From the NCBI GenBank assembly GCA_036405135.1, contig DASWYF010000044.1:1-64000 (forward strand): a stretch of DNA of 64,000 nucleotides, in the 5' to 3' direction. This DNA comes from Verrucomicrobiia bacterium (GTDB lineage Bacteria > Verrucomicrobiota > Verrucomicrobiia > Limisphaerales > JAEYXS01). Position numbers and translations under genes: made by a program. Under the pieces are notes generated by a model that worked only from the letters and a program-made list of their open reading frames with translations, was not told the origin of the DNA and ran no database searches. Positions 1 through 64,000 of the stretch are shown here, in pieces; the first letter of the stretch is position 1, and every line of letters begins with the position of its first letter.

Positions 1-33
1 AGGGGTCGGATGGTTTCATTGCTCTTTGACATA

Positions 34-50
34 GTTCCTTATTAAGGAAC
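34..50. repeat. Perfect 8-bp inverted repeat
   Basis: GTTCCTTA and TAAGGAAC flank a single T. A TTGACA hexamer lies just upstream at about 26-31, so this could be an operator-like site, but no gene begins directly after it and the role is unknown. Confidence 0.4.
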
Positions 51-447
51 GCAGAATTAAGAATGGTGAATGAAGAAAGGGGGCACCCTCATCCTCAATC
101 CTTCTCCCGGCCGAAGTTCGGCTTCCAAGGGAGAAGGAAGACAGGAACAGGTGCGTTCGTACGCTTCAGACGTTCTTCGGCTGCGTTTCTGCTGAATGGT
201 GGGCGTGTTTTGTCGAGGACGGAGTTGACGATGTAAAAATCGAGGACGACGACGAGGACGAAGGACGAGCACGATTATTGGCGTTGAAGTGGCTGGCGAG
301 GGTCGGATCTGGGAGGTGTGGACTGGTGGCTAGAGTGCCGCAGGACAGGATGCTATCGAGATGAGGGAGCATCGACCGGACGAGATGGGAAGGCGACTCA
401 GGGGAATGTATGAATTATGAGGTATGGGTTATGAAAGGAGAATTGGG

Positions 448-553
448 GAAACATCGAACATCCAACATCGAACTCTGACATCGAAAGTGGGGAGTTAGAG
501 CCGCAGCGGCGGCTGAGGAGGGAACTGCCGACAAGATGCCGGCAGCACATTGC
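448..553. repeat. Dispersed intergenic repeat, copy 1
   Basis: This stretch is closely similar to 61983-62089. Both run from GAAACATCGAACATCCAA, through a shared GAGCCGC...GGCGGCTGAGGA block, to a CTGCCG...CCGGCAG hairpin and GCACATTGC. The copy ends exactly where the stop codon of the adjacent minus-strand gene begins. It is probably a genome-wide noncoding element. Confidence 0.75.
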
Positions 554-1360
554 TTAGGGCGTGTCGGTGCTTTTTATTGGGATCGGCAGTGGCAATGGGG
601 TGGCGGAGGTCGGTGCCGGAAGTTCGCCTAGTTTGGCTGATAGTGGTTTGCCTTGGTTCAGTTCTTTGTCAGGGGAGTAGACTTCGGGGAGGACTACTAG
701 GGCGATGCGGCGGTTGCGGGCGCGGCCTTCTTCGGTGGTGTTGTCGGCGATGGGGTGATATTCGCCATAGCCGACGGCGGCGAGGCGGTGGGGATCGACG
801 TTCGCCTTTTCAACGAGGTAACGGACGGCGGCGAGGGCGCGGGCGGTGGAGAGTTCCCAATTGGTGGGATACTTCGCCCCGGCGCTGGCGCGGATGGGAA
901 TGTTGTCCGTGTGGCCGATGACGTGGATGAGGCGGTTCGGGTGGTTGGTGAGGATGTTGGCGATGCGAAGGAGGACGTCGGCGCCTTCGGCTTTCATCTC
1001 GGCTTTGCCGGTGTCGAAGAGGACGCGGTCGAGGATGTTGACTTCGAGTTTGCCCTGGAGTTCGGAGATGGTGATGTCTTTCGATTGCAGGGCGGTGCGC
1101 ATCTCTTCTTCGAGCTTGGACTTGGCTTGGACGGCGGCTTGGTTCTGTTCTTGGAGGGCGGTGAGTTCTTCCTGGGTCTTGGCGAGGTCGGCTTTCAGTT
1201 TCTCGACTTCGGCTTTGAGGTCGTCGGTGGCTTGCTGGGCTTCCTTGGCCTTTTGGACTTCTTCGGGTGTCGGGCCTTTATCGGCGACGCTGAAATAGAT
1301 GATGACGGCCACGAAAATGGCGGAGAGAACGCTGGCGATATACCAAGTCTGTTTTGGCAT
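554..1360 (-). CDS. OmpA/MotB-family peptidoglycan-binding envelope protein
   Basis: 268 residues. Residues 4-24 form a single hydrophobic segment (WYIASVLSAIFVAVIIYFSV) that looks like an uncleaved inner-membrane anchor. Residues about 35-105 are a charged heptad-rich coiled coil (KAEVEKLKADLAKTQEEL). Residues about 110-230 are an OmpA C-terminal domain with LFDTGKAEMKAEG, HVIGHTDNIPI and the RNRRIALVV end, which in this family binds the diaminopimelate of peptidoglycan. The architecture resembles MotB-like or TolR/OmpA cell-wall anchors, but no MotA or ExbB partner is adjacent. I chose the ATG at 1360; an upstream non-ATG start would add a low-complexity leader before the anchor. Confidence 0.85.
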   Translation of the reverse strand: MPKQTWYIASVLSAIFVAVIIYFSVADKGPTPEEVQKAKEAQQATDDLKAEVEKLKADLAKTQEELTALQEQNQAAVQAKSKLEEEMRTALQSKDITISELQGKLEVNILDRVLFDTGKAEMKAEGADVLLRIANILTNHPNRLIHVIGHTDNIPIRASAGAKYPTNWELSTARALAAVRYLVEKANVDPHRLAAVGYGEYHPIADNTTEEGRARNRRIALVVLPEVYSPDKELNQGKPLSAKLGELPAPTSATPLPLPIPIKSTDTP

Positions 1361-1599
1361 GGGAGGGAGGATAGGAGCGGATTCGGAAATTGGGAAGAAC
1401 GACGTGGGGAAAAAGTATCGGAATGCTGAAAAAAACGAAAATCCGTTGGCTCGCTCACTCCTCACCCCGGCCCTCTCCGCCGAAGCTCGGCCTGCCTATA
1501 GAGGAGAGGGAGAACATTTGCCGACTGCTGGCTGGATTTAACAGTCACGGGTTGGCGGTGCAACTTTGAGAGGTTGAAAATTCAGGCGAGGGATGAGTC

Positions 1600-1680
1600 G
1601 GGCTTTCAGCCCTTGGGGCTTTTGGCGAAACGGATTCCTAGGCCGTTGGCCTAGGCTGGTATGAAGCGCGCCGTTGGCGC
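1600..1680. repeat. Triple-hairpin intergenic repeat
   Basis: Three short palindromes follow one another: GGGCTTTCAGCCC at 1600-1612, CCTAGGCCGTTGGCCTAGG at 1637-1655, and GCGCCGTTGGCGC at 1668-1680. The last two share a GTT loop. The regular design suggests a mobile REP-like element, or a folded RNA, rather than chance. Confidence 0.7.
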
Positions 1681-1710
1681 TAAGGGGAATGCTACGGCGG
1701 AGGTCGTGGA

Positions 1711-1731
1711 CTGCCGGCTGGAATCCGGCAG
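1711..1731. repeat. CTGCCGG/CCGGCAG hairpin
   Basis: A 7-bp stem around CTGGAAT. The same hairpin core, with a different loop, occurs inside the repeat copies at 448-553 and 61983-62089, so it seems to be a separable module. Confidence 0.55.
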
Positions 1732-1915
1732 CACGGGCATCGTGCTTCGTCGCTCTGTGTGGAACGCCAACTTGAAAAATTGGAGGGTGAATCACTACTT
1801 GCCTTCGATGCCAGTATCGGTTGAACATTCGCGCCGATTTATTTGTCGGATAGCCGTCAGGCTTAAGGCATGGAGTGTCGAAGCCGGACAGAAGAAAACT
1901 TATTTGGAAAATGTC

Positions 1916-3760
1916 ATGAGCACAGAGAAGCATCAGTTTCAGGCGGAGATTCAGCAGTTGCTGAACATCGTCATCCATTCCCTCTACACGGATAAAGAGA
2001 TCTTCATCCGCGAGCTGGTTTCCAACGCGGCGGATGCGTGTGAGAAGTTGCGGTTCACGCAGGCTTCCGGTCAGGCGGTGTATCAGCCGGAAGCGGAACT
2101 CAAGATCACGGTGACGACGGATAAGGACGCGGGGACGATCACGATCACGGATGCGGGCATCGGCATGACGCATGATGAGATCGTGCAGAACCTCGGCACG
2201 ATCGCGCACTCGGGAACGAAGGCGTTTCTGAAGCAGATGGCGGAAGGGCAGAAGCCGGATCTCTCGTTGATCGGCCAATTCGGTGTGGGTTTCTACTCGG
2301 CTTTCATGGTGGCGACGAATGTAACGGTGTTCAGCCGTTCATGGCGTGCGGAAGAGCAGGGTTGGAAATGGGTGAGCGCAGGCGAGGGCAGTTACGAAGT
2401 GGAGCCGGTGGCTGATCTGCCGCGCGGAACGAAGATCGTGCTGACGTTGAAGGAAGAGGCGAAGCTGTTCTCCGAAGAATGGGAGGTGGAGCACATCATC
2501 AAGCGTTACTCGAGCTTCGTCACGTTCCCGATCGAGCTGAACACAAAGCGCCTGAACACGGTGCAAGCCATCTGGGCGCGCAGCAAGAACGAGATCAAGG
2601 ACGAGGAGTATAACGAATTCTACCGCTACATCGGTCACGACACGGAAGAACCGATGTTCCGCTTGCACTTTGCCGCGGATGCGCCGCTCGCGATTCAAGC
2701 GTTGCTCTTCGTGCCGAAGCATAATGCGGAAGCGAACGGGATGACGCGCTTGGAGTCCGAAGTGAACTTGCACTGCCGCAAGGTGCTCATCCAGTCGAAG
2801 GCGAAGGGGTTGTTCCCGGAGTGGTTGCGCTTCTTGCGCGGTGTGGTGGATAGCGAGGATTTGCCGCTGAACATCTCGCGCGAGTCCATGCAGGACAGCT
2901 CGCTGATGCAGAAGCTGAACAAGGTGTTGACGACGCGTTTCTTGAAATTCCTGGATGAGCAATCGACGAAGGAAGCGGAGAAATACACGACGTTCTATCG
3001 CGAGTTCCAACGGTTCCTGAAGGAAGGTGTGGTGACGGATTTCACGCATCGCGAGGCACTGGGTAAGTTGCTGCGCTTCACGTCTTCTGCGACAGAGGGA
3101 GATAACTTCACGTCGCTGGCGGAATACGTCACGCGGATGGGTTCCGAGCAGAAGGAGATTTACTTCCTGCTGGCGGCGGATCGCGCAGCGGCGGAGGCGA
3201 GTCCGTATTTCGAGGTGTTCAAGGCGCGCAAGTTCGAGGTGCTGTTCCTGAACGATCCGTGGGATGAGTTCGTGATGGATCATCTGCGCGAGTTCGAGGG
3301 CAAGACCCTGATCGCGGCGGAGAAGGCTGATCTGTCACTGACGGACAAGCCGGAAGGCGGTCTCTCGGATGACGACGCGGCGGCCTTGGCGAAGTGGTTC
3401 AAGGAAACGCTCGCGGAGCGTGTGGGCGAAGTGCGCGCCTCGAAGCGCTTGGTGGACAGCCCGGTGGCGGTGGTGGATGGCGATAAGTTCATGACCTCGA
3501 GCATGCGCCGGATCATCAAGGCGATGGGCAAAGGCAAGGAAGCCGAGATGACGCCGAAGCTGGACTTGGAACTGAATCAGTCGCATGACCTGATGGTGCG
3601 CTTGAATGGGTTGCGGCAGAGCGATGGGACGTTGGCGGCGTTGCTGGCGGAGCAGCTCTTCGATAACGCGAGGTTGTCCGTGGGCCTCTTGGAAGATTCG
3701 CGCAGCATGGTGCAGCGGATGAATCAGTTGCTCGGCAAGCTGGCGGGTGGTGGGAAGTAA
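1916..3760 (+). CDS. htpG: Molecular chaperone HtpG (Hsp90)
   Basis: 614 residues, the usual size for bacterial Hsp90. HtpG is an ATP-dependent homodimeric cytosolic chaperone that helps late folding and stress recovery. The GHKL ATPase domain covers residues about 1-220 with ELVSNAADACEKLR (the Mg-binding Asn), DAGIGMT and the lid GQFGVGFYSAF; the middle domain follows with NISRESMQ (catalytic Arg region), and the C-terminal dimer domain ends the protein. I start at ATG 1916 because the protein then begins STEKHQFQAEIQQLL as in other HtpG proteins; the open frame extends 85 codons upstream into a noncoding repeat. It stands alone, with no heat-shock operator recognised. Confidence 0.97.
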   Translation: MSTEKHQFQAEIQQLLNIVIHSLYTDKEIFIRELVSNAADACEKLRFTQASGQAVYQPEAELKITVTTDKDAGTITITDAGIGMTHDEIVQNLGTIAHSGTKAFLKQMAEGQKPDLSLIGQFGVGFYSAFMVATNVTVFSRSWRAEEQGWKWVSAGEGSYEVEPVADLPRGTKIVLTLKEEAKLFSEEWEVEHIIKRYSSFVTFPIELNTKRLNTVQAIWARSKNEIKDEEYNEFYRYIGHDTEEPMFRLHFAADAPLAIQALLFVPKHNAEANGMTRLESEVNLHCRKVLIQSKAKGLFPEWLRFLRGVVDSEDLPLNISRESMQDSSLMQKLNKVLTTRFLKFLDEQSTKEAEKYTTFYREFQRFLKEGVVTDFTHREALGKLLRFTSSATEGDNFTSLAEYVTRMGSEQKEIYFLLAADRAAAEASPYFEVFKARKFEVLFLNDPWDEFVMDHLREFEGKTLIAAEKADLSLTDKPEGGLSDDDAAALAKWFKETLAERVGEVRASKRLVDSPVAVVDGDKFMTSSMRRIIKAMGKGKEAEMTPKLDLELNQSHDLMVRLNGLRQSDGTLAALLAEQLFDNARLSVGLLEDSRSMVQRMNQLLGKLAGGGK

Positions 3761-3787
3761 AGCCTTGTTCGTGCAAGCGGAGGAGAC

Positions 3788-3811
3788 GGGACAGGCGAAG
3801 GCGCCTGTCCC
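3788..3811. repeat. Perfect 10-bp stem-loop after htpG
   Basis: GGGACAGGCG and CGCCTGTCCC flank a 4-base loop, 28 bases past the htpG stop. It could terminate htpG, but no T-run follows, so a REP-type intergenic repeat is equally possible. Confidence 0.5.
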
Positions 3812-3906
3812 ACTACGCTTCGTCCGGCTTTGCTTGCTTAAAAGTCGTGAGGGATTGTTGAAAGCAAGGGTTGAATAATTCGGTGGGACGGGTTAATAGA
3901 ACAGTA

Positions 3907-4131
3907 ATGAAACGCTTAGGCTTAACTCGGAGCGTGACGCATCTCGGTCTTAAACTGGGAGTGGCGGTCGCGATTTTGGCGGGCAGTGTGATCAGCATGG
4001 AAGCTGCACCGAAACCGCCCAAGCCCAAGTCCAAGCCCCCCAAGGGCACCACGGCGGCCCATCATCACCTGCAGCAAAACAACAAGAAGAAGGCGCAACA
4101 GCTTCTCTTGCAGCAACAACGGAAGAAGTGA
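3907..4131 (+). CDS. Small secreted Lys/Pro/Gln-rich protein
   Basis: 74 residues from ATG 3907. The N-terminus is a plausible signal peptide: positive start (MKRLGLTRS), hydrophobic core GVAVAILAGSVIS, and a possible cleavage near SMEA-AP. The mature part is very basic and low-complexity (PKPPKPKSKPPK, then HHHLQQNNKKK and QQLLLQQQRKK). Small basic secreted proteins of this sort are common in Planctomycetes and Verrucomicrobia, with no known function. An alternative start 12 codons upstream would weaken the signal peptide. The call is moderate because composition bias can make false frames. Confidence 0.5.
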   Translation: MKRLGLTRSVTHLGLKLGVAVAILAGSVISMEAAPKPPKPKSKPPKGTTAAHHHLQQNNKKKAQQLLLQQQRKK

Positions 4132-4143
4132 TCGCAGGAGCGC

Positions 4144-4169
4144 ACGTTTTACGGGGATCCGTAAAACGT
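4144..4169. promoter_or_regulatory. Perfect 11-bp stem-loop before epimerase start
   Basis: ACGTTTTACGG and CCGTAAAACGT flank a GGAT loop; the hairpin ends 7 bases before the ATG at 4177, occupying the position of a ribosome binding site. It could be a terminator of the small upstream gene, an operator, or an RNA structure limiting translation. No T-run follows. Confidence 0.5.
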
Positions 4170-4176
4170 TCCACGA

Positions 4177-5247
4177 ATGAACGTTCTTATCACGGGCGTA
4201 TGTGGGTTCGTCGGCAGTTCGCTGGCGCGCATCCTTAAAGCTCGTCATCCGGAGTGGAAGCTCTCAGGTATTGATAATCTCAGCCGTCCGGGGGCAGAGA
4301 CGAATTACCGCGAGTTGCTTCGGTTAGGAGTAACTTTTCGGCACGGAGACATCCGGCAACCTTCTGACCTCGAATCTTTCGGTGATATTGATTGGGTGAT
4401 CGACGCGGCGGCGAATCCCAGTGTGCTTGCAGGCGTGGATGGAAAGACGAGCAGCCGTCAATTGGTGGAGCACAATCTCACGGGTACCATCAACCTCTTG
4501 GAGTTTTGCCGTTCGCGCAAAGCAGGCTTCATCCTCCTCAGCACGAGCCGCGTCTATTCCATTCCGGCGTTAGTAGCGATTCCTTTGAAGTCCGCCGAGA
4601 AAGCATTTGAATTTGATGCCAGCCACGCAGCTCCGGCGGGTGTGTCAGCGCATGGAGTAAATGAAAGTTTTTCCACGCAAGCGCCGGTTTCACTCTACGG
4701 CGGGACCAAGCTGGCTTCAGAAGCGTTGGCGTTGGAATATCATCACGCATTCAATGTGCCCGTGTGGGTCAATCGTTGCGGTGTTTTGGCTGGCGCGGGT
4801 CAGTTCGGTCATCCGGCCCAAGGGATTTTCGCTTACTGGCTCAATGCACATAAGTATCGCCAAGCATTGAAATACATCGGTTTCGGCGGCACGGGACATC
4901 AGGTGCGCGATGGGTTGCATCCAGATGATCTGGCAGAGTTGTTGTTCCAGCAGATGGCAGCGCGTGAAGACAAGCTGAAGCCGCGGTTGGTGAATGTGGC
5001 GGGTGGCAGCGCAAATAGCATGTCCCTACGACAACTCACGGAATGGTGCGATACGCGCTTTGGTAAACATTCCGTGCAGGCGGATTTGCAACCACGTCCC
5101 TTTGACATACCGTGGATGGTCTTGGATTCGCGACTGGCAGAACAGGTGTGGAGATGGAAGCCCAAGCGCGCATTGCCCTCAGTCCTTGAAGAAATCGCCC
5201 AGCATGCGGAAGCAAATCCGGGCTGGCTGGAATTGTCGAAAGTTTAA
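4177..5247 (+). CDS. NAD-dependent epimerase, CDP-tyvelose 2-epimerase-like
   Basis: 356 residues, an extended short-chain dehydrogenase/reductase (SDR). The Rossmann start is GVCGFVGSS (residues 7-15), then DNLSRPGAETN, a substrate-loop signature typical of CDP-paratose/tyvelose 2-epimerases (RfbE). The catalytic pair is in SLYGGTKLASE (YxxxK) and RDGLHPDDLAEL is the usual later motif. It probably epimerises a nucleotide sugar, most likely CDP-linked, in the cytosol. The next gene starts 2 bases past its stop, so they are co-transcribed with the heptose-type nucleotidyltransferase. Substrate is uncertain. Confidence 0.88.
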   Translation: MNVLITGVCGFVGSSLARILKARHPEWKLSGIDNLSRPGAETNYRELLRLGVTFRHGDIRQPSDLESFGDIDWVIDAAANPSVLAGVDGKTSSRQLVEHNLTGTINLLEFCRSRKAGFILLSTSRVYSIPALVAIPLKSAEKAFEFDASHAAPAGVSAHGVNESFSTQAPVSLYGGTKLASEALALEYHHAFNVPVWVNRCGVLAGAGQFGHPAQGIFAYWLNAHKYRQALKYIGFGGTGHQVRDGLHPDDLAELLFQQMAAREDKLKPRLVNVAGGSANSMSLRQLTEWCDTRFGKHSVQADLQPRPFDIPWMVLDSRLAEQVWRWKPKRALPSVLEEIAQHAEANPGWLELSKV

Positions 5248-5249
5248 CT

Positions 5250-5732
5250 ATGAGTTTTTCAGGTGAAATCGTGTCGCTGGCGGATCTGCCGGCTTGGCGT
5301 CAAAAACTGCGGGACAAAGGGCTCAAGCTCGTCGTGACCCATGGCTGCTTTGATATTTTGCACGCCGGCCATGTGAGCTATCTCCAGCAAGCGCGGGAGC
5401 AGGGTGATGTGCTGCTGGTGGGGTTGAATGCCGATGCTTCCATCAAGGGGCTGAAAGGACCGAACCGACCGATCAACAATGAAGGAGATCGTGCGCAAAT
5501 CATGGCGGCCCTACGCTCCGTAGATGCCGTTACACTATTTCCAGAAGTACGAGCCACCAACTTGCTGAAAGCTGCCCAGCCCGATGTGTATGTGAAGGGC
5601 GGCGATTACACGCTGGAGACATTGAACCCTGAAGAACGTGCCGTTGTGCAAGCCGCAGGCGCGAAGATCGTGTTCATCCAATTTCTGGAAGGGCGTTCGA
5701 CGACTTCCATCATTGAGCGGTCGAAGCAGTAG
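5250..5732 (+). CDS. D-glycero-beta-D-manno-heptose 1-phosphate adenylyltransferase (HldE C-domain type)
   Basis: 160 residues, matching a free-standing RfaE domain II (HldC type). The nucleotidyltransferase signature is clear: VTHGCFDILHAGHVSYLQQA (HxGH, residues about 29-48), then VGLNADASIKGLKGPNRPI and the late LEGRSTTSIIERS. The family joins a nucleotide to heptose 1-phosphate to give the activated heptose for LPS core or related glycans. The kinase half of HldE is not in this window. It is co-directional with the preceding epimerase with a 2-base gap. Confidence 0.92.
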   Translation: MSFSGEIVSLADLPAWRQKLRDKGLKLVVTHGCFDILHAGHVSYLQQAREQGDVLLVGLNADASIKGLKGPNRPINNEGDRAQIMAALRSVDAVTLFPEVRATNLLKAAQPDVYVKGGDYTLETLNPEERAVVQAAGAKIVFIQFLEGRSTTSIIERSKQ

Positions 5733-5739
5733 AGGGCAG

Positions 5740-6780
5740 TTAAGCCTCCAGATGTTTGCGGCGCCATTTTTCTGCGGGCCTGTCGATAATCCAATACACC
5801 GCCAGAGAGCCGATCAAGACCACCAATAACGCGGCCGCTGTACGTGGCCAATACGGCAATTTTGCCAGGCGTCCCACGTTGTCGAAAAGGAACACGACCG
5901 AGAAGTGGAACAGATAGAGAGGGTAGGAGAAGTTCCCCAATTCACGATCCAATCCTTGGCTGGGAAGGCGCACTGAGTAGGCGATGTAAGGCACGGTGAC
6001 CAATCCCAGTACCGCACAAGCATACCGGTTCATCAGATACCAATACTCATTGGATGTGCGAGCGGCATCTGGACCGAACAACTGATGCAAAGCTGGCACC
6101 ATCAAAGAAAGCAGGGCTGTAAGCAGTACGATGCCGATGGAGACGAGCGCTATCTTCTTTCCAGGTTTATAGCCCGATGTGCTGGTGAGGATGCCGAGCA
6201 GGAAGCAAAAGAGAAAGCCGGGGAGGAAGGCGACTTTCGATTCCAAAAAGATGTTCAGCGAATAAAACATCAACGGCAAAAAGATGGCGAACGCCAAAGC
6301 TTGCTTGCGCGTGAATTTCTGGGGTTCACCGGCAGGAGTGAGATATGTAGCCATCCAGATAAGCAGCGGTGCGATGAGGTAGAACTGCATCTCTACCACA
6401 ATGCTCCAGAGCGGCGGCAGGAAAGCAGCATGGGACGCTGCCGGGACGATGGCGACAAGTTTGATCCACCAGAGAGGATGCTGCGCCTGTTCGTGTAAAA
6501 TAGAGTAATCCTTGGAAGTGAAACGCAGCACTATTGCAGCGATGAAGAAGCAAGCCAGATAAACCGGGACCAAGCGCACATAGCGATTGCTGATGAAGCG
6601 CAGATAAGGTCTGGGCTGCCTGGAATATTTGTGAACCCACACTTCCGTGATCCAAAACCCGCTCAGGATGAAGAAGACATAAACCGCCCACCCGCCAAAA
6701 CTGATCACCCAGAAGTGGTGCAAAACCACTACCATGGCGAGAAACGAGCGGAAAATTCCAGGTGCAAGCAGCTTGTTCAT
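5740..6780 (-). CDS. Acyltransferase 3 family membrane protein
   Basis: 346 residues with about ten hydrophobic segments, consistent with Acyl_transf_3 enzymes that O-acetylate or otherwise acylate cell-surface sugars. The early FRSFLAMVVVLHHFW carries the conserved (R/H)...VVLHH catalytic His region, and PPLWSIVVEMQFYLIAPLL carries the conserved WSI..E motif. ATG 6780 gives MNKLLAPGIFRSF; an upstream in-frame ATG at 6825 is possible but adds no recognisable sequence. It lies convergent to the nucleotidyltransferase gene (7-base gap) and divergent from the next epimerase, so it has its own promoter in 6781-6931. The glycan acceptor is unknown. Confidence 0.9.
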   Translation of the reverse strand: MNKLLAPGIFRSFLAMVVVLHHFWVISFGGWAVYVFFILSGFWITEVWVHKYSRQPRPYLRFISNRYVRLVPVYLACFFIAAIVLRFTSKDYSILHEQAQHPLWWIKLVAIVPAASHAAFLPPLWSIVVEMQFYLIAPLLIWMATYLTPAGEPQKFTRKQALAFAIFLPLMFYSLNIFLESKVAFLPGFLFCFLLGILTSTSGYKPGKKIALVSIGIVLLTALLSLMVPALHQLFGPDAARTSNEYWYLMNRYACAVLGLVTVPYIAYSVRLPSQGLDRELGNFSYPLYLFHFSVVFLFDNVGRLAKLPYWPRTAAALLVVLIGSLAVYWIIDRPAEKWRRKHLEA

Positions 6781-6931
6781 CAGAACACAGTTCAGAACGG
6801 CGGATTGAAACAGCCGGTATTTCAAAGGTCAACACTCTCGATAGAGCAGGCCGGGGCGGCATGCCCAAGCGGAAATAGAATGGCGTATTCTGCGATTGTA
6901 ATGGAGGACGGCTTTTTCGACACTTCTGCAA

Positions 6932-7984
6932 ATGGCTGCAGCTGTGGTAACTGGTTCGGCCGGACTGGTCGGCTCGGAAACGTGCAAAAAAATGCATGCG
7001 GAAGGGATGGATGTCCTCGGCATCGATAATGACATGCGGGCGCATTTCTTTGGGGCCGCCGCTTCCACCTCCGGCAATCGGGCGAAGCTGGAAGCAATGC
7101 TGGGAAACTACCGCCATCATTCCATCGACATCCGCGATCAGGAGGCGGTGTTCAAGGTGTTTAAAACCTACGGCAAGGACATCAGCCTGATAGTCCATGC
7201 GGCAGCACAACCCTCTCATGACTGGGCAGCCAAAGATCCGTTCACGGATTTTGGCGTCAATGCCAATGGCACGCTTAATCTGTTGGAAGCCACGCGCCGA
7301 TTCTCCCCAGATGCAGCGTTTATCTTCACCAGCACGAACAAGGTTTACGGTGACGCACCCAATGCTTTGCCTTTGGTAGAACTCGAAAAACGGTGGGAGA
7401 TAGCGCCTGATCACAAGTTTAAACAAGGCATCGACGAGACACTGACCATTGATCAAAGCAAGCATTCCCTTTTCGGTTGCAGCAAGGTTGCCGCCGATCT
7501 GCTGGTACAGGAGTATGGCCGTTATTTCGGAATGAAAACCGTCTGTTTCCGGGGTGGCTGCCTGACCGGCCCGGCCCATGCTGGCGCGGAACTGCACGGG
7601 TTCCTTTCCTACCTCATGAAATGCACGGCTGAAGGCAGGGCTTACCGGGTGTTTGGTTACAAGGGCAAGCAGGTGCGGGACAATATTCACAGTCATGATC
7701 TGGTGAATGCGTTCTGGAGCTTTTACCAACAACCGAAAAGTGGTGCGGTATATAACATCGGCGGCAGCCGTCACAGCAATTGCTCGATGCTGGAGGCGAT
7801 TGATCTTTGCGAACGGATCAGTGGACGGAACCTGGACTGGACTTACGTGGAAGAAAACCGCTCCGGAGATCACATCTGGTGGGTAAGCGATGTCCAGCGA
7901 TTCCAGAAGGATTACCCCGCGTGGAGTTACCGCTACGACCTGCGGGGGATATTGGAGGAAATTTATCAGGCATGCCTGGGATGA
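6932..7984 (+). CDS. NAD-dependent epimerase/dehydratase, CDP-paratose 2-epimerase-like, Phe in place of catalytic Tyr
   Basis: 350 residues, an extended SDR. Residues 5-14 are [10 protein letters not shown], the cofactor loop, followed by [34 protein letters not shown] and RDNIHSHDL resemble the CDP-paratose 2-epimerase group. The usual YxxxK catalytic pair reads SLFGCSK, so Phe occupies the Tyr position. I recall relatives of this subgroup that also have Phe here, so it may be a family trait with altered chemistry rather than a mutation. The following glycosyltransferase gene overlaps its stop, suggesting a two-gene unit. Confidence 0.88.
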
Positions 7985-8808
7985 CTGAAAGCATGAACAC
8001 CACTGCGTCCAACTCTGCCGGAGTGGCATCGCCGGAAGCGCCTCCCGCAAGCGTGCCGAAGCTCACACTCCTTTCCATCGTCATACCCGCAAGGGATGAA
8101 GAAGGATGCATCGCCTCGACTGTCCAGCATTTGCACCTGGAGCTGTCACTGAACAAAGTCCCTCATAACATCCTGGTAGTGGATGACGGCAGCAAGGACC
8201 GGACTTGGGAGATATTGACCGAACTGGCGCAGAAGATGCCTGAATTGCAACCTGTACAAAATCTCGAACTTCACGGTTTTGGCCGTGCCATCATCAAGGG
8301 GCTGGATATGATGAAGGGTGATGCGGTGGTGATCATGATGGCCGATGAATCGGATGATTGCCGGGATGTGGTGCGCTATTGGCAAAAACTCAATGAAGGA
8401 TGGGACTGCGTTTTCGGCAGCCGTTTCATGAAAGGCGGCGGAGTCATTGATTACCCTTGGTTAAAACTGCGGATCAACCGGCTGGCGAATTCCTTTATCC
8501 GCATCCTCTTCGGCACCAAGCTCAACGATACGACCAATGCATTCAAGGCATATCGAAAAACAGTGATCGATGGGTGCCGCCCATATCTGTCACCGCATTT
8601 CAATTTGACCGTGGAACTGCCGCTGAAGGCGATGGTCAGAGGCTATACGTGGACGGTGATGCCCATCACCTGGCGCAACCGGCGTACGGGCGAAGCCAAG
8701 CTCAAGATCAAAGAGATGGGCAGTCGCTATCTCTTCATTTGCCTGTACGTGTGGTTGGAAAAATATTTCAGCCGGGGAGATTACCGAAAATCCAGGCCGG
8801 TAAAATGA
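7981..8808 (+). CDS. Glycosyltransferase family 2, dolichyl/polyprenyl-phosphate mannosyltransferase type
   Basis: 275 residues. The GT-A fold starts with [13 protein letters not shown] and [16 protein letters not shown], then [11 protein letters not shown] (metal-binding acidic motif) and [10 protein letters not shown], as in DPM1-like enzymes that move sugars from nucleotide donors to polyprenyl phosphate. No C-terminal membrane segments are present. ATG 7981 overlaps the epimerase stop as ATGA; ATG 7972 is an alternative with a GGAGG about 13 bases upstream. It may supply a lipid-linked sugar to the surface-glycan genes nearby. Confidence 0.9.
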
Positions 8809-9113
8809 TAGTGCAGTTTTAAGGGAAGGTAAGGGTCTAACTTGGACTTAGGAAGAGAGATATAACCCCTTCATCCGTTTTTTTTGCAAAATGCAAAATT
8901 CAACCGCAGTTTCTTATCTGGCAGAAAGTCCATAAGTGATTGTGGCAATCGTCAGCGTCGCGCAGTGCAAGGACGCTTTCTTCCATTCATCCCAAGCACC
9001 CAGTGGCGTTGTGTTTTGTAACTATTTTGTTTTAAAATACTTACGTTCTTTTAAAAGGGGTGAAGACACTATTTTCTTGGTGTGACTGATAACCGTGCTA
9101 AGCTGAGTTGGAT
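8809..9113. other. AT-rich intergenic region
   Basis: No gene is seen. There is an inverted TTTTGCA/TGCAAAA around a T-run near 8880-8902, and two identical TTTTAAAA octamers at 9030-9037 and 9049-9056, exactly 19 bases apart. The latter lie 58-84 bases before the next start and could be regulatory. Confidence 0.4.
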
Positions 9114-9392
9114 ATGAGAGAGTTGCTGGACAGGTTTACACTCGATGCGATCAAGTTCGACTACCAAGTTTTGGCGGGGATGATTTTGATTTGGCTGGTC
9201 GTTTTGGCCTGCGTGGTCAGCAGTATTTTTCATCAAGGCGGCACCCGCGGCCGTCGAATTGCTTGGATTTGTGTGGTGACATTTGTGCCGATCATCGGCG
9301 TTTTAATTTATTTACCCTTCTCTTTCCGGTTGGAGAATTACCCGGATTTATTCATCTGGCGTAAATCCAAAGGGGCACAATCCAAGGGGTAA
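9114..9392 (+). CDS. Small two-helix membrane protein
   Basis: 92 residues from ATG 9114 (a TTG two codons earlier is also in frame). Two hydrophobic segments occur, about residues 20-40 (AGMILIWLVVLACVVSSIF) and 50-70 (IAWICVVTFVPIIGVLIYLPF). The second resembles the PLDc_N or phospholipase-D-nuclease N-terminal membrane motif (fvPiiGvliYl). The tail is basic. Function is unknown; such proteins are often short standalone inner-membrane proteins. Confidence 0.6.
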   Translation: MRELLDRFTLDAIKFDYQVLAGMILIWLVVLACVVSSIFHQGGTRGRRIAWICVVTFVPIIGVLIYLPFSFRLENYPDLFIWRKSKGAQSKG

Positions 9393-9550
9393 ACGGTTTT
9401 TACCTCAAAAAACGGGCTTAAACGGCTTTTTTTCCTAATTCTCAGTCTTTCAGCGACTTGTGAGGCTTTTTTCTGGACTGAACGGAAGTGATTGGCAATA
9501 TATCGGCGGTTTTGGAAATCCAAAACCACAAGACACCAACAGTAAGATGT

Positions 9551-9565
9551 CATCACATTGTGATG
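9551..9565. promoter_or_regulatory. Perfect palindrome upstream of the beta-barrel gene
   Basis: CATCACA and TGTGATG are separated by one T, 51 bases before ATG 9617. A CATAAT hexamer at 9584-9589 would make a plausible -10, placing the palindrome over the -35 zone, as for a repressor or activator site. No regulator is assigned. Confidence 0.4.
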
Positions 9566-9616
9566 GCGTCAAATTGTGCAGGGCATAATTTAGGCATCGG
9601 GCAAGCATAGCATACC

Positions 9617-11362
9617 ATGCAGGCAGCCAAGAGAGACATCGCTGGCAAAAAGCGTACGCCGATTCGTGGTCGCAAGATGCAAAGCGTCTTGGGATTGGGA
9701 GTGGCGTTCACGTTGTCAGGATTAGCAGCTTCAGCGGAAGCGCAGGAGCAATCCCGCCCGGAATTCACTGCGGCTAATGACCGGTTGCAAACAGGCAATG
9801 CGCCTGATGCGGCAGCAGCCGCTTTGGGGGGAGAGCTGACAGCATCCAAGGTGATTGCCGACCCCGGTGCGCCGTACGAGAATCTATTCCAAAATTTCGG
9901 TGTAAATCTTGGGGTGACGCCAAAATTTGGTGCCGCACAAACCTACTTCAAAACCGGACCGCTGAATTTGGGCATGGGGGCTGACACCCCGATCAAAAGG
10001 GGGTTTCAACCGGATACGGCAGAACTCAAGATCGGTAATTTTTATCTCGACCTCGACTACCTCTCGGCCAGCCTGTTATACACAGATAACGCCAATCTTA
10101 GTGAGACGAACCGCCGCGATGATGTCCTTAGCGCGGTGACTTTGGGCATCAGTGCTTTGTATCAGTTGACTGAGGGGCTTCAAATCGGTGTGAGCGGTGC
10201 GGTTATTTGGTTGCCGTTGGAAAACCGCATCGGTCTGGCCGGTTTCGGTCTCATTGATCCGTTCGCGCGCTTTGCGTTAGATGGGCAACCTCTGTTCCAG
10301 GCCGGCATCTCCTACGATATGATTTTGGGCGGATGGGACATCCGCCTGTTTGATGAGTTCCGGGCCAATAACCGTTCCATTTACGGTTATGGTGATTCTG
10401 GCTTCATCGATTTGTATGATGGTGAAACGTTTGATTCGCAGGGGGATGATCGCGTTCGTAATCAACAAGTCTATTACGCTCCCAACAATAATCCGCAGGC
10501 TGTGAACCAGCCGAACACGCAGACCACGCGATTTGATGCGGATAACACGGATTTGAGCAATACGGTAGGCGTCATTGCGACCCGGTCACTTCCCACTGAG
10601 ACGCGTGCCTCGTTAGCTTATTACCATCAAAACTTCTGGGACCTGTCCAGTAACAATCTCCCTGGTGCTGCGCAGGTCGATTCCTTGGATTCATTTATCG
10701 CCCGTTTGGATTCAGAGCGAGAGAATCTGCGGTTCAAACCTTATTCGCAGTATACGGCTACGAAAAACAACCTGCAGGATGGTTGGGATCAAACAGTAAC
10801 CGTGGGTCTGCGCGGACCCATTACTGAAAACATGTTCTTCGATGGCAACATCGGCTACGTTTTCAGCGGCAACACGGATAACACCTCGTTGATCTGGCTC
10901 CTGCGGTTGACTCACGAGATCAACCCGACAACGGTTCATATGGTTGATTACAGCCGCGTGCTGACCCAGCCAGATCGTTTCCTGACGCAGAATTACTCCT
11001 ACCAGATAGCCAAGATACTTGGGCCTTATCTGTCATCTAGTGCTTACGTCCGGCGTCTTGAGGCGGAAGATTTGGATAACAGCAACAGCCTGTTCACTTT
11101 GGATCAAGCAGGTGCTTACCTTCGTTATGACTTGGGCGAACATGGTCAGGCGCAGATTCAAGCGTTCTATTCCAAGTACGACTTCGCCTCCGCCGCCTTC
11201 AATGACTACGAGCTATACACGCTGCGTTTCCTCTACTCGCGGCAGATCTCGGCCACGGTCTACGGGGATTTCATGTATCAGTTCGAGAAGCGTGAATCGA
11301 CTGCTGCCGGGGATAGCTACTACGAAAATCTCGTAGCCCTGCGTCTGACGAAGTATTTCTAA
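9617..11362 (+). CDS. Predicted outer-membrane beta-barrel protein of the polysaccharide locus
   Basis: 581 residues. A long basic N-region (about 25 residues) precedes a hydrophobic stretch (VLGLGVAFTLSGLAASAEAQ), with likely cleavage near AEAQ-EQ. The rest is polar with alternating aromatic strands (LGVTPKFGAAQTYFKTG, NFYLDLDYLSASLLY, SATVYGDFMYQFEKRE) and ends YYENLVALRLTKYF, with a terminal Phe as in barrels assembled by BamA. It resembles the BBP2-like exopolysaccharide-associated barrels found near Verrucomicrobia EPS clusters. It may serve secretion or anchoring of the polymer made next door. Its TAA overlaps the stop of the convergent gene. Confidence 0.75.
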   Translation: MQAAKRDIAGKKRTPIRGRKMQSVLGLGVAFTLSGLAASAEAQEQSRPEFTAANDRLQTGNAPDAAAAALGGELTASKVIADPGAPYENLFQNFGVNLGVTPKFGAAQTYFKTGPLNLGMGADTPIKRGFQPDTAELKIGNFYLDLDYLSASLLYTDNANLSETNRRDDVLSAVTLGISALYQLTEGLQIGVSGAVIWLPLENRIGLAGFGLIDPFARFALDGQPLFQAGISYDMILGGWDIRLFDEFRANNRSIYGYGDSGFIDLYDGETFDSQGDDRVRNQQVYYAPNNNPQAVNQPNTQTTRFDADNTDLSNTVGVIATRSLPTETRASLAYYHQNFWDLSSNNLPGAAQVDSLDSFIARLDSERENLRFKPYSQYTATKNNLQDGWDQTVTVGLRGPITENMFFDGNIGYVFSGNTDNTSLIWLLRLTHEINPTTVHMVDYSRVLTQPDRFLTQNYSYQIAKILGPYLSSSAYVRRLEAEDLDNSNSLFTLDQAGAYLRYDLGEHGQAQIQAFYSKYDFASAAFNDYELYTLRFLYSRQISATVYGDFMYQFEKRESTAAGDSYYENLVALRLTKYF

Positions 11363-12291
11363 GCGCTCTTTTTCTTCTTAGAGTGCCCTCCATACTGGGT
11401 CAGTATGTCTGCATGACGGTCATACTGATGCAACACTGCGATGGGACTTCCGTCCTGATTCAAAATCTCGTTGTTGCTGCTCCGGATGATTTCCTCCGCC
11501 TTGATTCCGCCCAAGTGTACAACCGGTCCATGCAGATTTTCCAGCATGCGTAATCCCGGGATGCGTCCCTCCCAAATGAGGCGGTTGTGAATCGCTGAAT
11601 CCAAACCGAACCGAAACGGTTCAGCAGTTTTGTTCACCAGTAGGAATTTCACGAACTCGCGGAAATAGGTCTTCATCTTCTCCGTCGGTCCCATAGTGAT
11701 GGCACAGCAGCTTATGCGATCTTTGAAATGCTTCTGTGCGTAATCCTTTCCGAAGGCTTTGGTGATCCAATCACGATAGTTTTTATCAGTTTCCATCGTG
11801 AAACGAGGATGCTCCCAGAAGGATGTCACTTCACCGCCATCATCGAAGCTGAACGGATCACGTTGGAAAACCACATCCCGTACATCGGTAAGCATGATGC
11901 GTCCGTATTCGGAAAGCTGTCCTCGTTGCAACAGTTCATCGGTCAGCAGAAAACGGATGTTCACCACATGATACAAACGTCTGCCCAATGCCGTGATGGA
12001 TTGTTCAGAGCCAGGCAGCAGTTGCAAAGTTCTCTGCGTGAGAGAAAGCGCCGAGCCGATTTTTCCTTCCCCGTTCAGCTTCCGATCATGCAACGGATGG
12101 CGTGGATAACGTTGTTTGAACGCAATGAGTTTTACTCCGCGTTTCTTCAATTCGTTCAGCGTTTCCTCGCTCGTGCGATCATGAAAAAGAAGCACATCAC
12201 CGGCATACCCAGTGGCCGCCAGCGTATCAAAAAACGGCCGTAATGCGGCAAAGTCATAGCCGCTCACCAGACCGATGATCAGATTCTTCAT
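11359..12291 (-). CDS. Putative glycosyltransferase-like protein (DxD motif)
   Basis: 310 residues, last gene of the seventeen-gene minus-strand operon. It starts MKNLIIGLVSGYDFAALRPF and contains ALGRRLYHVVNIRFLLTDEL, IMLTDVRDVVFQRDPF (a DxxD metal-like site resembling nucleotide-sugar transferases) and FGLDSAIHNRLIW. These features recall bacterial glycosyltransferases that lack a clear CAZy family. ATG 12291 is preferred to a TTG 27 codons upstream inside the previous gene. It sits 11 bases after FkbM. Context supports a sugar-transfer or decoration role, but I do not recognise the exact family. Confidence 0.7.
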   Translation of the reverse strand: MKNLIIGLVSGYDFAALRPFFDTLAATGYAGDVLLFHDRTSEETLNELKKRGVKLIAFKQRYPRHPLHDRKLNGEGKIGSALSLTQRTLQLLPGSEQSITALGRRLYHVVNIRFLLTDELLQRGQLSEYGRIMLTDVRDVVFQRDPFSFDDGGEVTSFWEHPRFTMETDKNYRDWITKAFGKDYAQKHFKDRISCCAITMGPTEKMKTYFREFVKFLLVNKTAEPFRFGLDSAIHNRLIWEGRIPGLRMLENLHGPVVHLGGIKAEEIIRSSNNEILNQDGSPIAVLHQYDRHADILTQYGGHSKKKKSA

Positions 12292-12302
12292 CTTCAAAAA
12301 AA

Positions 12303-13100
12303 CTAGCTGCCCTTGGTATGATTGGCGATGAGTTTGGAAGTCTTCTTCACGAAAACCATGTCCACCTGCCACAACGCGTCATCCAGCGGGCGACGCATCA
12401 GATTGCAGACTTCGTAAGGCACGAAACCGCGTTCATCCATGAACCGCACCGTCTCGGGCATCAGGGGCGCGCCTTTGATGATAGGCAAGAGTGATACCTC
12501 AAGCAGCACGAGTTCAGAGATGGCCAAGGCATTGGTCGCTCCGCGCAACACTTCGAGTTCATAGCCCTGCACATCGATCTTCAACAGGTCGATGCTCTTG
12601 ATGTTGTGCTTCTCCACCAAGAGATCCACCGTGGTCATGGAACGCGTCACCTTTTTGCGGTTGGCATCGCATTGCTCATAAAGCACAGAAGAACCGGTCT
12701 CCATCTCGTAGAATTCCACCGTGTCATTGGGGCTGGCGCCTACGAGCGTGATGGCATAATCGACCTGTCCGTTATTACGGTCCACTACCGTGCGGAGCAG
12801 CGGCTCTTTTGTCGGCTGGCCTTCCACCATGAGCGATCGGGCGTTCGGGAATATGCGAATGACCTCTTCTGTCCATTCACCCTCGTAAGCGCCCACATCG
12901 ATGATTTGGTTCAGCTCATGGCCGCAGCGTTTGATGTTCTGCAAGGTCCACTTCATGTTGGTCATGTTGTAGAACCAGTTCGCCCGCTGCCGTTCCTTCG
13001 GGTTCAGGATGGCGATGATGTAATGCAACACGAACAGCTTGAGCTTGCTGGGAAGCAGGCTGCGGCCGAGTTGCAACAAGGTTCGTTTAATGGCCTTCAT
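12303..13100 (-). CDS. FkbM family methyltransferase
   Basis: 265 residues. The SAM-binding motif is IIDVGAYEGEWTEEVIRIFPNA (residues about 65-85), followed by SLMVEGQP, DLLKIDVQGYELEVLRGA and LLEVSLLPI, all typical of FkbM enzymes, which O-methylate sugars or small molecules. Within this operon a methylated sugar residue is likely, perhaps a chain-terminating one read by the Wzt C-terminal domain. A short hairpin lies 12 bases upstream of its start. Confidence 0.92.
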   Translation of the reverse strand: MKAIKRTLLQLGRSLLPSKLKLFVLHYIIAILNPKERQRANWFYNMTNMKWTLQNIKRCGHELNQIIDVGAYEGEWTEEVIRIFPNARSLMVEGQPTKEPLLRTVVDRNNGQVDYAITLVGASPNDTVEFYEMETGSSVLYEQCDANRKKVTRSMTTVDLLVEKHNIKSIDLLKIDVQGYELEVLRGATNALAISELVLLEVSLLPIIKGAPLMPETVRFMDERGFVPYEVCNLMRRPLDDALWQVDMVFVKKTSKLIANHTKGS

Positions 13101-13112
13101 GGTGTCTTAACG

Positions 13113-13132
13113 ATTCCACTGCGTAGTGGAAT
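13113..13132 (-). promoter_or_regulatory. Hairpin in the GT9-fkbM gap
   Basis: ATTCCACT and AGTGGAAT flank a GCGT loop, in the only gap larger than about 35 bases in this part of the operon. It may tune transcript stability or translation of fkbM. No T-run. Confidence 0.45.
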
Positions 13133-13146
13133 ACGCATTTAGCAGA

Positions 13147-14106
13147 TTAACGGCTTTTGTTCTCAAGAAATTTCTGCGCGGCCCCGATCACGGCCGCAGC
13201 TGAGATGGCATCCATACATTTCAGGCCGTAAGGGCAGGGTGTCCGCAACCAGCACGGGGCACATTCCACCGGTGTATAGAACGGGATGTTATTCGGATAA
13301 GGAAAATTCTCTGGTGAGGTGTATCCGCCAAAGACGATTATCGCCGGTGTTTTAAATCCTGCAGCCATGTGCATGCCGCCCGATTCTGCGCCTAAGTAGA
13401 GCTTCGCCTTGCTGATCAGGAAGGCCAAGTCAGTGAGAGTGGTTCGGCCAGCCAAAGAGAGGAAATTGGGACCAGACAGATTCAATATCGGTTTGGTTCC
13501 CGCTTCGATCACCAGATGGTCTTTGCTGAGAGCTTGTGCCACAGCCTGCCACCGTTCGAGTGGCCAGGTTTTATTCGGCGTCCAATTGCTTGTCTCCGTC
13601 TGAATGACGATATAAGGACGTTTTTGTGCCGCCAGCTCTGCTGTAAGCCAGGGAGAGGGTGTGACTTCTGGGGGGGCGGGACGAAAATCATCCGCATCCA
13701 AGCCTACACGTTCGCAGATGAGACGAAAGACATTGCGATTGCTCGGTACTTGATAGCGATAGCTTAGCTCCAGAGAGTCGCGTTTGTTTTCATCTTTGGC
13801 CGGGACTACCGAAGAGAGCAAAGGATGTCCTTGCCAGAAATCCATGTACCGAGTGACGAACGTGATTCGACAGGTTGGGTTTGCGATCTTGATGGCACGA
13901 ATGACACCACTCGCCAGCAGTTCATCCCCGATTCCGCCACCGGGTGAACGAATCTTCAGCGTATTGCGCTGATAGGGTTTGCCCAACGGCCAACGAAGAT
14001 GCCGGTATGCGGCAGGATGAACCCGCCGGATGAAAAGCGCACAACGCTGGTCAACTGCCTGAACAGCTCCGCGCAAATCTTTTAGAATGGCTTGGAAACG
14101 GCTCAC
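13147..14106 (-). CDS. Glycosyltransferase family 9 (heptosyltransferase-like)
   Basis: 319 residues from a GTG start. The GT-B fold has IRSPGGGIGDELLASGVIRAI early (the GGIGD loop) and FLISKAKLYLGAESGGMHMAAGFKTPAIIVFGG late, the GxDSG..H-like donor site of LPS heptosyltransferases; here AESGGMHMA. A CAPCWLRTPCPYGLKCM cysteine cluster near residues 280-300 matches the CxxC region of many GT9 enzymes. It probably adds a heptose or similar sugar. It is 3 bases after the preceding GT2 in operon order. Confidence 0.92.
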   Translation of the reverse strand: MSRFQAILKDLRGAVQAVDQRCALFIRRVHPAAYRHLRWPLGKPYQRNTLKIRSPGGGIGDELLASGVIRAIKIANPTCRITFVTRYMDFWQGHPLLSSVVPAKDENKRDSLELSYRYQVPSNRNVFRLICERVGLDADDFRPAPPEVTPSPWLTAELAAQKRPYIVIQTETSNWTPNKTWPLERWQAVAQALSKDHLVIEAGTKPILNLSGPNFLSLAGRTTLTDLAFLISKAKLYLGAESGGMHMAAGFKTPAIIVFGGYTSPENFPYPNNIPFYTPVECAPCWLRTPCPYGLKCMDAISAAAVIGAAQKFLENKSR

Positions 14107-14109
14107 AGC

Positions 14110-15108
14110 TCAATGCGGGCGAACCTTTTTGGCTTCTGCCGGTTTGCTTCCCGGAGTCACGGCTTTCACCAGTGATTTGAACATGGCCACTAGTGGGCGA
14201 GAAGAGGGCTGGTAACGCCATGACTTGAGGAACAGAGGCACAGCTGATAAGGCGCTTTCTTGAGCAGTGTAATAAGCATAATCAAAAAAATGTTCGGCCA
14301 CCATTTTTCGATATCGCGCATGTTCAGGCTCTGGCAGCCGGTCATTGATATGTTTGTAGATGCATTCCAAACCACACGCTTCACGGCGGGCAGCAGCCAC
14401 AACGGTTGCATGGACTGAAATGTTGTCCCCTTGAAGCGGCTTCGTCCAGGTGGGCCGTGAGCTAAAGGCGCACGTCGCATTATGGTTCAGCGTGATCTCG
14501 CTTAAGAGAAGCAGGTCCTCCAAAGTCCAACGCGCCACTTCCAGATTCCAGCGGGCCATCTTGTCTTTGCGCATCACCATGGCCGTGGAAGGGGCAGGGC
14601 GATGGATGACGATCAATTCTCGCGTCCTCTCGGCTGACAGATGACAAAATCCATCCGCATCTGGTGAGGTGGAAACCGGCGGCATGTAGGAAGTATCCTT
14701 GAACCGGTCGGCGGCCAGTAATTGGCCTTGCTCATCCACCTCGCGCCAATTCGCAAAATAGATGGGTACTTGGTACCGTTGAATGGCGGTCATCGCGCGC
14801 GCCAGATGATTTTCGTCCCAGTAATCATCGGAATCGAGTGTGGCCACGTAATCACCACGCGCACGGTCGAGACCGTGATTGCGGGCAGCAGACTGGCGTT
14901 GATTCTCCTGCCAGTAGTATTCGATATCTGTGCGTTTCTCGAGCAACTCGCGAGTCTTATCCTTGGAGCCGTCATCAATGACGATGATCTGCTTGTTCGG
15001 ATAAGTCTGGCGCAGCGCGGAATCGATTGCGCGCATGACCGTGCGTTCCCGATTGTAAGTCGGGATGATCACCGAAACGAGCGGCAGATTGGAAAGGGAG
15101 ACAGACAT
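14110..15108 (-). CDS. Glycosyltransferase family 2
   Basis: 332 residues. LVSVIIPTYNRERTVMRAIDSALRQT and IIVIDDGSKDKTREL form the nucleotide-binding half, followed by ARNHGLDRARGDYVATLDSDDYW, whose DSDD is the metal-binding DxD. The acceptor half is DLLLLSEITLNHNATCAFSSRPTW. The Lys-rich tail is ordinary. It acts in the cytosol on lipid-linked intermediates of the operon's polymer; specificity cannot be read. It begins 4 bases after the GT4 stop. Confidence 0.94.
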   Translation of the reverse strand: MSVSLSNLPLVSVIIPTYNRERTVMRAIDSALRQTYPNKQIIVIDDGSKDKTRELLEKRTDIEYYWQENQRQSAARNHGLDRARGDYVATLDSDDYWDENHLARAMTAIQRYQVPIYFANWREVDEQGQLLAADRFKDTSYMPPVSTSPDADGFCHLSAERTRELIVIHRPAPSTAMVMRKDKMARWNLEVARWTLEDLLLLSEITLNHNATCAFSSRPTWTKPLQGDNISVHATVVAAARREACGLECIYKHINDRLPEPEHARYRKMVAEHFFDYAYYTAQESALSAVPLFLKSWRYQPSSRPLVAMFKSLVKAVTPGSKPAEAKKVRPH

Positions 15109-15112
15109 GTGA

Positions 15113-16375
15113 CTAGCGTGTGCTGCCTTGCTTTTGCATGAGCTGTTTGAAAAGCGTCACATACCGCTCTCCTTGCAGGGCGAGCGGATATTCTTTTTCC
15201 GTTTTGCTCCGGCAAGCGGCCCGGAGATCTGTACCAGAACTCAAAGCGGTCAACGCGCGTTGCAGACATTCGGTGAAACCTTCCACTGAAACATTAGGAT
15301 TCAACCATCCGGTAACACCATCGGTGACCATGTCAGGCATGCCGCCGATGTGGAAGCCAACGACAGGTGTGCCGCAAGCCATGGCTTCCAGCACAGTATT
15401 AGGCAGATTGTCCTCGGTGGCGGGATGCAGCATCAGGTCGGCTGCTGAATACAGAATGGATTGCAGCACTTCACTGCTGATGAAGCCCATGTGCTGAATC
15501 GTCACGCCCGGAAGGTCGAGCTTCGGCGGTTCATGGCCCATGGTCAGCAGCGTGATTTTTTTATCCGACATCTGCTTCAAGGCACCGAGCGCGAAGCGTG
15601 CGCCTTTGCGCTCTTCGCCCAAGTTGGTGGCTGGCAGCAGGAGAACGGGTCCTTGAGCTTTAATGCCGAGGGATTCACGCGCCGACGCACGATCTACCGG
15701 ACGAAAGGTGTTCAGGTTCAGCCCGTAGGGAATGTGGATGACTTGATGATCACGCCACGCGCCGCGCAATGCCTCCTTTTGCATCCAGACGGAAGGCGTG
15801 ATGCAAGTGAGGTGCGGGCGGTCTTTCAAGAACTGAAGCTTACGCTGAAATATGGGACCGATCTCTGCGGGAGGCACGTGCTTATGGACGCCAGGACATA
15901 ATTTCTCCGTGGCGCACGCAGCATCACAACCAGCGGTGAACTTGTTGCAGTAAAATGCGTAAGTGCAAGCACCGGTAAAGCTCCACATGTCGTGCAGAGT
16001 CCATGCTTGCGGCAGGTGGGCAGGGATGGCTTCAAGGATGCCCATGTCCCAGCCAGTCGTGAACGTAGTGTGGATGTTCACCACATCCGGTTGGGTCTTG
16101 GCGATCAGCTTCTTGAGCTTGCGGATACTGAGATTCTGCAGAAGCTGATTCTGCGGGCGTTCCGGCAAAAGTTTGATCAGTGACGTGATCGCTTCCCCCG
16201 AAGCGGACAGATGCGAAAGCAGAGGATGCGAGACCCAGGGCGTACGTTTGTTCTGCGCGTACGCATAAGTGCGATGCACCTCGGCTCCAACGGCCAGCAG
16301 GCCATGCGCCAGCCGCGTGGTGGAGATGGCTCCACCATGCGAAGATTCTGTGTCTGATAAGATGAGTATGCGCAT
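15113..16375 (-). CDS. Glycosyltransferase family 4
   Basis: 420 residues, GT-B fold. The N-terminus is MRILILSDTESSHGGAISTTRLA; the donor half has LLLPATNLGEERKGARFALGA and HPATEDNLPNTVLEAMACGTPVVGF (the E-x7-E motif). The middle contains a Cys-rich stretch CTYAFYCNKFTAGCDAACATEKLCPG (residues about 150-175), like the Cys-containing WcaC/BceB-type transferases that strongly resemble colanic-acid enzymes. Start ATG 16375 is chosen over a TTG seven codons earlier. Sugar specificity is unknown. Confidence 0.92.
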   Translation of the reverse strand: MRILILSDTESSHGGAISTTRLAHGLLAVGAEVHRTYAYAQNKRTPWVSHPLLSHLSASGEAITSLIKLLPERPQNQLLQNLSIRKLKKLIAKTQPDVVNIHTTFTTGWDMGILEAIPAHLPQAWTLHDMWSFTGACTYAFYCNKFTAGCDAACATEKLCPGVHKHVPPAEIGPIFQRKLQFLKDRPHLTCITPSVWMQKEALRGAWRDHQVIHIPYGLNLNTFRPVDRASARESLGIKAQGPVLLLPATNLGEERKGARFALGALKQMSDKKITLLTMGHEPPKLDLPGVTIQHMGFISSEVLQSILYSAADLMLHPATEDNLPNTVLEAMACGTPVVGFHIGGMPDMVTDGVTGWLNPNVSVEGFTECLQRALTALSSGTDLRAACRSKTEKEYPLALQGERYVTLFKQLMQKQGSTR

Positions 16376-16410
16376 GATTGGCTTTGGCGCTCGCAATCCA
16401 GTGATGAGGC

Positions 16411-17388
16411 TTAAATTTTCTCTGTGATGACCGGAGGGATCCAGCGGGCCACCCGTTTGTTGAACTTCCGTTTCTTATCCCAAGCGAGCCACTCACTGAA
16501 CTTGGGACCGATCAGGTTCTGCCGTTCCAGTTCGGCGATGACGAAAGGATGAAAATTGCGCATGCAGGGCAACAGCACGGCGGGAGGACATTGTCGGATC
16601 AGTTCATCGATCTCTTTTCTGATGTCCACCCCCATATGATTACACAAGGCGATGACGTGCTTGGTGGTGCCAGTCACGTAAGGCTCCCGCATCGCTTCAC
16701 TGAAGCGCTTGCCATCCTGTTGCTGATGATGACGGATGCAGACCAGCGGTTCCGGGCTGAAAGTGATGCCGCCATAACGCGCGATTTCAGCCGCCACCAA
16801 ACGGTCACAATCGTAAGGATTGTAGAACTCCGTCAGCAGGGTGAAACAACGGTTCAAAGTCTCCCTTTTCCACAGCCCGGTCGAGAGGTGGATAGGGGTG
16901 CAAGGCAGAGAACCCAGTGCCAGTTGCTTCGGACTCAGATTCCACGGAGCGGTCACAGCCGGAAACCCGGAACCAAACCAGAGAGCGTAATTCTTGGCAG
17001 ACGAATATTCGCAAATGGTTTCGGAAGTGTAGAAATTCCAATCGCAGAAAAACGCTTCGGTGCCATAAGTCTTCAGGCTGTCGTAAGCCCGCTGCAAATA
17101 GCCAGGAAACCACCAGTCATCATCATGAAGCGTGGCGACATAGTCCGCGCTCGCCTGACCGTAAAGGTTCATGCTTCGGGCTGGATGAGGCTGGGCTGGG
17201 TCCAGATACTCATACTTGATCCGGGCATCACCAAAACTTTCGCAGACGGCCTGTGAATCACGGTTCTGCCCGTTCTCCGAGACGATGATCTCCTTGATGA
17301 GATGACCGCCCGTCTGATTCAGGACGGAGGCGATGGCCACCTTCAAGAGTTTCGGCCGGTTGGCCGTTGGCATGATGACGCTTACCAT
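16411..17388 (-). CDS. Glycosyltransferase family 2
   Basis: 325 residues. MVSVIMPTANRPKLLKVAIASVLNQTGG and EIIVSENGQNRDS start the GT-A fold; YVATLHDDDWWFPGYL carries the acidic metal site. The C-terminal third includes CIRHHQQQDGKRF. The last hundred residues are basic and lack membrane segments. It lies between the TPP enzyme and the GT4, in the same operon, so it should transfer a residue of the same polymer. Confidence 0.93.
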   Translation of the reverse strand: MVSVIMPTANRPKLLKVAIASVLNQTGGHLIKEIIVSENGQNRDSQAVCESFGDARIKYEYLDPAQPHPARSMNLYGQASADYVATLHDDDWWFPGYLQRAYDSLKTYGTEAFFCDWNFYTSETICEYSSAKNYALWFGSGFPAVTAPWNLSPKQLALGSLPCTPIHLSTGLWKRETLNRCFTLLTEFYNPYDCDRLVAAEIARYGGITFSPEPLVCIRHHQQQDGKRFSEAMREPYVTGTTKHVIALCNHMGVDIRKEIDELIRQCPPAVLLPCMRNFHPFVIAELERQNLIGPKFSEWLAWDKKRKFNKRVARWIPPVITEKI

Positions 17389-17418
17389 GATGCAGCGAGA
17401 ATATCTGAGGTAACCCGT

Positions 17419-19257
17419 TTAAGGTTGCAGCCCCAGTGATTTCGGATGGAGACCGGTGATCATCTCTTCGCGCAACACTTCACGAGGAAGCAAAGGAGAA
17501 AGATCTTCCAAAGGCGGTGAAACCAATGTCCCATCCTTTTGCACGGCAAGCGAAAGCTTGGGATGAAAATATTGTTCCGGATGCATGAAGACCTCGACGA
17601 TGCACGGGCCTTGATGCGCTTGAACCTCGGGCAATACCTTGTCGAAATCTTCCCACGTACGGATCTGCCATGCAGGAAAGCCGAACACAGCCGCCAGCTT
17701 GCTGAAATCAGGGCAGCTCACACCGGATTTGCGGTCCGTGCCGGAATAACGGCCTTTGAGGATCGCCTTCTGCGTGTGCTTGATCATCAGGTAACCGTCG
17801 TTGTTGAAGATGAACAGTTTGATGGGCAACTGATGATGCGCCATGGTCTGCAATTCCTGCAGGTTCATCATTATGCCGCCATCGCAGTTGAGGCACATGA
17901 CCTCACCGCGATTAAGTGCGAATGAAGCACCGATGGCACCGGGCAGGCCGAAGCCCATTTCGCCCAGACCTTGCGAAGTGAGCAACCGTTGCGGCGGCGT
18001 GATGGAAAGCGCCTGATGACCGCTGAGCAAGGCGGTGCCCATGTCCGTAACGATCACCTGGTCCGGTTTGAAGTGCGGACGCAGCTTGGCCATGAACGGA
18101 TAGGAATTGATGAAGCCTTCCTTGTCTTCGTGTTCTGGCCCGATCCAAGGGAACTTCCGGCAGGTGTTCTGGCATCTTTGCACCCATTGTGTCTGCTCGG
18201 TTGTAGGAGCAGGTGGGTTGCTGGCGAGAACGGTTCGGATGAAATCGCCCGCATCAGCGCACACGTTGTGATTAAAGCGGCTCGGATACTTCTTGAGTTC
18301 CGTAGGATCGATATCAACGACCGTGATGGTCGAAGCGTCGCGGGCAAATTCAGAGATCTCGTAACCTACCTGCAAAATCGCCATGCGTGTGCCGATCGCG
18401 AGCACGTAATCGCTGTTCTGCAGAATAAGGTTGGCCGCACGCTGGCCATAAGCACCAGCACGCCCGACGATCAATGGATGTTCCGAGGGCAGCAGGTCAA
18501 TGGCTGACCACGTGACCAACGCGGGAATGCCTAGCTGATCCACCATCTTGCGCACGTCTTCCACAGCATCTGCCATACGCACACCGACACCGAGCCAGAG
18601 CAGGGGACGTTTGGCGCTACGCAAAGCCGTGAGAGCCTTAGTCACTTCCTGTTGCAAGGCTGCTCCGGACAGTGTTGCCGGGGCTGACTTTTCTTCTGCT
18701 TCCGGTGTGAAGTGAGGGAGAGTATCCTCTTCCACCATGGCTCCCTGCACATTCATCGGAAAATCCACCCAACAAGGCCCAGGACGGCCAGTGGTGGCGT
18801 AGTGCCAGGCTTTCTCCAGTTCAAAAAGAACTTGTTGCGGGTCCATGACACGGCTCGCGTATTTGGTCATTTTGCTGACCGCGAACGGGCTGTCATAACC
18901 TTGGATGCCATACATGCGCAGATCATGATCCGGCGTGATATAACGGGCGTTTTCCTGACCGGAAAGGATCAGGCAGGGGATCGAGTCCGCCCAGGCAGAA
19001 AGCACGCCGGTGATGGCATTGCTGGAACCGGCACCTGCGGTCACAAGCGCGAAGGTGGGTTTGCCCGTGATTTTCCAATAAGTTTGCACCGCCATCGTGC
19101 AAGCCTGCTCATGATGGTTGCAGATCAGCTCGATGTTCGACTTGTTAAAGATGGAATCGAAAATGTGGGCATTGGCAGAGCCGATGATGCCGAAGGCATG
19201 AGTGATGCCTTTTTCATCAAAAAAACGGGCGATCAAATCGCTGACTTTAATTTTCAT
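17419..19257 (-). CDS. Thiamine diphosphate-dependent acetolactate-synthase-like enzyme, possible sugar-branch former
   Basis: 612 residues with the three-domain plan of TPP enzymes. Catalytic Glu is in ICNHHEQACTMA (E50), and the cofactor motif is NCDGGIMMNLQEL...FIFNNDGYLMI (residues about 435-470); canonical GDG is CDG here. The middle domain is TGRPGPCWVDFP. It resembles acetolactate synthase catalytic subunits, but no regulatory subunit or ilv gene is near. Lying between glycosyltransferase genes and CDP-3,6-dideoxyhexose genes, it may be like YerE, the TPP enzyme that adds a two-carbon acyl unit to CDP-4-keto-3,6-dideoxyglucose in yersiniose synthesis. That assignment is inference from context. 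Confidence 0.88.
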   Translation of the reverse strand: MKIKVSDLIARFFDEKGITHAFGIIGSANAHIFDSIFNKSNIELICNHHEQACTMAVQTYWKITGKPTFALVTAGAGSSNAITGVLSAWADSIPCLILSGQENARYITPDHDLRMYGIQGYDSPFAVSKMTKYASRVMDPQQVLFELEKAWHYATTGRPGPCWVDFPMNVQGAMVEEDTLPHFTPEAEEKSAPATLSGAALQQEVTKALTALRSAKRPLLWLGVGVRMADAVEDVRKMVDQLGIPALVTWSAIDLLPSEHPLIVGRAGAYGQRAANLILQNSDYVLAIGTRMAILQVGYEISEFARDASTITVVDIDPTELKKYPSRFNHNVCADAGDFIRTVLASNPPAPTTEQTQWVQRCQNTCRKFPWIGPEHEDKEGFINSYPFMAKLRPHFKPDQVIVTDMGTALLSGHQALSITPPQRLLTSQGLGEMGFGLPGAIGASFALNRGEVMCLNCDGGIMMNLQELQTMAHHQLPIKLFIFNNDGYLMIKHTQKAILKGRYSGTDRKSGVSCPDFSKLAAVFGFPAWQIRTWEDFDKVLPEVQAHQGPCIVEVFMHPEQYFHPKLSLAVQKDGTLVSPPLEDLSPLLPREVLREEMITGLHPKSLGLQP

Positions 19258-20309
19258 ATCGATTGGATGTGGCGATTCCAGGTGATCGTGCGCTGAATGG
19301 CGTCAGCCAAGGGCACCGTCACAGTCACGGAAAGTTCTTTCTTGGCGCGTTCGACTGAGGGAACCAGCCGCGTACGGTCATGGCCCGCCTGTCCCAAACG
19401 GGTGCGGATCTCGGGTGGAGGTGAGAAATGGCGGGTGATCAAGTGGGCGAGTGAACCGAGGTCGATAGGTTCAGGGCTGCCAACATTATACACCTGGCGC
19501 AGACGTCCTAGGGCCAGCGCGGATAAGACCCAGAAAGCAAAATCGCTGGCGTACATGATACTGCGAATGGTAGCGCCATCGCCCATGATGCGAATGGGGC
19601 CGCCATTGAAGCTGTCCCGCATGAAATCCGTGACCGCCCAGGGCAATTGCAATGATTGATAAGGGCCGACAAACGCGAACGGACGCAAGGTGACGATAGG
19701 CAACTTGCTTTCACTCAAAGCGCATTGTGCGGCCACTTCAGCAAAACGTTTCGATTCGGCGTAAGCGACGTTCACATCGTCGCAACGCAAGGCACCGCTG
19801 TAGGTTTCATCGATGCAAGGCATGTCCCAAGGCTGGGAACCGTAGACCAAGCCGGAACTGAGGATGACGATCTTCTCCAAGTCCTCCTGGAGATTGGCAG
19901 CGCGCAGCAAACGCATGAGGCCAAGACCATTGGTTTCTGCGACGGCATTTGGCTGGGACGCGAGCAGACGACGGTCTGTCAGGGCGGCGGCGTGGATGAT
20001 ATAACGGACATCGCGCGGCAGTTCGGTGAAGTGACGGATATCGCCCTCAGTCAGCTTGAGCCACGATTGTTGTCCCAGCTGCGGCCAGCGGCTGGCGAGT
20101 GATTTGGCATTCCGGCTGAAGGCCGTGACCTTGATGCCGAAACTGTGCTTCTCATTCAGCACGTTAATCAGTTCCAGCAACCATGTGCCCAGGAAACCGG
20201 TGCCGCCCGTGATGAAGATGTGCTGGTTGCGCAGAGCTTGCAGATTCTGCGTGCGGCCTTCGATCACCGCTTCCGCGTCAGCCCGGACTAATGCGATTGC
20301 TGGGTTCAT
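19254..20309 (-). CDS. NAD-dependent epimerase/dehydratase (SDR), paralogue of the 22231 gene
   Basis: 351 residues. After a 28-residue leader comes HIFITGGTGFLGTWLLEL, the Rossmann motif; catalytic residues are in YAESKRFAE, with LSSGLVYG for the Ser. The end shares IRIMGDGATIRSIMYASD and YNVGSPEPIDLGSLA with its paralogue in the same operon. In CDP-dideoxyhexose clusters such SDRs reduce a 4-keto group or a branch carbonyl (compare RfbJ, YerF). Its start codon... its stop overlaps the start of the TPP gene by ATGA, implying translational coupling. The exact substrate is not readable. Confidence 0.9.
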   Translation of the reverse strand: MNPAIALVRADAEAVIEGRTQNLQALRNQHIFITGGTGFLGTWLLELINVLNEKHSFGIKVTAFSRNAKSLASRWPQLGQQSWLKLTEGDIRHFTELPRDVRYIIHAAALTDRRLLASQPNAVAETNGLGLMRLLRAANLQEDLEKIVILSSGLVYGSQPWDMPCIDETYSGALRCDDVNVAYAESKRFAEVAAQCALSESKLPIVTLRPFAFVGPYQSLQLPWAVTDFMRDSFNGGPIRIMGDGATIRSIMYASDFAFWVLSALALGRLRQVYNVGSPEPIDLGSLAHLITRHFSPPPEIRTRLGQAGHDRTRLVPSVERAKKELSVTVTVPLADAIQRTITWNRHIQSI

Positions 20310-20312
20310 AGT

Positions 20313-21338
20313 TTACTTGGGCGCAATTTTCTTTTGGGCGAGTTCAGAGGCGACTTCCAGAATCAGATCTTCCTGGCCGCCGACCACTTTTCGCCGCCCT
20401 AATTCAAAGAAGACGTCACGTGGGTCGACACCTAATTGCGTGGCGGCGCGCTGAACAGGTTTCGCAAAGCCGGAGAACACGCCCGCCAAACCGCTGACGA
20501 TGGTGATGGCGTTAGAATCGGGCAAAGAGCCAGCGAAGAGCTTTGCGGCGATCTCGGCGGCGTCGAGGGCCTTGTAGAGGTCCAGACGTACGGGATAGTC
20601 CTGCTGCTTAAGCACCGCGGCGAGAAGCTCCAGCGGAGCATTACCTGCACCCGCGCCGAAGCCTTTGGCGGTGCCATCGATGATGCGTGCGCCTGCTTCT
20701 AGGGCCGCAAGTGAGTTGGCGATGGACAGGCCCAGATTGTCGTGCGCGTGGAAACCCACGGGCACTTCCAGTTTCTCGACGAGCAAACCAACTTTCTCGG
20801 TCACCGCAGTGGGGAAGTATGCTCCGGCGGAATCCATGAGCACGATGCCTTGAGCCCCATAGCTCTGCATTTTCTTGGCTTCTTCAAGCAGCACATCGGC
20901 TGTGACCATGTGGCTCATCATGAGCACGCCCCATGTCTCGCGACCGACGGAGCGGACGTAGCTGATGTGACGCTGGGTGATGTCCGCTTCCGTGCAATGA
21001 CAACCGATGCGGAACAAATCCACGCCGCAGTCCAAGGCATTGACGATCTCGCGCTTGATGGTGGCGAAACCGGGAATCACATGGACGCTGAGCTTGGTAT
21101 TGTTGAGGCACGCTTTGGCTGCACGAAGCATGTCGCCTTCGGGGACGAGGCTTTCGCCTACTTGCAATGAAGAAGCTCCGAGGCCGTTGCCGTGGCCGAC
21201 TTCGAGAAAGGAAAAACCGGCGGCTTCTGCGGCTGTCGCATAGGCGCGCACTTGCTCCAGCGTGATCTTGTGGCTGTAAGCATGGGAGCCATCACGCAGG
21301 GTGGCATCGCAGACTGTGATGTCGGGTTTGGCGGTCAT
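20313..21338 (-). CDS. 4-hydroxy-2-oxovalerate aldolase family enzyme (DmpG/HMGL-like)
   Basis: 341 residues, TIM-barrel. VCDATLRDGSHAYSHKITL matches the aldolase start with the metal-binding Asp and catalytic His; HCTEADITQRHISYVR, GVLMMSHM and VGFHAHDNLGLSIANS (metal-binding HxH) are characteristic, and GFGAGAGNAPLE is the conserved loop. The family reversibly splits 4-hydroxy-2-oxopentanoate into pyruvate and acetaldehyde and usually pairs with an acylating dehydrogenase, as here 3 bases upstream. No aromatic degradation gene is nearby, so a biosynthetic role in the operon is likely. Confidence 0.93.
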   Translation of the reverse strand: MTAKPDITVCDATLRDGSHAYSHKITLEQVRAYATAAEAAGFSFLEVGHGNGLGASSLQVGESLVPEGDMLRAAKACLNNTKLSVHVIPGFATIKREIVNALDCGVDLFRIGCHCTEADITQRHISYVRSVGRETWGVLMMSHMVTADVLLEEAKKMQSYGAQGIVLMDSAGAYFPTAVTEKVGLLVEKLEVPVGFHAHDNLGLSIANSLAALEAGARIIDGTAKGFGAGAGNAPLELLAAVLKQQDYPVRLDLYKALDAAEIAAKLFAGSLPDSNAITIVSGLAGVFSGFAKPVQRAATQLGVDPRDVFFELGRRKVVGGQEDLILEVASELAQKKIAPK

Positions 21339-21341
21339 GCG

Positions 21342-22211
21342 TCAGGAAAGTTTTCTTTGTGAGTACGCTTCGGCAAAAGCGATGGCAGCACAGTTGATGA
21401 TATCCAGATTGCCTGCGTATTTCGGAAGATAATCGCCCAAACCATCCACCCTGACCATCGTTATCAAACGGTTTCCTTCGATGATCGGGTCGAGGATCAG
21501 TTGGTAACCGGGGACGTATTGACGGATCAATGCCACCATTTCCGAAACCTTCTGGCGCGTAGCGGCCAAGTCAGGCTTGGATATTTTCGCCATCACCGTG
21601 GTCTGCATATGCACGCACGGGCTGGCGGGATTAAGATTTAAGATGGCCTTGGTGTGATTGCAGGAGGAGAACATCTGTATGCCCGATTCGGTGGTCATCA
21701 GATATTCGTCCAGATTGATACGGGTGGCTGGACCGGCACTCCGTGAGGCGATGCTGGAGACGGTCTCGATATATTCCACGCTCTGGTTCGCACTGGCGAT
21801 GGCGCAGGCGAGAGGGATCGAAGCCTGACCGCCACAGGTCACCATGTTCACATTCGGCTCGTTCAGACACTCGTTGAGATTCACGGCCGGAACGCACATG
21901 CGACCTACTTTGGCGGGAGTCAGATCGACGGCTACGATGCCTGCTTCCTGAAAGAGCGGTGCGTTTTTGTAATGATGTTCTGCGCTGGTGGCATCGAATA
22001 CCAAGGCGATCTCTTTTTTGAGATCGAGGATGCTGTCGATGCCTTTGGCAGAGACAGGAACGTTCAGCATGCTGGCCTTGGTCATGCCGGGAGAGGAGAG
22101 GTTGCGACCGGCGAAGACGCGACATTCCAGCAGGGGAGAGCGCAGCACCTTCAACAGCAGGTCCGTGCCGATATTGCCGGTTCCTAAGATCGCGATGGGC
22201 AGTTTGGCCAT
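21342..22211 (-). CDS. Acetaldehyde dehydrogenase (acylating), DmpF/MhpF-like
   Basis: 289 residues. N-terminal NAD fold IAILGTGNIGTDLLLKVL; catalytic Cys in VNMVTCGGQASIPLACA (about C127); ETVSSIASRSAGPATR is the conserved mid-region; and RVDGLGDYLPKYAGNLDIINCAA ends the protein. The family interconverts acetaldehyde and acetyl-CoA with NAD and CoA and forms a channelling complex with the aldolase encoded directly downstream. Working in reverse it would supply acetaldehyde for aldol addition. It is slightly shorter than the roughly 310-residue relatives. Confidence 0.94.
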   Translation of the reverse strand: MAKLPIAILGTGNIGTDLLLKVLRSPLLECRVFAGRNLSSPGMTKASMLNVPVSAKGIDSILDLKKEIALVFDATSAEHHYKNAPLFQEAGIVAVDLTPAKVGRMCVPAVNLNECLNEPNVNMVTCGGQASIPLACAIASANQSVEYIETVSSIASRSAGPATRINLDEYLMTTESGIQMFSSCNHTKAILNLNPASPCVHMQTTVMAKISKPDLAATRQKVSEMVALIRQYVPGYQLILDPIIEGNRLITMVRVDGLGDYLPKYAGNLDIINCAAIAFAEAYSQRKLS

Positions 22212-22230
22212 ACAGCTTGCTTGTTCAGCA

Positions 22231-23268
22231 TCAATTCCGTTTTATCCATGCCACAGTCCGTTGCAGCGCATCATCCAGACTTGTTTCCGCATTCAAATGT
22301 AGTTGTGACCGGGCTTTGCCAGTGGCGGGCACGTAACGCTCCGGCAAGCTGCCAGCCCGAGGCTGGCCGGCGATGACGACCGGTGAACCGGGAGAGAACT
22401 GGTTTTGTATCTTTCGCGCCAGTTCACCGATGGAGAGATCGTTTTCCGCACCTACATTATACGCTTGGAAAGCCTCGCCACGAAACAGGATGGTCCAAAG
22501 CCAAATGGCAAGATCCGCTGCGTAGAGGTAAGAGCGCATCGGCGTGCCATCACCGAGGATATGGATTTTTTCACCCGCCAACGCGTTTCTCAAGAAGTTG
22601 CCGATGGCGTAGTGAGAATCCAAGGGCAGGTAAGGACCCACGAAAGCGAAACAGCGGGCTACTTTGACTTCGAAGCCATATTGCCGCCCATGAAGCACGC
22701 TCAAGTGTTCGGACAGGCGTTTGCCTTCTCCATAGGCGGAGAGGGCGTTCATGGTGTCAGGAGCGCCGGTATAGCTTTCGGGAACGTGGGTGAGGTCTTT
22801 GGGTTGTGGTCCATAGACTGCCCCGGAACTGGTCAGGAGAAATTTTTTAGCACCTGCATGGCGGGCAAATTCCAAAGCCCGTTGCGTGCCATCCACAATC
22901 GTTTCCAACATCAGCAAAGGCTGTTCAGCATTCAGCTTGGCACTGGCTTCGGTGGCCGCGTGGATGACGTGGGAGAAATTTCCGGCGGGAAATTCAAAGT
23001 CCCGAATATCTCCCGTGACAAAAGAGATCGCCGGATGGTTCAGCAGATGCGGAGCTTTGGCAGCCAGTGCCTGCGGATTGCGACTGAGCACTACGGCATG
23101 GGCGTCGAGCTTCAGGGTGTCATTCGCCCACGCAAAACTTTCCAATAACCAGCAGCCAAAGAAGCCGGTTCCTCCGGTGATGAAAATACGCTGGCCACGC
23201 AGCTCCTCCCACAACCCTTGGGTGTGGTGCATTACATGATCCAGATCTTTGGCCAGCGGGTTGCTCAT
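22231..23268 (-). CDS. NAD-dependent epimerase/dehydratase (SDR), paralogue of the 19254 gene
   Basis: 345 residues. RIFITGGTGFFGCWLLESFAWAN is the cofactor loop, LLTSSGAVYGPQPK holds the catalytic Ser and SAYGEGKRLSEH the YxxxK. FVGPYLPLDSHYAIGNFLRNAL and ILGDGTPMRSYLYAADLA match the nearby paralogue, so an ancient duplication in the operon is likely. It follows RfbH with an ATGA overlap, which ties it to the CDP-dideoxyhexose steps. It may reduce C4 of the sugar or a carbonyl on a branch. Confidence 0.9.
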   Translation of the reverse strand: MSNPLAKDLDHVMHHTQGLWEELRGQRIFITGGTGFFGCWLLESFAWANDTLKLDAHAVVLSRNPQALAAKAPHLLNHPAISFVTGDIRDFEFPAGNFSHVIHAATEASAKLNAEQPLLMLETIVDGTQRALEFARHAGAKKFLLTSSGAVYGPQPKDLTHVPESYTGAPDTMNALSAYGEGKRLSEHLSVLHGRQYGFEVKVARCFAFVGPYLPLDSHYAIGNFLRNALAGEKIHILGDGTPMRSYLYAADLAIWLWTILFRGEAFQAYNVGAENDLSIGELARKIQNQFSPGSPVVIAGQPRAGSLPERYVPATGKARSQLHLNAETSLDDALQRTVAWIKRN

Positions 23269-24755
23269 TTACGGCTATGGCAGTAATCGCGAATGACTTT
23301 GACCATGTGATCCAGCATGGCCTTGGACAGGCCCGGGTAAGTGCCCAGGAAGATGGCTTGGTTCATGATCTGATCAGCACCGGGGAGTTCTCCGATGGTG
23401 CGGAAAGCACTGGGCCGGTCTTTCTTCAACTGCACGAAAACGGGCTGGCGAAGCAGATTGCCGCCAAAGAGCATGCGGTTGCCGATCTTTTGTGAATCGA
23501 GATGACGGCCTAATTCCGTGTGCGTGAAAGGCGCGCCGGGCTTGACGCGGATCATGAAGCCGAACCACGAGCAATCTGTGCGGCAGCCGGTGTTATCCCA
23601 AGTGAAACCTTGCGACGTCCAGCCGGTGGCGTGAGTAGGCAGCGAGAAATCGAAAAACTCTGACAAGTCCGCCAATCCAGCGCGGAGGTGTTCCCAATTC
23701 GTTTTGCGCGCCTCGACAAAGGCGGCGAGTTTCTTCAATTGCTGACGCCCGATGGCAGCCTGCGGGTCTAGCGGCTTCAAATTGTAGCCGAGGTGGCTGT
23801 AGATATATTTGTGGTCGTAGCCTTTGGGCAGTTCGCCGAGCTGCCAGTCGAAACGCTTGTTGCAGGTATTGTCTTTGCCGCTGGCGCACCAGCAGTCGCG
23901 ACCCCAATCACGAAAGCTCTCGGCATAAGTTTTCAGAGGAGGACGGGAGACGATGTTCACGGCGCCACCTTCACCCATGGTGAGGTGGTGCGGGGGATAA
24001 AAAGATTGTGTCGAGATGTCACCCCAAGTGCCGGTGTAGCGGGTGATGTGCGTGCCGTTTTCCGGGATGCCGGGAGAATTGCTGGTGATGCCGAGAGCTT
24101 TGGCGCGTTCGATCGGCATGGAGTAGGTGCAGCCGAGGGCATCGCAATTATCCTCGATCAACCACAGATCATGTTTGCGGCAGAATTCGAGGACGGCACC
24201 GAGATCAAAAGGATTGCCCAAGGTGTGGGCCATCATGACCGCTTTCGTTTTGCCGGGGCTGTAGGCGCGTTCCAACTGATCCACCTGCGCGTTGCCCGTA
24301 GCCGGATCGTTATCCATGAACACGGGGATGGCACCGTATTGGACGATAGGAGCGACGGTGGTCGGGAATCCTGCGGCTACGGTAATGACTTCATCACCGG
24401 GCAGGATACGCTTATGCGGCGGTAGCTTGTGGCTGGTTAGAGCAGAAAATGCTACCAGATTCGCTGAAGAACCGGAGTTGACGAGCAGCGAGTGTTTGAC
24501 GCCCAGATAAGAGGCGAGTTCTTTTTCAAAGGCTTCGCCTTCCGGTCCCAAGGTCAGCCAGAAATCCAACGTGCTGCCGACAGCGGCTTCCACTTCGTCT
24601 TCCGTGAAGACGCGGCCTGCGTAGGGGATGGTGGTTTTTCCGGGAGTGAACTCGTTGGCGTTTTCAGCGCCGGGACGGTTCGCGCGATGGACCATGGCGG
24701 AGTATTCGCGGGTGAGGCGTAATATCTCAGCTTTTAACTCAGCAGGGGTTGGCAT
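23265..24755 (-). CDS. rfbH: CDP-4-keto-6-deoxyglucose 3-dehydrase (E1, RfbH)
   Basis: 496 residues; the enterobacterial enzyme is about 437. It is an aminotransferase-fold enzyme using PMP and a [2Fe-2S] cluster to remove the C3 hydroxyl of CDP-4-keto-6-deoxyglucose. Key signs: SFYPPHHLTMGEGGAV has His where aminotransferases have Lys, as in RfbH; EDNCDALGC and RDWGRDCWCASGKDNTC give the cluster cysteines (CxC-x7-C). Extra length includes an N-terminal leader and an insert of about 28 residues (around 218-245) between CDALGC and TGTWGD. A reductase (E3/AscD) partner is not seen in the window. Confidence 0.95.
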   Translation of the reverse strand: MPTPAELKAEILRLTREYSAMVHRANRPGAENANEFTPGKTTIPYAGRVFTEDEVEAAVGSTLDFWLTLGPEGEAFEKELASYLGVKHSLLVNSGSSANLVAFSALTSHKLPPHKRILPGDEVITVAAGFPTTVAPIVQYGAIPVFMDNDPATGNAQVDQLERAYSPGKTKAVMMAHTLGNPFDLGAVLEFCRKHDLWLIEDNCDALGCTYSMPIERAKALGITSNSPGIPENGTHITRYTGTWGDISTQSFYPPHHLTMGEGGAVNIVSRPPLKTYAESFRDWGRDCWCASGKDNTCNKRFDWQLGELPKGYDHKYIYSHLGYNLKPLDPQAAIGRQQLKKLAAFVEARKTNWEHLRAGLADLSEFFDFSLPTHATGWTSQGFTWDNTGCRTDCSWFGFMIRVKPGAPFTHTELGRHLDSQKIGNRMLFGGNLLRQPVFVQLKKDRPSAFRTIGELPGADQIMNQAIFLGTYPGLSKAMLDHMVKVIRDYCHSRK

Positions 24756-24762
24756 GATGCGT

Positions 24763-25872
24763 TTAAGATTTGGCCCACTCGATCTGGCGCTCAGCGGCTT
24801 GCTGAGCGTAGTTTTGGATCTGGGCGAGAGTCAGTTCCCGGGCACTATTCGAGTTGTTAGATTCGGTGACGGTGCGATACCACTGGGCGGTACGGGCGAC
24901 GGTTTCAGAGAAGTTCCACACCGGTTGCCAGCCCAACAGGCCATGCGCCTTGTCCGTGGTCAGATGCAGCAACTTGGCTTCGTGCGCGGCTTTGGGATCG
25001 CTCTTGTCCGTCCAGGTGCCGGGCCAATGCTTCAACAATTCTTCCACCAGTGATTTAACATTCTGGTTGGAGCTGTTGGTGGGGCCGAAATTAAAAGCGG
25101 AAGAATAGTATGAACCGTCGAAGCGGCCCAACTGCGGATTCGCCAGCAATGCGCCGAGCCACAGGTAACCGCTCAAAGGTTCCAGCACATGTTGCCAGGG
25201 ACGCGTGGCCACTTTGTTGCGGACAGGGATGGCTTCACCCTTTTGCAGAGAACGGACGCAGTCAGGGATGATACGGTCCTTGGCCCAATCTCCACCACCG
25301 ATGACATTCCCCGCGCGCGCGCTGGCGATCTTCACCGGATGATTGACGAAGAAAGAACGACGCCAAGAACTGATGGCCAGTTCAGCAGCAGCTTTGCTGG
25401 AGCTGTAGGGATCGAATCCACCCAAGGCATCTTCTTCGCGATAGCCATGGACCCATTCACGATTCTCGTAGCATTTATCCGTGGTGATGAAGACGGCGGC
25501 ACAGGACTTGCCCAAGTGACGAAGCGATTCGAGCACATTGACAGTGCCCATCACATTCACTTCGTAGGTATCCACCGGGGCGTCATAGGAATAACGGACC
25601 AGTGGCTGTGCGGCTAAGTGGAACACGAAATCCGGCTGCGTTTCGAATATGGATTTCTTAACGGCAGCAGCATCGCGGATGTCGTTGATCTCGTTCTCCA
25701 ACCGGCCAGCGAGTTGCAGCTGATTGAAGAGGGCAGGGCCCGCGTCAGGCGCGAGGGAGTAGCCATGCACAATAGCACCCTGTGACAACAGCCATTCAGC
25801 CATCCAGGAACCTTTGAATCCTGTATGGCCGGAGAGCCAGACTTTTTTACCGTTATAGATGGAGCCGAACAT
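24763..25872 (-). CDS. rfbG: CDP-glucose 4,6-dehydratase
   Basis: 369 residues, extended SDR. KVWLSGHTGFKGSWMAEWLL is the hallmark Rossmann start of RfbG. FHLAAQPLVRYSYDAPVDTYEVNVMGTVN, ITTDKCYENREW and YSSSKAAAELA (YxxxK) complete the active site. It converts CDP-glucose to CDP-4-keto-6-deoxyglucose. ATG 25872 overlaps the stop of rfbF as ATGA, so translation is probably coupled; a TTG five codons earlier is unlikely. Confidence 0.96.
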   Translation of the reverse strand: MFGSIYNGKKVWLSGHTGFKGSWMAEWLLSQGAIVHGYSLAPDAGPALFNQLQLAGRLENEINDIRDAAAVKKSIFETQPDFVFHLAAQPLVRYSYDAPVDTYEVNVMGTVNVLESLRHLGKSCAAVFITTDKCYENREWVHGYREEDALGGFDPYSSSKAAAELAISSWRRSFFVNHPVKIASARAGNVIGGGDWAKDRIIPDCVRSLQKGEAIPVRNKVATRPWQHVLEPLSGYLWLGALLANPQLGRFDGSYYSSAFNFGPTNSSNQNVKSLVEELLKHWPGTWTDKSDPKAAHEAKLLHLTTDKAHGLLGWQPVWNFSETVARTAQWYRTVTESNNSNSARELTLAQIQNYAQQAAERQIEWAKS

Positions 25873-26654
25873 CACCAGGTTTTCCAAGGAGCTTTGCCGC
25901 TGTTCCAGAGAGAGTTCAGGTATTGGTTTTCTTGATAAGTATCCATCGGCTGCCAGAAGCCATCATGCTTGTAGCTGTTGAGCTGACGGTCTTTTACCAA
26001 ATCTGCGATCGGCTGACGCTCCAGCATGACATTGGGATCGTCAGGCAGATACTTGAACACGTCGTGCTGGCAAACCATGAAGCCGCCATTGATATACGCG
26101 TCTTCCATCTGCGGTTTTTCCGCGAAGCTATGGATGCTGCCATCATCGGCGATCTGCATCGCACCGAAGCGTCCGGCAGGATGAACGGCGGTGATGGTCA
26201 GATGCTTGCCTGATTTCTGATGGCACTGGATCGAAGCATTGACATCGATGTTCGATACTCCGTCGCCGTACGTGAGGAGAAATGGTTCGCCGGGGGCGAG
26301 ATATTTTTGAATCTGGCGCACGCGGAAAGCAGTCATGGACTCTTGGCCGGTATCAGCCAAGGTCACACTCCAGTCTTCTTCACCGTGGCGGTCGTGATAT
26401 TGGATGGCCGGATTGCGTCCGAGCTGGAGGGTGACATCGCAGGTGTTCCAATGATAATTACGGAAATAGTCTTTGATCATGTCGCCTTTGTAGCCGAGGC
26501 AAAGGATGAACTCCTTGTGCCCTTGCACGGCGTAGGTCTTCATGATGTGCCAGAGGATCGGACGATTGCCGATGGGCACCATGGGCTTGGGGCGGTATTC
26601 CGTCTCTTCACGGAGACGGGTGCCTTTACCACCGCAGAGGATGACTACTTTCAT
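25872..26654 (-). CDS. rfbF: Glucose-1-phosphate cytidylyltransferase
   Basis: 260 residues, the family's usual length. The nucleotidyltransferase signature VVILCGGKGTRLREETEYRPKP opens the protein, followed by GNRPILWHIMKTY, FLLTYGDGVSNIDV and the RfbF-specific AVHPAGRFGAMQI and GGFMVCQHDVF. It makes CDP-glucose from CTP and glucose 1-phosphate, the first committed step for 3,6-dideoxyhexoses. It starts 6 bases after the Wzt stop. Confidence 0.97.
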   Translation of the reverse strand: MKVVILCGGKGTRLREETEYRPKPMVPIGNRPILWHIMKTYAVQGHKEFILCLGYKGDMIKDYFRNYHWNTCDVTLQLGRNPAIQYHDRHGEEDWSVTLADTGQESMTAFRVRQIQKYLAPGEPFLLTYGDGVSNIDVNASIQCHQKSGKHLTITAVHPAGRFGAMQIADDGSIHSFAEKPQMEDAYINGGFMVCQHDVFKYLPDDPNVMLERQPIADLVKDRQLNSYKHDGFWQPMDTYQENQYLNSLWNSGKAPWKTW

Positions 26655-26660
26655 ATTTTC

Positions 26661-27950
26661 TTAGTGGCTCAAAACTTCGGTGGACCAGGCCATCTTAGGA
26701 CGGATGGAACCGATCCAAGGGCCGGAATATTCTTTGCGCATCTCGCCGCTATCATGGGCGATGAAGCTCAGCACGTTCTCGGCCTTTGCCAGGATCTTGG
26801 AATTGTTATGCACGAGAAATGCGCTGATGCCGTAGCTGCATTCATTTAGGAAATTCGCCGGGATGACGCAGCGGGTGCGGTAAGTGCCGATGGGCAGATT
26901 CTTATTAGCCCAAACATCTTCAATGGTGTTCACCGAAGGCATGTTGCCGGTCGCGAGGATGCAAGAGCCGAGATTGTCCAGCAGGTGGATGCTGCAGGAA
27001 ACAGCTTCATTGCCAGTCTGACAGACGTAGTCAATCTCCACGACTGTCTCGCTGCCGGTCTTCACTTCGCTGGTGATCTTTTCATCGCTGAGCAAACGTA
27101 CGGCGGTGATTTTGGCGATGTGATTTCCTGGAGCTTTCTCCAAGTCTTTCCACTTCATTTCTCCTTCGCGATTACCGAGTCCGGAGATGTAATGCTCGAT
27201 CGCTTTGGAAACGGTGCCGTCCATGGAGACTTGGCCTGCGCTCATCACGATGCCGCGCGTGCAAAGTTTGCTCAAGCTGGCTAGTTGATGAGAGACGAAC
27301 AGGACCGTGCGGCCCTCGTTGTTAGCCACGTTCTGCATTTTTCCGAGGCACTTCTCCTGGAAACGCACATCACCTACTGCGAGCACTTCATCTACGATCA
27401 AGATTTCGGGATCAAGGTGAGCAGCCACTGCAAAGGCCAGACGCACATACATGCCGCTGGAGTAGCGTTTGACCGGAGTATCGAGGAACTTCTCGATCTC
27501 GGCGAATGCGACGATTTCATCGAACTTCTTTTTGATCTCAGCCTGGCTCATACCGAGAATGGCACCGTTCAGGAAAACATTCTCGCGTCCGGTAAGTTCG
27601 GGATGAAAACCGGTGCCGACTTCCAGCAAGCTGGCGATGCGACCGCGGAGGCGAATCTCGCCAGTGGTGGGTTCGGTGATCTGGCTGAGAATCTTCAGCA
27701 ACGTGGATTTGCCAGCGCCATTGCGACCGATGATGCCGACGACTTCGCCGGGATTGATATCGAAAGAAACATCACGCAATGCCCAAAATTCGGCAGGAGA
27801 AGTTGAGGGTTGCCCATTTTGGGCTCCTGACCCGCCCAAGAATTTCTTGGCCGTATACGCCAGTCGGTCGCGTAGAGTGTCATGACGAATGGTTTCGCCG
27901 AGTTCGTAACGCTTGCCGATATTACGAACGCTGATGATTGGATGGCTCAT
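26661..27950 (-). CDS. wzt: ABC transporter ATP-binding protein with C-terminal domain (Wzt-like)
   Basis: 429 residues. The ATPase half has Walker A GRNGAGKSTLLKIL (about residues 72-85), signature YSSGMYVRLAFAVAAH and Walker B ILIVDEVLAVGD. Residues about 250-429 form an extra beta-rich domain (VVEIDYVCQTGNEAVSCSIHLL) like the Wzt C-terminal carbohydrate-binding domain that recognises the capped end of a polymer before export. It should therefore export a finished, terminally modified polysaccharide together with the permease 3 bases upstream in the operon. Confidence 0.95.
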   Translation of the reverse strand: MSHPIISVRNIGKRYELGETIRHDTLRDRLAYTAKKFLGGSGAQNGQPSTSPAEFWALRDVSFDINPGEVVGIIGRNGAGKSTLLKILSQITEPTTGEIRLRGRIASLLEVGTGFHPELTGRENVFLNGAILGMSQAEIKKKFDEIVAFAEIEKFLDTPVKRYSSGMYVRLAFAVAAHLDPEILIVDEVLAVGDVRFQEKCLGKMQNVANNEGRTVLFVSHQLASLSKLCTRGIVMSAGQVSMDGTVSKAIEHYISGLGNREGEMKWKDLEKAPGNHIAKITAVRLLSDEKITSEVKTGSETVVEIDYVCQTGNEAVSCSIHLLDNLGSCILATGNMPSVNTIEDVWANKNLPIGTYRTRCVIPANFLNECSYGISAFLVHNNSKILAKAENVLSFIAHDSGEMRKEYSGPWIGSIRPKMAWSTEVLSH

Positions 27951-27953
27951 TCG

Positions 27954-28805
27954 TTAAATAACGTCAGCAAAGGTTTTCTCCGTGGTGCGGAAGTAATAAG
28001 CACCCGTGATCAGCAGTAGTCCCACAACTGCCACGCTGGCAGTCATACCAGGCCAATACGGCTCAAATTGTTCACCCAGAATGCACCAACGGAAGCCTTC
28101 CACAGCGCCCACCATGGGATTGAGTGTGTAAGCAAGCATAAGCCATTTCTGGGGAATAAGGCTGATGCTGAAAAACACGGGCGTCACATAAAGGCCCATG
28201 CGGGTAAGGAAGGGGACTACGTGTTTCACATCCCTATATTTGACATTCAAAGCGCTCAGCCACATGCCGACGGCCATGGCTGCCATGGTGGTGTAGAGGA
28301 AAAAGAAAGGCAAAAGCAGCAAGCGCGGAGTAAGTGCTGTTTGATGATACAACATCAGCAAGAACAAGAGAACGAGGGAGATAAGAAAATCGATCATGCC
28401 ACTCATGACCGCGCTTCCGGGAATGATAAGGCGGGGAAAATAGACCTTGGTGATCATGTTCTGCGAAGCGATCAAGGAATTGCTGCTTTCCGTCATGGCA
28501 TTGGAGAAATATTGCCAAGGAAGCAAGGCGGCGAAGGTGAGTAAAACGTAAGGCACGCCATTACTGGGTAAATTGGCAAGACGTCCAAAGACGACTGCGC
28601 CAATTGCCACAGTCAGAAGGGGTTGCAACACGGCCCAAGCCACACCCAAAAGAGTCTGCTTATAACGGATAAGCACATTGCGCCATGCAAGTTGCCAGAA
28701 TAATTCGCGATAGCGCCAGAGTTCCGCCATATCAATGGCGGCCAAACCGCTGCGGGGACGGATAACTCGCTCAATGGCGGAGGCGTTGGGGGAGGATGCG
28801 GGCAT
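27954..28805 (-). CDS. wzm: ABC transporter permease for polysaccharide export (Wzm-like)
   Basis: 283 residues with about six membrane helices. The amphipathic RYRELFWQLAWRNVLIRYKQTLLGVAWAVLQPLL and LLTFAALLPWQYFSNAMTESSNSLI are typical of ABC-2 polysaccharide permeases, as is YFPRLIIPGSAVMSG. It forms the inner-membrane channel with Wzt. It starts 2 bases past the regulator stop and is the second gene of the operon. Confidence 0.95.
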   Translation of the reverse strand: MPASSPNASAIERVIRPRSGLAAIDMAELWRYRELFWQLAWRNVLIRYKQTLLGVAWAVLQPLLTVAIGAVVFGRLANLPSNGVPYVLLTFAALLPWQYFSNAMTESSNSLIASQNMITKVYFPRLIIPGSAVMSGMIDFLISLVLLFLLMLYHQTALTPRLLLLPFFFLYTTMAAMAVGMWLSALNVKYRDVKHVVPFLTRMGLYVTPVFFSISLIPQKWLMLAYTLNPMVGAVEGFRWCILGEQFEPYWPGMTASVAVVGLLLITGAYYFRTTEKTFADVI

Positions 28806-28807
28806 GC

Positions 28808-29341
28808 TCAGAGGAGGCGGTTGATCAACGGGTTGTCAATGAGGCCTGACAGTTGGCGTTGGAACTTTCGTGCGCGTTCCAGTCTTTCCGTGACGGTCTT
28901 CATGGCGGCGGACTCGTTTTCAGAACTGATGTCGGATGTCTGGGCCAAACTTTGCTTGGCGTGAGTTTCAACCTGCTCAAGATGTCGGCCTGCCGTGTGC
29001 AGTTTTTTTTGTAAAGTTTCCAAGAAGCCGTCGCGAAAGATTTTTCGAAAGTCAGTTTCGGCTTCGTAAAAGTCTCGGCGATCACCTTTTACCCAGACTT
29101 TATGCACTGCAGCCCAGCGTTCCATCTGGCGGATGGTGATGCTGATGCTGGCTTTGCTGACGCCGAGTTGTGCTGCAATCTCTTCCAGGCAAATGGGTTC
29201 GGGGCTGAGGTAGAGGAGGGCGTAAATCTGTCCTACGAGGCGACCAAGCCCGAAAGACTGGGTGGTGGAGCCGCCCGCTTCAATAAACTTGCTGCGGGTA
29301 TGCATCCAGTCGGGCTGTTTACTGTCTGTCTGCCTGGGCAT
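28808..29341 (-). CDS. GbsR/MarR-like transcriptional regulator
   Basis: 177 residues with a winged helix-turn-helix at about residues 35-95: GRLVGQIYALLYLSPEPICLEEIAAQLGVSKASISITIRQMERWAAVHKV, then a wing VKGDRRDFYEAETDF. The C-terminal half is a helical, basic dimerisation region. It is the first gene of the operon that encodes the ABC exporter and dideoxy sugar genes, and a palindrome lies right in front of its ATG, so autoregulation is likely. What it senses is unknown; GbsR relatives respond to small molecules such as choline. Confidence 0.85.
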   Translation of the reverse strand: MPRQTDSKQPDWMHTRSKFIEAGGSTTQSFGLGRLVGQIYALLYLSPEPICLEEIAAQLGVSKASISITIRQMERWAAVHKVWVKGDRRDFYEAETDFRKIFRDGFLETLQKKLHTAGRHLEQVETHAKQSLAQTSDISSENESAAMKTVTERLERARKFQRQLSGLIDNPLINRLL

Positions 29342-29343
29342 TC

Positions 29344-29361
29344 GTTTAGAAAATTCTAAAC
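29344..29361. promoter_or_regulatory. Candidate operator palindrome at the operon head
   Basis: GTTTAGAA and TTCTAAAC are exact inverted arms separated by AA, starting 2 bases before the regulator's ATG (29341, minus strand). The size fits a site for a dimeric MarR/GbsR-type protein, so it may mediate autoregulation. Confidence 0.6.
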
Positions 29362-29363
29362 GT

Positions 29364-29393
29364 TGTGTATGGTTTGTGCTGGTTGAGTGTCAA
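29364..29393 (-). promoter_or_regulatory. Possible promoter of the minus-strand operon
   Basis: On the minus strand TTGACA (29388-29393) is followed after 18 bases by TACACA (29364-29369), a weak -10. The operator palindrome is immediately downstream. The -35 is perfect, the -10 is poor, so confidence is moderate. Confidence 0.45.
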
Positions 29394-29586
29394 GTACTTT
29401 GAGTGAAGATGCGCAGATAAGGGCGGGCTGATTTGGAACAAGACAGCTAAGATACAACACTGCTCAATTTTTGCAAATTTCTACTTTACAGGAAGAAGGG
29501 AGTTTAGTTCCTTATAGCGCGTGACTTATCACCGGCCTAATGGCTTGGTGGAAACTGGGTTGAGGAATTGAACGTTTTTATACGCC

Positions 29587-30807
29587 ATGAAACTAAATTA
29601 TCGCTACGCGCTTAGTTTGTTTGCCGGACTTGTTCTTGCGACAAACGTTACTGCGCAATCTCAAAATGCATCTGACAAGGTCGATGGATGGCGTAAGGCT
29701 CGCGAGGAGTATTTGAGCCAGTTGCGCGCCAAGGAGCAGGTGGGTGGACGTCTGGACGGTCTCCAGAAGGAGCTTGATCGCCTGTCTGATCGCCGCGTGT
29801 TTTTGGAGCGCGAGTCTACTTATGTCCGTTCCAAGTCTGATACTGCTGCCAAGCAGTTGCAGCTTGCCAATTCCAACCAGGTTGCCACGGAGATTGAGAA
29901 GTGGCAGAAGGAAGCCTCAGCTTGGGCTGAGCGTGTGAAGGCTGTGGAAACTGAGACAGCGCAAATCGATGCGCAGATCGAAGCTAAGTTGGGCGAGTTG
30001 CGCAAGCTGGCCTCTGAGGGTGGTTCCAAGGTTTTGACCACGGGTGAGCCGATCCAGATCTTTGTGGTGGAAGACGAGTCGTTCAACAGTGTTTATCAAA
30101 TCCGTGAGGGTGGATACATTGTTCTTCCTCGTATCGGTCGCGTGCAGGTTGCTGGTAAGGACTTGCCGGACGCCGAGAAGACGATCAAGGAAGCTCTGGA
30201 AGCTTCGCAGTTGCGTCAGGCCACGGTGATGGTTGAGCGCACGGTTGAGACTTACTCGGCTGGTTCCGCGAACGTGGTGTATCTGGCTGGTGAATTCAAG
30301 CAGACTGGTCCTTTGTTGTTGCCTGCCGGTTATTCACCGACAATCACGACCATCTTCATCCGTTCGGGTGGTACAAAGGATTCCGGTGATTTGACCCGTG
30401 TGAAACTTCTCCGCCTTGCGGAAGGCAAGAGCTTGGTGGAAGAAGTCAATGTGCAAGCGATTTTGGATGGTGCTGGCTTGACGCCGGATGTGTCCGTGCA
30501 GCCGGGTGATATCGTGGTGGTGCCGGCCTTCGCCAACCGCGTGTATGTGACGGGTAACGTCAAGAGCGCTGGTATCGTGCAGTTGCCGATTGATGAGGAG
30601 TTGACGGCCTATGCGGCGATTCTCCGCAGTGGTGGTTTTGCCCGCTTCGCCAAGAAGAGTGGTGTGTATGTGCTTCGCAATGGTGGTAACGGTGAAAAAT
30701 TCCGCATCCCTGTGAGCATCAAGAGTGTGCAATCTGGCAAACAACCTGATGTGGTGCTGCAAAGCAATGACATCATCGTGGTGCCCGAGAGCTTCTTTAG
30801 CTTCTAA
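29587..30807 (+). CDS. Polysaccharide biosynthesis/export protein (Wza-like) with N-terminal coiled coil
   Basis: 406 residues. Signal peptide MKLNYRYALSLFAGLVLATNVTAQ, with no lipobox cysteine, unlike Wza. Residues about 30-145 are a charged coiled coil (EYLSQLRAKEQVGG..LDRLSDRRVFLERES). Residues about 152-228 are the export domain (IQIFVVEDESFNSVYQIREGGYI), then two SLBB-like domains, VVYLAGEFKQTGPLLL and NRVYVTGNVKSAGIVQL, each ending in a DIVVVP motif. It should form the outer-membrane/periplasmic export channel with the Wzc-like kinase downstream. A terminator-like hairpin follows. Confidence 0.9.
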   Translation: MKLNYRYALSLFAGLVLATNVTAQSQNASDKVDGWRKAREEYLSQLRAKEQVGGRLDGLQKELDRLSDRRVFLERESTYVRSKSDTAAKQLQLANSNQVATEIEKWQKEASAWAERVKAVETETAQIDAQIEAKLGELRKLASEGGSKVLTTGEPIQIFVVEDESFNSVYQIREGGYIVLPRIGRVQVAGKDLPDAEKTIKEALEASQLRQATVMVERTVETYSAGSANVVYLAGEFKQTGPLLLPAGYSPTITTIFIRSGGTKDSGDLTRVKLLRLAEGKSLVEEVNVQAILDGAGLTPDVSVQPGDIVVVPAFANRVYVTGNVKSAGIVQLPIDEELTAYAAILRSGGFARFAKKSGVYVLRNGGNGEKFRIPVSIKSVQSGKQPDVVLQSNDIIVVPESFFSF

Positions 30808-30831
30808 GATGTCATCTTATTGACTCTCAAT

Positions 30832-30863
30832 CCCCTGCGCTGCCCAGTGCAGGGGATTTTTGT
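30832..30863 (+). terminator. Rho-independent terminator between wza-like and wzc-like genes
   Basis: CCCCTGC and GCAGGGG form a 7-bp stem with a 10-base loop, followed by ATTTTTGTTT. It lies 24 bases past the wza-like stop, so it would uncouple or only partly couple the two genes. Confidence 0.75.
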
Positions 30864-30920
30864 TTGCAGATGCGGATTCTTGCTTTCCTTGCGGCTTTAT
30901 TAGGTTAGAATACAACTGAT

Positions 30921-33095
30921 ATGTTACCCGGCGTAAAACAAGCCCCGATCAAGTTCGGTGATTTGATGGTCTATCTGACGGTTGTGATCAAACACATCCG
31001 GCTGATAGTGCTATTGATGGCTTTTTCCCTGCTCGCCGGCCTGACGTTGTATGTGTATTCCCGGCCAGTCTATTACGCGAAGACGTTGATTGAGCGCAAG
31101 GAATTGCCATTGCCGGTGACGACTCAGACTGTTTTCGGAGATAGTACCACTGATTCACTTTTCTATCAGTTCAGTTCTCCGCATCTGACGGAAAGGACGG
31201 CTGCCCGGTTTGGTATCAACATGCCATACAAGTATGTCTACCGGAAGCACATCAAGAAGGTTTCTTATAAAATTAATTCTCAAGGAAATGTGGAGATTGA
31301 GGTTTGGGCTTTTTCAAGGGATTTGGCGGAGTTTTGGACAGAGCGCATGCTCGAGGAGTATAATATTTACCGCCAGGAGCAACGCCAGAAGCGTCGTGAG
31401 ATGGTGTTGAACGATTTTACCAAGGAGATGGCCAGCATCAGTAAAAAGATGGAGGAATGGGTTGCTACCAATTTCGCCTATCAGGACAGTAATAAAATGG
31501 CAGAAATCACCAGCCAGATGCGCGAGATGCAGGCCGTGCCCGTTGAATTGACCCGGGTTAACTATGTGATAGAGGAATTGCAGAGTTTGAAGGCGCGGCT
31601 GACCAAGCCGGATTTGAATGTGGTGGAGAAGCTGTCGATTTTGTCCGCAAACTCAGGTCTTTTGGACTTGAAGATTGGCGCCACCTTCGATGTGAGCGAA
31701 GGGTTGAAGCCCATCGGAGCTGGGGCTGATGCCAATGCCAAGACGCGTGAGTTTGTGATCATCCCCGCAATCAATGAAGCCAAGGGGCCGGTCACTTGGG
31801 ATGAGGCAGAACGGAGATTCCGCTCCTTGAAGCAGGAGCGTGATCAATTGAGCCAGCGTTATCTTGCTGCCCATCCCAAGATGAAAGAGGTAGAGGAGAA
31901 ACTAAAAAATGCCGAACAACAGTTGAAAGCCGAATTGGAGGGTGGCATTCAAAAAGTGGATGTCCGTTTGGCGGAGCTCAGCGCCCGTCAGGCCGACTTG
32001 AAGGCGAAAATGCCCGAGTATCTTGAAACAAAGAAGCAACAGGCGAAGGTTCAACTTGGTTTCGATCAATTAGCTGCGGGCCAACTGGCGTGGCGTGGGT
32101 TCTATGACAGTCTGGCAAAGGCGGTCAGCACGCTGGATTACGGTGAAAACAAGGAACGGATTTTTCTGAACTACGCAGGCATATTGGAGGAGCGCCTCTC
32201 AGTCCCTGCTTCTCCGAACCGTTTCAACCTTTTGCTTTATGCTTTCATACTTGGGCTTGGCCTCGCAGTCGGGGTGCCTTTCCTGATCGAGTACTTGGAC
32301 CATACTATCGGCACGGTGGAAGTGGGTGAAGATTCCTTGAAACTCAGGGCTTTGGGTGTGGTGCCCCAGTTGAGCCAGCGCGGCGTGCAGGACAAGGCGC
32401 AGGGGGAATCTGAATTGGCGACGATGACGGAGAATTTCCGTGTCATCCGTACAAATCTTTTGTTCAATGGCGAGGCCGACAGTGATTCCAAAGTCATCAT
32501 GGTCGCCAGTGCGATGCCGCAAGAAGGCAAGACTTATGTGGCTCGTAACATAGCAACCTCATTCGCCCGGAAAGGGGAACGTACGCTGCTGGTTGATGCG
32601 GACATCCGTCGCGGGACTGTGCATCAAGCGTTCAAAGTCGCATCCACCCCTGGTCTCGCAGAAATCATCATGGACAAGAATGATGCTGCCAGTGCCATTC
32701 GCAAGACAGACATACCTAACTTGGATGTAATCCCGCGTGGCAAGTTCAGCGAAGAAGTCACGGACCGTTTTGGCAGTGAAAAGGTACATAATTTCATCGA
32801 GAGTTTGCGCGAGAAATATGACCGCGTGATCATCGATACTCCGCCAGTGCTGGGTCTTGCCGAGACATCCTCCTTGCTTTCTTCAGTGGATGGTGTGGTT
32901 TTTGTGATCTGGAGCGGGCGCACTCCTTTGCGCAATGTCCGGATCGCGATTGAGACGTTGCGCAGCAACGGTGCCCAGTTCTATGGCTTTGTTTTGAACC
33001 GGTTGGATCTCACGGCCACTTCCAATTATTATTATTACTACTACTACTCTCATAACTACTATGAGAGCTATCATCCAGCAGAGCGCGCAAGTTGA
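30921..33095 (+). CDS. Polysaccharide co-polymerase/tyrosine autokinase (Wzc-like)
   Basis: 724 residues. One helix at about 25-46 (IRLIVLLMAFSLLAGLTLYVYS), a periplasmic Wzz/GNVR coiled-coil region to about 420, a second helix at about 435-455 (LLLYAFILGLGLAVGVPFLIEYL), then a BY-kinase domain with Walker A SAMPQEGKTYVARN, Walker A' LLVDADIR and Walker B VIIDTPPVLG. The C-terminus is a tyrosine cluster (NYYYYYYYSHNYYESYHP). Such proteins control chain length and export with Wza, and cycle by autophosphorylation of the tyrosines. A TAGAAT hexamer precedes the start as a possible -10. Confidence 0.95.
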   Translation: MLPGVKQAPIKFGDLMVYLTVVIKHIRLIVLLMAFSLLAGLTLYVYSRPVYYAKTLIERKELPLPVTTQTVFGDSTTDSLFYQFSSPHLTERTAARFGINMPYKYVYRKHIKKVSYKINSQGNVEIEVWAFSRDLAEFWTERMLEEYNIYRQEQRQKRREMVLNDFTKEMASISKKMEEWVATNFAYQDSNKMAEITSQMREMQAVPVELTRVNYVIEELQSLKARLTKPDLNVVEKLSILSANSGLLDLKIGATFDVSEGLKPIGAGADANAKTREFVIIPAINEAKGPVTWDEAERRFRSLKQERDQLSQRYLAAHPKMKEVEEKLKNAEQQLKAELEGGIQKVDVRLAELSARQADLKAKMPEYLETKKQQAKVQLGFDQLAAGQLAWRGFYDSLAKAVSTLDYGENKERIFLNYAGILEERLSVPASPNRFNLLLYAFILGLGLAVGVPFLIEYLDHTIGTVEVGEDSLKLRALGVVPQLSQRGVQDKAQGESELATMTENFRVIRTNLLFNGEADSDSKVIMVASAMPQEGKTYVARNIATSFARKGERTLLVDADIRRGTVHQAFKVASTPGLAEIIMDKNDAASAIRKTDIPNLDVIPRGKFSEEVTDRFGSEKVHNFIESLREKYDRVIIDTPPVLGLAETSSLLSSVDGVVFVIWSGRTPLRNVRIAIETLRSNGAQFYGFVLNRLDLTATSNYYYYYYYSHNYYESYHPAERAS

Positions 33096-33153
33096 GTTGC
33101 ATCCGGCTTTTGGTCTGTTGACGCACTGGTAATCAATAGCAATCCACCCCTCC

Positions 33154-34095
33154 TTGAACCTGTCCAATTCCGCAGTTTCCGATCAAGGCGTTTCGGTGGT
33201 CATACCGGCCTATAATTATGCGCACTTTCTGGCGCAAGCGATAGATTCCGCATTGGACCAGACGCACTCGAATGTAGAAGTCATCGTGATTGATGATGGT
33301 TCGATCGATAACACACCGGAGGTGGCGGCGAAATACGGGGATCGCATCCGTTATATAAGGAAGAAGAATGGCGGACTGCCAGCAGCCAGAAACACTGGCA
33401 TCCGGGCAGCAAGCCATGGGCTGATAGGGTTTTTAGATGCGGATGACATCTGGAAACCGGATTTTCTGGCTAAAGCACTGTCTTATTTTTCCAGCCCTGA
33501 AAATTTCGGTCTCGTCGCCTCCCAGGCAGTATATGTGGACGAGAAGGGGACGCCTTTCGAATTGAAGTCCTTGGCCTATCATGTGCATGGCCGTTTGGAC
33601 CATCGAGATATCCTGCTGAAGACCCGTTTTTCCCCTTCGGCGGTGGTGGCCAGGAAAAGTGTGCTGGAGGAATCGGGTTTGTTTGACGAGACCCTGCGCA
33701 GTTCTGAAGACCGTGACATGTGGATACGAATGGCGGCAAGAAAGCCTGCGTATCTCATCCCGGAACGCCTGGTATTGATCCGGCGTCATCGAAACAGCAT
33801 GAGCCGCAACGCCGAACGGATGAAGCTGAACATCTTCACGGTGTTGAACAAGGCGAGAGATATGGAGCTGGTGTCCCGGTCGGACTGGATGTTCTGGCTC
33901 AAGGCAAGTTCGTTCGCCTACTTTCAATCGGCATGGATGTACTTTGAACAAGGGAATCGGCTTGTTGCTTTGAAGGAACTCGCCGTATCCTGCCTGTTGT
34001 GGCCGTTCTATGGGGATCCAAACCGGTTAAATGAACCGGCACTGTTCCGTTTGCGCAGCGGCAGGCAGTTCCTGTTCGCACGTCCGCGGTTTTGA
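33154..34095 (+). CDS. Glycosyltransferase family 2
   Basis: 313 residues, probably from TTG 33154; no in-frame ATG precedes the fold. VSVVIPAYNYAHFLAQAIDSAL, VIVIDDGSIDNTPEV and AARNTGIRAASHGLIGFLDADDIWKPDFL carry the DADD metal site of GT-A enzymes. SEDRDMWIRMAARKP is the common acceptor-side motif. It lies in the Wza/Wzc cluster, between the autokinase and a GT4, so it should extend the exopolysaccharide repeat unit. Sugar identity is not readable. Confidence 0.93.
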   Translation: MNLSNSAVSDQGVSVVIPAYNYAHFLAQAIDSALDQTHSNVEVIVIDDGSIDNTPEVAAKYGDRIRYIRKKNGGLPAARNTGIRAASHGLIGFLDADDIWKPDFLAKALSYFSSPENFGLVASQAVYVDEKGTPFELKSLAYHVHGRLDHRDILLKTRFSPSAVVARKSVLEESGLFDETLRSSEDRDMWIRMAARKPAYLIPERLVLIRRHRNSMSRNAERMKLNIFTVLNKARDMELVSRSDWMFWLKASSFAYFQSAWMYFEQGNRLVALKELAVSCLLWPFYGDPNRLNEPALFRLRSGRQFLFARPRF

Positions 34096-34146
34096 CATCG
34101 GTCCCCGGCGTATTTTTGAATCGAGCCCAGACAGCATATCGCCAGA

Positions 34147-35283
34147 GTGGCACCTGTGAAAAAGAAGATCCAAGTTTTACATGTCGTTCTATCCCTTGAT
34201 CCCGGGGGGATGGAGAATGGCGTGGTGAACTTGGTGAACGGTTTGCGGACGGAGGATCTGGAGATAAAAGTCTGTTGCATCACGCGGGCGGGAGCATTTG
34301 CCGCGCGTTTACCGGCTGACAAGCAGCCGGTGGTGCTGAACAAGCCGCCCGGGTTTTCAAAGAAAACGGTGAATGATCTGCGTGAGGTCATTCGCGCCAC
34401 CGGTCCGGCTATCCTTCATACCCACAATCACGGCACGCTTATCTACACGGTTTTGGGGCGGCCTTTCGGAGGAAAATGGCCGATCTTGCATGGTGAACAT
34501 GCTGAATTCACCAAGGTTGACCTGACTTTGAAGCGGCGATTGCAACGGTGGGCGTTCTTCCAACGCGTTGACCGGCTGGTTCCCGTATCCGTGAGCTTGG
34601 GCGAGCATCTTGTTTTTCATGGTGCGCCAAAAGAGAAAATCTATGCGATAAATAACGGTGTCGATGCGACGAAATATTCCCCGGGTGATTCTCCTGCTGC
34701 CAAACGCGCATTGGGCCTGCCTGAAAATGCCTTGATCATCGGCATGGTCGGACGGTTTGGAGCTTTCAAAAGGCATGAGATGCTGGTGAACGCCTTTAAC
34801 AACTTGAAACTGAGCGGGGAACAGCCGCACCTGCTGCTGGTAGGCGGTGGTGGACCGGAAGAGACGCGGGTACGTCAGGTTGCTTCAAACAGTCCGGTGA
34901 AGGAGCGGATACATCTCGCTGGTTATCAGTCTGACCCCAGCCAGCACTATCGGGCCATGGACCTGCTGGTGGTGCCATCTTTGAAGGAAGGGATGTCGAA
35001 CGCCGCGCTGGAAGCGATGGCCACGGGCGTTCCGGTTCTCTGCCACACTTCTTGTGGTCATGCGGACATCCTAACTGATGGTCAGAACGGCTTTGTGCGA
35101 GGAATGGAATCCGACACCCAGTTGACCGGGATTCTGAGCGATGTAATGGCCGATCGCAATTTGCTGAAGCGGGCCGGTCTGGCGGGGCGGGATTATGTGG
35201 TGCAACACCTCTCCCTTGAGCGGATGAGAGAACGCTATGCCGGGCTTTATCGGGAGACGGCGAGAAAATGGGGATTGGCATAG
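34147..35283 (+). CDS. Glycosyltransferase family 4
   Basis: 378 residues from GTG 34147 (GTG 34156 is an alternative). GT-B fold: QVLHVVLSLDPGGMENGVVNLVNGL at the start, IGMVGRFGAFKRHEMLVNAF opening the donor domain, and VVPSLKEGMSNAALEAMATGVPVLCH with the E-x7-E pair. This arrangement is typical of EPS/LPS transferases such as EpsD/PelF relatives that use UDP- or GDP-sugars. It is 21 bases before the polymerase gene. Confidence 0.93.
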   Translation: MAPVKKKIQVLHVVLSLDPGGMENGVVNLVNGLRTEDLEIKVCCITRAGAFAARLPADKQPVVLNKPPGFSKKTVNDLREVIRATGPAILHTHNHGTLIYTVLGRPFGGKWPILHGEHAEFTKVDLTLKRRLQRWAFFQRVDRLVPVSVSLGEHLVFHGAPKEKIYAINNGVDATKYSPGDSPAAKRALGLPENALIIGMVGRFGAFKRHEMLVNAFNNLKLSGEQPHLLLVGGGGPEETRVRQVASNSPVKERIHLAGYQSDPSQHYRAMDLLVVPSLKEGMSNAALEAMATGVPVLCHTSCGHADILTDGQNGFVRGMESDTQLTGILSDVMADRNLLKRAGLAGRDYVVQHLSLERMRERYAGLYRETARKWGLA

Positions 35284-35304
35284 TTCTCAGCCAGGCTGAA
35301 CTGC

Positions 35305-36756
35305 ATGGATTTTATCGCCGTCATACTTTTCATCATACTCTATCACATTCGTCCGCACGAATGGATCGGAGCAGCGGCGGCCTTGCGTCCGGCGATGGTG
35401 ACCATGCTGATGGCCCTGTATGGGACGTTCACCCGAGAGAATGGTTTCAGCCTCGCGCTTCTGCTTAAAACGCCACATGACTGGTTGATGCTGGCGTATT
35501 TTGGCTGGATCGTCGTAACGGCCCCCTCACCAGTGGAGACATTCAAATCCAGCTACAGCCTCTTTCTTTATTATTACGTCATCGTGCTGGCGCTCTCCAG
35601 CGTGGAACGAATCCGGAAGTTTCTGGCCTGCTGGGCCATCATGGTCGTCGTAGTGGCGTGTCTTGCGGTGGCCAGTGAGTTCGGTTTCGATCCGATGCAC
35701 GGCCAGGATATGACACAAGGAATGATGAAGGGCCGCCTGATCCTGAATGTGTCAATTTTTCAGAATCCGAACGCATTGGGGCACAGCATGGTTCCGGCTT
35801 TTGGCATGCTTTATTTCCTCTATTTTTGGAAACGGTTCTTTGCAGTAAAGCTCAGCATGTTGCCCATGGTGGCCATGCTGGCGTGGTGTTTGTTCCTTAC
35901 GGTTTCCAAGGGGGCATTTTTGTCTGCGTTCGCAACTGCTCTCGCGGGCTATTCCTTCCGGCGTCCGCTGATAGTGAAAGTACTGATTGGGGTGGTATCG
36001 ATCACGGTAGGATGGGCGGCTCTAAAATCTCTTCCTCGGATGCAAGAGCTGGATCGTCCTTCTGCGGAGGGCGGTATTCAAGGGCGCGTGTGGGTGTTCC
36101 GTTGGGGATTGCACACATTTTTCAATACCTCCAACGGTGTCGGTTGGGAGCACTTCGCTGAAGGCTTTGCCCGTCATTCGGGGTTTCCGAAGGCTCCGCA
36201 TAGTTCTTATGTGGCCGTCGGGGCTGAATTGGGAAAACCGGGATTGTGTCTGTTCATCGCCATCATCTACGCCTGTTTTGCCACTTTGGTCCGGGCCAAG
36301 ACGGAGGATGATGAGGTGGAGAGGATTCGCCGCGTTCTATTCGTGATGGTGGTTGCGTATGTGGTTTCTTCCTGGATGGTTGGATGGTCTTCGCGAGCCT
36401 CCTTTTTCGTCATGATCGCCGTAGTCGGAGCCTATCAAAGACAGTTGCTCGGATTGAATGAGAAACTCCCATCGGTGGAGGCACCAGCACGGGTGCGCCG
36501 CCGGGTGAAACCGGCATCCGAACCGGTGGTTGAGACTAATGCACCTTCTATGCCTCCGGCAGTGCCCATACGCCGCCGGCACCGCAGGCAATTGCCTCCC
36601 GCCGCGACTGCGCCGGTTGACAAGGCGCAAACGCCTGCCCCCAAACCGGAACCGGGCATCAAATGGAATTCCTTCAGTTGGAAAGATTATGTGATGGTTG
36701 GCATTTGTACTTACGCGGTGGTGCGCATCTGGTCTTACGCGATCTCCACCATGTAA
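35305..36756 (+). CDS. O-antigen polymerase/ligase-like membrane protein (Wzy-type)
   Basis: 483 residues with about eleven hydrophobic segments. A loop SKGAFLSAFATALAGYSFRRPL and the periplasmic part GVGWEHFAEGFARHSGFPKAPHSSYVAVGAELGKPGLCLFI match Wzy_C family proteins, which join repeat units outside the inner membrane. After residue about 395 there is an unusual Arg/Pro-rich cytosolic stretch (PVPIRRRHRRQLPP) and a final hydrophobic segment. It should polymerise the Wza/Wzc-exported polymer. No Wzx flippase is in the window. Confidence 0.85.
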   Translation: MDFIAVILFIILYHIRPHEWIGAAAALRPAMVTMLMALYGTFTRENGFSLALLLKTPHDWLMLAYFGWIVVTAPSPVETFKSSYSLFLYYYVIVLALSSVERIRKFLACWAIMVVVVACLAVASEFGFDPMHGQDMTQGMMKGRLILNVSIFQNPNALGHSMVPAFGMLYFLYFWKRFFAVKLSMLPMVAMLAWCLFLTVSKGAFLSAFATALAGYSFRRPLIVKVLIGVVSITVGWAALKSLPRMQELDRPSAEGGIQGRVWVFRWGLHTFFNTSNGVGWEHFAEGFARHSGFPKAPHSSYVAVGAELGKPGLCLFIAIIYACFATLVRAKTEDDEVERIRRVLFVMVVAYVVSSWMVGWSSRASFFVMIAVVGAYQRQLLGLNEKLPSVEAPARVRRRVKPASEPVVETNAPSMPPAVPIRRRHRRQLPPAATAPVDKAQTPAPKPEPGIKWNSFSWKDYVMVGICTYAVVRIWSYAISTM

Positions 36757-36775
36757 GTAACGCGATACATCGGTC

Positions 36776-37930
36776 GTGCTTGACTTGGCTACAACGCTGT
36801 TTTTCTGGACGTCGGTTTTCCTGCTCGGATTTGCCTTTGCAGGGTATCCGGCGCTCATGATTTTTTGGGCATCGAGGCGCCCGGCACCGCCGGTTGGCAC
36901 CCCGGATACCAAGCCGAAGATATCTTTCGTTTTAGTGGTGGCGGATGAGCAGGAGCGGATCGTGCAACGGGTCGCCAATTTGCTGAACGCAGTTTATCCC
37001 GCGGAAGCGATGGAAGCGGTGGTGGTGACGGATGGCTCCAAAGATTCAACCGTGGCCCGCTTACGGGAACTGATGCTGACGGATACGCGCATCAAACTGG
37101 TCGAACTGCCGGAACGCAAAGGCAAGGCCAATGGGTTGAATGAAGCAGTTCAGACGGCTACTGGGGAACTGCTGGTGTTTGCTGATGCGCGACAGCGTTT
37201 TGCCGAAGATACGGTTTCGCGGTTGATTCAGGCTTTCGGTGAAAAAGAGACGGGGGCTGTCAGCGGACGTCTGGTGGTGGCGGGTGAAGCCTCGGCGGTG
37301 GGGCAGGGGGTAAGCAGCTATTGGAGCATCGAGACGCGTTTGCGTGCCGCGGAATCGGTCCTTGATTCCTGCATCGGCTGCACGGGTGCAGTGTATGCGA
37401 TGCGCCGTGATTTGTATCAGCCCATTCCGCCGGACACGCTGCTGGATGATGTGGTCATACCTATGCAGGTCGTGATGCAAGGATATCGCGTTCGTTATCT
37501 GCCAGAAGCCGTGGCTTATGATCCTCAGGATCTTTCGCCGGAACGTGAGCGCATCCGCAAACGGCGCACTTTGGCGGGAAATTTCCAGATGTTGTTCCGC
37601 CATCCGGACTGGCTTTTACCATGGAAAAACCGGACATGGTTCCAGCTCATCGCGCACAAGTATCTGCGTCTGGCCGGCCCGCTATTGTTGCTGCTGATAT
37701 TGGTGAGCAGCTTCATGCTGAGTGATCATGTCTTCTATGCGTTTTGTTTTTGGGTGCAACTATCCCTCTACACGCTGGCCGTCATCGGGCTGAGTGTGCC
37801 AAAAGTGGCGACCAAGGCCGTCTCACTCCCGGCGGGATTTGTTTTTCTCAATTGGACGATAGTGCTCGGACTCCTGCATTATCTGCGTTCTCCCAAGTCC
37901 GGGGCCTGGGAAATGGTGAAGCCGAAATAA
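36776..37930 (+). CDS. Membrane glycosyltransferase family 2, synthase-like
   Basis: 384 residues from GTG 36776. One N-terminal helix (TLFFWTSVFLLGFAFAGYPALMIFW), then VVVTDGSKDSTVARL, LLVFADARQRF (D-A-D-like metal site), LLDDVVIPMQVVMQGYRVRYLP and RKRRTLAGNFQML (a variant of the QxxRW acceptor motif), followed by three C-terminal helices. This layout resembles poly-N-acetylglucosamine or hyaluronan-type processive synthases, but could be a single-step enzyme. It is followed 6 bases later by a deacetylase-fold protein, which fits an N-acetylated polymer. Confidence 0.9.
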   Translation: MLDLATTLFFWTSVFLLGFAFAGYPALMIFWASRRPAPPVGTPDTKPKISFVLVVADEQERIVQRVANLLNAVYPAEAMEAVVVTDGSKDSTVARLRELMLTDTRIKLVELPERKGKANGLNEAVQTATGELLVFADARQRFAEDTVSRLIQAFGEKETGAVSGRLVVAGEASAVGQGVSSYWSIETRLRAAESVLDSCIGCTGAVYAMRRDLYQPIPPDTLLDDVVIPMQVVMQGYRVRYLPEAVAYDPQDLSPERERIRKRRTLAGNFQMLFRHPDWLLPWKNRTWFQLIAHKYLRLAGPLLLLLILVSSFMLSDHVFYAFCFWVQLSLYTLAVIGLSVPKVATKAVSLPAGFVFLNWTIVLGLLHYLRSPKSGAWEMVKPK

Positions 37931-37936
37931 ACGTCC

Positions 37937-39040
37937 ATGCGTGCCATGAATCTATGGCTGCCAGCTTATTTGCGGCAGCGCCCGTGGAAACCTCCTGAGG
38001 GAAAGATGGTGGATGTGATGATCGCTGTATGTGATCATTTCGAGCCGTTTCATGCCACGGACAAGAAAGGGGCGATGGAGCGGATGCGCCTGTGGAATGA
38101 AGCGTATCCCAAGCTCATCTCCCAGTTCCGTGATGCGGATGGCCAGCATCCCCGGCACAGTTTTTTTTACCCCATCGAGCAATATGACCGCGATGTGCTT
38201 TGCTCGTTGCAGGAACTGGTGCAGGCCAGCGGTGGTGAAGTGGAGCTGCATCTGCACCACAAGGATGACACGGAGGCGGGTTTGAGAGAAGCCTTGGCGC
38301 GGGGCAAGGATGATTTCGTGAAGTTTGGATTCCTTTCTCGTGATGCGACGGGAAAACTTGTTTACGCCTTCGTGCATGGAAACTGGGCCTTGGACAATTC
38401 CCATCCTCAAGGCAGGAATTGCGGCGTCAGCAACGAGCTTTCTATTTTGCAGGATACGGGCTGTTACGCGGATTTTACCATGCCTTCTGCGCCTGATGCG
38501 ACGCAGACGCGCATCATCAACCAGATTTATTACGCCGAGGACACGCCAGCACCGAAATCTCATGATCATGGTGTGCGGGTGAAAGCCGGAAGTGCTGGCG
38601 GAGGTCAGGGACGTCTGTTGCTGGTGCAAGGACCTTTGGGGTTGAACTGGGAACGGCGTAAGTTCGGCATCCTTCCGCGACTGGAGAATTCAGACCTGAC
38701 GGGAGCCAATGCCGCACGGATGGATCGTATGCGTGTATGGACACGCATGGGCATCAGTGTGGAAGGGCGCCCTGAATGGTTGTTCATCAAACTCCATTCG
38801 CATGGAGCGGTGCCACGCAATTCCAGCATGTTGCTCGGCGAGCCGATGCGACGTTTCCATGAGGACCTTCTGTCGCAATGGAATGATGGCAAACGCTTCC
38901 GCGTGCATTATGTCTCTGCGCGGGAGATGGTGAACATCATCCACGCGGCAGAGAATGGGCATTCCGGTGATCCGGGGCAGTATCGGGACTATCGTTATCG
39001 TCTGGTGACGCCGAAATTTTCCAAGGCTGCTTCAGCGTGA
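37937..39040 (+). CDS. Putative polysaccharide deacetylase-fold protein
   Basis: 367 residues, no signal peptide. DVMIAVCDHFEPFHATDKKGAMERMRLWNEAYP, HSFFYPIEQYDRDVLCSLQEL, GEVELHLHHKDDT and FVHGNWALDNSHPQGRNCGVSNELSILQ recall carbohydrate esterase 4 metal sites (D-H and HxH), though no NodB motif is clear. Bacterial homologues are usually annotated hypothetical and lie in EPS clusters. It overlaps the next GT4 by 4 bases (GTGA), so coupled translation is likely. A role in modifying the sugar backbone is inference. Confidence 0.75.
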   Translation: MRAMNLWLPAYLRQRPWKPPEGKMVDVMIAVCDHFEPFHATDKKGAMERMRLWNEAYPKLISQFRDADGQHPRHSFFYPIEQYDRDVLCSLQELVQASGGEVELHLHHKDDTEAGLREALARGKDDFVKFGFLSRDATGKLVYAFVHGNWALDNSHPQGRNCGVSNELSILQDTGCYADFTMPSAPDATQTRIINQIYYAEDTPAPKSHDHGVRVKAGSAGGGQGRLLLVQGPLGLNWERRKFGILPRLENSDLTGANAARMDRMRVWTRMGISVEGRPEWLFIKLHSHGAVPRNSSMLLGEPMRRFHEDLLSQWNDGKRFRVHYVSAREMVNIIHAAENGHSGDPGQYRDYRYRLVTPKFSKAASA

Positions 39041-40224
39041 AGATACTGTTCATATCCAATCTGTTTCCTGATCGTCAGGAGCCTAACCGGGGCGTGGTGA
39101 ACGCACGGTTGCTGCGGCATATGGCGAAGGAGGCGGAGGTGCGGGTGATCTCGCCGAGACCGTCTTTGAGCGGATGGTGGAAAAAAGATTCGGGACGAAC
39201 GGCGTTGGCCGAAGATGTGCAGTTTGCGCCCCTTTATCCGTGGGTGCCCTATGTGCCCAAAGTGGGCAGCAAGTTCAATGACAGGCTTTATGCGGGGCGG
39301 TTGAGATCATGTATTTCAGAAGTCCGCCAGACTTATAAGTTTGATGCGGTTTTGTGTTCGTGGCTTTACCCGGATGCATGCGCGGTATCACATCTGGCCG
39401 GTGAGATGGGCTTCTCCTACGCTGCTGTGGCCCAAGGCAGCGATGTTCATCAATATATCAGCATGCCCAGCCGGCGGACGCGGATCGTGAAGGCGGTGAA
39501 CCGCTCGGTTCGCACTATTGCGCGAAGCCAGGAACTGGCGCGATTACTGCTTGAGGCAGGAGCGATAAAAGAAAAGCTGCAGGTGATCTATAACGGCGTT
39601 GAAGGAGACATCTTCAAACCGGGTGATCGTAGTGAGGCCAGACGCATATTGGGACTGCCTGAGTCCGGCAAACTTATCCTCTACGTGGGCAATCTGCTGC
39701 CGGTTAAGAATCCTGGCTTGGCTTTAGCGGGTTTGCAGCGGTTGCATTCCATTTCTGCACCATCCGAAGGCCCTTCTCTGCTGATGGTGGGGCAGGGGAC
39801 ATTGGAATCTTCGTTGAAATCCAAAGCGGTCGAACTGGGCTTGGGTGATCGGGTGATCTGGGCCGGCAGCCAGCCGCCCCGGCAGGTGGCCTTGTATCTG
39901 CAAGCGGCGGATGTGCTCTGTCTGCCGAGTGATAATGAAGGACTGCCCAATGTGATGCTGGAAGCATTTGCAAGCGGTCTTCCTGTGGTGGCGACACAGG
40001 TAGGTGGCATACCGGAAGTGTTGAACCGGCCAGAACTGGGGCGGCTGGTTCCACCCCGTGACGCCGAGGCGATGGCAAATGCGCTCCGGCAGATTTTATC
40101 GTCGCCGCAAGATGCAGAATTCATTGGAAAAATTGGGGCAGGCTTTAGTTGGCGGCAGACAGCGGATGCTTATCTGGGTGTATTTGAAAACATGAAAGAG
40201 GGGGGGGTGGATGGGAGGAGATAA
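39037..40224 (+). CDS. Glycosyltransferase family 4
   Basis: 395 residues from a GTG overlapping the previous stop. KILFISNLFPDRQEPNRGVVNARLLRHMAKEAEV opens the GT-B fold; VIYNGVEGDIFKPGD, LILYVGNLLPVKNPGLALAGL and CLPSDNEGLPNVMLEAFASGLPVVATQVGG are the donor-domain motifs (E-x7-E). It resembles exopolysaccharide transferases of the EpsE/TeaB group. A G-run and a short AT-rich gap separate it from the asparagine synthase gene. Confidence 0.94.
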   Translation: MKILFISNLFPDRQEPNRGVVNARLLRHMAKEAEVRVISPRPSLSGWWKKDSGRTALAEDVQFAPLYPWVPYVPKVGSKFNDRLYAGRLRSCISEVRQTYKFDAVLCSWLYPDACAVSHLAGEMGFSYAAVAQGSDVHQYISMPSRRTRIVKAVNRSVRTIARSQELARLLLEAGAIKEKLQVIYNGVEGDIFKPGDRSEARRILGLPESGKLILYVGNLLPVKNPGLALAGLQRLHSISAPSEGPSLLMVGQGTLESSLKSKAVELGLGDRVIWAGSQPPRQVALYLQAADVLCLPSDNEGLPNVMLEAFASGLPVVATQVGGIPEVLNRPELGRLVPPRDAEAMANALRQILSSPQDAEFIGKIGAGFSWRQTADAYLGVFENMKEGGVDGRR

Positions 40225-40246
40225 GTCGTTAAAATGTGAAGTTATT

Positions 40247-40275
40247 TTGACCTAGGTAAATATAAAGTGTATTTT
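40247..40275 (+). promoter_or_regulatory. Promoter-like hexamers before asnB
   Basis: TTGACC (40247-40252) and TATTTT (40270-40275) are 17 bases apart in a locally AT-rich stretch, 16 bases before the ATG at 40292. This suggests the synthase gene has its own promoter within the EPS cluster. Confidence 0.5.
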
Positions 40276-40291
40276 TGACTACGAATTTTTG

Positions 40292-42205
40292 ATGTGCGCA
40301 ATCTGCGGAATAATCAATTTTAGTGACCCTTCCGGGCAGCCAGAAATGGTGGAACGGATGCGAGATGTAATGGTCAATCGCGGACCTGAGCATGGAGGCT
40401 TGCAGGTTTTGCCTCATGCCGGGTTGGGGCATCGCCGTTTGCGGATCATTGACCTTTCGGCGTGCGGCAACCAGCCAATGCCGAATGAAGACGAGACTGT
40501 ATGGGTCGTTTTCAATGGAGAGATTTATAATTTTCAGGAGCTGAAGCAGGAACTGCTGCAAAAGGGGCATAAGTTTCGTTCCAAGAGCGACACGGAAGTG
40601 ATCGTCCATGGTTACGAAGAATGGGGGACTGCGGTCTTTGGGAAGATAGACGGCATGTTCGCGATCGGCCTTTGGGATGTCAAAACCAAGAAGCTGGTTC
40701 TGGCACGCGACCGGTTTGGCAAGAAACCGCTTTTTTACCGGCATCAAGGGCCGGTTGTTCAGTTCGCATCGGATGTGAAGGCCATTTGGGAAGCGGCTGG
40801 CCGTCAGTTGAGCGTGGACCCGCTGGCAGTGGATTGTTATCTTCATCATTTGGGAGTACCGCAGCAGCATGCGATATATCAGGGTATCGCGAAAGTTTTG
40901 CCGGGGCATTGGATGGAGTTCACGGCTGAAGGCACGCGAGGTGAATGTTATTGGAAGCCGCGTTTTTTGCCCAAACTGGCGTTGGGAGAGCAGGAACTGA
41001 TCGAGGCTGTGGATGGCTTGCTCAAAGCGGCAGTACGGCGGCGCCTGGTGAGCGATGTGCCTTTGGGGGCGTTTTTAAGTGGCGGTGTGGATTCGAGCTT
41101 GGTGGTGGCGCTGATGGCGCAGGAGCTGGGCAGCAAGTGCCGGACATTCTCCATCGGCTTTGGTGAAGCGGATTTTTCGGAGTTCGAGTACTCACGGCAG
41201 GTAGTGCAGAGGTATGGCACCAGTCATGAGGAGATCGTGCTCAAACCGGATATTTTGGAAGATCTCACTTCACTGGTCTGGGAGTACGGTGAACCTTTCG
41301 CAGATTCCTCGGCCTTGCCGACATACTATGTGTCCAAGGCCGCCAAGCAGCATGTCACCGTGGCTCTGACAGGAGATGGCGGGGATGAGATATTTGGCGG
41401 GTATGACATCTCCAAAGTGGCGTACTACGCGGCGTATTACAATCTGATGATGCCGGAAGGATTGCGGTCCAGCGTGGAGAACTGGCTTTTCAGCGATTCA
41501 AAAGCGGTGAAGAGAAACCGGTTGCTGCATCAGTTCAAGACCTTGGCGGTCCGCGCCAATGACGATCCTCAGATCCGCCACAGTTACTCGATGGCGTTCA
41601 ATCCTTCTGAGCGCGCCGCGCTCTACCATCCTGAATTCATGACGCGTGTGGGCGGTCATCGGCAGCATCACATCTTTGAAGCGTATCAGGATGACATGAA
41701 AGATCTGCACCTGATCGACCAGTATTTCCTGGCGACTCTGGTTTCGCGCCTGCCGAATGATTATTTGGTGAAGACGGATGTGGCCTCGATGAAGAACGCT
41801 TTGGAATTGCGTTGTCCGTTCCTGGATACGCAACTGGCGGAGTTCTCCAACCGCATTGATCCGTTGGTGAAGGTGAAAGGCGGGCAACAAAAGTATCTGC
41901 TTAAAAAAGTGGCCGAGAGGTATCTGCCAAAAGAGATCCTTTACCGTCAGAAGAAGGGGTTTGCCCTGCCGCTTGTGCATTGGCTCCGTACAGATTATCT
42001 GCCGTTGCTGAAACAGATGCTGCCGGATGGCTGGCTGGTGAAGAATAGGTGGTTCCGCCGCGAGGCATTGGTGGCTTATATCGAGGAACATGCTTCCGGC
42101 GCGATGGACCATACGCACCGTCTTTGGTCGGCGTTGTGGCTTGAGCTGTGGTGCCGCATGTTTATCGAAGGTTCGCTGAAACCGGGCGACAGTTTGCGCG
42201 GTTGA
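40292..42205 (+). CDS. asnB: Asparagine synthase (glutamine-hydrolysing)
   Basis: 637 residues. Start ATG 40292 gives MCAICGI, placing the essential catalytic Cys at position 2; a TTG one codon earlier is rejected. The N-terminal glutaminase domain includes MVNRGPEHGG and GHRRLRIIDLS; the synthase half has the PP-loop FLSGGVDSSLVVALMAQEL and LTGDGGDEIFGGY. In sugar clusters such AsnB homologues often amidate sugars (uronic acid amides) rather than make asparagine, so a role in converting GalNAcA or another uronate to an amide is possible, but inference. Confidence 0.92.
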   Translation: MCAICGIINFSDPSGQPEMVERMRDVMVNRGPEHGGLQVLPHAGLGHRRLRIIDLSACGNQPMPNEDETVWVVFNGEIYNFQELKQELLQKGHKFRSKSDTEVIVHGYEEWGTAVFGKIDGMFAIGLWDVKTKKLVLARDRFGKKPLFYRHQGPVVQFASDVKAIWEAAGRQLSVDPLAVDCYLHHLGVPQQHAIYQGIAKVLPGHWMEFTAEGTRGECYWKPRFLPKLALGEQELIEAVDGLLKAAVRRRLVSDVPLGAFLSGGVDSSLVVALMAQELGSKCRTFSIGFGEADFSEFEYSRQVVQRYGTSHEEIVLKPDILEDLTSLVWEYGEPFADSSALPTYYVSKAAKQHVTVALTGDGGDEIFGGYDISKVAYYAAYYNLMMPEGLRSSVENWLFSDSKAVKRNRLLHQFKTLAVRANDDPQIRHSYSMAFNPSERAALYHPEFMTRVGGHRQHHIFEAYQDDMKDLHLIDQYFLATLVSRLPNDYLVKTDVASMKNALELRCPFLDTQLAEFSNRIDPLVKVKGGQQKYLLKKVAERYLPKEILYRQKKGFALPLVHWLRTDYLPLLKQMLPDGWLVKNRWFRREALVAYIEEHASGAMDHTHRLWSALWLELWCRMFIEGSLKPGDSLRG

Positions 42206-42214
42206 TCCGCGCGC

Positions 42215-43834
42215 TTATCGTGGTGGAACTGTTTTTCTTTTCCATAGCACGAAACCACCTTGTCTGGCCGGATCAACGATAGGTTCGTAATGTGTGCGCA
42301 GGGTCTGATAGATCGGATGTGCCCGTCCATGGCCGGCAAATGCCAGGGAGAAATTATCCTCCACGTGGGTGACAATCATGGCCGCCTTTTGTGATTTCAG
42401 GGCAGCTTCCACGTTTTGGGAGTGCCCGGCATCGTGAAAAGGTTCATACCATGTGTAGAAATAGCCGAGCACGGGTTTGCGATCGCTCAGCAAGTAGAGG
42501 AAATCGTGGCCGGAAAAAACGATGATACGGTCTGAAGGTGCGGATTCCGTGCGGATTTTATCTGCCAGGTATTGGATCGCTGGACCATGGGATTTGGACC
42601 AGCGGAAATGGAAGCGCGGGGTGGAGACCATGACAGATGTGGAGCTGTCCAGAGCTTTGATCACCCGTCCCATACCCAAGGTCACACAGAAAGTGACAGT
42701 GATGATGAGCAGGGCAGTGGCCAGCTTTCTACCCCATGAGGTATCCATCTGCCACAAGTATAGCGAGTGGAAAAACGAAACGGCCAGGGCGGGAAAAACA
42801 TAGGGCGCATGCACGGATGAATTCATCTGGAGCAGGTTACCCGTTGCGAAGACCAGAAAGGGGAGCGCGAGCAGCAATGAGGGCTGCGCTTCCTTCTTGA
42901 TGATCCAGAAACGCCACCAGGTGAAGACGGAGAAAATGGCCGAGAACGGGCAGATGAGCACGGCCAGGGCGGCCGAGACGTTCTCTGCGCTGAAACCGTT
43001 TTGGAGGAATATGGTCTCATTCAACCGGTCATAGAGTCCTGCAGCGGTCAGATGACGGGCGTGAAATACAGCGCCAAGTTGGAGTCGATAGCTTTCGGTG
43101 GTAGTGAAACGGCTGAAATACCAGACTGATATGGCGAACATCACCAGGACCAGAGCGGTATAGATGGCAACTGAAATAAGCGGCGTTGTAACCGCAGCTT
43201 CTGCTTTTGCAGGTTGGCGGCGTGCAACGATTAAGAAGCACCAGAGTGCAGCAAGGATGGGAAGGCCGATAATGAACTTGCACCAGACAACTATGATCGT
43301 CAGCAAAGCGGAAATGAGCAGATGCTTCACCGTGCCTGACTGCCACCAACGTACCATGGCATCAGTGGCGAAGAGAGCGAGGCAGGTGGCCCACAGGTTG
43401 GAAAATGAATACGGCCAGGCGAAGTAGTTGGAGGTGGAGGAAAAGGCGATAATGGAGAGGGCACCAAGGAATGCGATGCGCGCCGGAGCCAGCAGCCGCA
43501 AGCATCGATAGACCCCGAGGACAACGCCAGCCCCGAGCAGTTTGGCCACCCATAAAAGGACATCGGTGTGGACACCGAAGAGGGCATAGGCGAGAGCATT
43601 GACAGAGGGAGCCCAAGGGCCATAGAGCCAGAAGATATCACGGTAGAGCATTTGACCATCGAGCATGAGCCAAGGGACGGTCAATTCTTTGCCGGCATCA
43701 ACGATGAAGCGCCCGATCAGCCGGAAGCAGACGATTTGCAACAGGAGATAAAGACCGAGCAGGACAAGCAGAGGGACCAAATCAGAACGCCAGGAACCGG
43801 GGCTGTTTTTTGAGGTGTGGGATGGTAAGCCCAA
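42215..43834 (-). CDS. GT39-like multipass membrane glycosyltransferase
   Basis: 539 residues with about ten hydrophobic segments and a soluble C-terminal part. VDAGKELTVPWLMLDGQMLYRDIFWLYGPWAPSVNAL is the early acidic loop of PMT/ArnT-like enzymes (Dxx...YRDxxxxYGP). These use polyprenyl-phosphate sugars outside the inner membrane. The first usable start is TTG 43834; no nearby ATG exists. It is convergent with asnB (9-base gap). Confidence 0.75.
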   Translation of the reverse strand: MGLPSHTSKNSPGSWRSDLVPLLVLLGLYLLLQIVCFRLIGRFIVDAGKELTVPWLMLDGQMLYRDIFWLYGPWAPSVNALAYALFGVHTDVLLWVAKLLGAGVVLGVYRCLRLLAPARIAFLGALSIIAFSSTSNYFAWPYSFSNLWATCLALFATDAMVRWWQSGTVKHLLISALLTIIVVWCKFIIGLPILAALWCFLIVARRQPAKAEAAVTTPLISVAIYTALVLVMFAISVWYFSRFTTTESYRLQLGAVFHARHLTAAGLYDRLNETIFLQNGFSAENVSAALAVLICPFSAIFSVFTWWRFWIIKKEAQPSLLLALPFLVFATGNLLQMNSSVHAPYVFPALAVSFFHSLYLWQMDTSWGRKLATALLIITVTFCVTLGMGRVIKALDSSTSVMVSTPRFHFRWSKSHGPAIQYLADKIRTESAPSDRIIVFSGHDFLYLLSDRKPVLGYFYTWYEPFHDAGHSQNVEAALKSQKAAMIVTHVEDNFSLAFAGHGRAHPIYQTLRTHYEPIVDPARQGGFVLWKRKTVPPR

Positions 43835-43858
43835 AGGCGATCCCTGAGATAACGGAGA

Positions 43859-44293
43859 TTACTTGCCTCCGCCAACGGCAGTGGTATTACCACAGCAGGC
43901 TCCTGTATCCATAAAGATACGGGAGGCAGCGGAGTCCCCTGCAGGACGAGAAGATCCACTCAACATGCCAGGGCGGTAAAGGGCCTGAAACTTTTTGGAA
44001 TTCGCTGTCTGATATTCGCAGCCATCGTAGAGGGCTGGGGAAAAGACGGCTTGTACAAAAGTAGGAGCTTCGACGTCCGGAAGATCAACGATCCAGCGAT
44101 CTTTGAGAGGGAACACAAACAAAGGACGGTCAATCTCTGCAGGCGTGATCACTGCCGGAGAAATATAAGGCGCGACGAAGACGGGTTTCACCATGCAGGG
44201 AGTGTAAGTGCCTGCTGCTTGAACCTTTTCAGGTGCAAACAGAGCCAAAACAGCCGAGGCGAAAACCGTGATTTGTGTCCGGCGACCTAACAT
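43859..44293 (-). CDS. Secreted hypothetical protein
   Basis: 144 residues. Signal peptide MLGRRTQITVFASAVLALFAPEKVQAA-GTY is clear. The mature part is Pro-rich with PLFVFPLKDRWIVDLPDVEAPTF and ends Gly/Cys-rich (DTGACCGNTTAVGGGK). It has three or four cysteines. I do not recognise a family. It is 24 bases upstream of the membrane protein gene and probably shares its transcript. Confidence 0.6.
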   Translation of the reverse strand: MLGRRTQITVFASAVLALFAPEKVQAAGTYTPCMVKPVFVAPYISPAVITPAEIDRPLFVFPLKDRWIVDLPDVEAPTFVQAVFSPALYDGCEYQTANSKKFQALYRPGMLSGSSRPAGDSAASRIFMDTGACCGNTTAVGGGK

Positions 44294-44423
44294 CGGCCAC
44301 TTTTCTAATGGGTAGCTTCTTTGCCTGCAATCCTAAAAGTTGATGATTTTTATCTCTCATACGGAGTGGACCTAGGTTTAAAGCTTTTGCCGGGAGGGGG
44401 TTGCGGGGCATAATGGCGAAGAA

Positions 44424-45671
44424 ATGACGGAAGTCACATGGCTGGCAGTGTTGGGCATCGTCCTGTTTGGCGGGGCGAGCTTCTTCTTTGCTGTCGCCGA
44501 AACAGCCTTGTTCTCGCTAAGCAAGTGGCAGATCCGCCAGGTGACGGAGAAGAACCCGGCTAAAGGGGATTTGGTGAGCAGGTTGCTCAACCAGCCGCAG
44601 GAGTTGCTTGGCGCTTTGGCTCTGGGGAATACCCTTTCCAGTGCGGCGGTCATGGCCATCGGCCTCTGGATGGGGCTGGCGGGTGGGTGGTTTTTAGTGT
44701 GGACGGTGATCACTACGGCGGTGTTGTTGCTCTTGGGGTGTGAGGTTTTGCCCAAGACCTTGGCCGTGCGGCGGCCGGAATCATGGGCTTTGCGGGTGGC
44801 CAAACCGCTCTTTGCGTGGCACGCGTTCGTCAGGCCTTTCCGTGAGATCGCCCAGCGGGTGAATGACACGATCTTGCGCGTGACGATTCCCAAGTCCATC
44901 AAGCCGGCAAACTCGGTGACGGATGCCGATTATCGTGAATTGTTGGAAATGGCGTATCACCACGGGATGCTCATGAAGTCCGAGCGGGATATCATCTTGG
45001 AGATCGTCCGGCTGGATCAACGCACCGTTAAGGAGGTCATGCGGCCACGTGCGAAGATGGATGGTGTGACGGATACGATGACCGTCGAAGAGATGCGCGC
45101 GGAAGCGAGGCGGCTGAAGCATCGCCGCCTGCCGATGTATGATGAGGAGAACGATACGATCATCGGTGTGCTGAACACCCGTGAACTTTTATTGAACCCG
45201 AGTTCAGACTTGGAAGAGGCGCTGGAGTTTCCCTCGTTCGTGCCGGAGAGCATGAATCTTTTGCAACTGCTGGTTAGCTTGCAGCGGCAGCAGCGCGGAC
45301 TGGCGCTGGTGCTGGATGAGTATGGTGAACTGGCGGGAATCGTGACGCTGGAGATCATTTTGGAAGAGCTGGTCGGTGACATCCGTAGTGAAGGTGAAGT
45401 GGCCGAGTTCAAGCTCGAGAAATTGGCAGAAGGCCGCTGGCGGGTGAATGGTACTTTGAAGATCGGCGAGTTCGGGGATGAGTATCCAGATTTGGGTGAG
45501 ATCGCGGGTGTGGAGACGATGGGTGGCTTGCTGATGTCCCAGCTCGGTGTGGTGCCGAATGCGGGGGAATCGGTCATCTACAAGGGGATCAAACTGACGG
45601 CCAAAGCGGTGGATGAACGGCGCGTCCGCGAGGTGTTGGTGGAGGTCGCGAAGCGAAAGGGCCTTGTATGA
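44424..45671 (+). CDS. CNNM/CBS-domain transporter, HlyC/CorC family (copy 1)
   Basis: 415 residues. A DUF21 membrane domain (about 1-140, FFFAVAETALFSLSKWQIRQV and LGNTLSSAAVMAIGLWMGLAGGW), two CBS repeats (RTVKEVMRPRAKMDGV..., SLQRQQRGLALVLDEYGELAGIVTLE) and a CorC/HlyC domain at about 330-410. The family is linked to Mg or cobalt export and tolerance, although often named hemolysin. It heads a run of three such genes and overlaps the next by ATGA. Confidence 0.93.
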   Translation: MTEVTWLAVLGIVLFGGASFFFAVAETALFSLSKWQIRQVTEKNPAKGDLVSRLLNQPQELLGALALGNTLSSAAVMAIGLWMGLAGGWFLVWTVITTAVLLLLGCEVLPKTLAVRRPESWALRVAKPLFAWHAFVRPFREIAQRVNDTILRVTIPKSIKPANSVTDADYRELLEMAYHHGMLMKSERDIILEIVRLDQRTVKEVMRPRAKMDGVTDTMTVEEMRAEARRLKHRRLPMYDEENDTIIGVLNTRELLLNPSSDLEEALEFPSFVPESMNLLQLLVSLQRQQRGLALVLDEYGELAGIVTLEIILEELVGDIRSEGEVAEFKLEKLAEGRWRVNGTLKIGEFGDEYPDLGEIAGVETMGGLLMSQLGVVPNAGESVIYKGIKLTAKAVDERRVREVLVEVAKRKGLV

Positions 45672-46651
45672 ACCTGATGTATCTTTTTCTCTTCATCGCC
45701 TGTGTCACGGTTTCATTTCTCCTTTCGGGAATGGAGGCTGGCGTGCTGGCGTTGAGCCGCTTGCGTGTGCGGCAATGGGTGCGCCAGGGCAACCGTCGGG
45801 CGCGGTTGCTGAATGAATTTCTGGAACGTCCGGAGAACTTCTTGTGGACGATCCTGGTGGGTAACACCTTGGCGAACATCGTGGTGGTGTGCCTGATGGT
45901 GGCGGCGTTGCACAAGCATCTGGCCGAGTATCCCTGGCTTATCGCCGTGCTGCTGGCGGTGCTGTTCTTCGCGTTCTACATGTTCTGCGATTTGTTGCCG
46001 AAGATGCTGTTCCGGCATTTCCCTAACCGCCTGTGCCTGTATCTGGCGGGGCCATTCCGTCTGGTGCATCTGGTGTTGTCACCGCTGGTCTGGGTGATCG
46101 AGAAGTTCGCGAACTGGGTGGGTCAGCTCGCTGGTGGGCGTGTCTTCACCGGGCAGATGTTCGCGACGCGTGATGAGTTCCGGTTGGTGATGCAAGAGTC
46201 CGCGCAAGGGCTCACGCCCGAGGAGCGCAGCATGATCCAGCGCGTGCTGGAACTGCATAATCTCACGGTGCGCCAGATCATGATGCCCATGGAGCAGGCG
46301 GTGACCACGGCGAAGGATGTGGTGATGAGCGAGGTGTTGGAGTTATGCCGCGAGAAGCGTCTGACGCGTCTGCCAGTGATGGAGACGGTTGGGCGCACGA
46401 GGAAGCTGGCTGGTGTGCTGAGTCTGAAGCATGTGCTCTACGAGAGCACGTTCGATGTGCGGAAGAAGGTGGCCGAATATGTGCAAGTGCCCGTGGTGCT
46501 GGAGCCGGAGATGCGGTTGGAAGTAGCGTTGCAACGGTTGCAACGCAGCGGCCAGCGCATGGGGGTGGTGATGGGGCGCGACCAGAAACCAATCGGTATC
46601 GTGACGGTGCAGGACATCATGCGCGTTATGTTTGGCGCGGTGAATCTCTGA
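45668..46651 (+). CDS. CNNM/CBS-domain protein lacking CorC domain (copy 2)
   Basis: 327 residues. DUF21 helices (MNLMYLFLFIACVTVSFLLSGMEAGVLALSRLRVRQW, GNTLANIVVVCLMVAALHK) and two CBS segments (LTVRQIMMPMEQAVT, RMGVVMGRDQKPIGIVTVQDIM) are present, but the protein ends right after the second CBS without the CorC/HlyC tail found in the two flanking copies. It may act as an accessory or heteromeric partner. It overlaps copy 1 and lies 1 base before copy 3. Confidence 0.9.
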   Translation: MNLMYLFLFIACVTVSFLLSGMEAGVLALSRLRVRQWVRQGNRRARLLNEFLERPENFLWTILVGNTLANIVVVCLMVAALHKHLAEYPWLIAVLLAVLFFAFYMFCDLLPKMLFRHFPNRLCLYLAGPFRLVHLVLSPLVWVIEKFANWVGQLAGGRVFTGQMFATRDEFRLVMQESAQGLTPEERSMIQRVLELHNLTVRQIMMPMEQAVTTAKDVVMSEVLELCREKRLTRLPVMETVGRTRKLAGVLSLKHVLYESTFDVRKKVAEYVQVPVVLEPEMRLEVALQRLQRSGQRMGVVMGRDQKPIGIVTVQDIMRVMFGAVNL

Positions 46652-46652
46652 T

Positions 46653-48032
46653 ATGGAAAGCGATTACATGTTCAAGTTGATCGGAGGCGGCTTCTTAGTC
46701 GTCTTCCTGGTCTTTTTGAACGGCTTCTTTGTGGCGGCGGAATTCGCGATCGTGAAGATCCGCGATACGCAGCTCGTCACGCTGGAGGAGAAGGGGAACA
46801 AACGGGCCATCGTGGCCCGGAGGGTGGTGAAGAATCTGGATGCATCGCTCAGTGCCACCCAGTTGGGCATCACCCTGGCGAGCTTGGGATTGGGCTGGTT
46901 TGCGGAGCCGATATTTGCGTCATTGCTGGCGCCTATGCTGGACCGCCTGATCACGGGCGAAGTGCATATGGGTTCATTCAGCGTTGGTGCGGAGAAATTA
47001 AAGCATGGCATCGCGTTTGCGTTCGGCTTCTCCGTCATCACATTCATGCACATCGTGATGGGTGAGCTGGCTCCGAAGTCGATGGCCATCCAAAAGCCAT
47101 TGCCCACGACCTTGTGGATCGCGGCACCGTTGGAGCTGTTTTACAAACTTTCCTACCCGTTCATCTGGATGTTGAACAATACATCGCTGTGGATGTTGCG
47201 GCAGGTGGGCATTCATCCGGCGAGCGAGGCGGAGCTGGTGCATTCTGAGGAAGAGCTGCGGATGCTTTTCACGTCATCGCACGAGCACGAGGGCGGCAGT
47301 GAATTACAGCGCAAGATCGTCTTCAACGCGATGGACCTGAAACGGCGCATCGTGCGGGATGTGATGCGGCCGCGGCAGGAAATCACCGCGCTGGATACTG
47401 AGGCTGCGATCGTGGATTGCCTCGATGTGGCGGAGAAGACGCGTTACTCGCGGTTTCCATTATGTGAAGAGGGGGATGTGGATAAGACGCTGGGTGTGGT
47501 CCATTTCAAGGACTTGTATGCTTTGCGTTCACGGGCGAAGACGGGGCGTGATCTGAAACCGGTGGCGCGCAAACTCATCTATGTGCCGGAAACGGCGCGG
47601 CTGGAAAAGGTTCTCGCCTTGTTCATGGACCGGAAGCTGCACTTCGCCATCGTGGTGGATGAATACGGCGGCACGACGGGCATGGTGACGCTGGAGAATA
47701 TATTGGAAGAGCTCGTGGGACAGATTCAGGATGAGTTCGACCAGGAAAAGCCACTGCTGGTACAATTGAGTGGCGGGATGTGGGACATCGACGGTGCTTT
47801 GCCATTACATGAGCTTTCCGAATTGGTGGGTGAAGAGTTGAACGCGGAAGATGTGACGACCACGAGCGGCTGGGTGACGCATCAAAAGGGCGGTTTCCCG
47901 AAAAAAGGCGATGAAATCGTCATTGGAGAATTCGTCTTGCGCGTAGAGGAGATGGATATGACCCGCGTGGCACGCCTGAGACTTATGAAACAGCCCATCA
48001 TGGCGGCAGAAAAAACCGATAATGCACCATGA
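46653..48032 (+). CDS. CNNM/CBS-domain transporter, HlyC/CorC family (copy 3)
   Basis: 459 residues, complete architecture: DUF21 (KLIGGGFLVVFLVFLNGFFVAAEFAIVKIRDTQL, ATQLGITLASLGLGWFAEP), CBS pair (RRIVRDVMRPRQEI, KLHFAIVVDEYGGTTGMVTLENILEELVGQIQDE), and the CorC/HlyC domain GGMWDIDGALPLHEL. Like YhdP/YtfL-type proteins it probably influences divalent metal balance at the inner membrane. It overlaps the GT11 gene by 4 bases, so the tail of this unit ties transport to glycan genes only by chance or co-expression. Confidence 0.94.
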   Translation: MESDYMFKLIGGGFLVVFLVFLNGFFVAAEFAIVKIRDTQLVTLEEKGNKRAIVARRVVKNLDASLSATQLGITLASLGLGWFAEPIFASLLAPMLDRLITGEVHMGSFSVGAEKLKHGIAFAFGFSVITFMHIVMGELAPKSMAIQKPLPTTLWIAAPLELFYKLSYPFIWMLNNTSLWMLRQVGIHPASEAELVHSEEELRMLFTSSHEHEGGSELQRKIVFNAMDLKRRIVRDVMRPRQEITALDTEAAIVDCLDVAEKTRYSRFPLCEEGDVDKTLGVVHFKDLYALRSRAKTGRDLKPVARKLIYVPETARLEKVLALFMDRKLHFAIVVDEYGGTTGMVTLENILEELVGQIQDEFDQEKPLLVQLSGGMWDIDGALPLHELSELVGEELNAEDVTTTSGWVTHQKGGFPKKGDEIVIGEFVLRVEEMDMTRVARLRLMKQPIMAAEKTDNAP

Positions 48033-48964
48033 TCGTCACGCGGCTAGAGGGTGGATTGGGCAACCAGCTTTTTCAGTATGCGCTGGGCCGCAAACTTTCT
48101 CTTCATCACGGGGTTGAGTTGAGACTTGATTGTGAGTGCTACCGTCGCGACAGCGCCCGCAAATTTGTTTTGGACCAGTTTCCGATACAAGCCACACAAG
48201 CCACACTTAGCGACATCTGGCGGGCTTGCCCGAGCGAGGCGGCATCCCGGGTGGTAGTCAGATTACGTCCTTCCCGGCTGGCGCACTCTGTGGCTGCGCG
48301 ATTGCATTCGCCGTACCGGCTGGGTGAGTTTCATCCGGTGGAGGCGATGCCGCCTTTGATGCACGGGAAGGTGGTCCGTGAACGGCATTATCATTTCGAC
48401 AAGGAAGTTTTGCGTTCGCCGAACGGTTCGGCCCTCATCGGTTTCTGGCACAGTGAACGCTATTTTCAGGATGTGAGGCCACAGTTGCTGGCCGAGCTGC
48501 GAGTGCCGCCGGGAGACTCAGCGATGGCCCGAAGAATTGCGGAATGTGAGTCGGTTTCGCTTCACGTGAGGCGCACGGACATGGTCAAAGACCCGCGTTA
48601 CACGGCGACAACGGCCCAATACTGTCACCGGGCGATGGAGGTTTTTCGGGCCAAGCTGGAGCGGCCGCAGTTCTTTGTGTTCTCGGATGATGCGGGCTGG
48701 GCGTATGAGAATCTGGTCACGTCACCGGATGTTCACATGGTCTCCGAGGAGAAGGGCGGCGATGCGGTGGAGGAGTTCCGGTTGATGTCCCATTGCCGTC
48801 ACCATGTACTGGCGGCTAGCACGTTCAGCTGGTGGGCGGCATGGTTGAATGACCGGCCGGAGAAGGTTGTGGTGGCACCTCCAGCGTCTGTCTGGCTCAA
48901 ACAGCCGAATTGTGATGCGCGAGATCTGTTGCCACCAGAGTGGGAGCAGATACCGGTCGAGTGA
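48029..48964 (+). CDS. Alpha-1,2-fucosyltransferase (GT11)
   Basis: 311 residues. The start MIVTRLEGGLGNQLFQYALGRKL is the GT11 hallmark; motif I is VSLHVRRTDMVKDPRY (HxRRxD) and the donor part is FFVFSDDAGWAYENL. The end shows FRLMSHCRHHVLAASTFSWWAAWLN, the usual S-x-F-x-W-W block. It should transfer fucose or a similar sugar from a GDP-sugar to a surface glycan. Gene overlap by ATGA with the preceding transporter gene. Convergent with the methyltransferase-like gene, with no gap. Confidence 0.95.
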   Translation: MIVTRLEGGLGNQLFQYALGRKLSLHHGVELRLDCECYRRDSARKFVLDQFPIQATQATLSDIWRACPSEAASRVVVRLRPSRLAHSVAARLHSPYRLGEFHPVEAMPPLMHGKVVRERHYHFDKEVLRSPNGSALIGFWHSERYFQDVRPQLLAELRVPPGDSAMARRIAECESVSLHVRRTDMVKDPRYTATTAQYCHRAMEVFRAKLERPQFFVFSDDAGWAYENLVTSPDVHMVSEEKGGDAVEEFRLMSHCRHHVLAASTFSWWAAWLNDRPEKVVVAPPASVWLKQPNCDARDLLPPEWEQIPVE

Positions 48965-49765
48965 TCAGGCGGGAGTGTTTGCTGGCGGTTTTCGGAAATG
49001 GAACATACCGGTGCCGAAACCGCGTTCCGGGGCGTAATGGGGCTGCACATCGTAGCCGTAGAGGTATTGTTCGTTGAGCAGTTCCAAGCCGGCGGAGAGT
49101 TGTAAGACATACTGCCGCGTGAAGGCACGGTGGGCGTTGTAATACACGTGGTTCGCCGAATCTATCGGCACACTGATGTAAAGATGACCGCCGGGTTGCA
49201 GTACGCGAAGCAGCTCTTGCCAGGCTTTTTCACTGCCCCAGGGGTCGAAAGGATCTCCGTATCGGCCCAAGCCGATGTGCTCTACTACACAGAGAGATGA
49301 AAGGCTGGCGACGGAAGAATCTGCAAAGGGCAGAGAGAGGATAGAGCCTTCACGGAATGAAAAATCGACAGCTTTCAGCACTACTGGACGGATATCGACC
49401 ATCGTGACGGGAACGAACTGGGCGACGAGAGCCATTGTCTTGGCGCTGGAGCCTACGTCCACATGCTGTAGAGGGCGAACCTGCGAGAGACGGTGAGCAA
49501 ACCAAGTATCCTGCACGAAGTAAACCGGCTCCAGAGGAGTGGTGTCAGTGCGGTCGAGCAGGCAGGGGTAGAGATTGTCCGGATTGAGGGTGAAGTGCGG
49601 GTTTTTGGGCTGCATCATCTGGAAGGCCCGGAACTCGCGGTAAAATTGCGTGCAAGCACTTACGCCTTTTAGCCAGCCGAAGTTGAGGCCGTAATGACGG
49701 CGCAACGCCCGCCAGCTTTCCAGCAGAAAGCGGAGGAGAAAGATTTTTCTCAGGCGGTCTTTCAT
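48965..49765 (-). CDS. DUF268/class I SAM methyltransferase-like protein
   Basis: 266 residues from ATG 49765 (a TTG five codons earlier is possible). VDVGSSAKTMALVAQF resembles a SAM-binding loop, and MVDIRPVVLKAVDF, LCVVEHIGLGRYGDPFDPWGSEKAWQELLRVLQPGGHLYISVP complete the Rossmann part; these are the hallmarks of the DUF268 family. It may methylate a glycan or lipid. It lies 74 bases after the UDP-GlcNAc epimerase gene in the same direction. Confidence 0.85.
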   Translation of the reverse strand: MKDRLRKIFLLRFLLESWRALRRHYGLNFGWLKGVSACTQFYREFRAFQMMQPKNPHFTLNPDNLYPCLLDRTDTTPLEPVYFVQDTWFAHRLSQVRPLQHVDVGSSAKTMALVAQFVPVTMVDIRPVVLKAVDFSFREGSILSLPFADSSVASLSSLCVVEHIGLGRYGDPFDPWGSEKAWQELLRVLQPGGHLYISVPIDSANHVYYNAHRAFTRQYVLQLSAGLELLNEQYLYGYDVQPHYAPERGFGTGMFHFRKPPANTPA

Positions 49766-49839
49766 TCTCTCAGATCTCAACCAGCCTGAATGGCAGGGGC
49801 CGACGTGACGGCTTCGAGCGGTTCTTGCCGCGCACCTGT

Positions 49840-50783
<944 letters not shown>

Positions 50784-50787
<4 letters not shown>

Positions 50788-52076
50788 GCTTTGAAGTAAC
50801 GCTGCGGATGCTTCACCACACCGGCGAAGGCATTACGGGTATCGACGAGGAGTTTGGCGTGATCGGCCACGAGGGCGTAATCCACGGCCTTATGATTAGT
50901 GGAGAGCAGGACGAGATCGTAACTGGCGACTTTTTCAGGCGTCAGTTCGACGCTCTTGTTACCGGCGAAATGGCCATGCTCACGGGAAGGACGGATGACG
51001 GGCACGTGCGGATCGTGATATTCCACATGCGCGCCTTGGGCTTCGAGCAATTCCCAGAGGACGTACGAAGGACTCTCGCGATCATCATCCACGTTCGATT
51101 TGTAAGCGATGCCCAGCATCAGGATGCGTGAGCCAGCGACCGATTTGCGGACGCTGTTCAGGGCGAGACGCACGCGTTCCACCACGTAGTTCGGCATGGC
51201 GGTATTGATCTCGCCAGCCAGTTCGATGAAGCGGGTGCGCTGGCCGTACTCACGGGCCTTCCAAGTCAGATAAAAAGGATCAATCGGGATGCAATGACCG
51301 CCGAGGCCAGGTCCCGGATAGAAGGGCATGAAGCCGAACGGCTTGGTCTTGGCAGCGTTGATGACATCCCAGATGTCGATGCCCATGGCGTCATAAACGA
51401 CCTTGAGCTCGTTCACCATGGCGATGTTCACGGAGCGGAAAATGTTCTCCGTCAGCTTCACCGCCTCGGCTACGCGGCAAGACGCGACCGGGACCAATGT
51501 CTTGATAGCGCGACCGTAAATGGCCTTGGCCTTTTCCAAGCAGACAGGCGTGAAACCGCCGATGACCTTCGGGATGCTGACGACCTGACTCTGAGGATTA
51601 CCTGGGTCTTCGCGCTCAGGGGAGAAAGCGAGGTGAAAATCGTGACCGGCTTTCAGGCCAGAACCGGCTTCCAGCACTTCGCGCAGATCGGTGTCCGTGG
51701 TGCCGGGATAAGTGGTGGATTCGAGGATCACCACGGTGCCTTTTTGCAAGTGAGGCGCCATGGCTTTGCCGGTATTGATGATGTAGCTGATGTCCGGCTC
51801 GTTATTCTTTCCGAGCGGCGTAGGCACGCAGATGATGACGGCTTCGCATTCGGCGATGCGCTTGAAATCGGCGGTGCTTTCGAAGCGTTTGGCCTTCACC
51901 ATCGCATCCACGCGGCTGCTGGGGATGTGCATGATGAAGCTCTCGCCCGCGTTCAGCTTGGTGATCTTGGCCTGATCGATGTCGAATCCAAGGATGTCGA
52001 CGCCAGCTTCTGCGAAGGTCAATCCCAAGGGGAGACCTACATAACCAAGACCGATGATGCCCGTACGTTTGCTCAT
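50784..52076 (-). CDS. UDP-N-acetyl-D-glucosamine 6-dehydrogenase (WbpA/TviB-like)
   Basis: 430 residues. NAD-binding GIIGLGYVGLPLGLTFAEAG starts the protein; VVILESTTYPGTTDTDL, FHLAFSPEREDPGN and VKLTENIFRSVNIAMVNEL are typical, and the catalytic Cys is in PGPGLGGHCIPIDPFYL. It makes uronic acids of UDP-GlcNAc by two successive NAD-dependent oxidations. First gene of a minus-strand pair with the 4-epimerase. It is divergent from the repeat-helix protein gene across a 241-bp gap. Confidence 0.95.
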
Positions 52077-52317
52077 ATAATGAAAGCACCGCTACTATCC
52101 GAGCGGGGTGGCGAGGTGGAAAGACTTTTTTGGTGTCAGTAGGGCAATACCGCATTTTCAGGAAATGAGGGATTTCGCCATTGAGCATCAAGAATCGCTT
52201 CTTCATTGCGTCAGATTTGCTTCGTAAGATAAAAACTTGATGCAACAACGAACGGAAAGCCGTTTAGCGATCTCTGCCTGGAGTCGTATCGTTTTCGTTC
52301 TGAAGATTTTTAAGTAA

Positions 52318-53502
52318 ATGGATTCTGAATTGGATGTAGAAGTTTTAAAGCAAACACTTGCCCAGCTGGTGGAGCGTTTAAAACAGGCGGAGGGATTGCT
52401 GGCGGAGAACGATTTTGCGGCGGCAGTATCGATCACGGGCGATTTGTTGGAGGCATCGCAATCCCTGCCCGAGAATCTCGGACCAGTGATGGTTTTTCGC
52501 GCGTCTGCATTATTGGTGCGAGGAAATGCCTTGCGAGAGCAGGGGAGCAGCGTGACACGCAAGGCGGCGCTGGCGTGTTTTGATGAGACGTTGCGGCTTT
52601 TGAACCGGTTGCCCGAGGACGAGATCCCGCACTTTCGAAATCATCAGGCCAAGGCCTGGATGAATCGGGGTATGACGCTTCTGGCAGAAGGAGGCGCTTA
52701 TTATCTGACCGAGGCGGTCAGTTGCTTTGATCGTGCTATCCAGATGCGGCAGGAATTGGTCGCTACGGATCCTGAGCCTTTGATCCGGTATGGTCTCGCA
52801 GCGGGATGGATGAATCGCGCCGATGCTTTGACGCGGCGGGCCGGGGAGAATGATCTGAACGAAGCGGTGAAGTCTTACGATGAAGGTTTGCGCGTGATGG
52901 ACAGCGTGCCGATCGATGCCAACCCGTTGTTTCGCCAGCGGATAGGCATCGCGTGCCTGAACCGGGGACTCACCTTGGAGACGATGGGAACGGAGGCTGC
53001 ATTAGGGCAGGCGTTGGAGTCTTTTGATAAATGTGTCGCGACGCTGGAGCATTCTCCGGAGGTGCCGAAACGACAGCAGATAATGGCTGCGGCACTGATG
53101 AACCGTGGAAATGTGCTGTTGAAACGTCAACCGGTGGATGCGGCAGCGGCACGCTATGCGGCGCAACGTGCCATCCAATGCGTCCTTACATCTGAACGGA
53201 ATGATGTGGCGGATGCGGAGATCGGTTTGAAGTCGCGCCATGTGGCGTGTCGCGCGATGGCGGCGTTGACGGAGAAGATGACGGATGGCGTGGCCAAGTC
53301 AGATCTCTTTGCCGAGGCGACGGACTTGGTGGATGACGGGATGGAACTGGTGCGTTATTGGCATGCGAAGGGCGTGAGGGATTTCGGGCCGATCGCGAAT
53401 GATATGTTCCGATTTGGGGCGAGGGTTTATCAGGTCTATCAACCGCATTTTGTGGATGAGTTTGTGGAGGAGAATCAAGGGATGGGGCTTACGTTGAAAT
53501 GA
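52318..53502 (+). CDS. TPR-like helical repeat protein
   Basis: 394 residues, cytosolic, no signal or membrane segment. It is all-alpha with repeated AWMNRGMTLLAEG, GWMNRADALTRRAG, IACLNRGLTLETMG and ALMNRGNVLLKRQP motifs about 50-60 residues apart, and intervening CFDETLRLLN, CFDRAIQM, SYDEGLRVMD and SFDKCVATLE helices. This is the spacing of TPR-type scaffold proteins. No enzymatic motif is seen and I do not recognise a named family; it may mediate protein contact. It reads into an inverted repeat whose first base overlaps its stop. Confidence 0.75.
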   Translation: MDSELDVEVLKQTLAQLVERLKQAEGLLAENDFAAAVSITGDLLEASQSLPENLGPVMVFRASALLVRGNALREQGSSVTRKAALACFDETLRLLNRLPEDEIPHFRNHQAKAWMNRGMTLLAEGGAYYLTEAVSCFDRAIQMRQELVATDPEPLIRYGLAAGWMNRADALTRRAGENDLNEAVKSYDEGLRVMDSVPIDANPLFRQRIGIACLNRGLTLETMGTEAALGQALESFDKCVATLEHSPEVPKRQQIMAAALMNRGNVLLKRQPVDAAAARYAAQRAIQCVLTSERNDVADAEIGLKSRHVACRAMAALTEKMTDGVAKSDLFAEATDLVDDGMELVRYWHAKGVRDFGPIANDMFRFGARVYQVYQPHFVDEFVEENQGMGLTLK

Positions 53503-53617
53503 CGAATGACCAAGCACTAATGACGAAGGAATGAACTAATGTCGAATGACCAAAAGAAAATGGGTATTATGACATTGGGCATTTGTCATTGAGTCATTCC
53601 TTCGTCATTCGTCATTT
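53498..53617. repeat. Long inverted repeat, MITE-like
   Basis: AATGACGAATGAC at 53498-53510 pairs with GTCATTCGTCATT at 53604-53616, and an inner GACGAAGGAATGA (53522-53534) pairs with TCATTCCTTCGTC (53594-53606). The element overlaps the stop codon of the upstream gene. It contains no gene and could fold as a long hairpin RNA. Confidence 0.65.
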
Positions 53618-53676
53618 TCTCTTGGTGGAAAAGATTGGAACTGGGGCTAAGTTTGCCGCTTAATAGCTGCATTCCT

Positions 53677-54834
53677 ATGAGAACGACTTTGTTGCCTGCG
53701 TTTGCGTGTGCTTTGACGGCTTCTACTTTGCTGGCGGCGGAACCGCCTTTGCCTAAGTTCCGCGCGGTGGATGTGGATACGAAGGTTGAGATCGGTTACG
53801 GCATCGCCATCGCGGATGTGGATGGGGACAAGAAGCCGGACATTCTGCTGGCGGATAAGAACACGATCCAGTGGTATCGCAACCCGACGTGGGAGAAATT
53901 CGTTATCGCGGAGAAGCTCACGGAGAAAGATCACGTGTGCATCGCGGCTGCGGACATTGATGGCGATGGCAAGGCGGAGATCGCGGTTGGAGCGGGTTGG
54001 AATCCGGGCGATACGGTGGGGAGCGGCGCGGTGTTCTATTTGATTCCGCCGGCGGACCGGACGCAGAAGTGGGAGCAGGTGGCTCTGCACCATGAGCCGA
54101 CAGTGCATCGCATGCACTGGATCAAGAATGCGGCGGGCAAGTATGAGCTCATCGTGAAGCCGTTGCATGGTCGCGGGAATAAGAACAACGAGGGCGAAGG
54201 TGGCAAGGTAATGGCTTACACGATGCCGGCGAATCCCAAGGATGAATGGAAGACCACAGTGGTCAGCGACAAACTGCACGCGAGTCATAATTTTCAGGGC
54301 GTGAACTGGGACAAAGATGCGGAACCGGAGATCATTCTCGGCAGCAAGGAAGGGGTATTTCAGTTTGATCGCAGCGGCAGCGAATGGAGGCGCACGCAAT
54401 TGACGGATCAGCCGACGGGCGAGATCCGCGATGGCAAGTTGCCGGGTGGCAAACGATTCATCGCCACAATCGAGCCGATGCATGGCACGACGGTGGCTTC
54501 TTATATTCCGACGAAAGATGGTCTGTGGGCCCGTACATTGATCGATGAGACGTTGAAGGATGGTCACGGCTTGGCCATCGGCGATGTGTTGGGTATTGGC
54601 AGTGACCAGATCGTGGCGGGTTGGCGCGGGATGATGCCGAAGGGGGTGCCGGGTGTGCGTCTCTTCACGCCGCTGGATAATGAAGGCAAGCAGTGGCGCA
54701 CTACGCCGATCACGGGCGAAGAGGTGGCGATTGAGGATCTGAAGCTGGCGGACTTGAATGGGGATGGGAAGCTGGACCTGATCTTGGCCGGGCGGGCGAC
54801 GAAGAATTTGAAGATTCTTTTTAATGAGAGGTGA
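53677..54834 (+). CDS. Secreted FG-GAP/VCBS beta-propeller protein
   Basis: 385 residues from ATG 53677. Signal peptide MRTTLLPAFACALTASTLLAA-EP. FG-GAP-type repeats with calcium-like loops occur: IADVDGDKKPDILLAD, AADIDGDGKAEIAVG, and LADLNGDGKLDLILAG, arranged around a propeller of about six blades. Such proteins are common and often large in Verrucomicrobia and Planctomycetes; the substrate is unknown. It stands alone. Confidence 0.8.
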   Translation: MRTTLLPAFACALTASTLLAAEPPLPKFRAVDVDTKVEIGYGIAIADVDGDKKPDILLADKNTIQWYRNPTWEKFVIAEKLTEKDHVCIAAADIDGDGKAEIAVGAGWNPGDTVGSGAVFYLIPPADRTQKWEQVALHHEPTVHRMHWIKNAAGKYELIVKPLHGRGNKNNEGEGGKVMAYTMPANPKDEWKTTVVSDKLHASHNFQGVNWDKDAEPEIILGSKEGVFQFDRSGSEWRRTQLTDQPTGEIRDGKLPGGKRFIATIEPMHGTTVASYIPTKDGLWARTLIDETLKDGHGLAIGDVLGIGSDQIVAGWRGMMPKGVPGVRLFTPLDNEGKQWRTTPITGEEVAIEDLKLADLNGDGKLDLILAGRATKNLKILFNER

Positions 54835-54918
54835 GAGAGGGAGGTGTTTTCGGTCAATCTCTATACCATTTTTGAGTGCCGGTTCTTATTGTGAGTTCGG
54901 TGGTGAAGACCGAAGTTA

Positions 54919-54940
54919 GGGCAAAGCGGCAGCTTTGCCC
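54919..54940. repeat. GGGCAAAGC/GCTTTGCCC hairpin
   Basis: A perfect 9-bp stem with a GGCA loop, about 85 bases past the FG-GAP gene. No T-run follows, so it is probably an intergenic repeat. Confidence 0.45.
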
Positions 54941-55023
54941 CACCATGATGGTAGAAGGTAAGGCCGAAAGGTCCAAAGGCTGACCGCATATTGCCTTTTT
55001 AACAGGAGACGTTTGACCGCGAG

Positions 55024-55058
55024 GCGGGATGTGATAAACATCCCGCTTTGTTGCTTTT
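55024..55058 (+). terminator. Terminator-like hairpin in front of the DUF748 gene
   Basis: GCGGGATG and CATCCCGC are exact 8-base arms with a TGATAAA loop, followed by TTTGTTGCTTTTT. It lies 190 bases past the FG-GAP gene and 14 bases before ATG 55072. It could end the upstream transcript or act as an attenuator of the next gene. Confidence 0.55.
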
Positions 55059-55071
55059 TGCAAGAGTGTGT

Positions 55072-58000
55072 ATGGCAAACGAGAAGTTTAACGCGTTTAA
55101 GAAAACGAAGGGTTTCCGTCGCTTGGTATGGGCGACGGTGGTGCTGGTGGTGTATTCCATCGTGGGTTTCCTAGTGCTTCCGGCGGTGATTAAGTCACAG
55201 CTCATCAAGCGCCTGCCGGAATACACAAAACGGCAAGTGTCCATCGCGGATGTGAAGCTGAATCCCTTCGCGCTGTCTTACACAATGCGCGGTTTTTCGC
55301 TGACGGAGACGAATGGTGAGACGTTTGCGTCGTTGGGCGAAGTGTATGTGAATTTCGAATTGTCCTCCATCTTTAATGGGGCATGGACGCTGGGGACGGT
55401 TTCGGTGAAAGAGCCGTTTGCACAGGTCACGCGCAAGGCGGATGGGACGTTCAATTTCGACAACCTCATCCCTCCGGCGGATACGAATGTTGTGAAGGAA
55501 GTGAAGCCGTTGCCTGCGGTGCTGGTGGAATTGTTGACGATCGAGGGTGGAGCGGTGGCATTCACGGATGAGACGCGGCCGGGGCCGTTCAAGACGAAGA
55601 TCGCGCCGATCCAGTTCGATCTCACGCAATTGACCACGCGACCGGACAAGCACAGCCCGTATGGCTTCACAGCAAGCGATGATGCTGGGATGAAGCTGTC
55701 TTGGACAGGGCGTGTCTCGGTGCAGCCGCCTGCGTCATCGGGCACACTGAAGATCGAGGGTGTTTACCTGCCGAAGTATGCGAACTATGCGGCGGAGTTT
55801 TTTGATGGTGAGATCGTGCAGGGGAAAGTGAACGTGGATGGCAAGTATGGCTTCTCACTCGCGGGTGCGATGCCATCGGTCACATTGACGAATGGTCTGG
55901 TGCAAGTGCGGGATCTGAAGGTCACGGCGAAGGGGGACACGTTGGTGACTTTGCCGACGGTGGATGTGAAGGGGATCGTGGCGTCGCTAGAAGAGCGGTC
56001 GATCAAGGTCGGTGAACTGGCGACGAGCGGGCTCGAGGCGAAGGTGGTGCGGGAGAAGGATGGAAGCATCAATCTGCTGAATCTCATCAAGCCGCAGCCG
56101 GTGGTGACAAATGCGGTGAGCACGAATGTGACCGTGGTGGCAACGAGCAATGCCGCACCGTGGAGGGTGGCCCTGGATTCACTGCAAGTGGCGAACTACA
56201 GCGTGACTGTGGAGGATCGAACGTTGGCGAAACCGGCATCGCTCAAGGTGGACCAGGTGGCGGTGCGGGTGGATGGTTTTCAACTGACGACGAATGCGAC
56301 GCTGACGACGAAGGTCTTCGCGCGTTTGAACGAAGCGGGCACGGTGGAGGTGTCCGGGCCGGTGCATGTGTTTCCGCCGGATGGGGAATTGGCGATCGAG
56401 TTGAAGGAGATGGACCTCCGACCGTTGCAGCCGTTCGCGGCACCGTTTGTGAATGTGGCGATCCGGAGCGGGTTGCTCTCCACGAGTGGCAAGGCGCAGT
56501 TCGCATTGCCTGCGAGTGGTGCGCCGAAGCTGACGTTCAAGGGCGATGTGAAGCTGGATAAGTTCGATACGGCGGATGGCACGGAGTTCCAGGATTTCGT
56601 GAAGTGGGAGGCGCTGGCGATCAGTGGTATTCAACTGCAAAGCGAGCCGCAGGATTTGCAGGTGCAGGAGGTGAAGTTGAAGGGATTGCAGACGAGCTTG
56701 ATCATCGGGACGAACAAGCAATCGAACATCGAGACGATCTTGATGACGAAGGCGAAGACGACGAATGAGGTGGTGGCGGTAACGAATCAGACGGCGTCGG
56801 CGAGCGTGCAGACGAATGCGAGTGTGGTGCCGGTAAAGCTGGCGAAACTGGTGCTGGAGGATGGTTCGTTGAAGTTCGTGGATAATTCCATCCAGCCACA
56901 TGCAGTCATCGCGGTGCAGAAATTTGACGTGAGCGTGGATGGGCTTTCGACCATTGAGGAACAACCTGCGACGGTGGCCATCAGCGGGCGCGTGGATGAA
57001 CTGGCGCCGTTCTCGGTGACGGGCAAGGTGCGGCCAGTGTTGACGAATCTGTTAGTTGATTTGGTGATTAGCAATCGTAACACGGATATGACGGCGTTCA
57101 CGCCTTACATGGAGAAGTTCGGCGGGTATCCTATCACGAAAGGCAAGGTGAGCGTGGGGTTGAAGTATGAGATCGTGGGCATGGCGCTGAAATCCGAACA
57201 CAGCGTGGTGGTGGATCAATTCACGCTGGGGACGAAGAACAGCAGCCCGGATGCGATCAATCTGCCGTTGAAGCTGGGTGTGGCGTTGCTGAAGGATCGG
57301 CATGGGAAGATTGAGCTCGATCTGCCGGTGAACGGAAGATTGGATGATCCGCAATTCCGCGTGTTGCCGGTGGTGATGAAGGTGCTGGTGAACTTGGTGA
57401 CTAAGGCGGTGGCGTCGCCGTTCGCGCTTTTGGGCAAGCTGGTGGGTGGTGGGGAGGAGATGAGCTTTGTGGCGTTCGAGCCGGGTGTGGGAACGATACC
57501 GGAAGCGGAGCAGGCGAAGATGGAGAAACTGGCGAAGGCGCTGTATGAGCGGCCGGGCTTGAATCTGGAGATCGCGGGGGCGGTGGAGATGAAGGGGGAT
57601 CGCTCGGCGCTGGCGAAGTTGAAGTTTGAGCAGCAGTTGAAGGGGATGCGTTTGAAAGAGATCGCGGCGACGGGGGTGACGCCTCCGTCGATGAGTGAGT
57701 TGAAGATGGAAACATCGGAGCGGGAGCGTTTGGTTACGGCGGCGTATGTGGAAGTGTTTGGACCATTGCCGGTGGCTACGAATGTGGTGGTGGCGACACC
57801 TGTGACTAATGCGGTGGTGGCTGTGGCTACGCCTATGACAAATGCGCCTGCGGTAGTGAAAAAAGAGGAGATGAAGCCGGAAGTGAAGAGTGAAGCCAAA
57901 GCGAAGAAACGTTTTACTGAACAATTGCAGGGTGCGGCCGCGCAGCTGGCTTTTGCAGAGCGGAAGAAGAAGGTGGTAGTGAAGAAGCCTGCAGAGGTGG

Positions 58001-58317
58001 TGAAAAAGGAAGAGGTGAAGGCTGTGGAAGCGATAAAGGTTGCTGAGACTGTGGCTTCTACTCCTGCGGTGCCGCCAGTCCAGTCAGTTCAAACGACGCC
58101 GACAATCACCCTTGCGGAGATGGAGGCGAAGTTGCTGGAGCGCGTGAAGGTGGAGGATAATGAGTTGCGAGATCTGATGTTGCAGCGGGCGCAGAGTGTA
58201 CAGACGTTATTGTTGAAGACGGAGAAGGTCACGGCGGAGAGGTTGTTCATCATCACGCCAAAGGCGTTGGATGAGGCATACCGCGGGGAGAGCAAGGTAG
58301 ACCTGTTGTTGAATTAG
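55072..58317 (+). CDS. Large DUF748/AsmA-like protein
   Basis: 1081 residues from ATG 55072. An N-terminal helix (about 17-38, LVWATVVLVVYSIVGFLVLPAVI) anchors it in the inner membrane. The long periplasmic part is beta-rich with repeated AsmA/DUF748 elements (SYTMRGFSLTETNGETFASLGEVYVNFELSSIF; FGGYPITKGKVSVGLKYEIVGMALKSEHSVVVDQFTLG). After about residue 895 comes a low-complexity Lys/Glu/Val/Ala tail resembling TolA, including VVKKEEMKPEVKSEAKAKK. AsmA-family proteins have been linked to lipid transport to the outer membrane; function here is inferred. Confidence 0.88.
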   Translation: MANEKFNAFKKTKGFRRLVWATVVLVVYSIVGFLVLPAVIKSQLIKRLPEYTKRQVSIADVKLNPFALSYTMRGFSLTETNGETFASLGEVYVNFELSSIFNGAWTLGTVSVKEPFAQVTRKADGTFNFDNLIPPADTNVVKEVKPLPAVLVELLTIEGGAVAFTDETRPGPFKTKIAPIQFDLTQLTTRPDKHSPYGFTASDDAGMKLSWTGRVSVQPPASSGTLKIEGVYLPKYANYAAEFFDGEIVQGKVNVDGKYGFSLAGAMPSVTLTNGLVQVRDLKVTAKGDTLVTLPTVDVKGIVASLEERSIKVGELATSGLEAKVVREKDGSINLLNLIKPQPVVTNAVSTNVTVVATSNAAPWRVALDSLQVANYSVTVEDRTLAKPASLKVDQVAVRVDGFQLTTNATLTTKVFARLNEAGTVEVSGPVHVFPPDGELAIELKEMDLRPLQPFAAPFVNVAIRSGLLSTSGKAQFALPASGAPKLTFKGDVKLDKFDTADGTEFQDFVKWEALAISGIQLQSEPQDLQVQEVKLKGLQTSLIIGTNKQSNIETILMTKAKTTNEVVAVTNQTASASVQTNASVVPVKLAKLVLEDGSLKFVDNSIQPHAVIAVQKFDVSVDGLSTIEEQPATVAISGRVDELAPFSVTGKVRPVLTNLLVDLVISNRNTDMTAFTPYMEKFGGYPITKGKVSVGLKYEIVGMALKSEHSVVVDQFTLGTKNSSPDAINLPLKLGVALLKDRHGKIELDLPVNGRLDDPQFRVLPVVMKVLVNLVTKAVASPFALLGKLVGGGEEMSFVAFEPGVGTIPEAEQAKMEKLAKALYERPGLNLEIAGAVEMKGDRSALAKLKFEQQLKGMRLKEIAATGVTPPSMSELKMETSERERLVTAAYVEVFGPLPVATNVVVATPVTNAVVAVATPMTNAPAVVKKEEMKPEVKSEAKAKKRFTEQLQGAAAQLAFAERKKKVVVKKPAEVVKKEEVKAVEAIKVAETVASTPAVPPVQSVQTTPTITLAEMEAKLLERVKVEDNELRDLMLQRAQSVQTLLLKTEKVTAERLFIITPKALDEAYRGESKVDLLLN

Positions 58318-58500
58318 TAAAATCCCCGGTGGAAGTATCAGATGTTTGGTGATGGCCTTGGTTTGGGCATCGCGGCAGCGATGCCCCCTGGGATGAGAGG
58401 GACTGGCGCAGGTTCGGTTGCTAACATTTGAGCCATTTCGCGCATGACTTATGACCTGAACACGTTATCAATACGCACAATGATTTTATTCGATGTAAAA

Positions 58501-61500
58501 ATGCGGGCGGTTTTGTCCCGTAGGATGGCCCTGAAAGCGGGAAGCTGGGTTTCGGCGATGGCTTTGCTGGCGGGGGTGGTGGGTTTCGCACTGCACGAAG
58601 CGATGGCGGCGGACAGCAAGTTGCTGGCGGGGGCGGAATTGATGCAGCGTGGGCCGCGTCCGGCGCGTCCAGCGTTGCCAGCGAGTACGTTGCCGTTGAA
58701 GTTCATTAAGGGGGAGCGGATCGCGTTTGTGGGTGGCGGGCTGGGGGAGCAGATGAATCGCAGCGGGGATTTTGAGACGTTGCTGCATTCGCGCTTTCCG
58801 CAGCAGGAATTGGTGGTGCGGAATTTCTGTCGTCCAGCGGATGAGGTGTCGGTGCGGCAGCGGTCGAGCGGTTACACGGCGTTGGATAATCCTTTGAGCG
58901 CGTTCGGGGCGGATACGATCTTCTGCTTCTTCGGTTTCAATGAATCGTATGCGGGCGCGGAGGGTGTGGCGAAGTTCAAGGCGGATTACGCGAAATTTCT
59001 GGATGATGCGGCGAAGGAATATCCACGGGATGATGCGGGGAGTGCGCCGCGATTGGTGTTGGTTTCGCCAGCAGCGTTTGAGCCGACGGGGGGCAAGTTC
59101 CTGCCGGAGGGGACGAAGGAGAATGCGAATCTGAAGCTGTATGCGAATGCGGTGAAGGAAGTGGCGGCGGAACGGAAGATCGCGTTTGTGGATCTTTATA
59201 CGCCGACGCTCAAGGCGTTCAGCAAGAAGAAGGGAATGCAGTTCAGCAGCAACGGCATGTTGCTGAATGAGGAGGGCAATCGCGCGGTGGCAGAGGCGTT
59301 GGACGAAGCGCTCTTTGGCACGGAGAATCCGGCGATGGCGGGTTCGTCCGGTTACGAGAAATTGCGTGAGGCGGTGAATGACAAGTCCTGGGTACACATG
59401 CAGGACTATCGCATGCTGAACGGCTGGTATGTGTATGGTGGCCGTCGCACGTTCGATACGGAGACGTTCCCGCGTGAGTATCTGAAGATCCGCAACATGG
59501 TGGAGGTGCGGGATCGTTACGTGTGGGACATCGCGCAGGGCAAGCCGGTGGCGAAGGTGCCGGATGACAGCAAGACGGGAGAACTGATCGTGCCCGCGCC
59601 GGGATTTGGTCGCTGGCCGTCCAAGGAGCCGAAAGAACTGAAGTATCCGACGCCGGAGGAGAGCATTAAGACGATGGAAGTGCCAGAGGGTTTCGAGGTG
59701 CAACTGGTGGCAAGCGAGAGGGAGTTTCCGGAACTGGCGAAGGTGAACCAGATCAATTTCGACAATAAGGGCCGTTTGTGGGCCTCGTGCATGGCGAATT
59801 ACCCGCAGTGGAAGCCGGGTGAACCGAGGCCGAATGATCGCTTGCTGATCTTCTCGGATTTCGATGAGAGGGGCAAAGCGAAGAAGTGCACGGTGTTTTA
59901 CGACAAGCTCATTTGCCCGACGGGTTTTGAGTTCTGGAATGGTGGCGTGATTGTTGTCGATGAACCGCGGCTTATCTGGCTCAAAGATACGGATGGGGAT
60001 GATAAGGCGGACATCGTGCAGGAGCTGAGCGATGGTTGGGCCACGGATGACACGCATCATACGATCGGTGCGTTCGAGTGGTCTCCGGGCGGTCTGCTGC
60101 ACATGTTAGAAGGTGTGAGCATGAGCACAGCGGTGGAGACGCCGTGGGGTGCGATGCGGCAGTTCGGCAAGGCGGGTTGCTACGTGCTGGACCCGCGCTC
60201 GCAGAAGCTGCGCTGGTTCACGACACCGGGTTACGGCAATCCGTGGTGCTATGTGTTCGATTGGTGGGGCCAGGGTATCGTGGGTGACGGCACCACGCCG
60301 CAGCAGCATTGGGACACGCCTCTCAGCACGGCGGTTTACAGTGGGCGCAAGGGCTTGAACACGGTGTTCAATGGCGAGGGGATGCGGCCGAACGTGGGCA
60401 CGGAGTTTCTCTACACGCGGCAGTTCCCAGATGATGTGCAGGGACATTTCATCTTCGCGTGCGTGATCAACATGAACGGCCTGACGCGGTTCAAAATCGA
60501 GGACGATGGCGCGGGGTACAAAGGCGCGCGGCTGAAGAAAAACGTGAGCGGCAAAGATGTGCCGTATGACCTGCTGACGGCGAAGGATAACATGACGTTC
60601 CGCCCGACGGACCCGCAGATCGGGCCGGATGGTGCGTTGTATTTCGGTGACTGGAGCGCGGCGCTCATCGGGCATATGCAGTATTCGCAACGTGACCCGG
60701 GTCGTGATCAGAAGCACGGGCGTTTGTTCCGCTTGGTTTACAAGGACAAACCTTTGCTGAAGCCGGTAACGCAGCATGGCAAGAAGGTGAACGAACTGCT
60801 CGATCAGTTGAAGGAATACGAGCCGCGCACGCGTTATCGCGCACGCCGGGAATTACGCGATCGCCCGACGGCAGAGGTCATCAAGGCTGTGAAGTCTTGG
60901 GTTGCGAAGCTGGACCCGAAGGACAAGGAGTATGATCGCTTGCGCCTGGAAGCGCTCTGGGTGCAGCAGGGGCATCACGCGGTGGACCCGGCGTATCTGC
61001 AACAGGTCTTGCGCGCGAAGACGCCGGAAGCGCGGGCAGGTGCGACGCGTGTGCTGGCGGATGAGTGGGAATACCTCTCGAATCCGATGCAGTATATCAA
61101 GACGCAGGTGACGGATGAATCGCCCCGCACGCGCGTGGAGGCGATCCGCGCATTGAGCTATGTGCGCACGAAGGAATCGGTGGAGACGCTGCTGCTGGCG
61201 GCGGCATTGCCACGCGATTACTGGATCGATTACACGCTGGAGATGACGCTGGGTGCGCTGGAGCCGGTGTGGAAGGACGAGTTCAAGGCGAAGACCATCG
61301 CGAACAATAATCCGGCAGGACTGGAAGTGCTGAATGAGTTCGCGAACCGTTCGCAGCCTTCGGGCATCGCAACGGCGGCGTTGAAGAAATTCCTCGCGGC
61401 ACCGGATATGCCGCAGAAGGATTTGGACAAGGTGCTGGCGGACATAGCGAAGGCGAAGGGCAATGTGGACAACGGCAAGGCGGTGTTCCGCCGCATCTGC

Positions 61501-61884
61501 ATCGCGTGCCATAAGTTTGGTGCGGAAGGCGTGGATTATGGTCCGGCGATGAACGGTGTGGCTTCACGCATGACGAAGGAGTTGATAGTCGAGTCCATCC
61601 TGGAACCGAATGCGAAGCTGGATCCGAAATTCCTCACGACGAATGTGGAGACGAAGGATGGCGAAGCTTACACGGGCTTCATCCTGTCGGATACGGCAGA
61701 CGTATTGAAGCTGCGCATCGCGGGTGGCATCGATCAGGAGATCAAGAAAACAAACATCGCCAAGCGCGATACGGTGAAGCAGAGCAGCATGCCGGAGGGC
61801 TTGGCAGGCGGCATGTCACCGACGGAGTTCATCGATCTGATCGAGTTCTTGAACAGCCAGAAAGCGCCGGCTGTGAAGAAGTAA
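58501..61884 (+). CDS. PVC-type SGNH-like/dehydrogenase/HEAT/cytochrome c fusion
   Basis: 1127 residues. Signal peptide MRAVLSRRMALKAGSWVSAMALLAGVVGFALHEAMA-AD from ATG 58501; ATG 58444 would give a long leader. Residues about 60-290 resemble an SGNH-hydrolase domain (IAFVGGGLGEQM, FCFFGFNES) with Gly instead of the catalytic Ser. Residues about 380-760 are the PVC membrane-bound dehydrogenase domain (PEGFEVQLVASEREFPELAKVNQINFDNKGRLW). A HEAT-like region follows, and the C-terminus carries CIACH, a covalent heme motif. Such proteins are typical of the PVC group; the electron donor is unknown. Confidence 0.9.
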   Translation: MRAVLSRRMALKAGSWVSAMALLAGVVGFALHEAMAADSKLLAGAELMQRGPRPARPALPASTLPLKFIKGERIAFVGGGLGEQMNRSGDFETLLHSRFPQQELVVRNFCRPADEVSVRQRSSGYTALDNPLSAFGADTIFCFFGFNESYAGAEGVAKFKADYAKFLDDAAKEYPRDDAGSAPRLVLVSPAAFEPTGGKFLPEGTKENANLKLYANAVKEVAAERKIAFVDLYTPTLKAFSKKKGMQFSSNGMLLNEEGNRAVAEALDEALFGTENPAMAGSSGYEKLREAVNDKSWVHMQDYRMLNGWYVYGGRRTFDTETFPREYLKIRNMVEVRDRYVWDIAQGKPVAKVPDDSKTGELIVPAPGFGRWPSKEPKELKYPTPEESIKTMEVPEGFEVQLVASEREFPELAKVNQINFDNKGRLWASCMANYPQWKPGEPRPNDRLLIFSDFDERGKAKKCTVFYDKLICPTGFEFWNGGVIVVDEPRLIWLKDTDGDDKADIVQELSDGWATDDTHHTIGAFEWSPGGLLHMLEGVSMSTAVETPWGAMRQFGKAGCYVLDPRSQKLRWFTTPGYGNPWCYVFDWWGQGIVGDGTTPQQHWDTPLSTAVYSGRKGLNTVFNGEGMRPNVGTEFLYTRQFPDDVQGHFIFACVINMNGLTRFKIEDDGAGYKGARLKKNVSGKDVPYDLLTAKDNMTFRPTDPQIGPDGALYFGDWSAALIGHMQYSQRDPGRDQKHGRLFRLVYKDKPLLKPVTQHGKKVNELLDQLKEYEPRTRYRARRELRDRPTAEVIKAVKSWVAKLDPKDKEYDRLRLEALWVQQGHHAVDPAYLQQVLRAKTPEARAGATRVLADEWEYLSNPMQYIKTQVTDESPRTRVEAIRALSYVRTKESVETLLLAAALPRDYWIDYTLEMTLGALEPVWKDEFKAKTIANNNPAGLEVLNEFANRSQPSGIATAALKKFLAAPDMPQKDLDKVLADIAKAKGNVDNGKAVFRRICIACHKFGAEGVDYGPAMNGVASRMTKELIVESILEPNAKLDPKFLTTNVETKDGEAYTGFILSDTADVLKLRIAGGIDQEIKKTNIAKRDTVKQSSMPEGLAGGMSPTEFIDLIEFLNSQKAPAVKK

Positions 61885-61905
61885 GGGTGCGGTGAGATTG
61901 TTCAT

Positions 61906-61938
61906 AAGGCGCACCTGTGATGGGTGCGCCTTTTTTTT
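61906..61938 (+). terminator. Strong Rho-independent terminator
   Basis: AAGGCGCACC pairs exactly with GGTGCGCCTT (61923-61932) around TGTGATG, and the T-run continues to 61938. It ends 54 bases after the cytochrome fusion stop. Confidence 0.9.
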
Positions 61939-61950
61939 GTTTTGATTTTA

Positions 61951-62089
61951 ACCACAGATGGACACAGATCAACACAGATGGAGAAACATCGAACATCCAA
62001 TGCCCAACATCGAACATCGAGAGAATGGAGTTTGAGCCGCGGTGGCGGCTGAGGAAGGAACTGCCGGCAAGATTCCGGCAGCACATTGC
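61951..62089. repeat. Composite intergenic repeat (CACAGATG module plus GAAACATCGAACATCC module)
   Basis: It begins with three spaced CACAGAT units (61953-61979) and continues directly into the 448-553-like repeat at 61983-62089. The first module reappears at about 63351-63382, followed there by a weaker ATCGAGCATCCAAC. So the module units can be joined or separate. Confidence 0.7.
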
Positions 62090-62165
62090 AGTTGGCACAC
62101 GGCAGGTTGCCAACCTGTGCTACGTGGGGCATGCTCGGGGGATTTCGTTAAAGAAATTTTTGTTT

Positions 62166-63344
62166 ATGCGTGATTTTTTGAAATTGGGGCGGGTGTTGTT
62201 TTTGAGTGCGGGATTGCTGTTCTCGCAAATGGCGATGGCACAGGAGGTGGCTCCTTTGGCATCGGAGGCGTATACGCGTTCTTTGGTGAGTGCGGGGGAT
62301 ACGGCGCGGTTGCAGCGGGTGTTGGTGAAGGCGCGCGAGGGGAAGCCGATCGTGGTGGGTGTCATCGGTGGTTCCATCACACAGGGGGCGAAGGCGTCGA
62401 AGCCGGAGTTGAAATATGGAGCCTTGGTGGCGCAGTGGTGGCGGACGAATTTTCCGAACAGCAAGGTGGAGTTCGTGAATGCGGGCATCGGCGCGACGGG
62501 TTCGAATTACGGCGCGTTGCGCGTGGGGCGGGATTTACTGGCGAAGAATCCAGATTTCATCGTGGTGGAGTATGCGGTGAATGACGGGAATGTGAAGGAA
62601 TCGGCGGAGACGCTGGAGGGATTGGTGAGGCAGATCTTGAAAGCACCGAATCAACCGGCGGTGGTGATGCTGTTCACGATGAACAAGAGCGGTGGCAATG
62701 CGCAGGAGTGGCATAGCAAGGTGGGCGCGCATTATGGCATTCCGATGGTGAGCTTCCGCGATGCGCTCTGGCCGGAGATACAGGCGGGCAAGTTGAAGTG
62801 GGAGGATGTGGAGGCGGATGAGGTGCACCCGAATGATCGTGGCCACGCGTATGCAGCGGAGTTCGTGACGCGGTTTGTGGATTCGGTGGAGAAGAAGAGT
62901 GCGCGGGCGGATTCAATGATCGGTGCCCTGCCGCCGCCGTTGTTCAGTGACCGGTTTGAGTTCACGAAATTGCTGGAAGCGGGCGATCTAAAGCCGGTGG
63001 CGAACAAAGGTTGGGCGTATGATGAGAAGAACAAGGCGTGGCAGAGCGAGACGCCGGGGAGTGTGATTGAATTCGAGATCGATGGGACGCTGATCTATGA
63101 CATGTGCTGGCGCATCAAGGGACCGATGGGGCGCGCGAAGATTTCTGTAGATGACAAGGCACCGCAGACGCGTGAGGCGTGGTTCAATCAGACGTGGGGC
63201 GGTTATCGTGTGACGAGTGAGCTGGCGCGGGATATTGCGCCGGGGAAGCATCGGGTGAAGGTGGAGTTGCTGGCGGAGAAGAACGCGGAGAGCACGGGGA
63301 CGCAGTTTAGGGTGTTGGGGTTAGGGGCGGCGGGAGTGAAGTGA
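62166..63344 (+). CDS. Secreted SGNH/GDSL hydrolase
   Basis: 392 residues from ATG 62166. Signal peptide MRDFLKLGRVLFLSAGLLFSQMAMA-QE. SGNH blocks are complete: GVIGGSITQGAKAS (catalytic Ser), NAGIGATGSNYGALRVGRDLL (Gly), VEYAVNDGNVKE (Asn) and DEVHPNDRGHAYAAE (Asp and His). A C-terminal beta domain of about 110 residues (SDRFEFTKLLEAGD..., YRVTSELARDIAPGKHRVKV) resembles an accessory carbohydrate-binding region. It could be a carbohydrate esterase of CE2/CE3 type, removing acetyl groups from polysaccharides. Confidence 0.92.
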   Translation: MRDFLKLGRVLFLSAGLLFSQMAMAQEVAPLASEAYTRSLVSAGDTARLQRVLVKAREGKPIVVGVIGGSITQGAKASKPELKYGALVAQWWRTNFPNSKVEFVNAGIGATGSNYGALRVGRDLLAKNPDFIVVEYAVNDGNVKESAETLEGLVRQILKAPNQPAVVMLFTMNKSGGNAQEWHSKVGAHYGIPMVSFRDALWPEIQAGKLKWEDVEADEVHPNDRGHAYAAEFVTRFVDSVEKKSARADSMIGALPPPLFSDRFEFTKLLEAGDLKPVANKGWAYDEKNKAWQSETPGSVIEFEIDGTLIYDMCWRIKGPMGRAKISVDDKAPQTREAWFNQTWGGYRVTSELARDIAPGKHRVKVELLAEKNAESTGTQFRVLGLGAAGVK

Positions 63345-63350
63345 TTTTTT

Positions 63351-63430
63351 AGCCACAGATGGACGCGGATAAACGCAGATGGAGAGTGGCGAAAAGAAAA
63401 ATATCGAGCATCCAACGTCGAAATCTGAAC
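63351..63430. repeat. Intergenic repeat, CACAGATG module with GAGCATCC module
   Basis: AGCCACAGATGGACGCGGAT and a second copy-like CGCAGATGGAGAG precede ATCGAGCATCCAACGTCGAAATCTGAAC, partly matching 61951-61999 and 448-480. It occupies almost the whole gap before the GTPase gene. Confidence 0.6.
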
Positions 63431-63464
63431 TGTTTATGCATGACGGTGAGCTTGGTTGAAAACA

Positions 63465-63971
63465 ATGAAGCCGATCCAGATAGCGGTTTGTGGTGCGCCA
63501 CAGGTTGGTAAATCGACTTTGCTGGAGAGAATGTCATCCCTTTGTGGCTGGCGAGAAACAGTGCGGACACTCTGGAAAGATGCTGTGCAGATTGAATTGC
63601 ATGCTCGGGTAAAAGGCGTCGATCATTTGTTTCGAACGTTGCCTGGTCCGATTCTGTATTTTGAAAAGAGGATAACAGAATTGTTGAAGGATGCGGATTT
63701 GATCATCTATGTCATCCAACCTAACCTTATGGAAGGTGACGACGTCATTCAGTCAGATTTTTTGGACAAGCACTTGAAGATCGCTAAAAGTCTTGGCCGG
63801 GATTGGGATGCAGGAAAATGGCTGCTTGTGATGAATAAGGCTGATCGTGCAAAGGAGTCTTCGATGTTGGAGAAATTTCCTCAAGTGCTAAGAAAGCATG
63901 TGATCTTTACGCAAGCAATTAACGGACAGGGGCTGGAATCATTACTTAAGAAAATTGAAGGTATGGTGTAA
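63465..63971 (+). CDS. Small P-loop GTPase-like protein
   Basis: 168 residues from ATG 63465 (TTG 63456 is in frame). G1 is GAPQVGKSTLLERM (residues about 9-22), G3-like DADLIIYVIQPNLMEGDD, and G4 is MNKADRAKE (NKxD). LLVMNKADRAKE and TQAINGQGLESLLKKIE resemble Era/MglA-type GTPases. There is no membrane anchor. The target is unknown and the gene stands alone at the end of the window; the stop at 63971 is complete. Confidence 0.8.
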   Translation: MKPIQIAVCGAPQVGKSTLLERMSSLCGWRETVRTLWKDAVQIELHARVKGVDHLFRTLPGPILYFEKRITELLKDADLIIYVIQPNLMEGDDVIQSDFLDKHLKIAKSLGRDWDAGKWLLVMNKADRAKESSMLEKFPQVLRKHVIFTQAINGQGLESLLKKIEGMV

Positions 63972-64000
63972 GAGCGATTGTTTCAAGCGATGTGGCGTTA

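Follow-up and report, generated by a model that had tools for sequence, protein, structure and literature searches.

Does the palindrome lying in front of a GbsR/MarR-type regulator gene act as the operator by which this regulator controls its own gene along with the exporter and glycan genes that follow? This is the question raised by the 64,000-nucleotide stretch of Verrucomicrobiia DNA analyzed here (the window). The preliminary description of the locus had placed a palindrome, GTTTAGAA-AA-TTCTAAAC, directly upstream of the regulator gene and just downstream of a TTGACA box. It was found at 29344-29361 as described, and its arms are one pair longer (29343-29362). Read on the minus strand, CGTTTAGAA-TT-TTCTAAACG is a perfect palindrome of 20 bases, with 9-base arms and a 2-base gap. 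A single base separates it from the ATG of the regulator gene, and the TTGACA box is located 25 nt away on the same strand (29393-29388), in agreement with that description. The features considered are collected in Table 1.

Table 1. Features of the regulator locus in the window, and of the associated elements in Verrucomicrobiota relatives (last two lines).
Feature	Position	Strand	Basis or further occurrences
Palindromic operator candidate, 20 bp	29343..29362	read on minus strand, CGTTTAGAA-TT-TTCTAAACG	sequence, uniqueness, comparison
TTGACA, likely -35 box	29388..29393	-	sequence; 25 nt to operator versus 23-24 nt in five Elusimicrobiota loci
CATACA, weak -10 candidate, 16-nt spacer	29366..29371	-	position only
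GbsR/MarR-type regulator, 177 aa	28808..29341	-	1ku9 (MJ223) by sequence and fold; CudC model
Codons of SKASISITIRQMERW, residues 62-76, predicted recognition helix	29114..29158	-	alignment; predicted helix 63-75; covariation with operator type
Sixteen co-directional genes behind the regulator	11359..28805	-	domain and family matches; first four in same order in G002
Wza-type polysaccharide export gene, divergent	29587..30807	+	PF02563 and SLBB domains; across 245-bp intergenic region
NusG paralogue	L038:10102-10605		homologues in L036, L037, L040, L045, L049, L066, L076, L092
Leader GCGAANTGACCGGCACGAAGTGT	e.g. L066:5931-5953		L037, L041, L049, L066, L069, L072, L074, L092 and others

The palindrome occurs once in the 5.8-Mb assembly, with no second copy even when up to 3 mismatches are allowed, which argues against a wider target set; this single copy in the genome suggests an autoregulator of local, not global, reach. 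Matches to its sequence by chance are expected about 0.01 times per window at 3 mismatches. For perfect 9-2-9 palindromes, whatever their sequence, the expectation is 0.2 per 64 kb, and the window has two, the other being at 9508. Within the 245-bp intergenic region, any palindrome with 9-bp arms and a gap of 0-6 is expected 0.007 times. The scan lists the palindrome as a terminator-like site on the plus strand, so it could also be an RNA hairpin (a terminator or a leader structure) or a chance palindrome. This is a very remote prospect: the stem is A/T-rich, with 3 G-C pairs by the count of the scan, and lacks a real T tract, shuffled sequences contain terminator-like sites equally often, and different phyla share the letters, always in the same position with respect to promoter and gene. 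The hairpin reading was rejected due to the A/T-rich stem, the shuffle frequency and the low chance expectation.

Concerning the promoter, a simple consensus scan found none at the window locus, and CATACA is a poor -10 hexamer, though it lies at the usual distance from TTGACA. With a -10 element at the customary distance, the transcript would begin at the palindrome or slightly before it. The 20-bp site extends from just past the -10 position to the start codon, so that a dimer of the regulator, which would bind there, would lie over the presumed start of transcription and the first bases of the transcript. In this way the repressor would obstruct RNA polymerase and keep the expression of its own gene low, along with that of the co-directional exporter and glycan genes, until some signal released it. 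Bacillus subtilis GbsR is described as a roadblock acting from downstream of the transcription start (PMC7396694).

The regulator is GbsR-like in sequence and fold. MJ223 of Methanocaldococcus jannaschii (1ku9), an archaeal protein, is the closest solved structure by both measures: the sequence match (1e-16) is the best among solved structures, and 1ku9 is also the top match of the predicted fold (pLDDT 88.5; E 2e-10), with a TM-score of only 0.48. As in MJ223, the model predicts a winged helix-turn-helix N-terminal domain and a helical dimerization domain. The match to the CudC family model (5e-24, 85 bits) is far below the curated cut-off of 218, so nothing points to choline as the signal, and this score and the exporter/glycan neighbors set the protein apart from the choline/glycine-betaine GbsR or CudC proper. 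B. subtilis GbsR and OpcR are GbsR-type repressors with A/T-rich inverted-repeat operators, which the candidate operator of the window resembles, but they control choline and compatible-solute genes, none of which is present in the window operon.

Further parallels are CydE from Alishewanella and CioR from Chromobacterium violaceum, in which a GbsR-type MarR gene also heads its own target operon (PMC6096048, PMC11837568), the target in the window being a presumed one, and a 20-bp palindromic site is also located upstream of the regulator gene. CydE is a GbsR-type repressor with a DNase I footprint at TATTTCAGAAATTTCTGAAAGTTCA (PMC6096048), and CioR represses its own operon directly (PMC11837568). 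Nevertheless, their targets are cytochrome bd genes of respiration, their operator is ATTTCAGAA and their helix is SRSNVSM[SG]LRELQ. The window locus has neither the SRSNV helix, nor an operator of the ATTTCAGAA type, nor cytochrome bd neighbors; it presents instead the helix SKASISITIRQM, the operator CGTTTAGAA and polysaccharide genes. CydE also served as a positive control. When the same scan was run on the proteobacterial homologues, ATTTCAGAAATTTCTGAAAT or a close variant appeared before most genes and matched the published CydE footprint, which indicates that the procedure finds a true operator of this protein type.

A second GbsR-type paralogue is encoded elsewhere in the window's genome (L050:8671-9264, G000:C24). 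It adjoins a protoglobin gene, which is reminiscent of the CydE/CioR group, and it has a conserved operator of its own, ATTTCTGT-n4-ACAGAAAT, found also at L021-L023, L025-L027, L029, L031 and L032.

The preliminary description had counted seventeen genes in the operon, and 17 consecutive minus-strand genes are indeed seen, from 29341 down to 11359. Assuming that the last gene begins at the internal ATG at 12294, the gaps between them go from -16 to +46 bp, and it is plausible that they form one operon. They encode a Wzm/Wzt-type ABC exporter pair, rfbF-rfbG-rfbH (assigned to a CDP-3,6-dideoxy sugar), sugar enzymes, glycosyltransferases and an FkbM methyltransferase. The same-genus genome G002 preserves the order regulator, Wzm, Wzt, rfbF, rfbG. 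In the same-genus comparison the regulator is 84-88% identical and the other four proteins 53-62%. The G002 contig begins inside the regulator gene (88% identical), without upstream DNA, and a further genome of the genus, G001, has only the GbsR-type paralogue. The assemblies of the window's close relatives are drafts. As a separate observation, the region 17419-25887 of the window (minus strand) holds, besides rfbF-rfbG-rfbH, DmpF/DmpG-like acetaldehyde dehydrogenase and aldolase genes and a TPP enzyme gene, a gene set that suggests a branched CDP-3,6-dideoxy sugar.

A search for the palindrome upstream of orthologues had been proposed for this locus, with a lack of conservation there counting against the reading, and the site came through it. 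In the window's order it gave a sister palindrome, CGTTCAATT..AATTGAACG, also of 20 bp, upstream of 8 of the 16 subfamily loci (a count that leaves out the incomplete contig of G002), and a site of the window's own type in Elusimicrobiota. The core of the sister site is GTTCA, as in CGTTCAATTCAAATTGAACG, versus GTTTA in the window. By the same criterion, the other 8 homologues of the order showed no clear site. Searching the sister-site pattern in the 97 genomes of the order gave 9 matches, one per genome, versus 0 for the reversed-pattern control, and 7 of the 9 are in front of a GbsR-type gene. Regarding the other two, the match in G083 falls within a coding frame with no regulator beside it and was dismissed as chance, and the one in G056 (C274) is followed by the leader element described below, with no regulator found on the contig. 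A looser class-wide pattern, GTTYAR..YTRAAC, was discarded because its matches were mostly chance, the controls being equal or higher. Apart from these, GTTCAGT-n4-ACTGAAC palindromes recur in five genomes of the same class (G138, G144, G114, G106 and G099), which belong to one other family of it, f65.

GTTTA-type sites appeared in a sweep of named genomes, in Elusimicrobiota and in one Chloroflexota MAG. A pattern made of TTGACA, a spacer and the palindrome, in which the regulator gene takes no part, matched 9 of 248 Elusimicrobiota genomes (reversed control, 1), and all 9 sites are directly before a GbsR homologue. Two of these loci, L147 and L148, have 9-base arms identical to those of the window. 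The distance from TTGACA to the operator is 23-24 nt in Elusimicrobiota, or 33 nt in one subgroup (25 in the window), and that from the operator to the ATG is 0-14 nt (1 in the window). Where the window has CATACA, relatives have TATACT or similar. Since the order -35 box, operator, ATG is common to different phyla, the annotated start codon is supported too. Two extra GTTTA-type palindromes, L144 and L146 (both in G347), were rejected as operators, having no GbsR gene behind them; they are flanked by a longer common inverted repeat, TGACTGTTTAGGACTTTTTAAACAGTCA, and look like repeats.

The position of the site could also be read in another way. It lies within a 245-bp region common to two divergent polysaccharide operons, and the GTTCA-type operators of the order can be as far as about 250 nt away from the regulator gene, so the regulator could bind the site with the divergent Wza/tyrosine-kinase operon as its main target, or its binding could activate. 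This seems unlikely to us, because 225 nt separate the site from the Wza ATG, yet it abuts that of the regulator, the Elusimicrobiota site is immediately 3' of a good promoter facing the regulator gene, a position suited to blocking, and the characterized relatives CydE and CioR repress their own operons.

The letters of the operator also vary with the protein. The residue concerned corresponds to Thr69 of the window regulator and is the eighth in the recognition-helix segment starting with SK. All 13 loci of the GTTCA type have Gly there, and all 11 of the GTTTA type, among them the window, have Asn, Thr or His. Helix residue class and operator class thus agree in 24/24 classed loci (Fisher 4e-7, ignoring kinship). 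Kinship among the genomes inflates this and the other counts given here. The rule is not absolute, given that the Gly helix of L081 goes with a mixed site. In the tree, the window regulator grouped weakly with Verrucomicrobiota and not with Elusimicrobiota; hence the match in operator type does not simply reflect one clade, at the low support of this tree.

The palindrome could instead belong to another DNA-binding protein controlling the operon, with the GbsR-like protein acting elsewhere, and the link between protein and site is a statistical association only. Even so, this is quite improbable: the operator letters track the helix of the adjacent protein across phyla, the pattern matches carry a GbsR-type gene in 9/9 and 7/9 genomes, and the footprinted positive control, CydE, is of the same protein type. 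Taken together, the presence of the site, its size, position and conservation and the helix covariation argue, by sequence comparison, that the palindrome is very probably the operator of the adjacent GbsR/MarR-type protein, which would repress its own gene from a site over the transcription start. The reading as a self-controlling repressor is thus supported by the sister sites, the Elusimicrobiota sites and the helix covariation; in it we infer binding, autorepression, the transcription start, the extent of the operon and the signal.

In the Verrucomicrobiota relatives the locus has further components, arranged as a NusG-paralogue gene, the operator, a hairpin leader, the GbsR gene and polysaccharide genes. 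At least two kinds of polysaccharide gene flank 12/20 Verrucomicrobiota loci, versus 1/51 in the proteobacterial-type set, and that single case (L092) is a Verrucomicrobiota locus counted in both sets. The NusG paralogue gene is directly upstream of the operator or regulator in nine Verrucomicrobiota genomes, and a homologue is present in 52 of the 97 genomes of the order. The leader, GCGAANTGACCGGCACGAAGTGT, is conserved between the operator and the GbsR gene and was found within two mismatches in 37/97 genomes of the order (control matches, 3). It can fold into two small hairpins in which pairs covary: the outer N positions are paired in 11/14, versus 4.5 in shuffled sequences, and the inner pairs are A-T in 33 and G-C in 8. 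No Rfam match for the leader was found in the eight loci searched, the search of the relatives' loci giving one tRNA and nothing else. The NusG paralogue accompanies the leader, occurring in 28 of the 37 genomes with it and in 24 of the 60 without it (p = 0.0008, ignoring kinship), and the leader is reminiscent of RfaH's ops element. Both that NusG gene and the leader are absent from the window's genome. These elements are a lead that carries no weight in the judgement on the palindrome.

These data could correspond to an undescribed control system of surface-polysaccharide operons in Verrucomicrobiota and Elusimicrobiota, formed by a distinct GbsR subfamily with helix-matched operators and, in many Verrucomicrobiota, by a neighboring NusG paralogue together with an ops-like hairpin leader, of which the window's genome would keep the repressor half only. 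This proposal is tentative, and we would put it slightly short of an even chance. No relevant paper linking GbsR to polysaccharide biosynthesis was found in the literature searched. In the 2018 phylogenomic study of GbsR, 73 of 179 homologues had no deducible role (PMC6207618); at least one more GbsR group may have polysaccharide control as its role. The regulator and its operator are a candidate pair for the control of surface-polysaccharide operons in phyla difficult to bring into culture, and the helix/operator combinations offer a natural series for learning how GbsR-type proteins choose their DNA. Furthermore, the relatives suggest an arrangement in which a repressor and antitermination are combined, which is directly testable; if true, the initiation and the elongation of one long operon would be controlled by neighboring genes.
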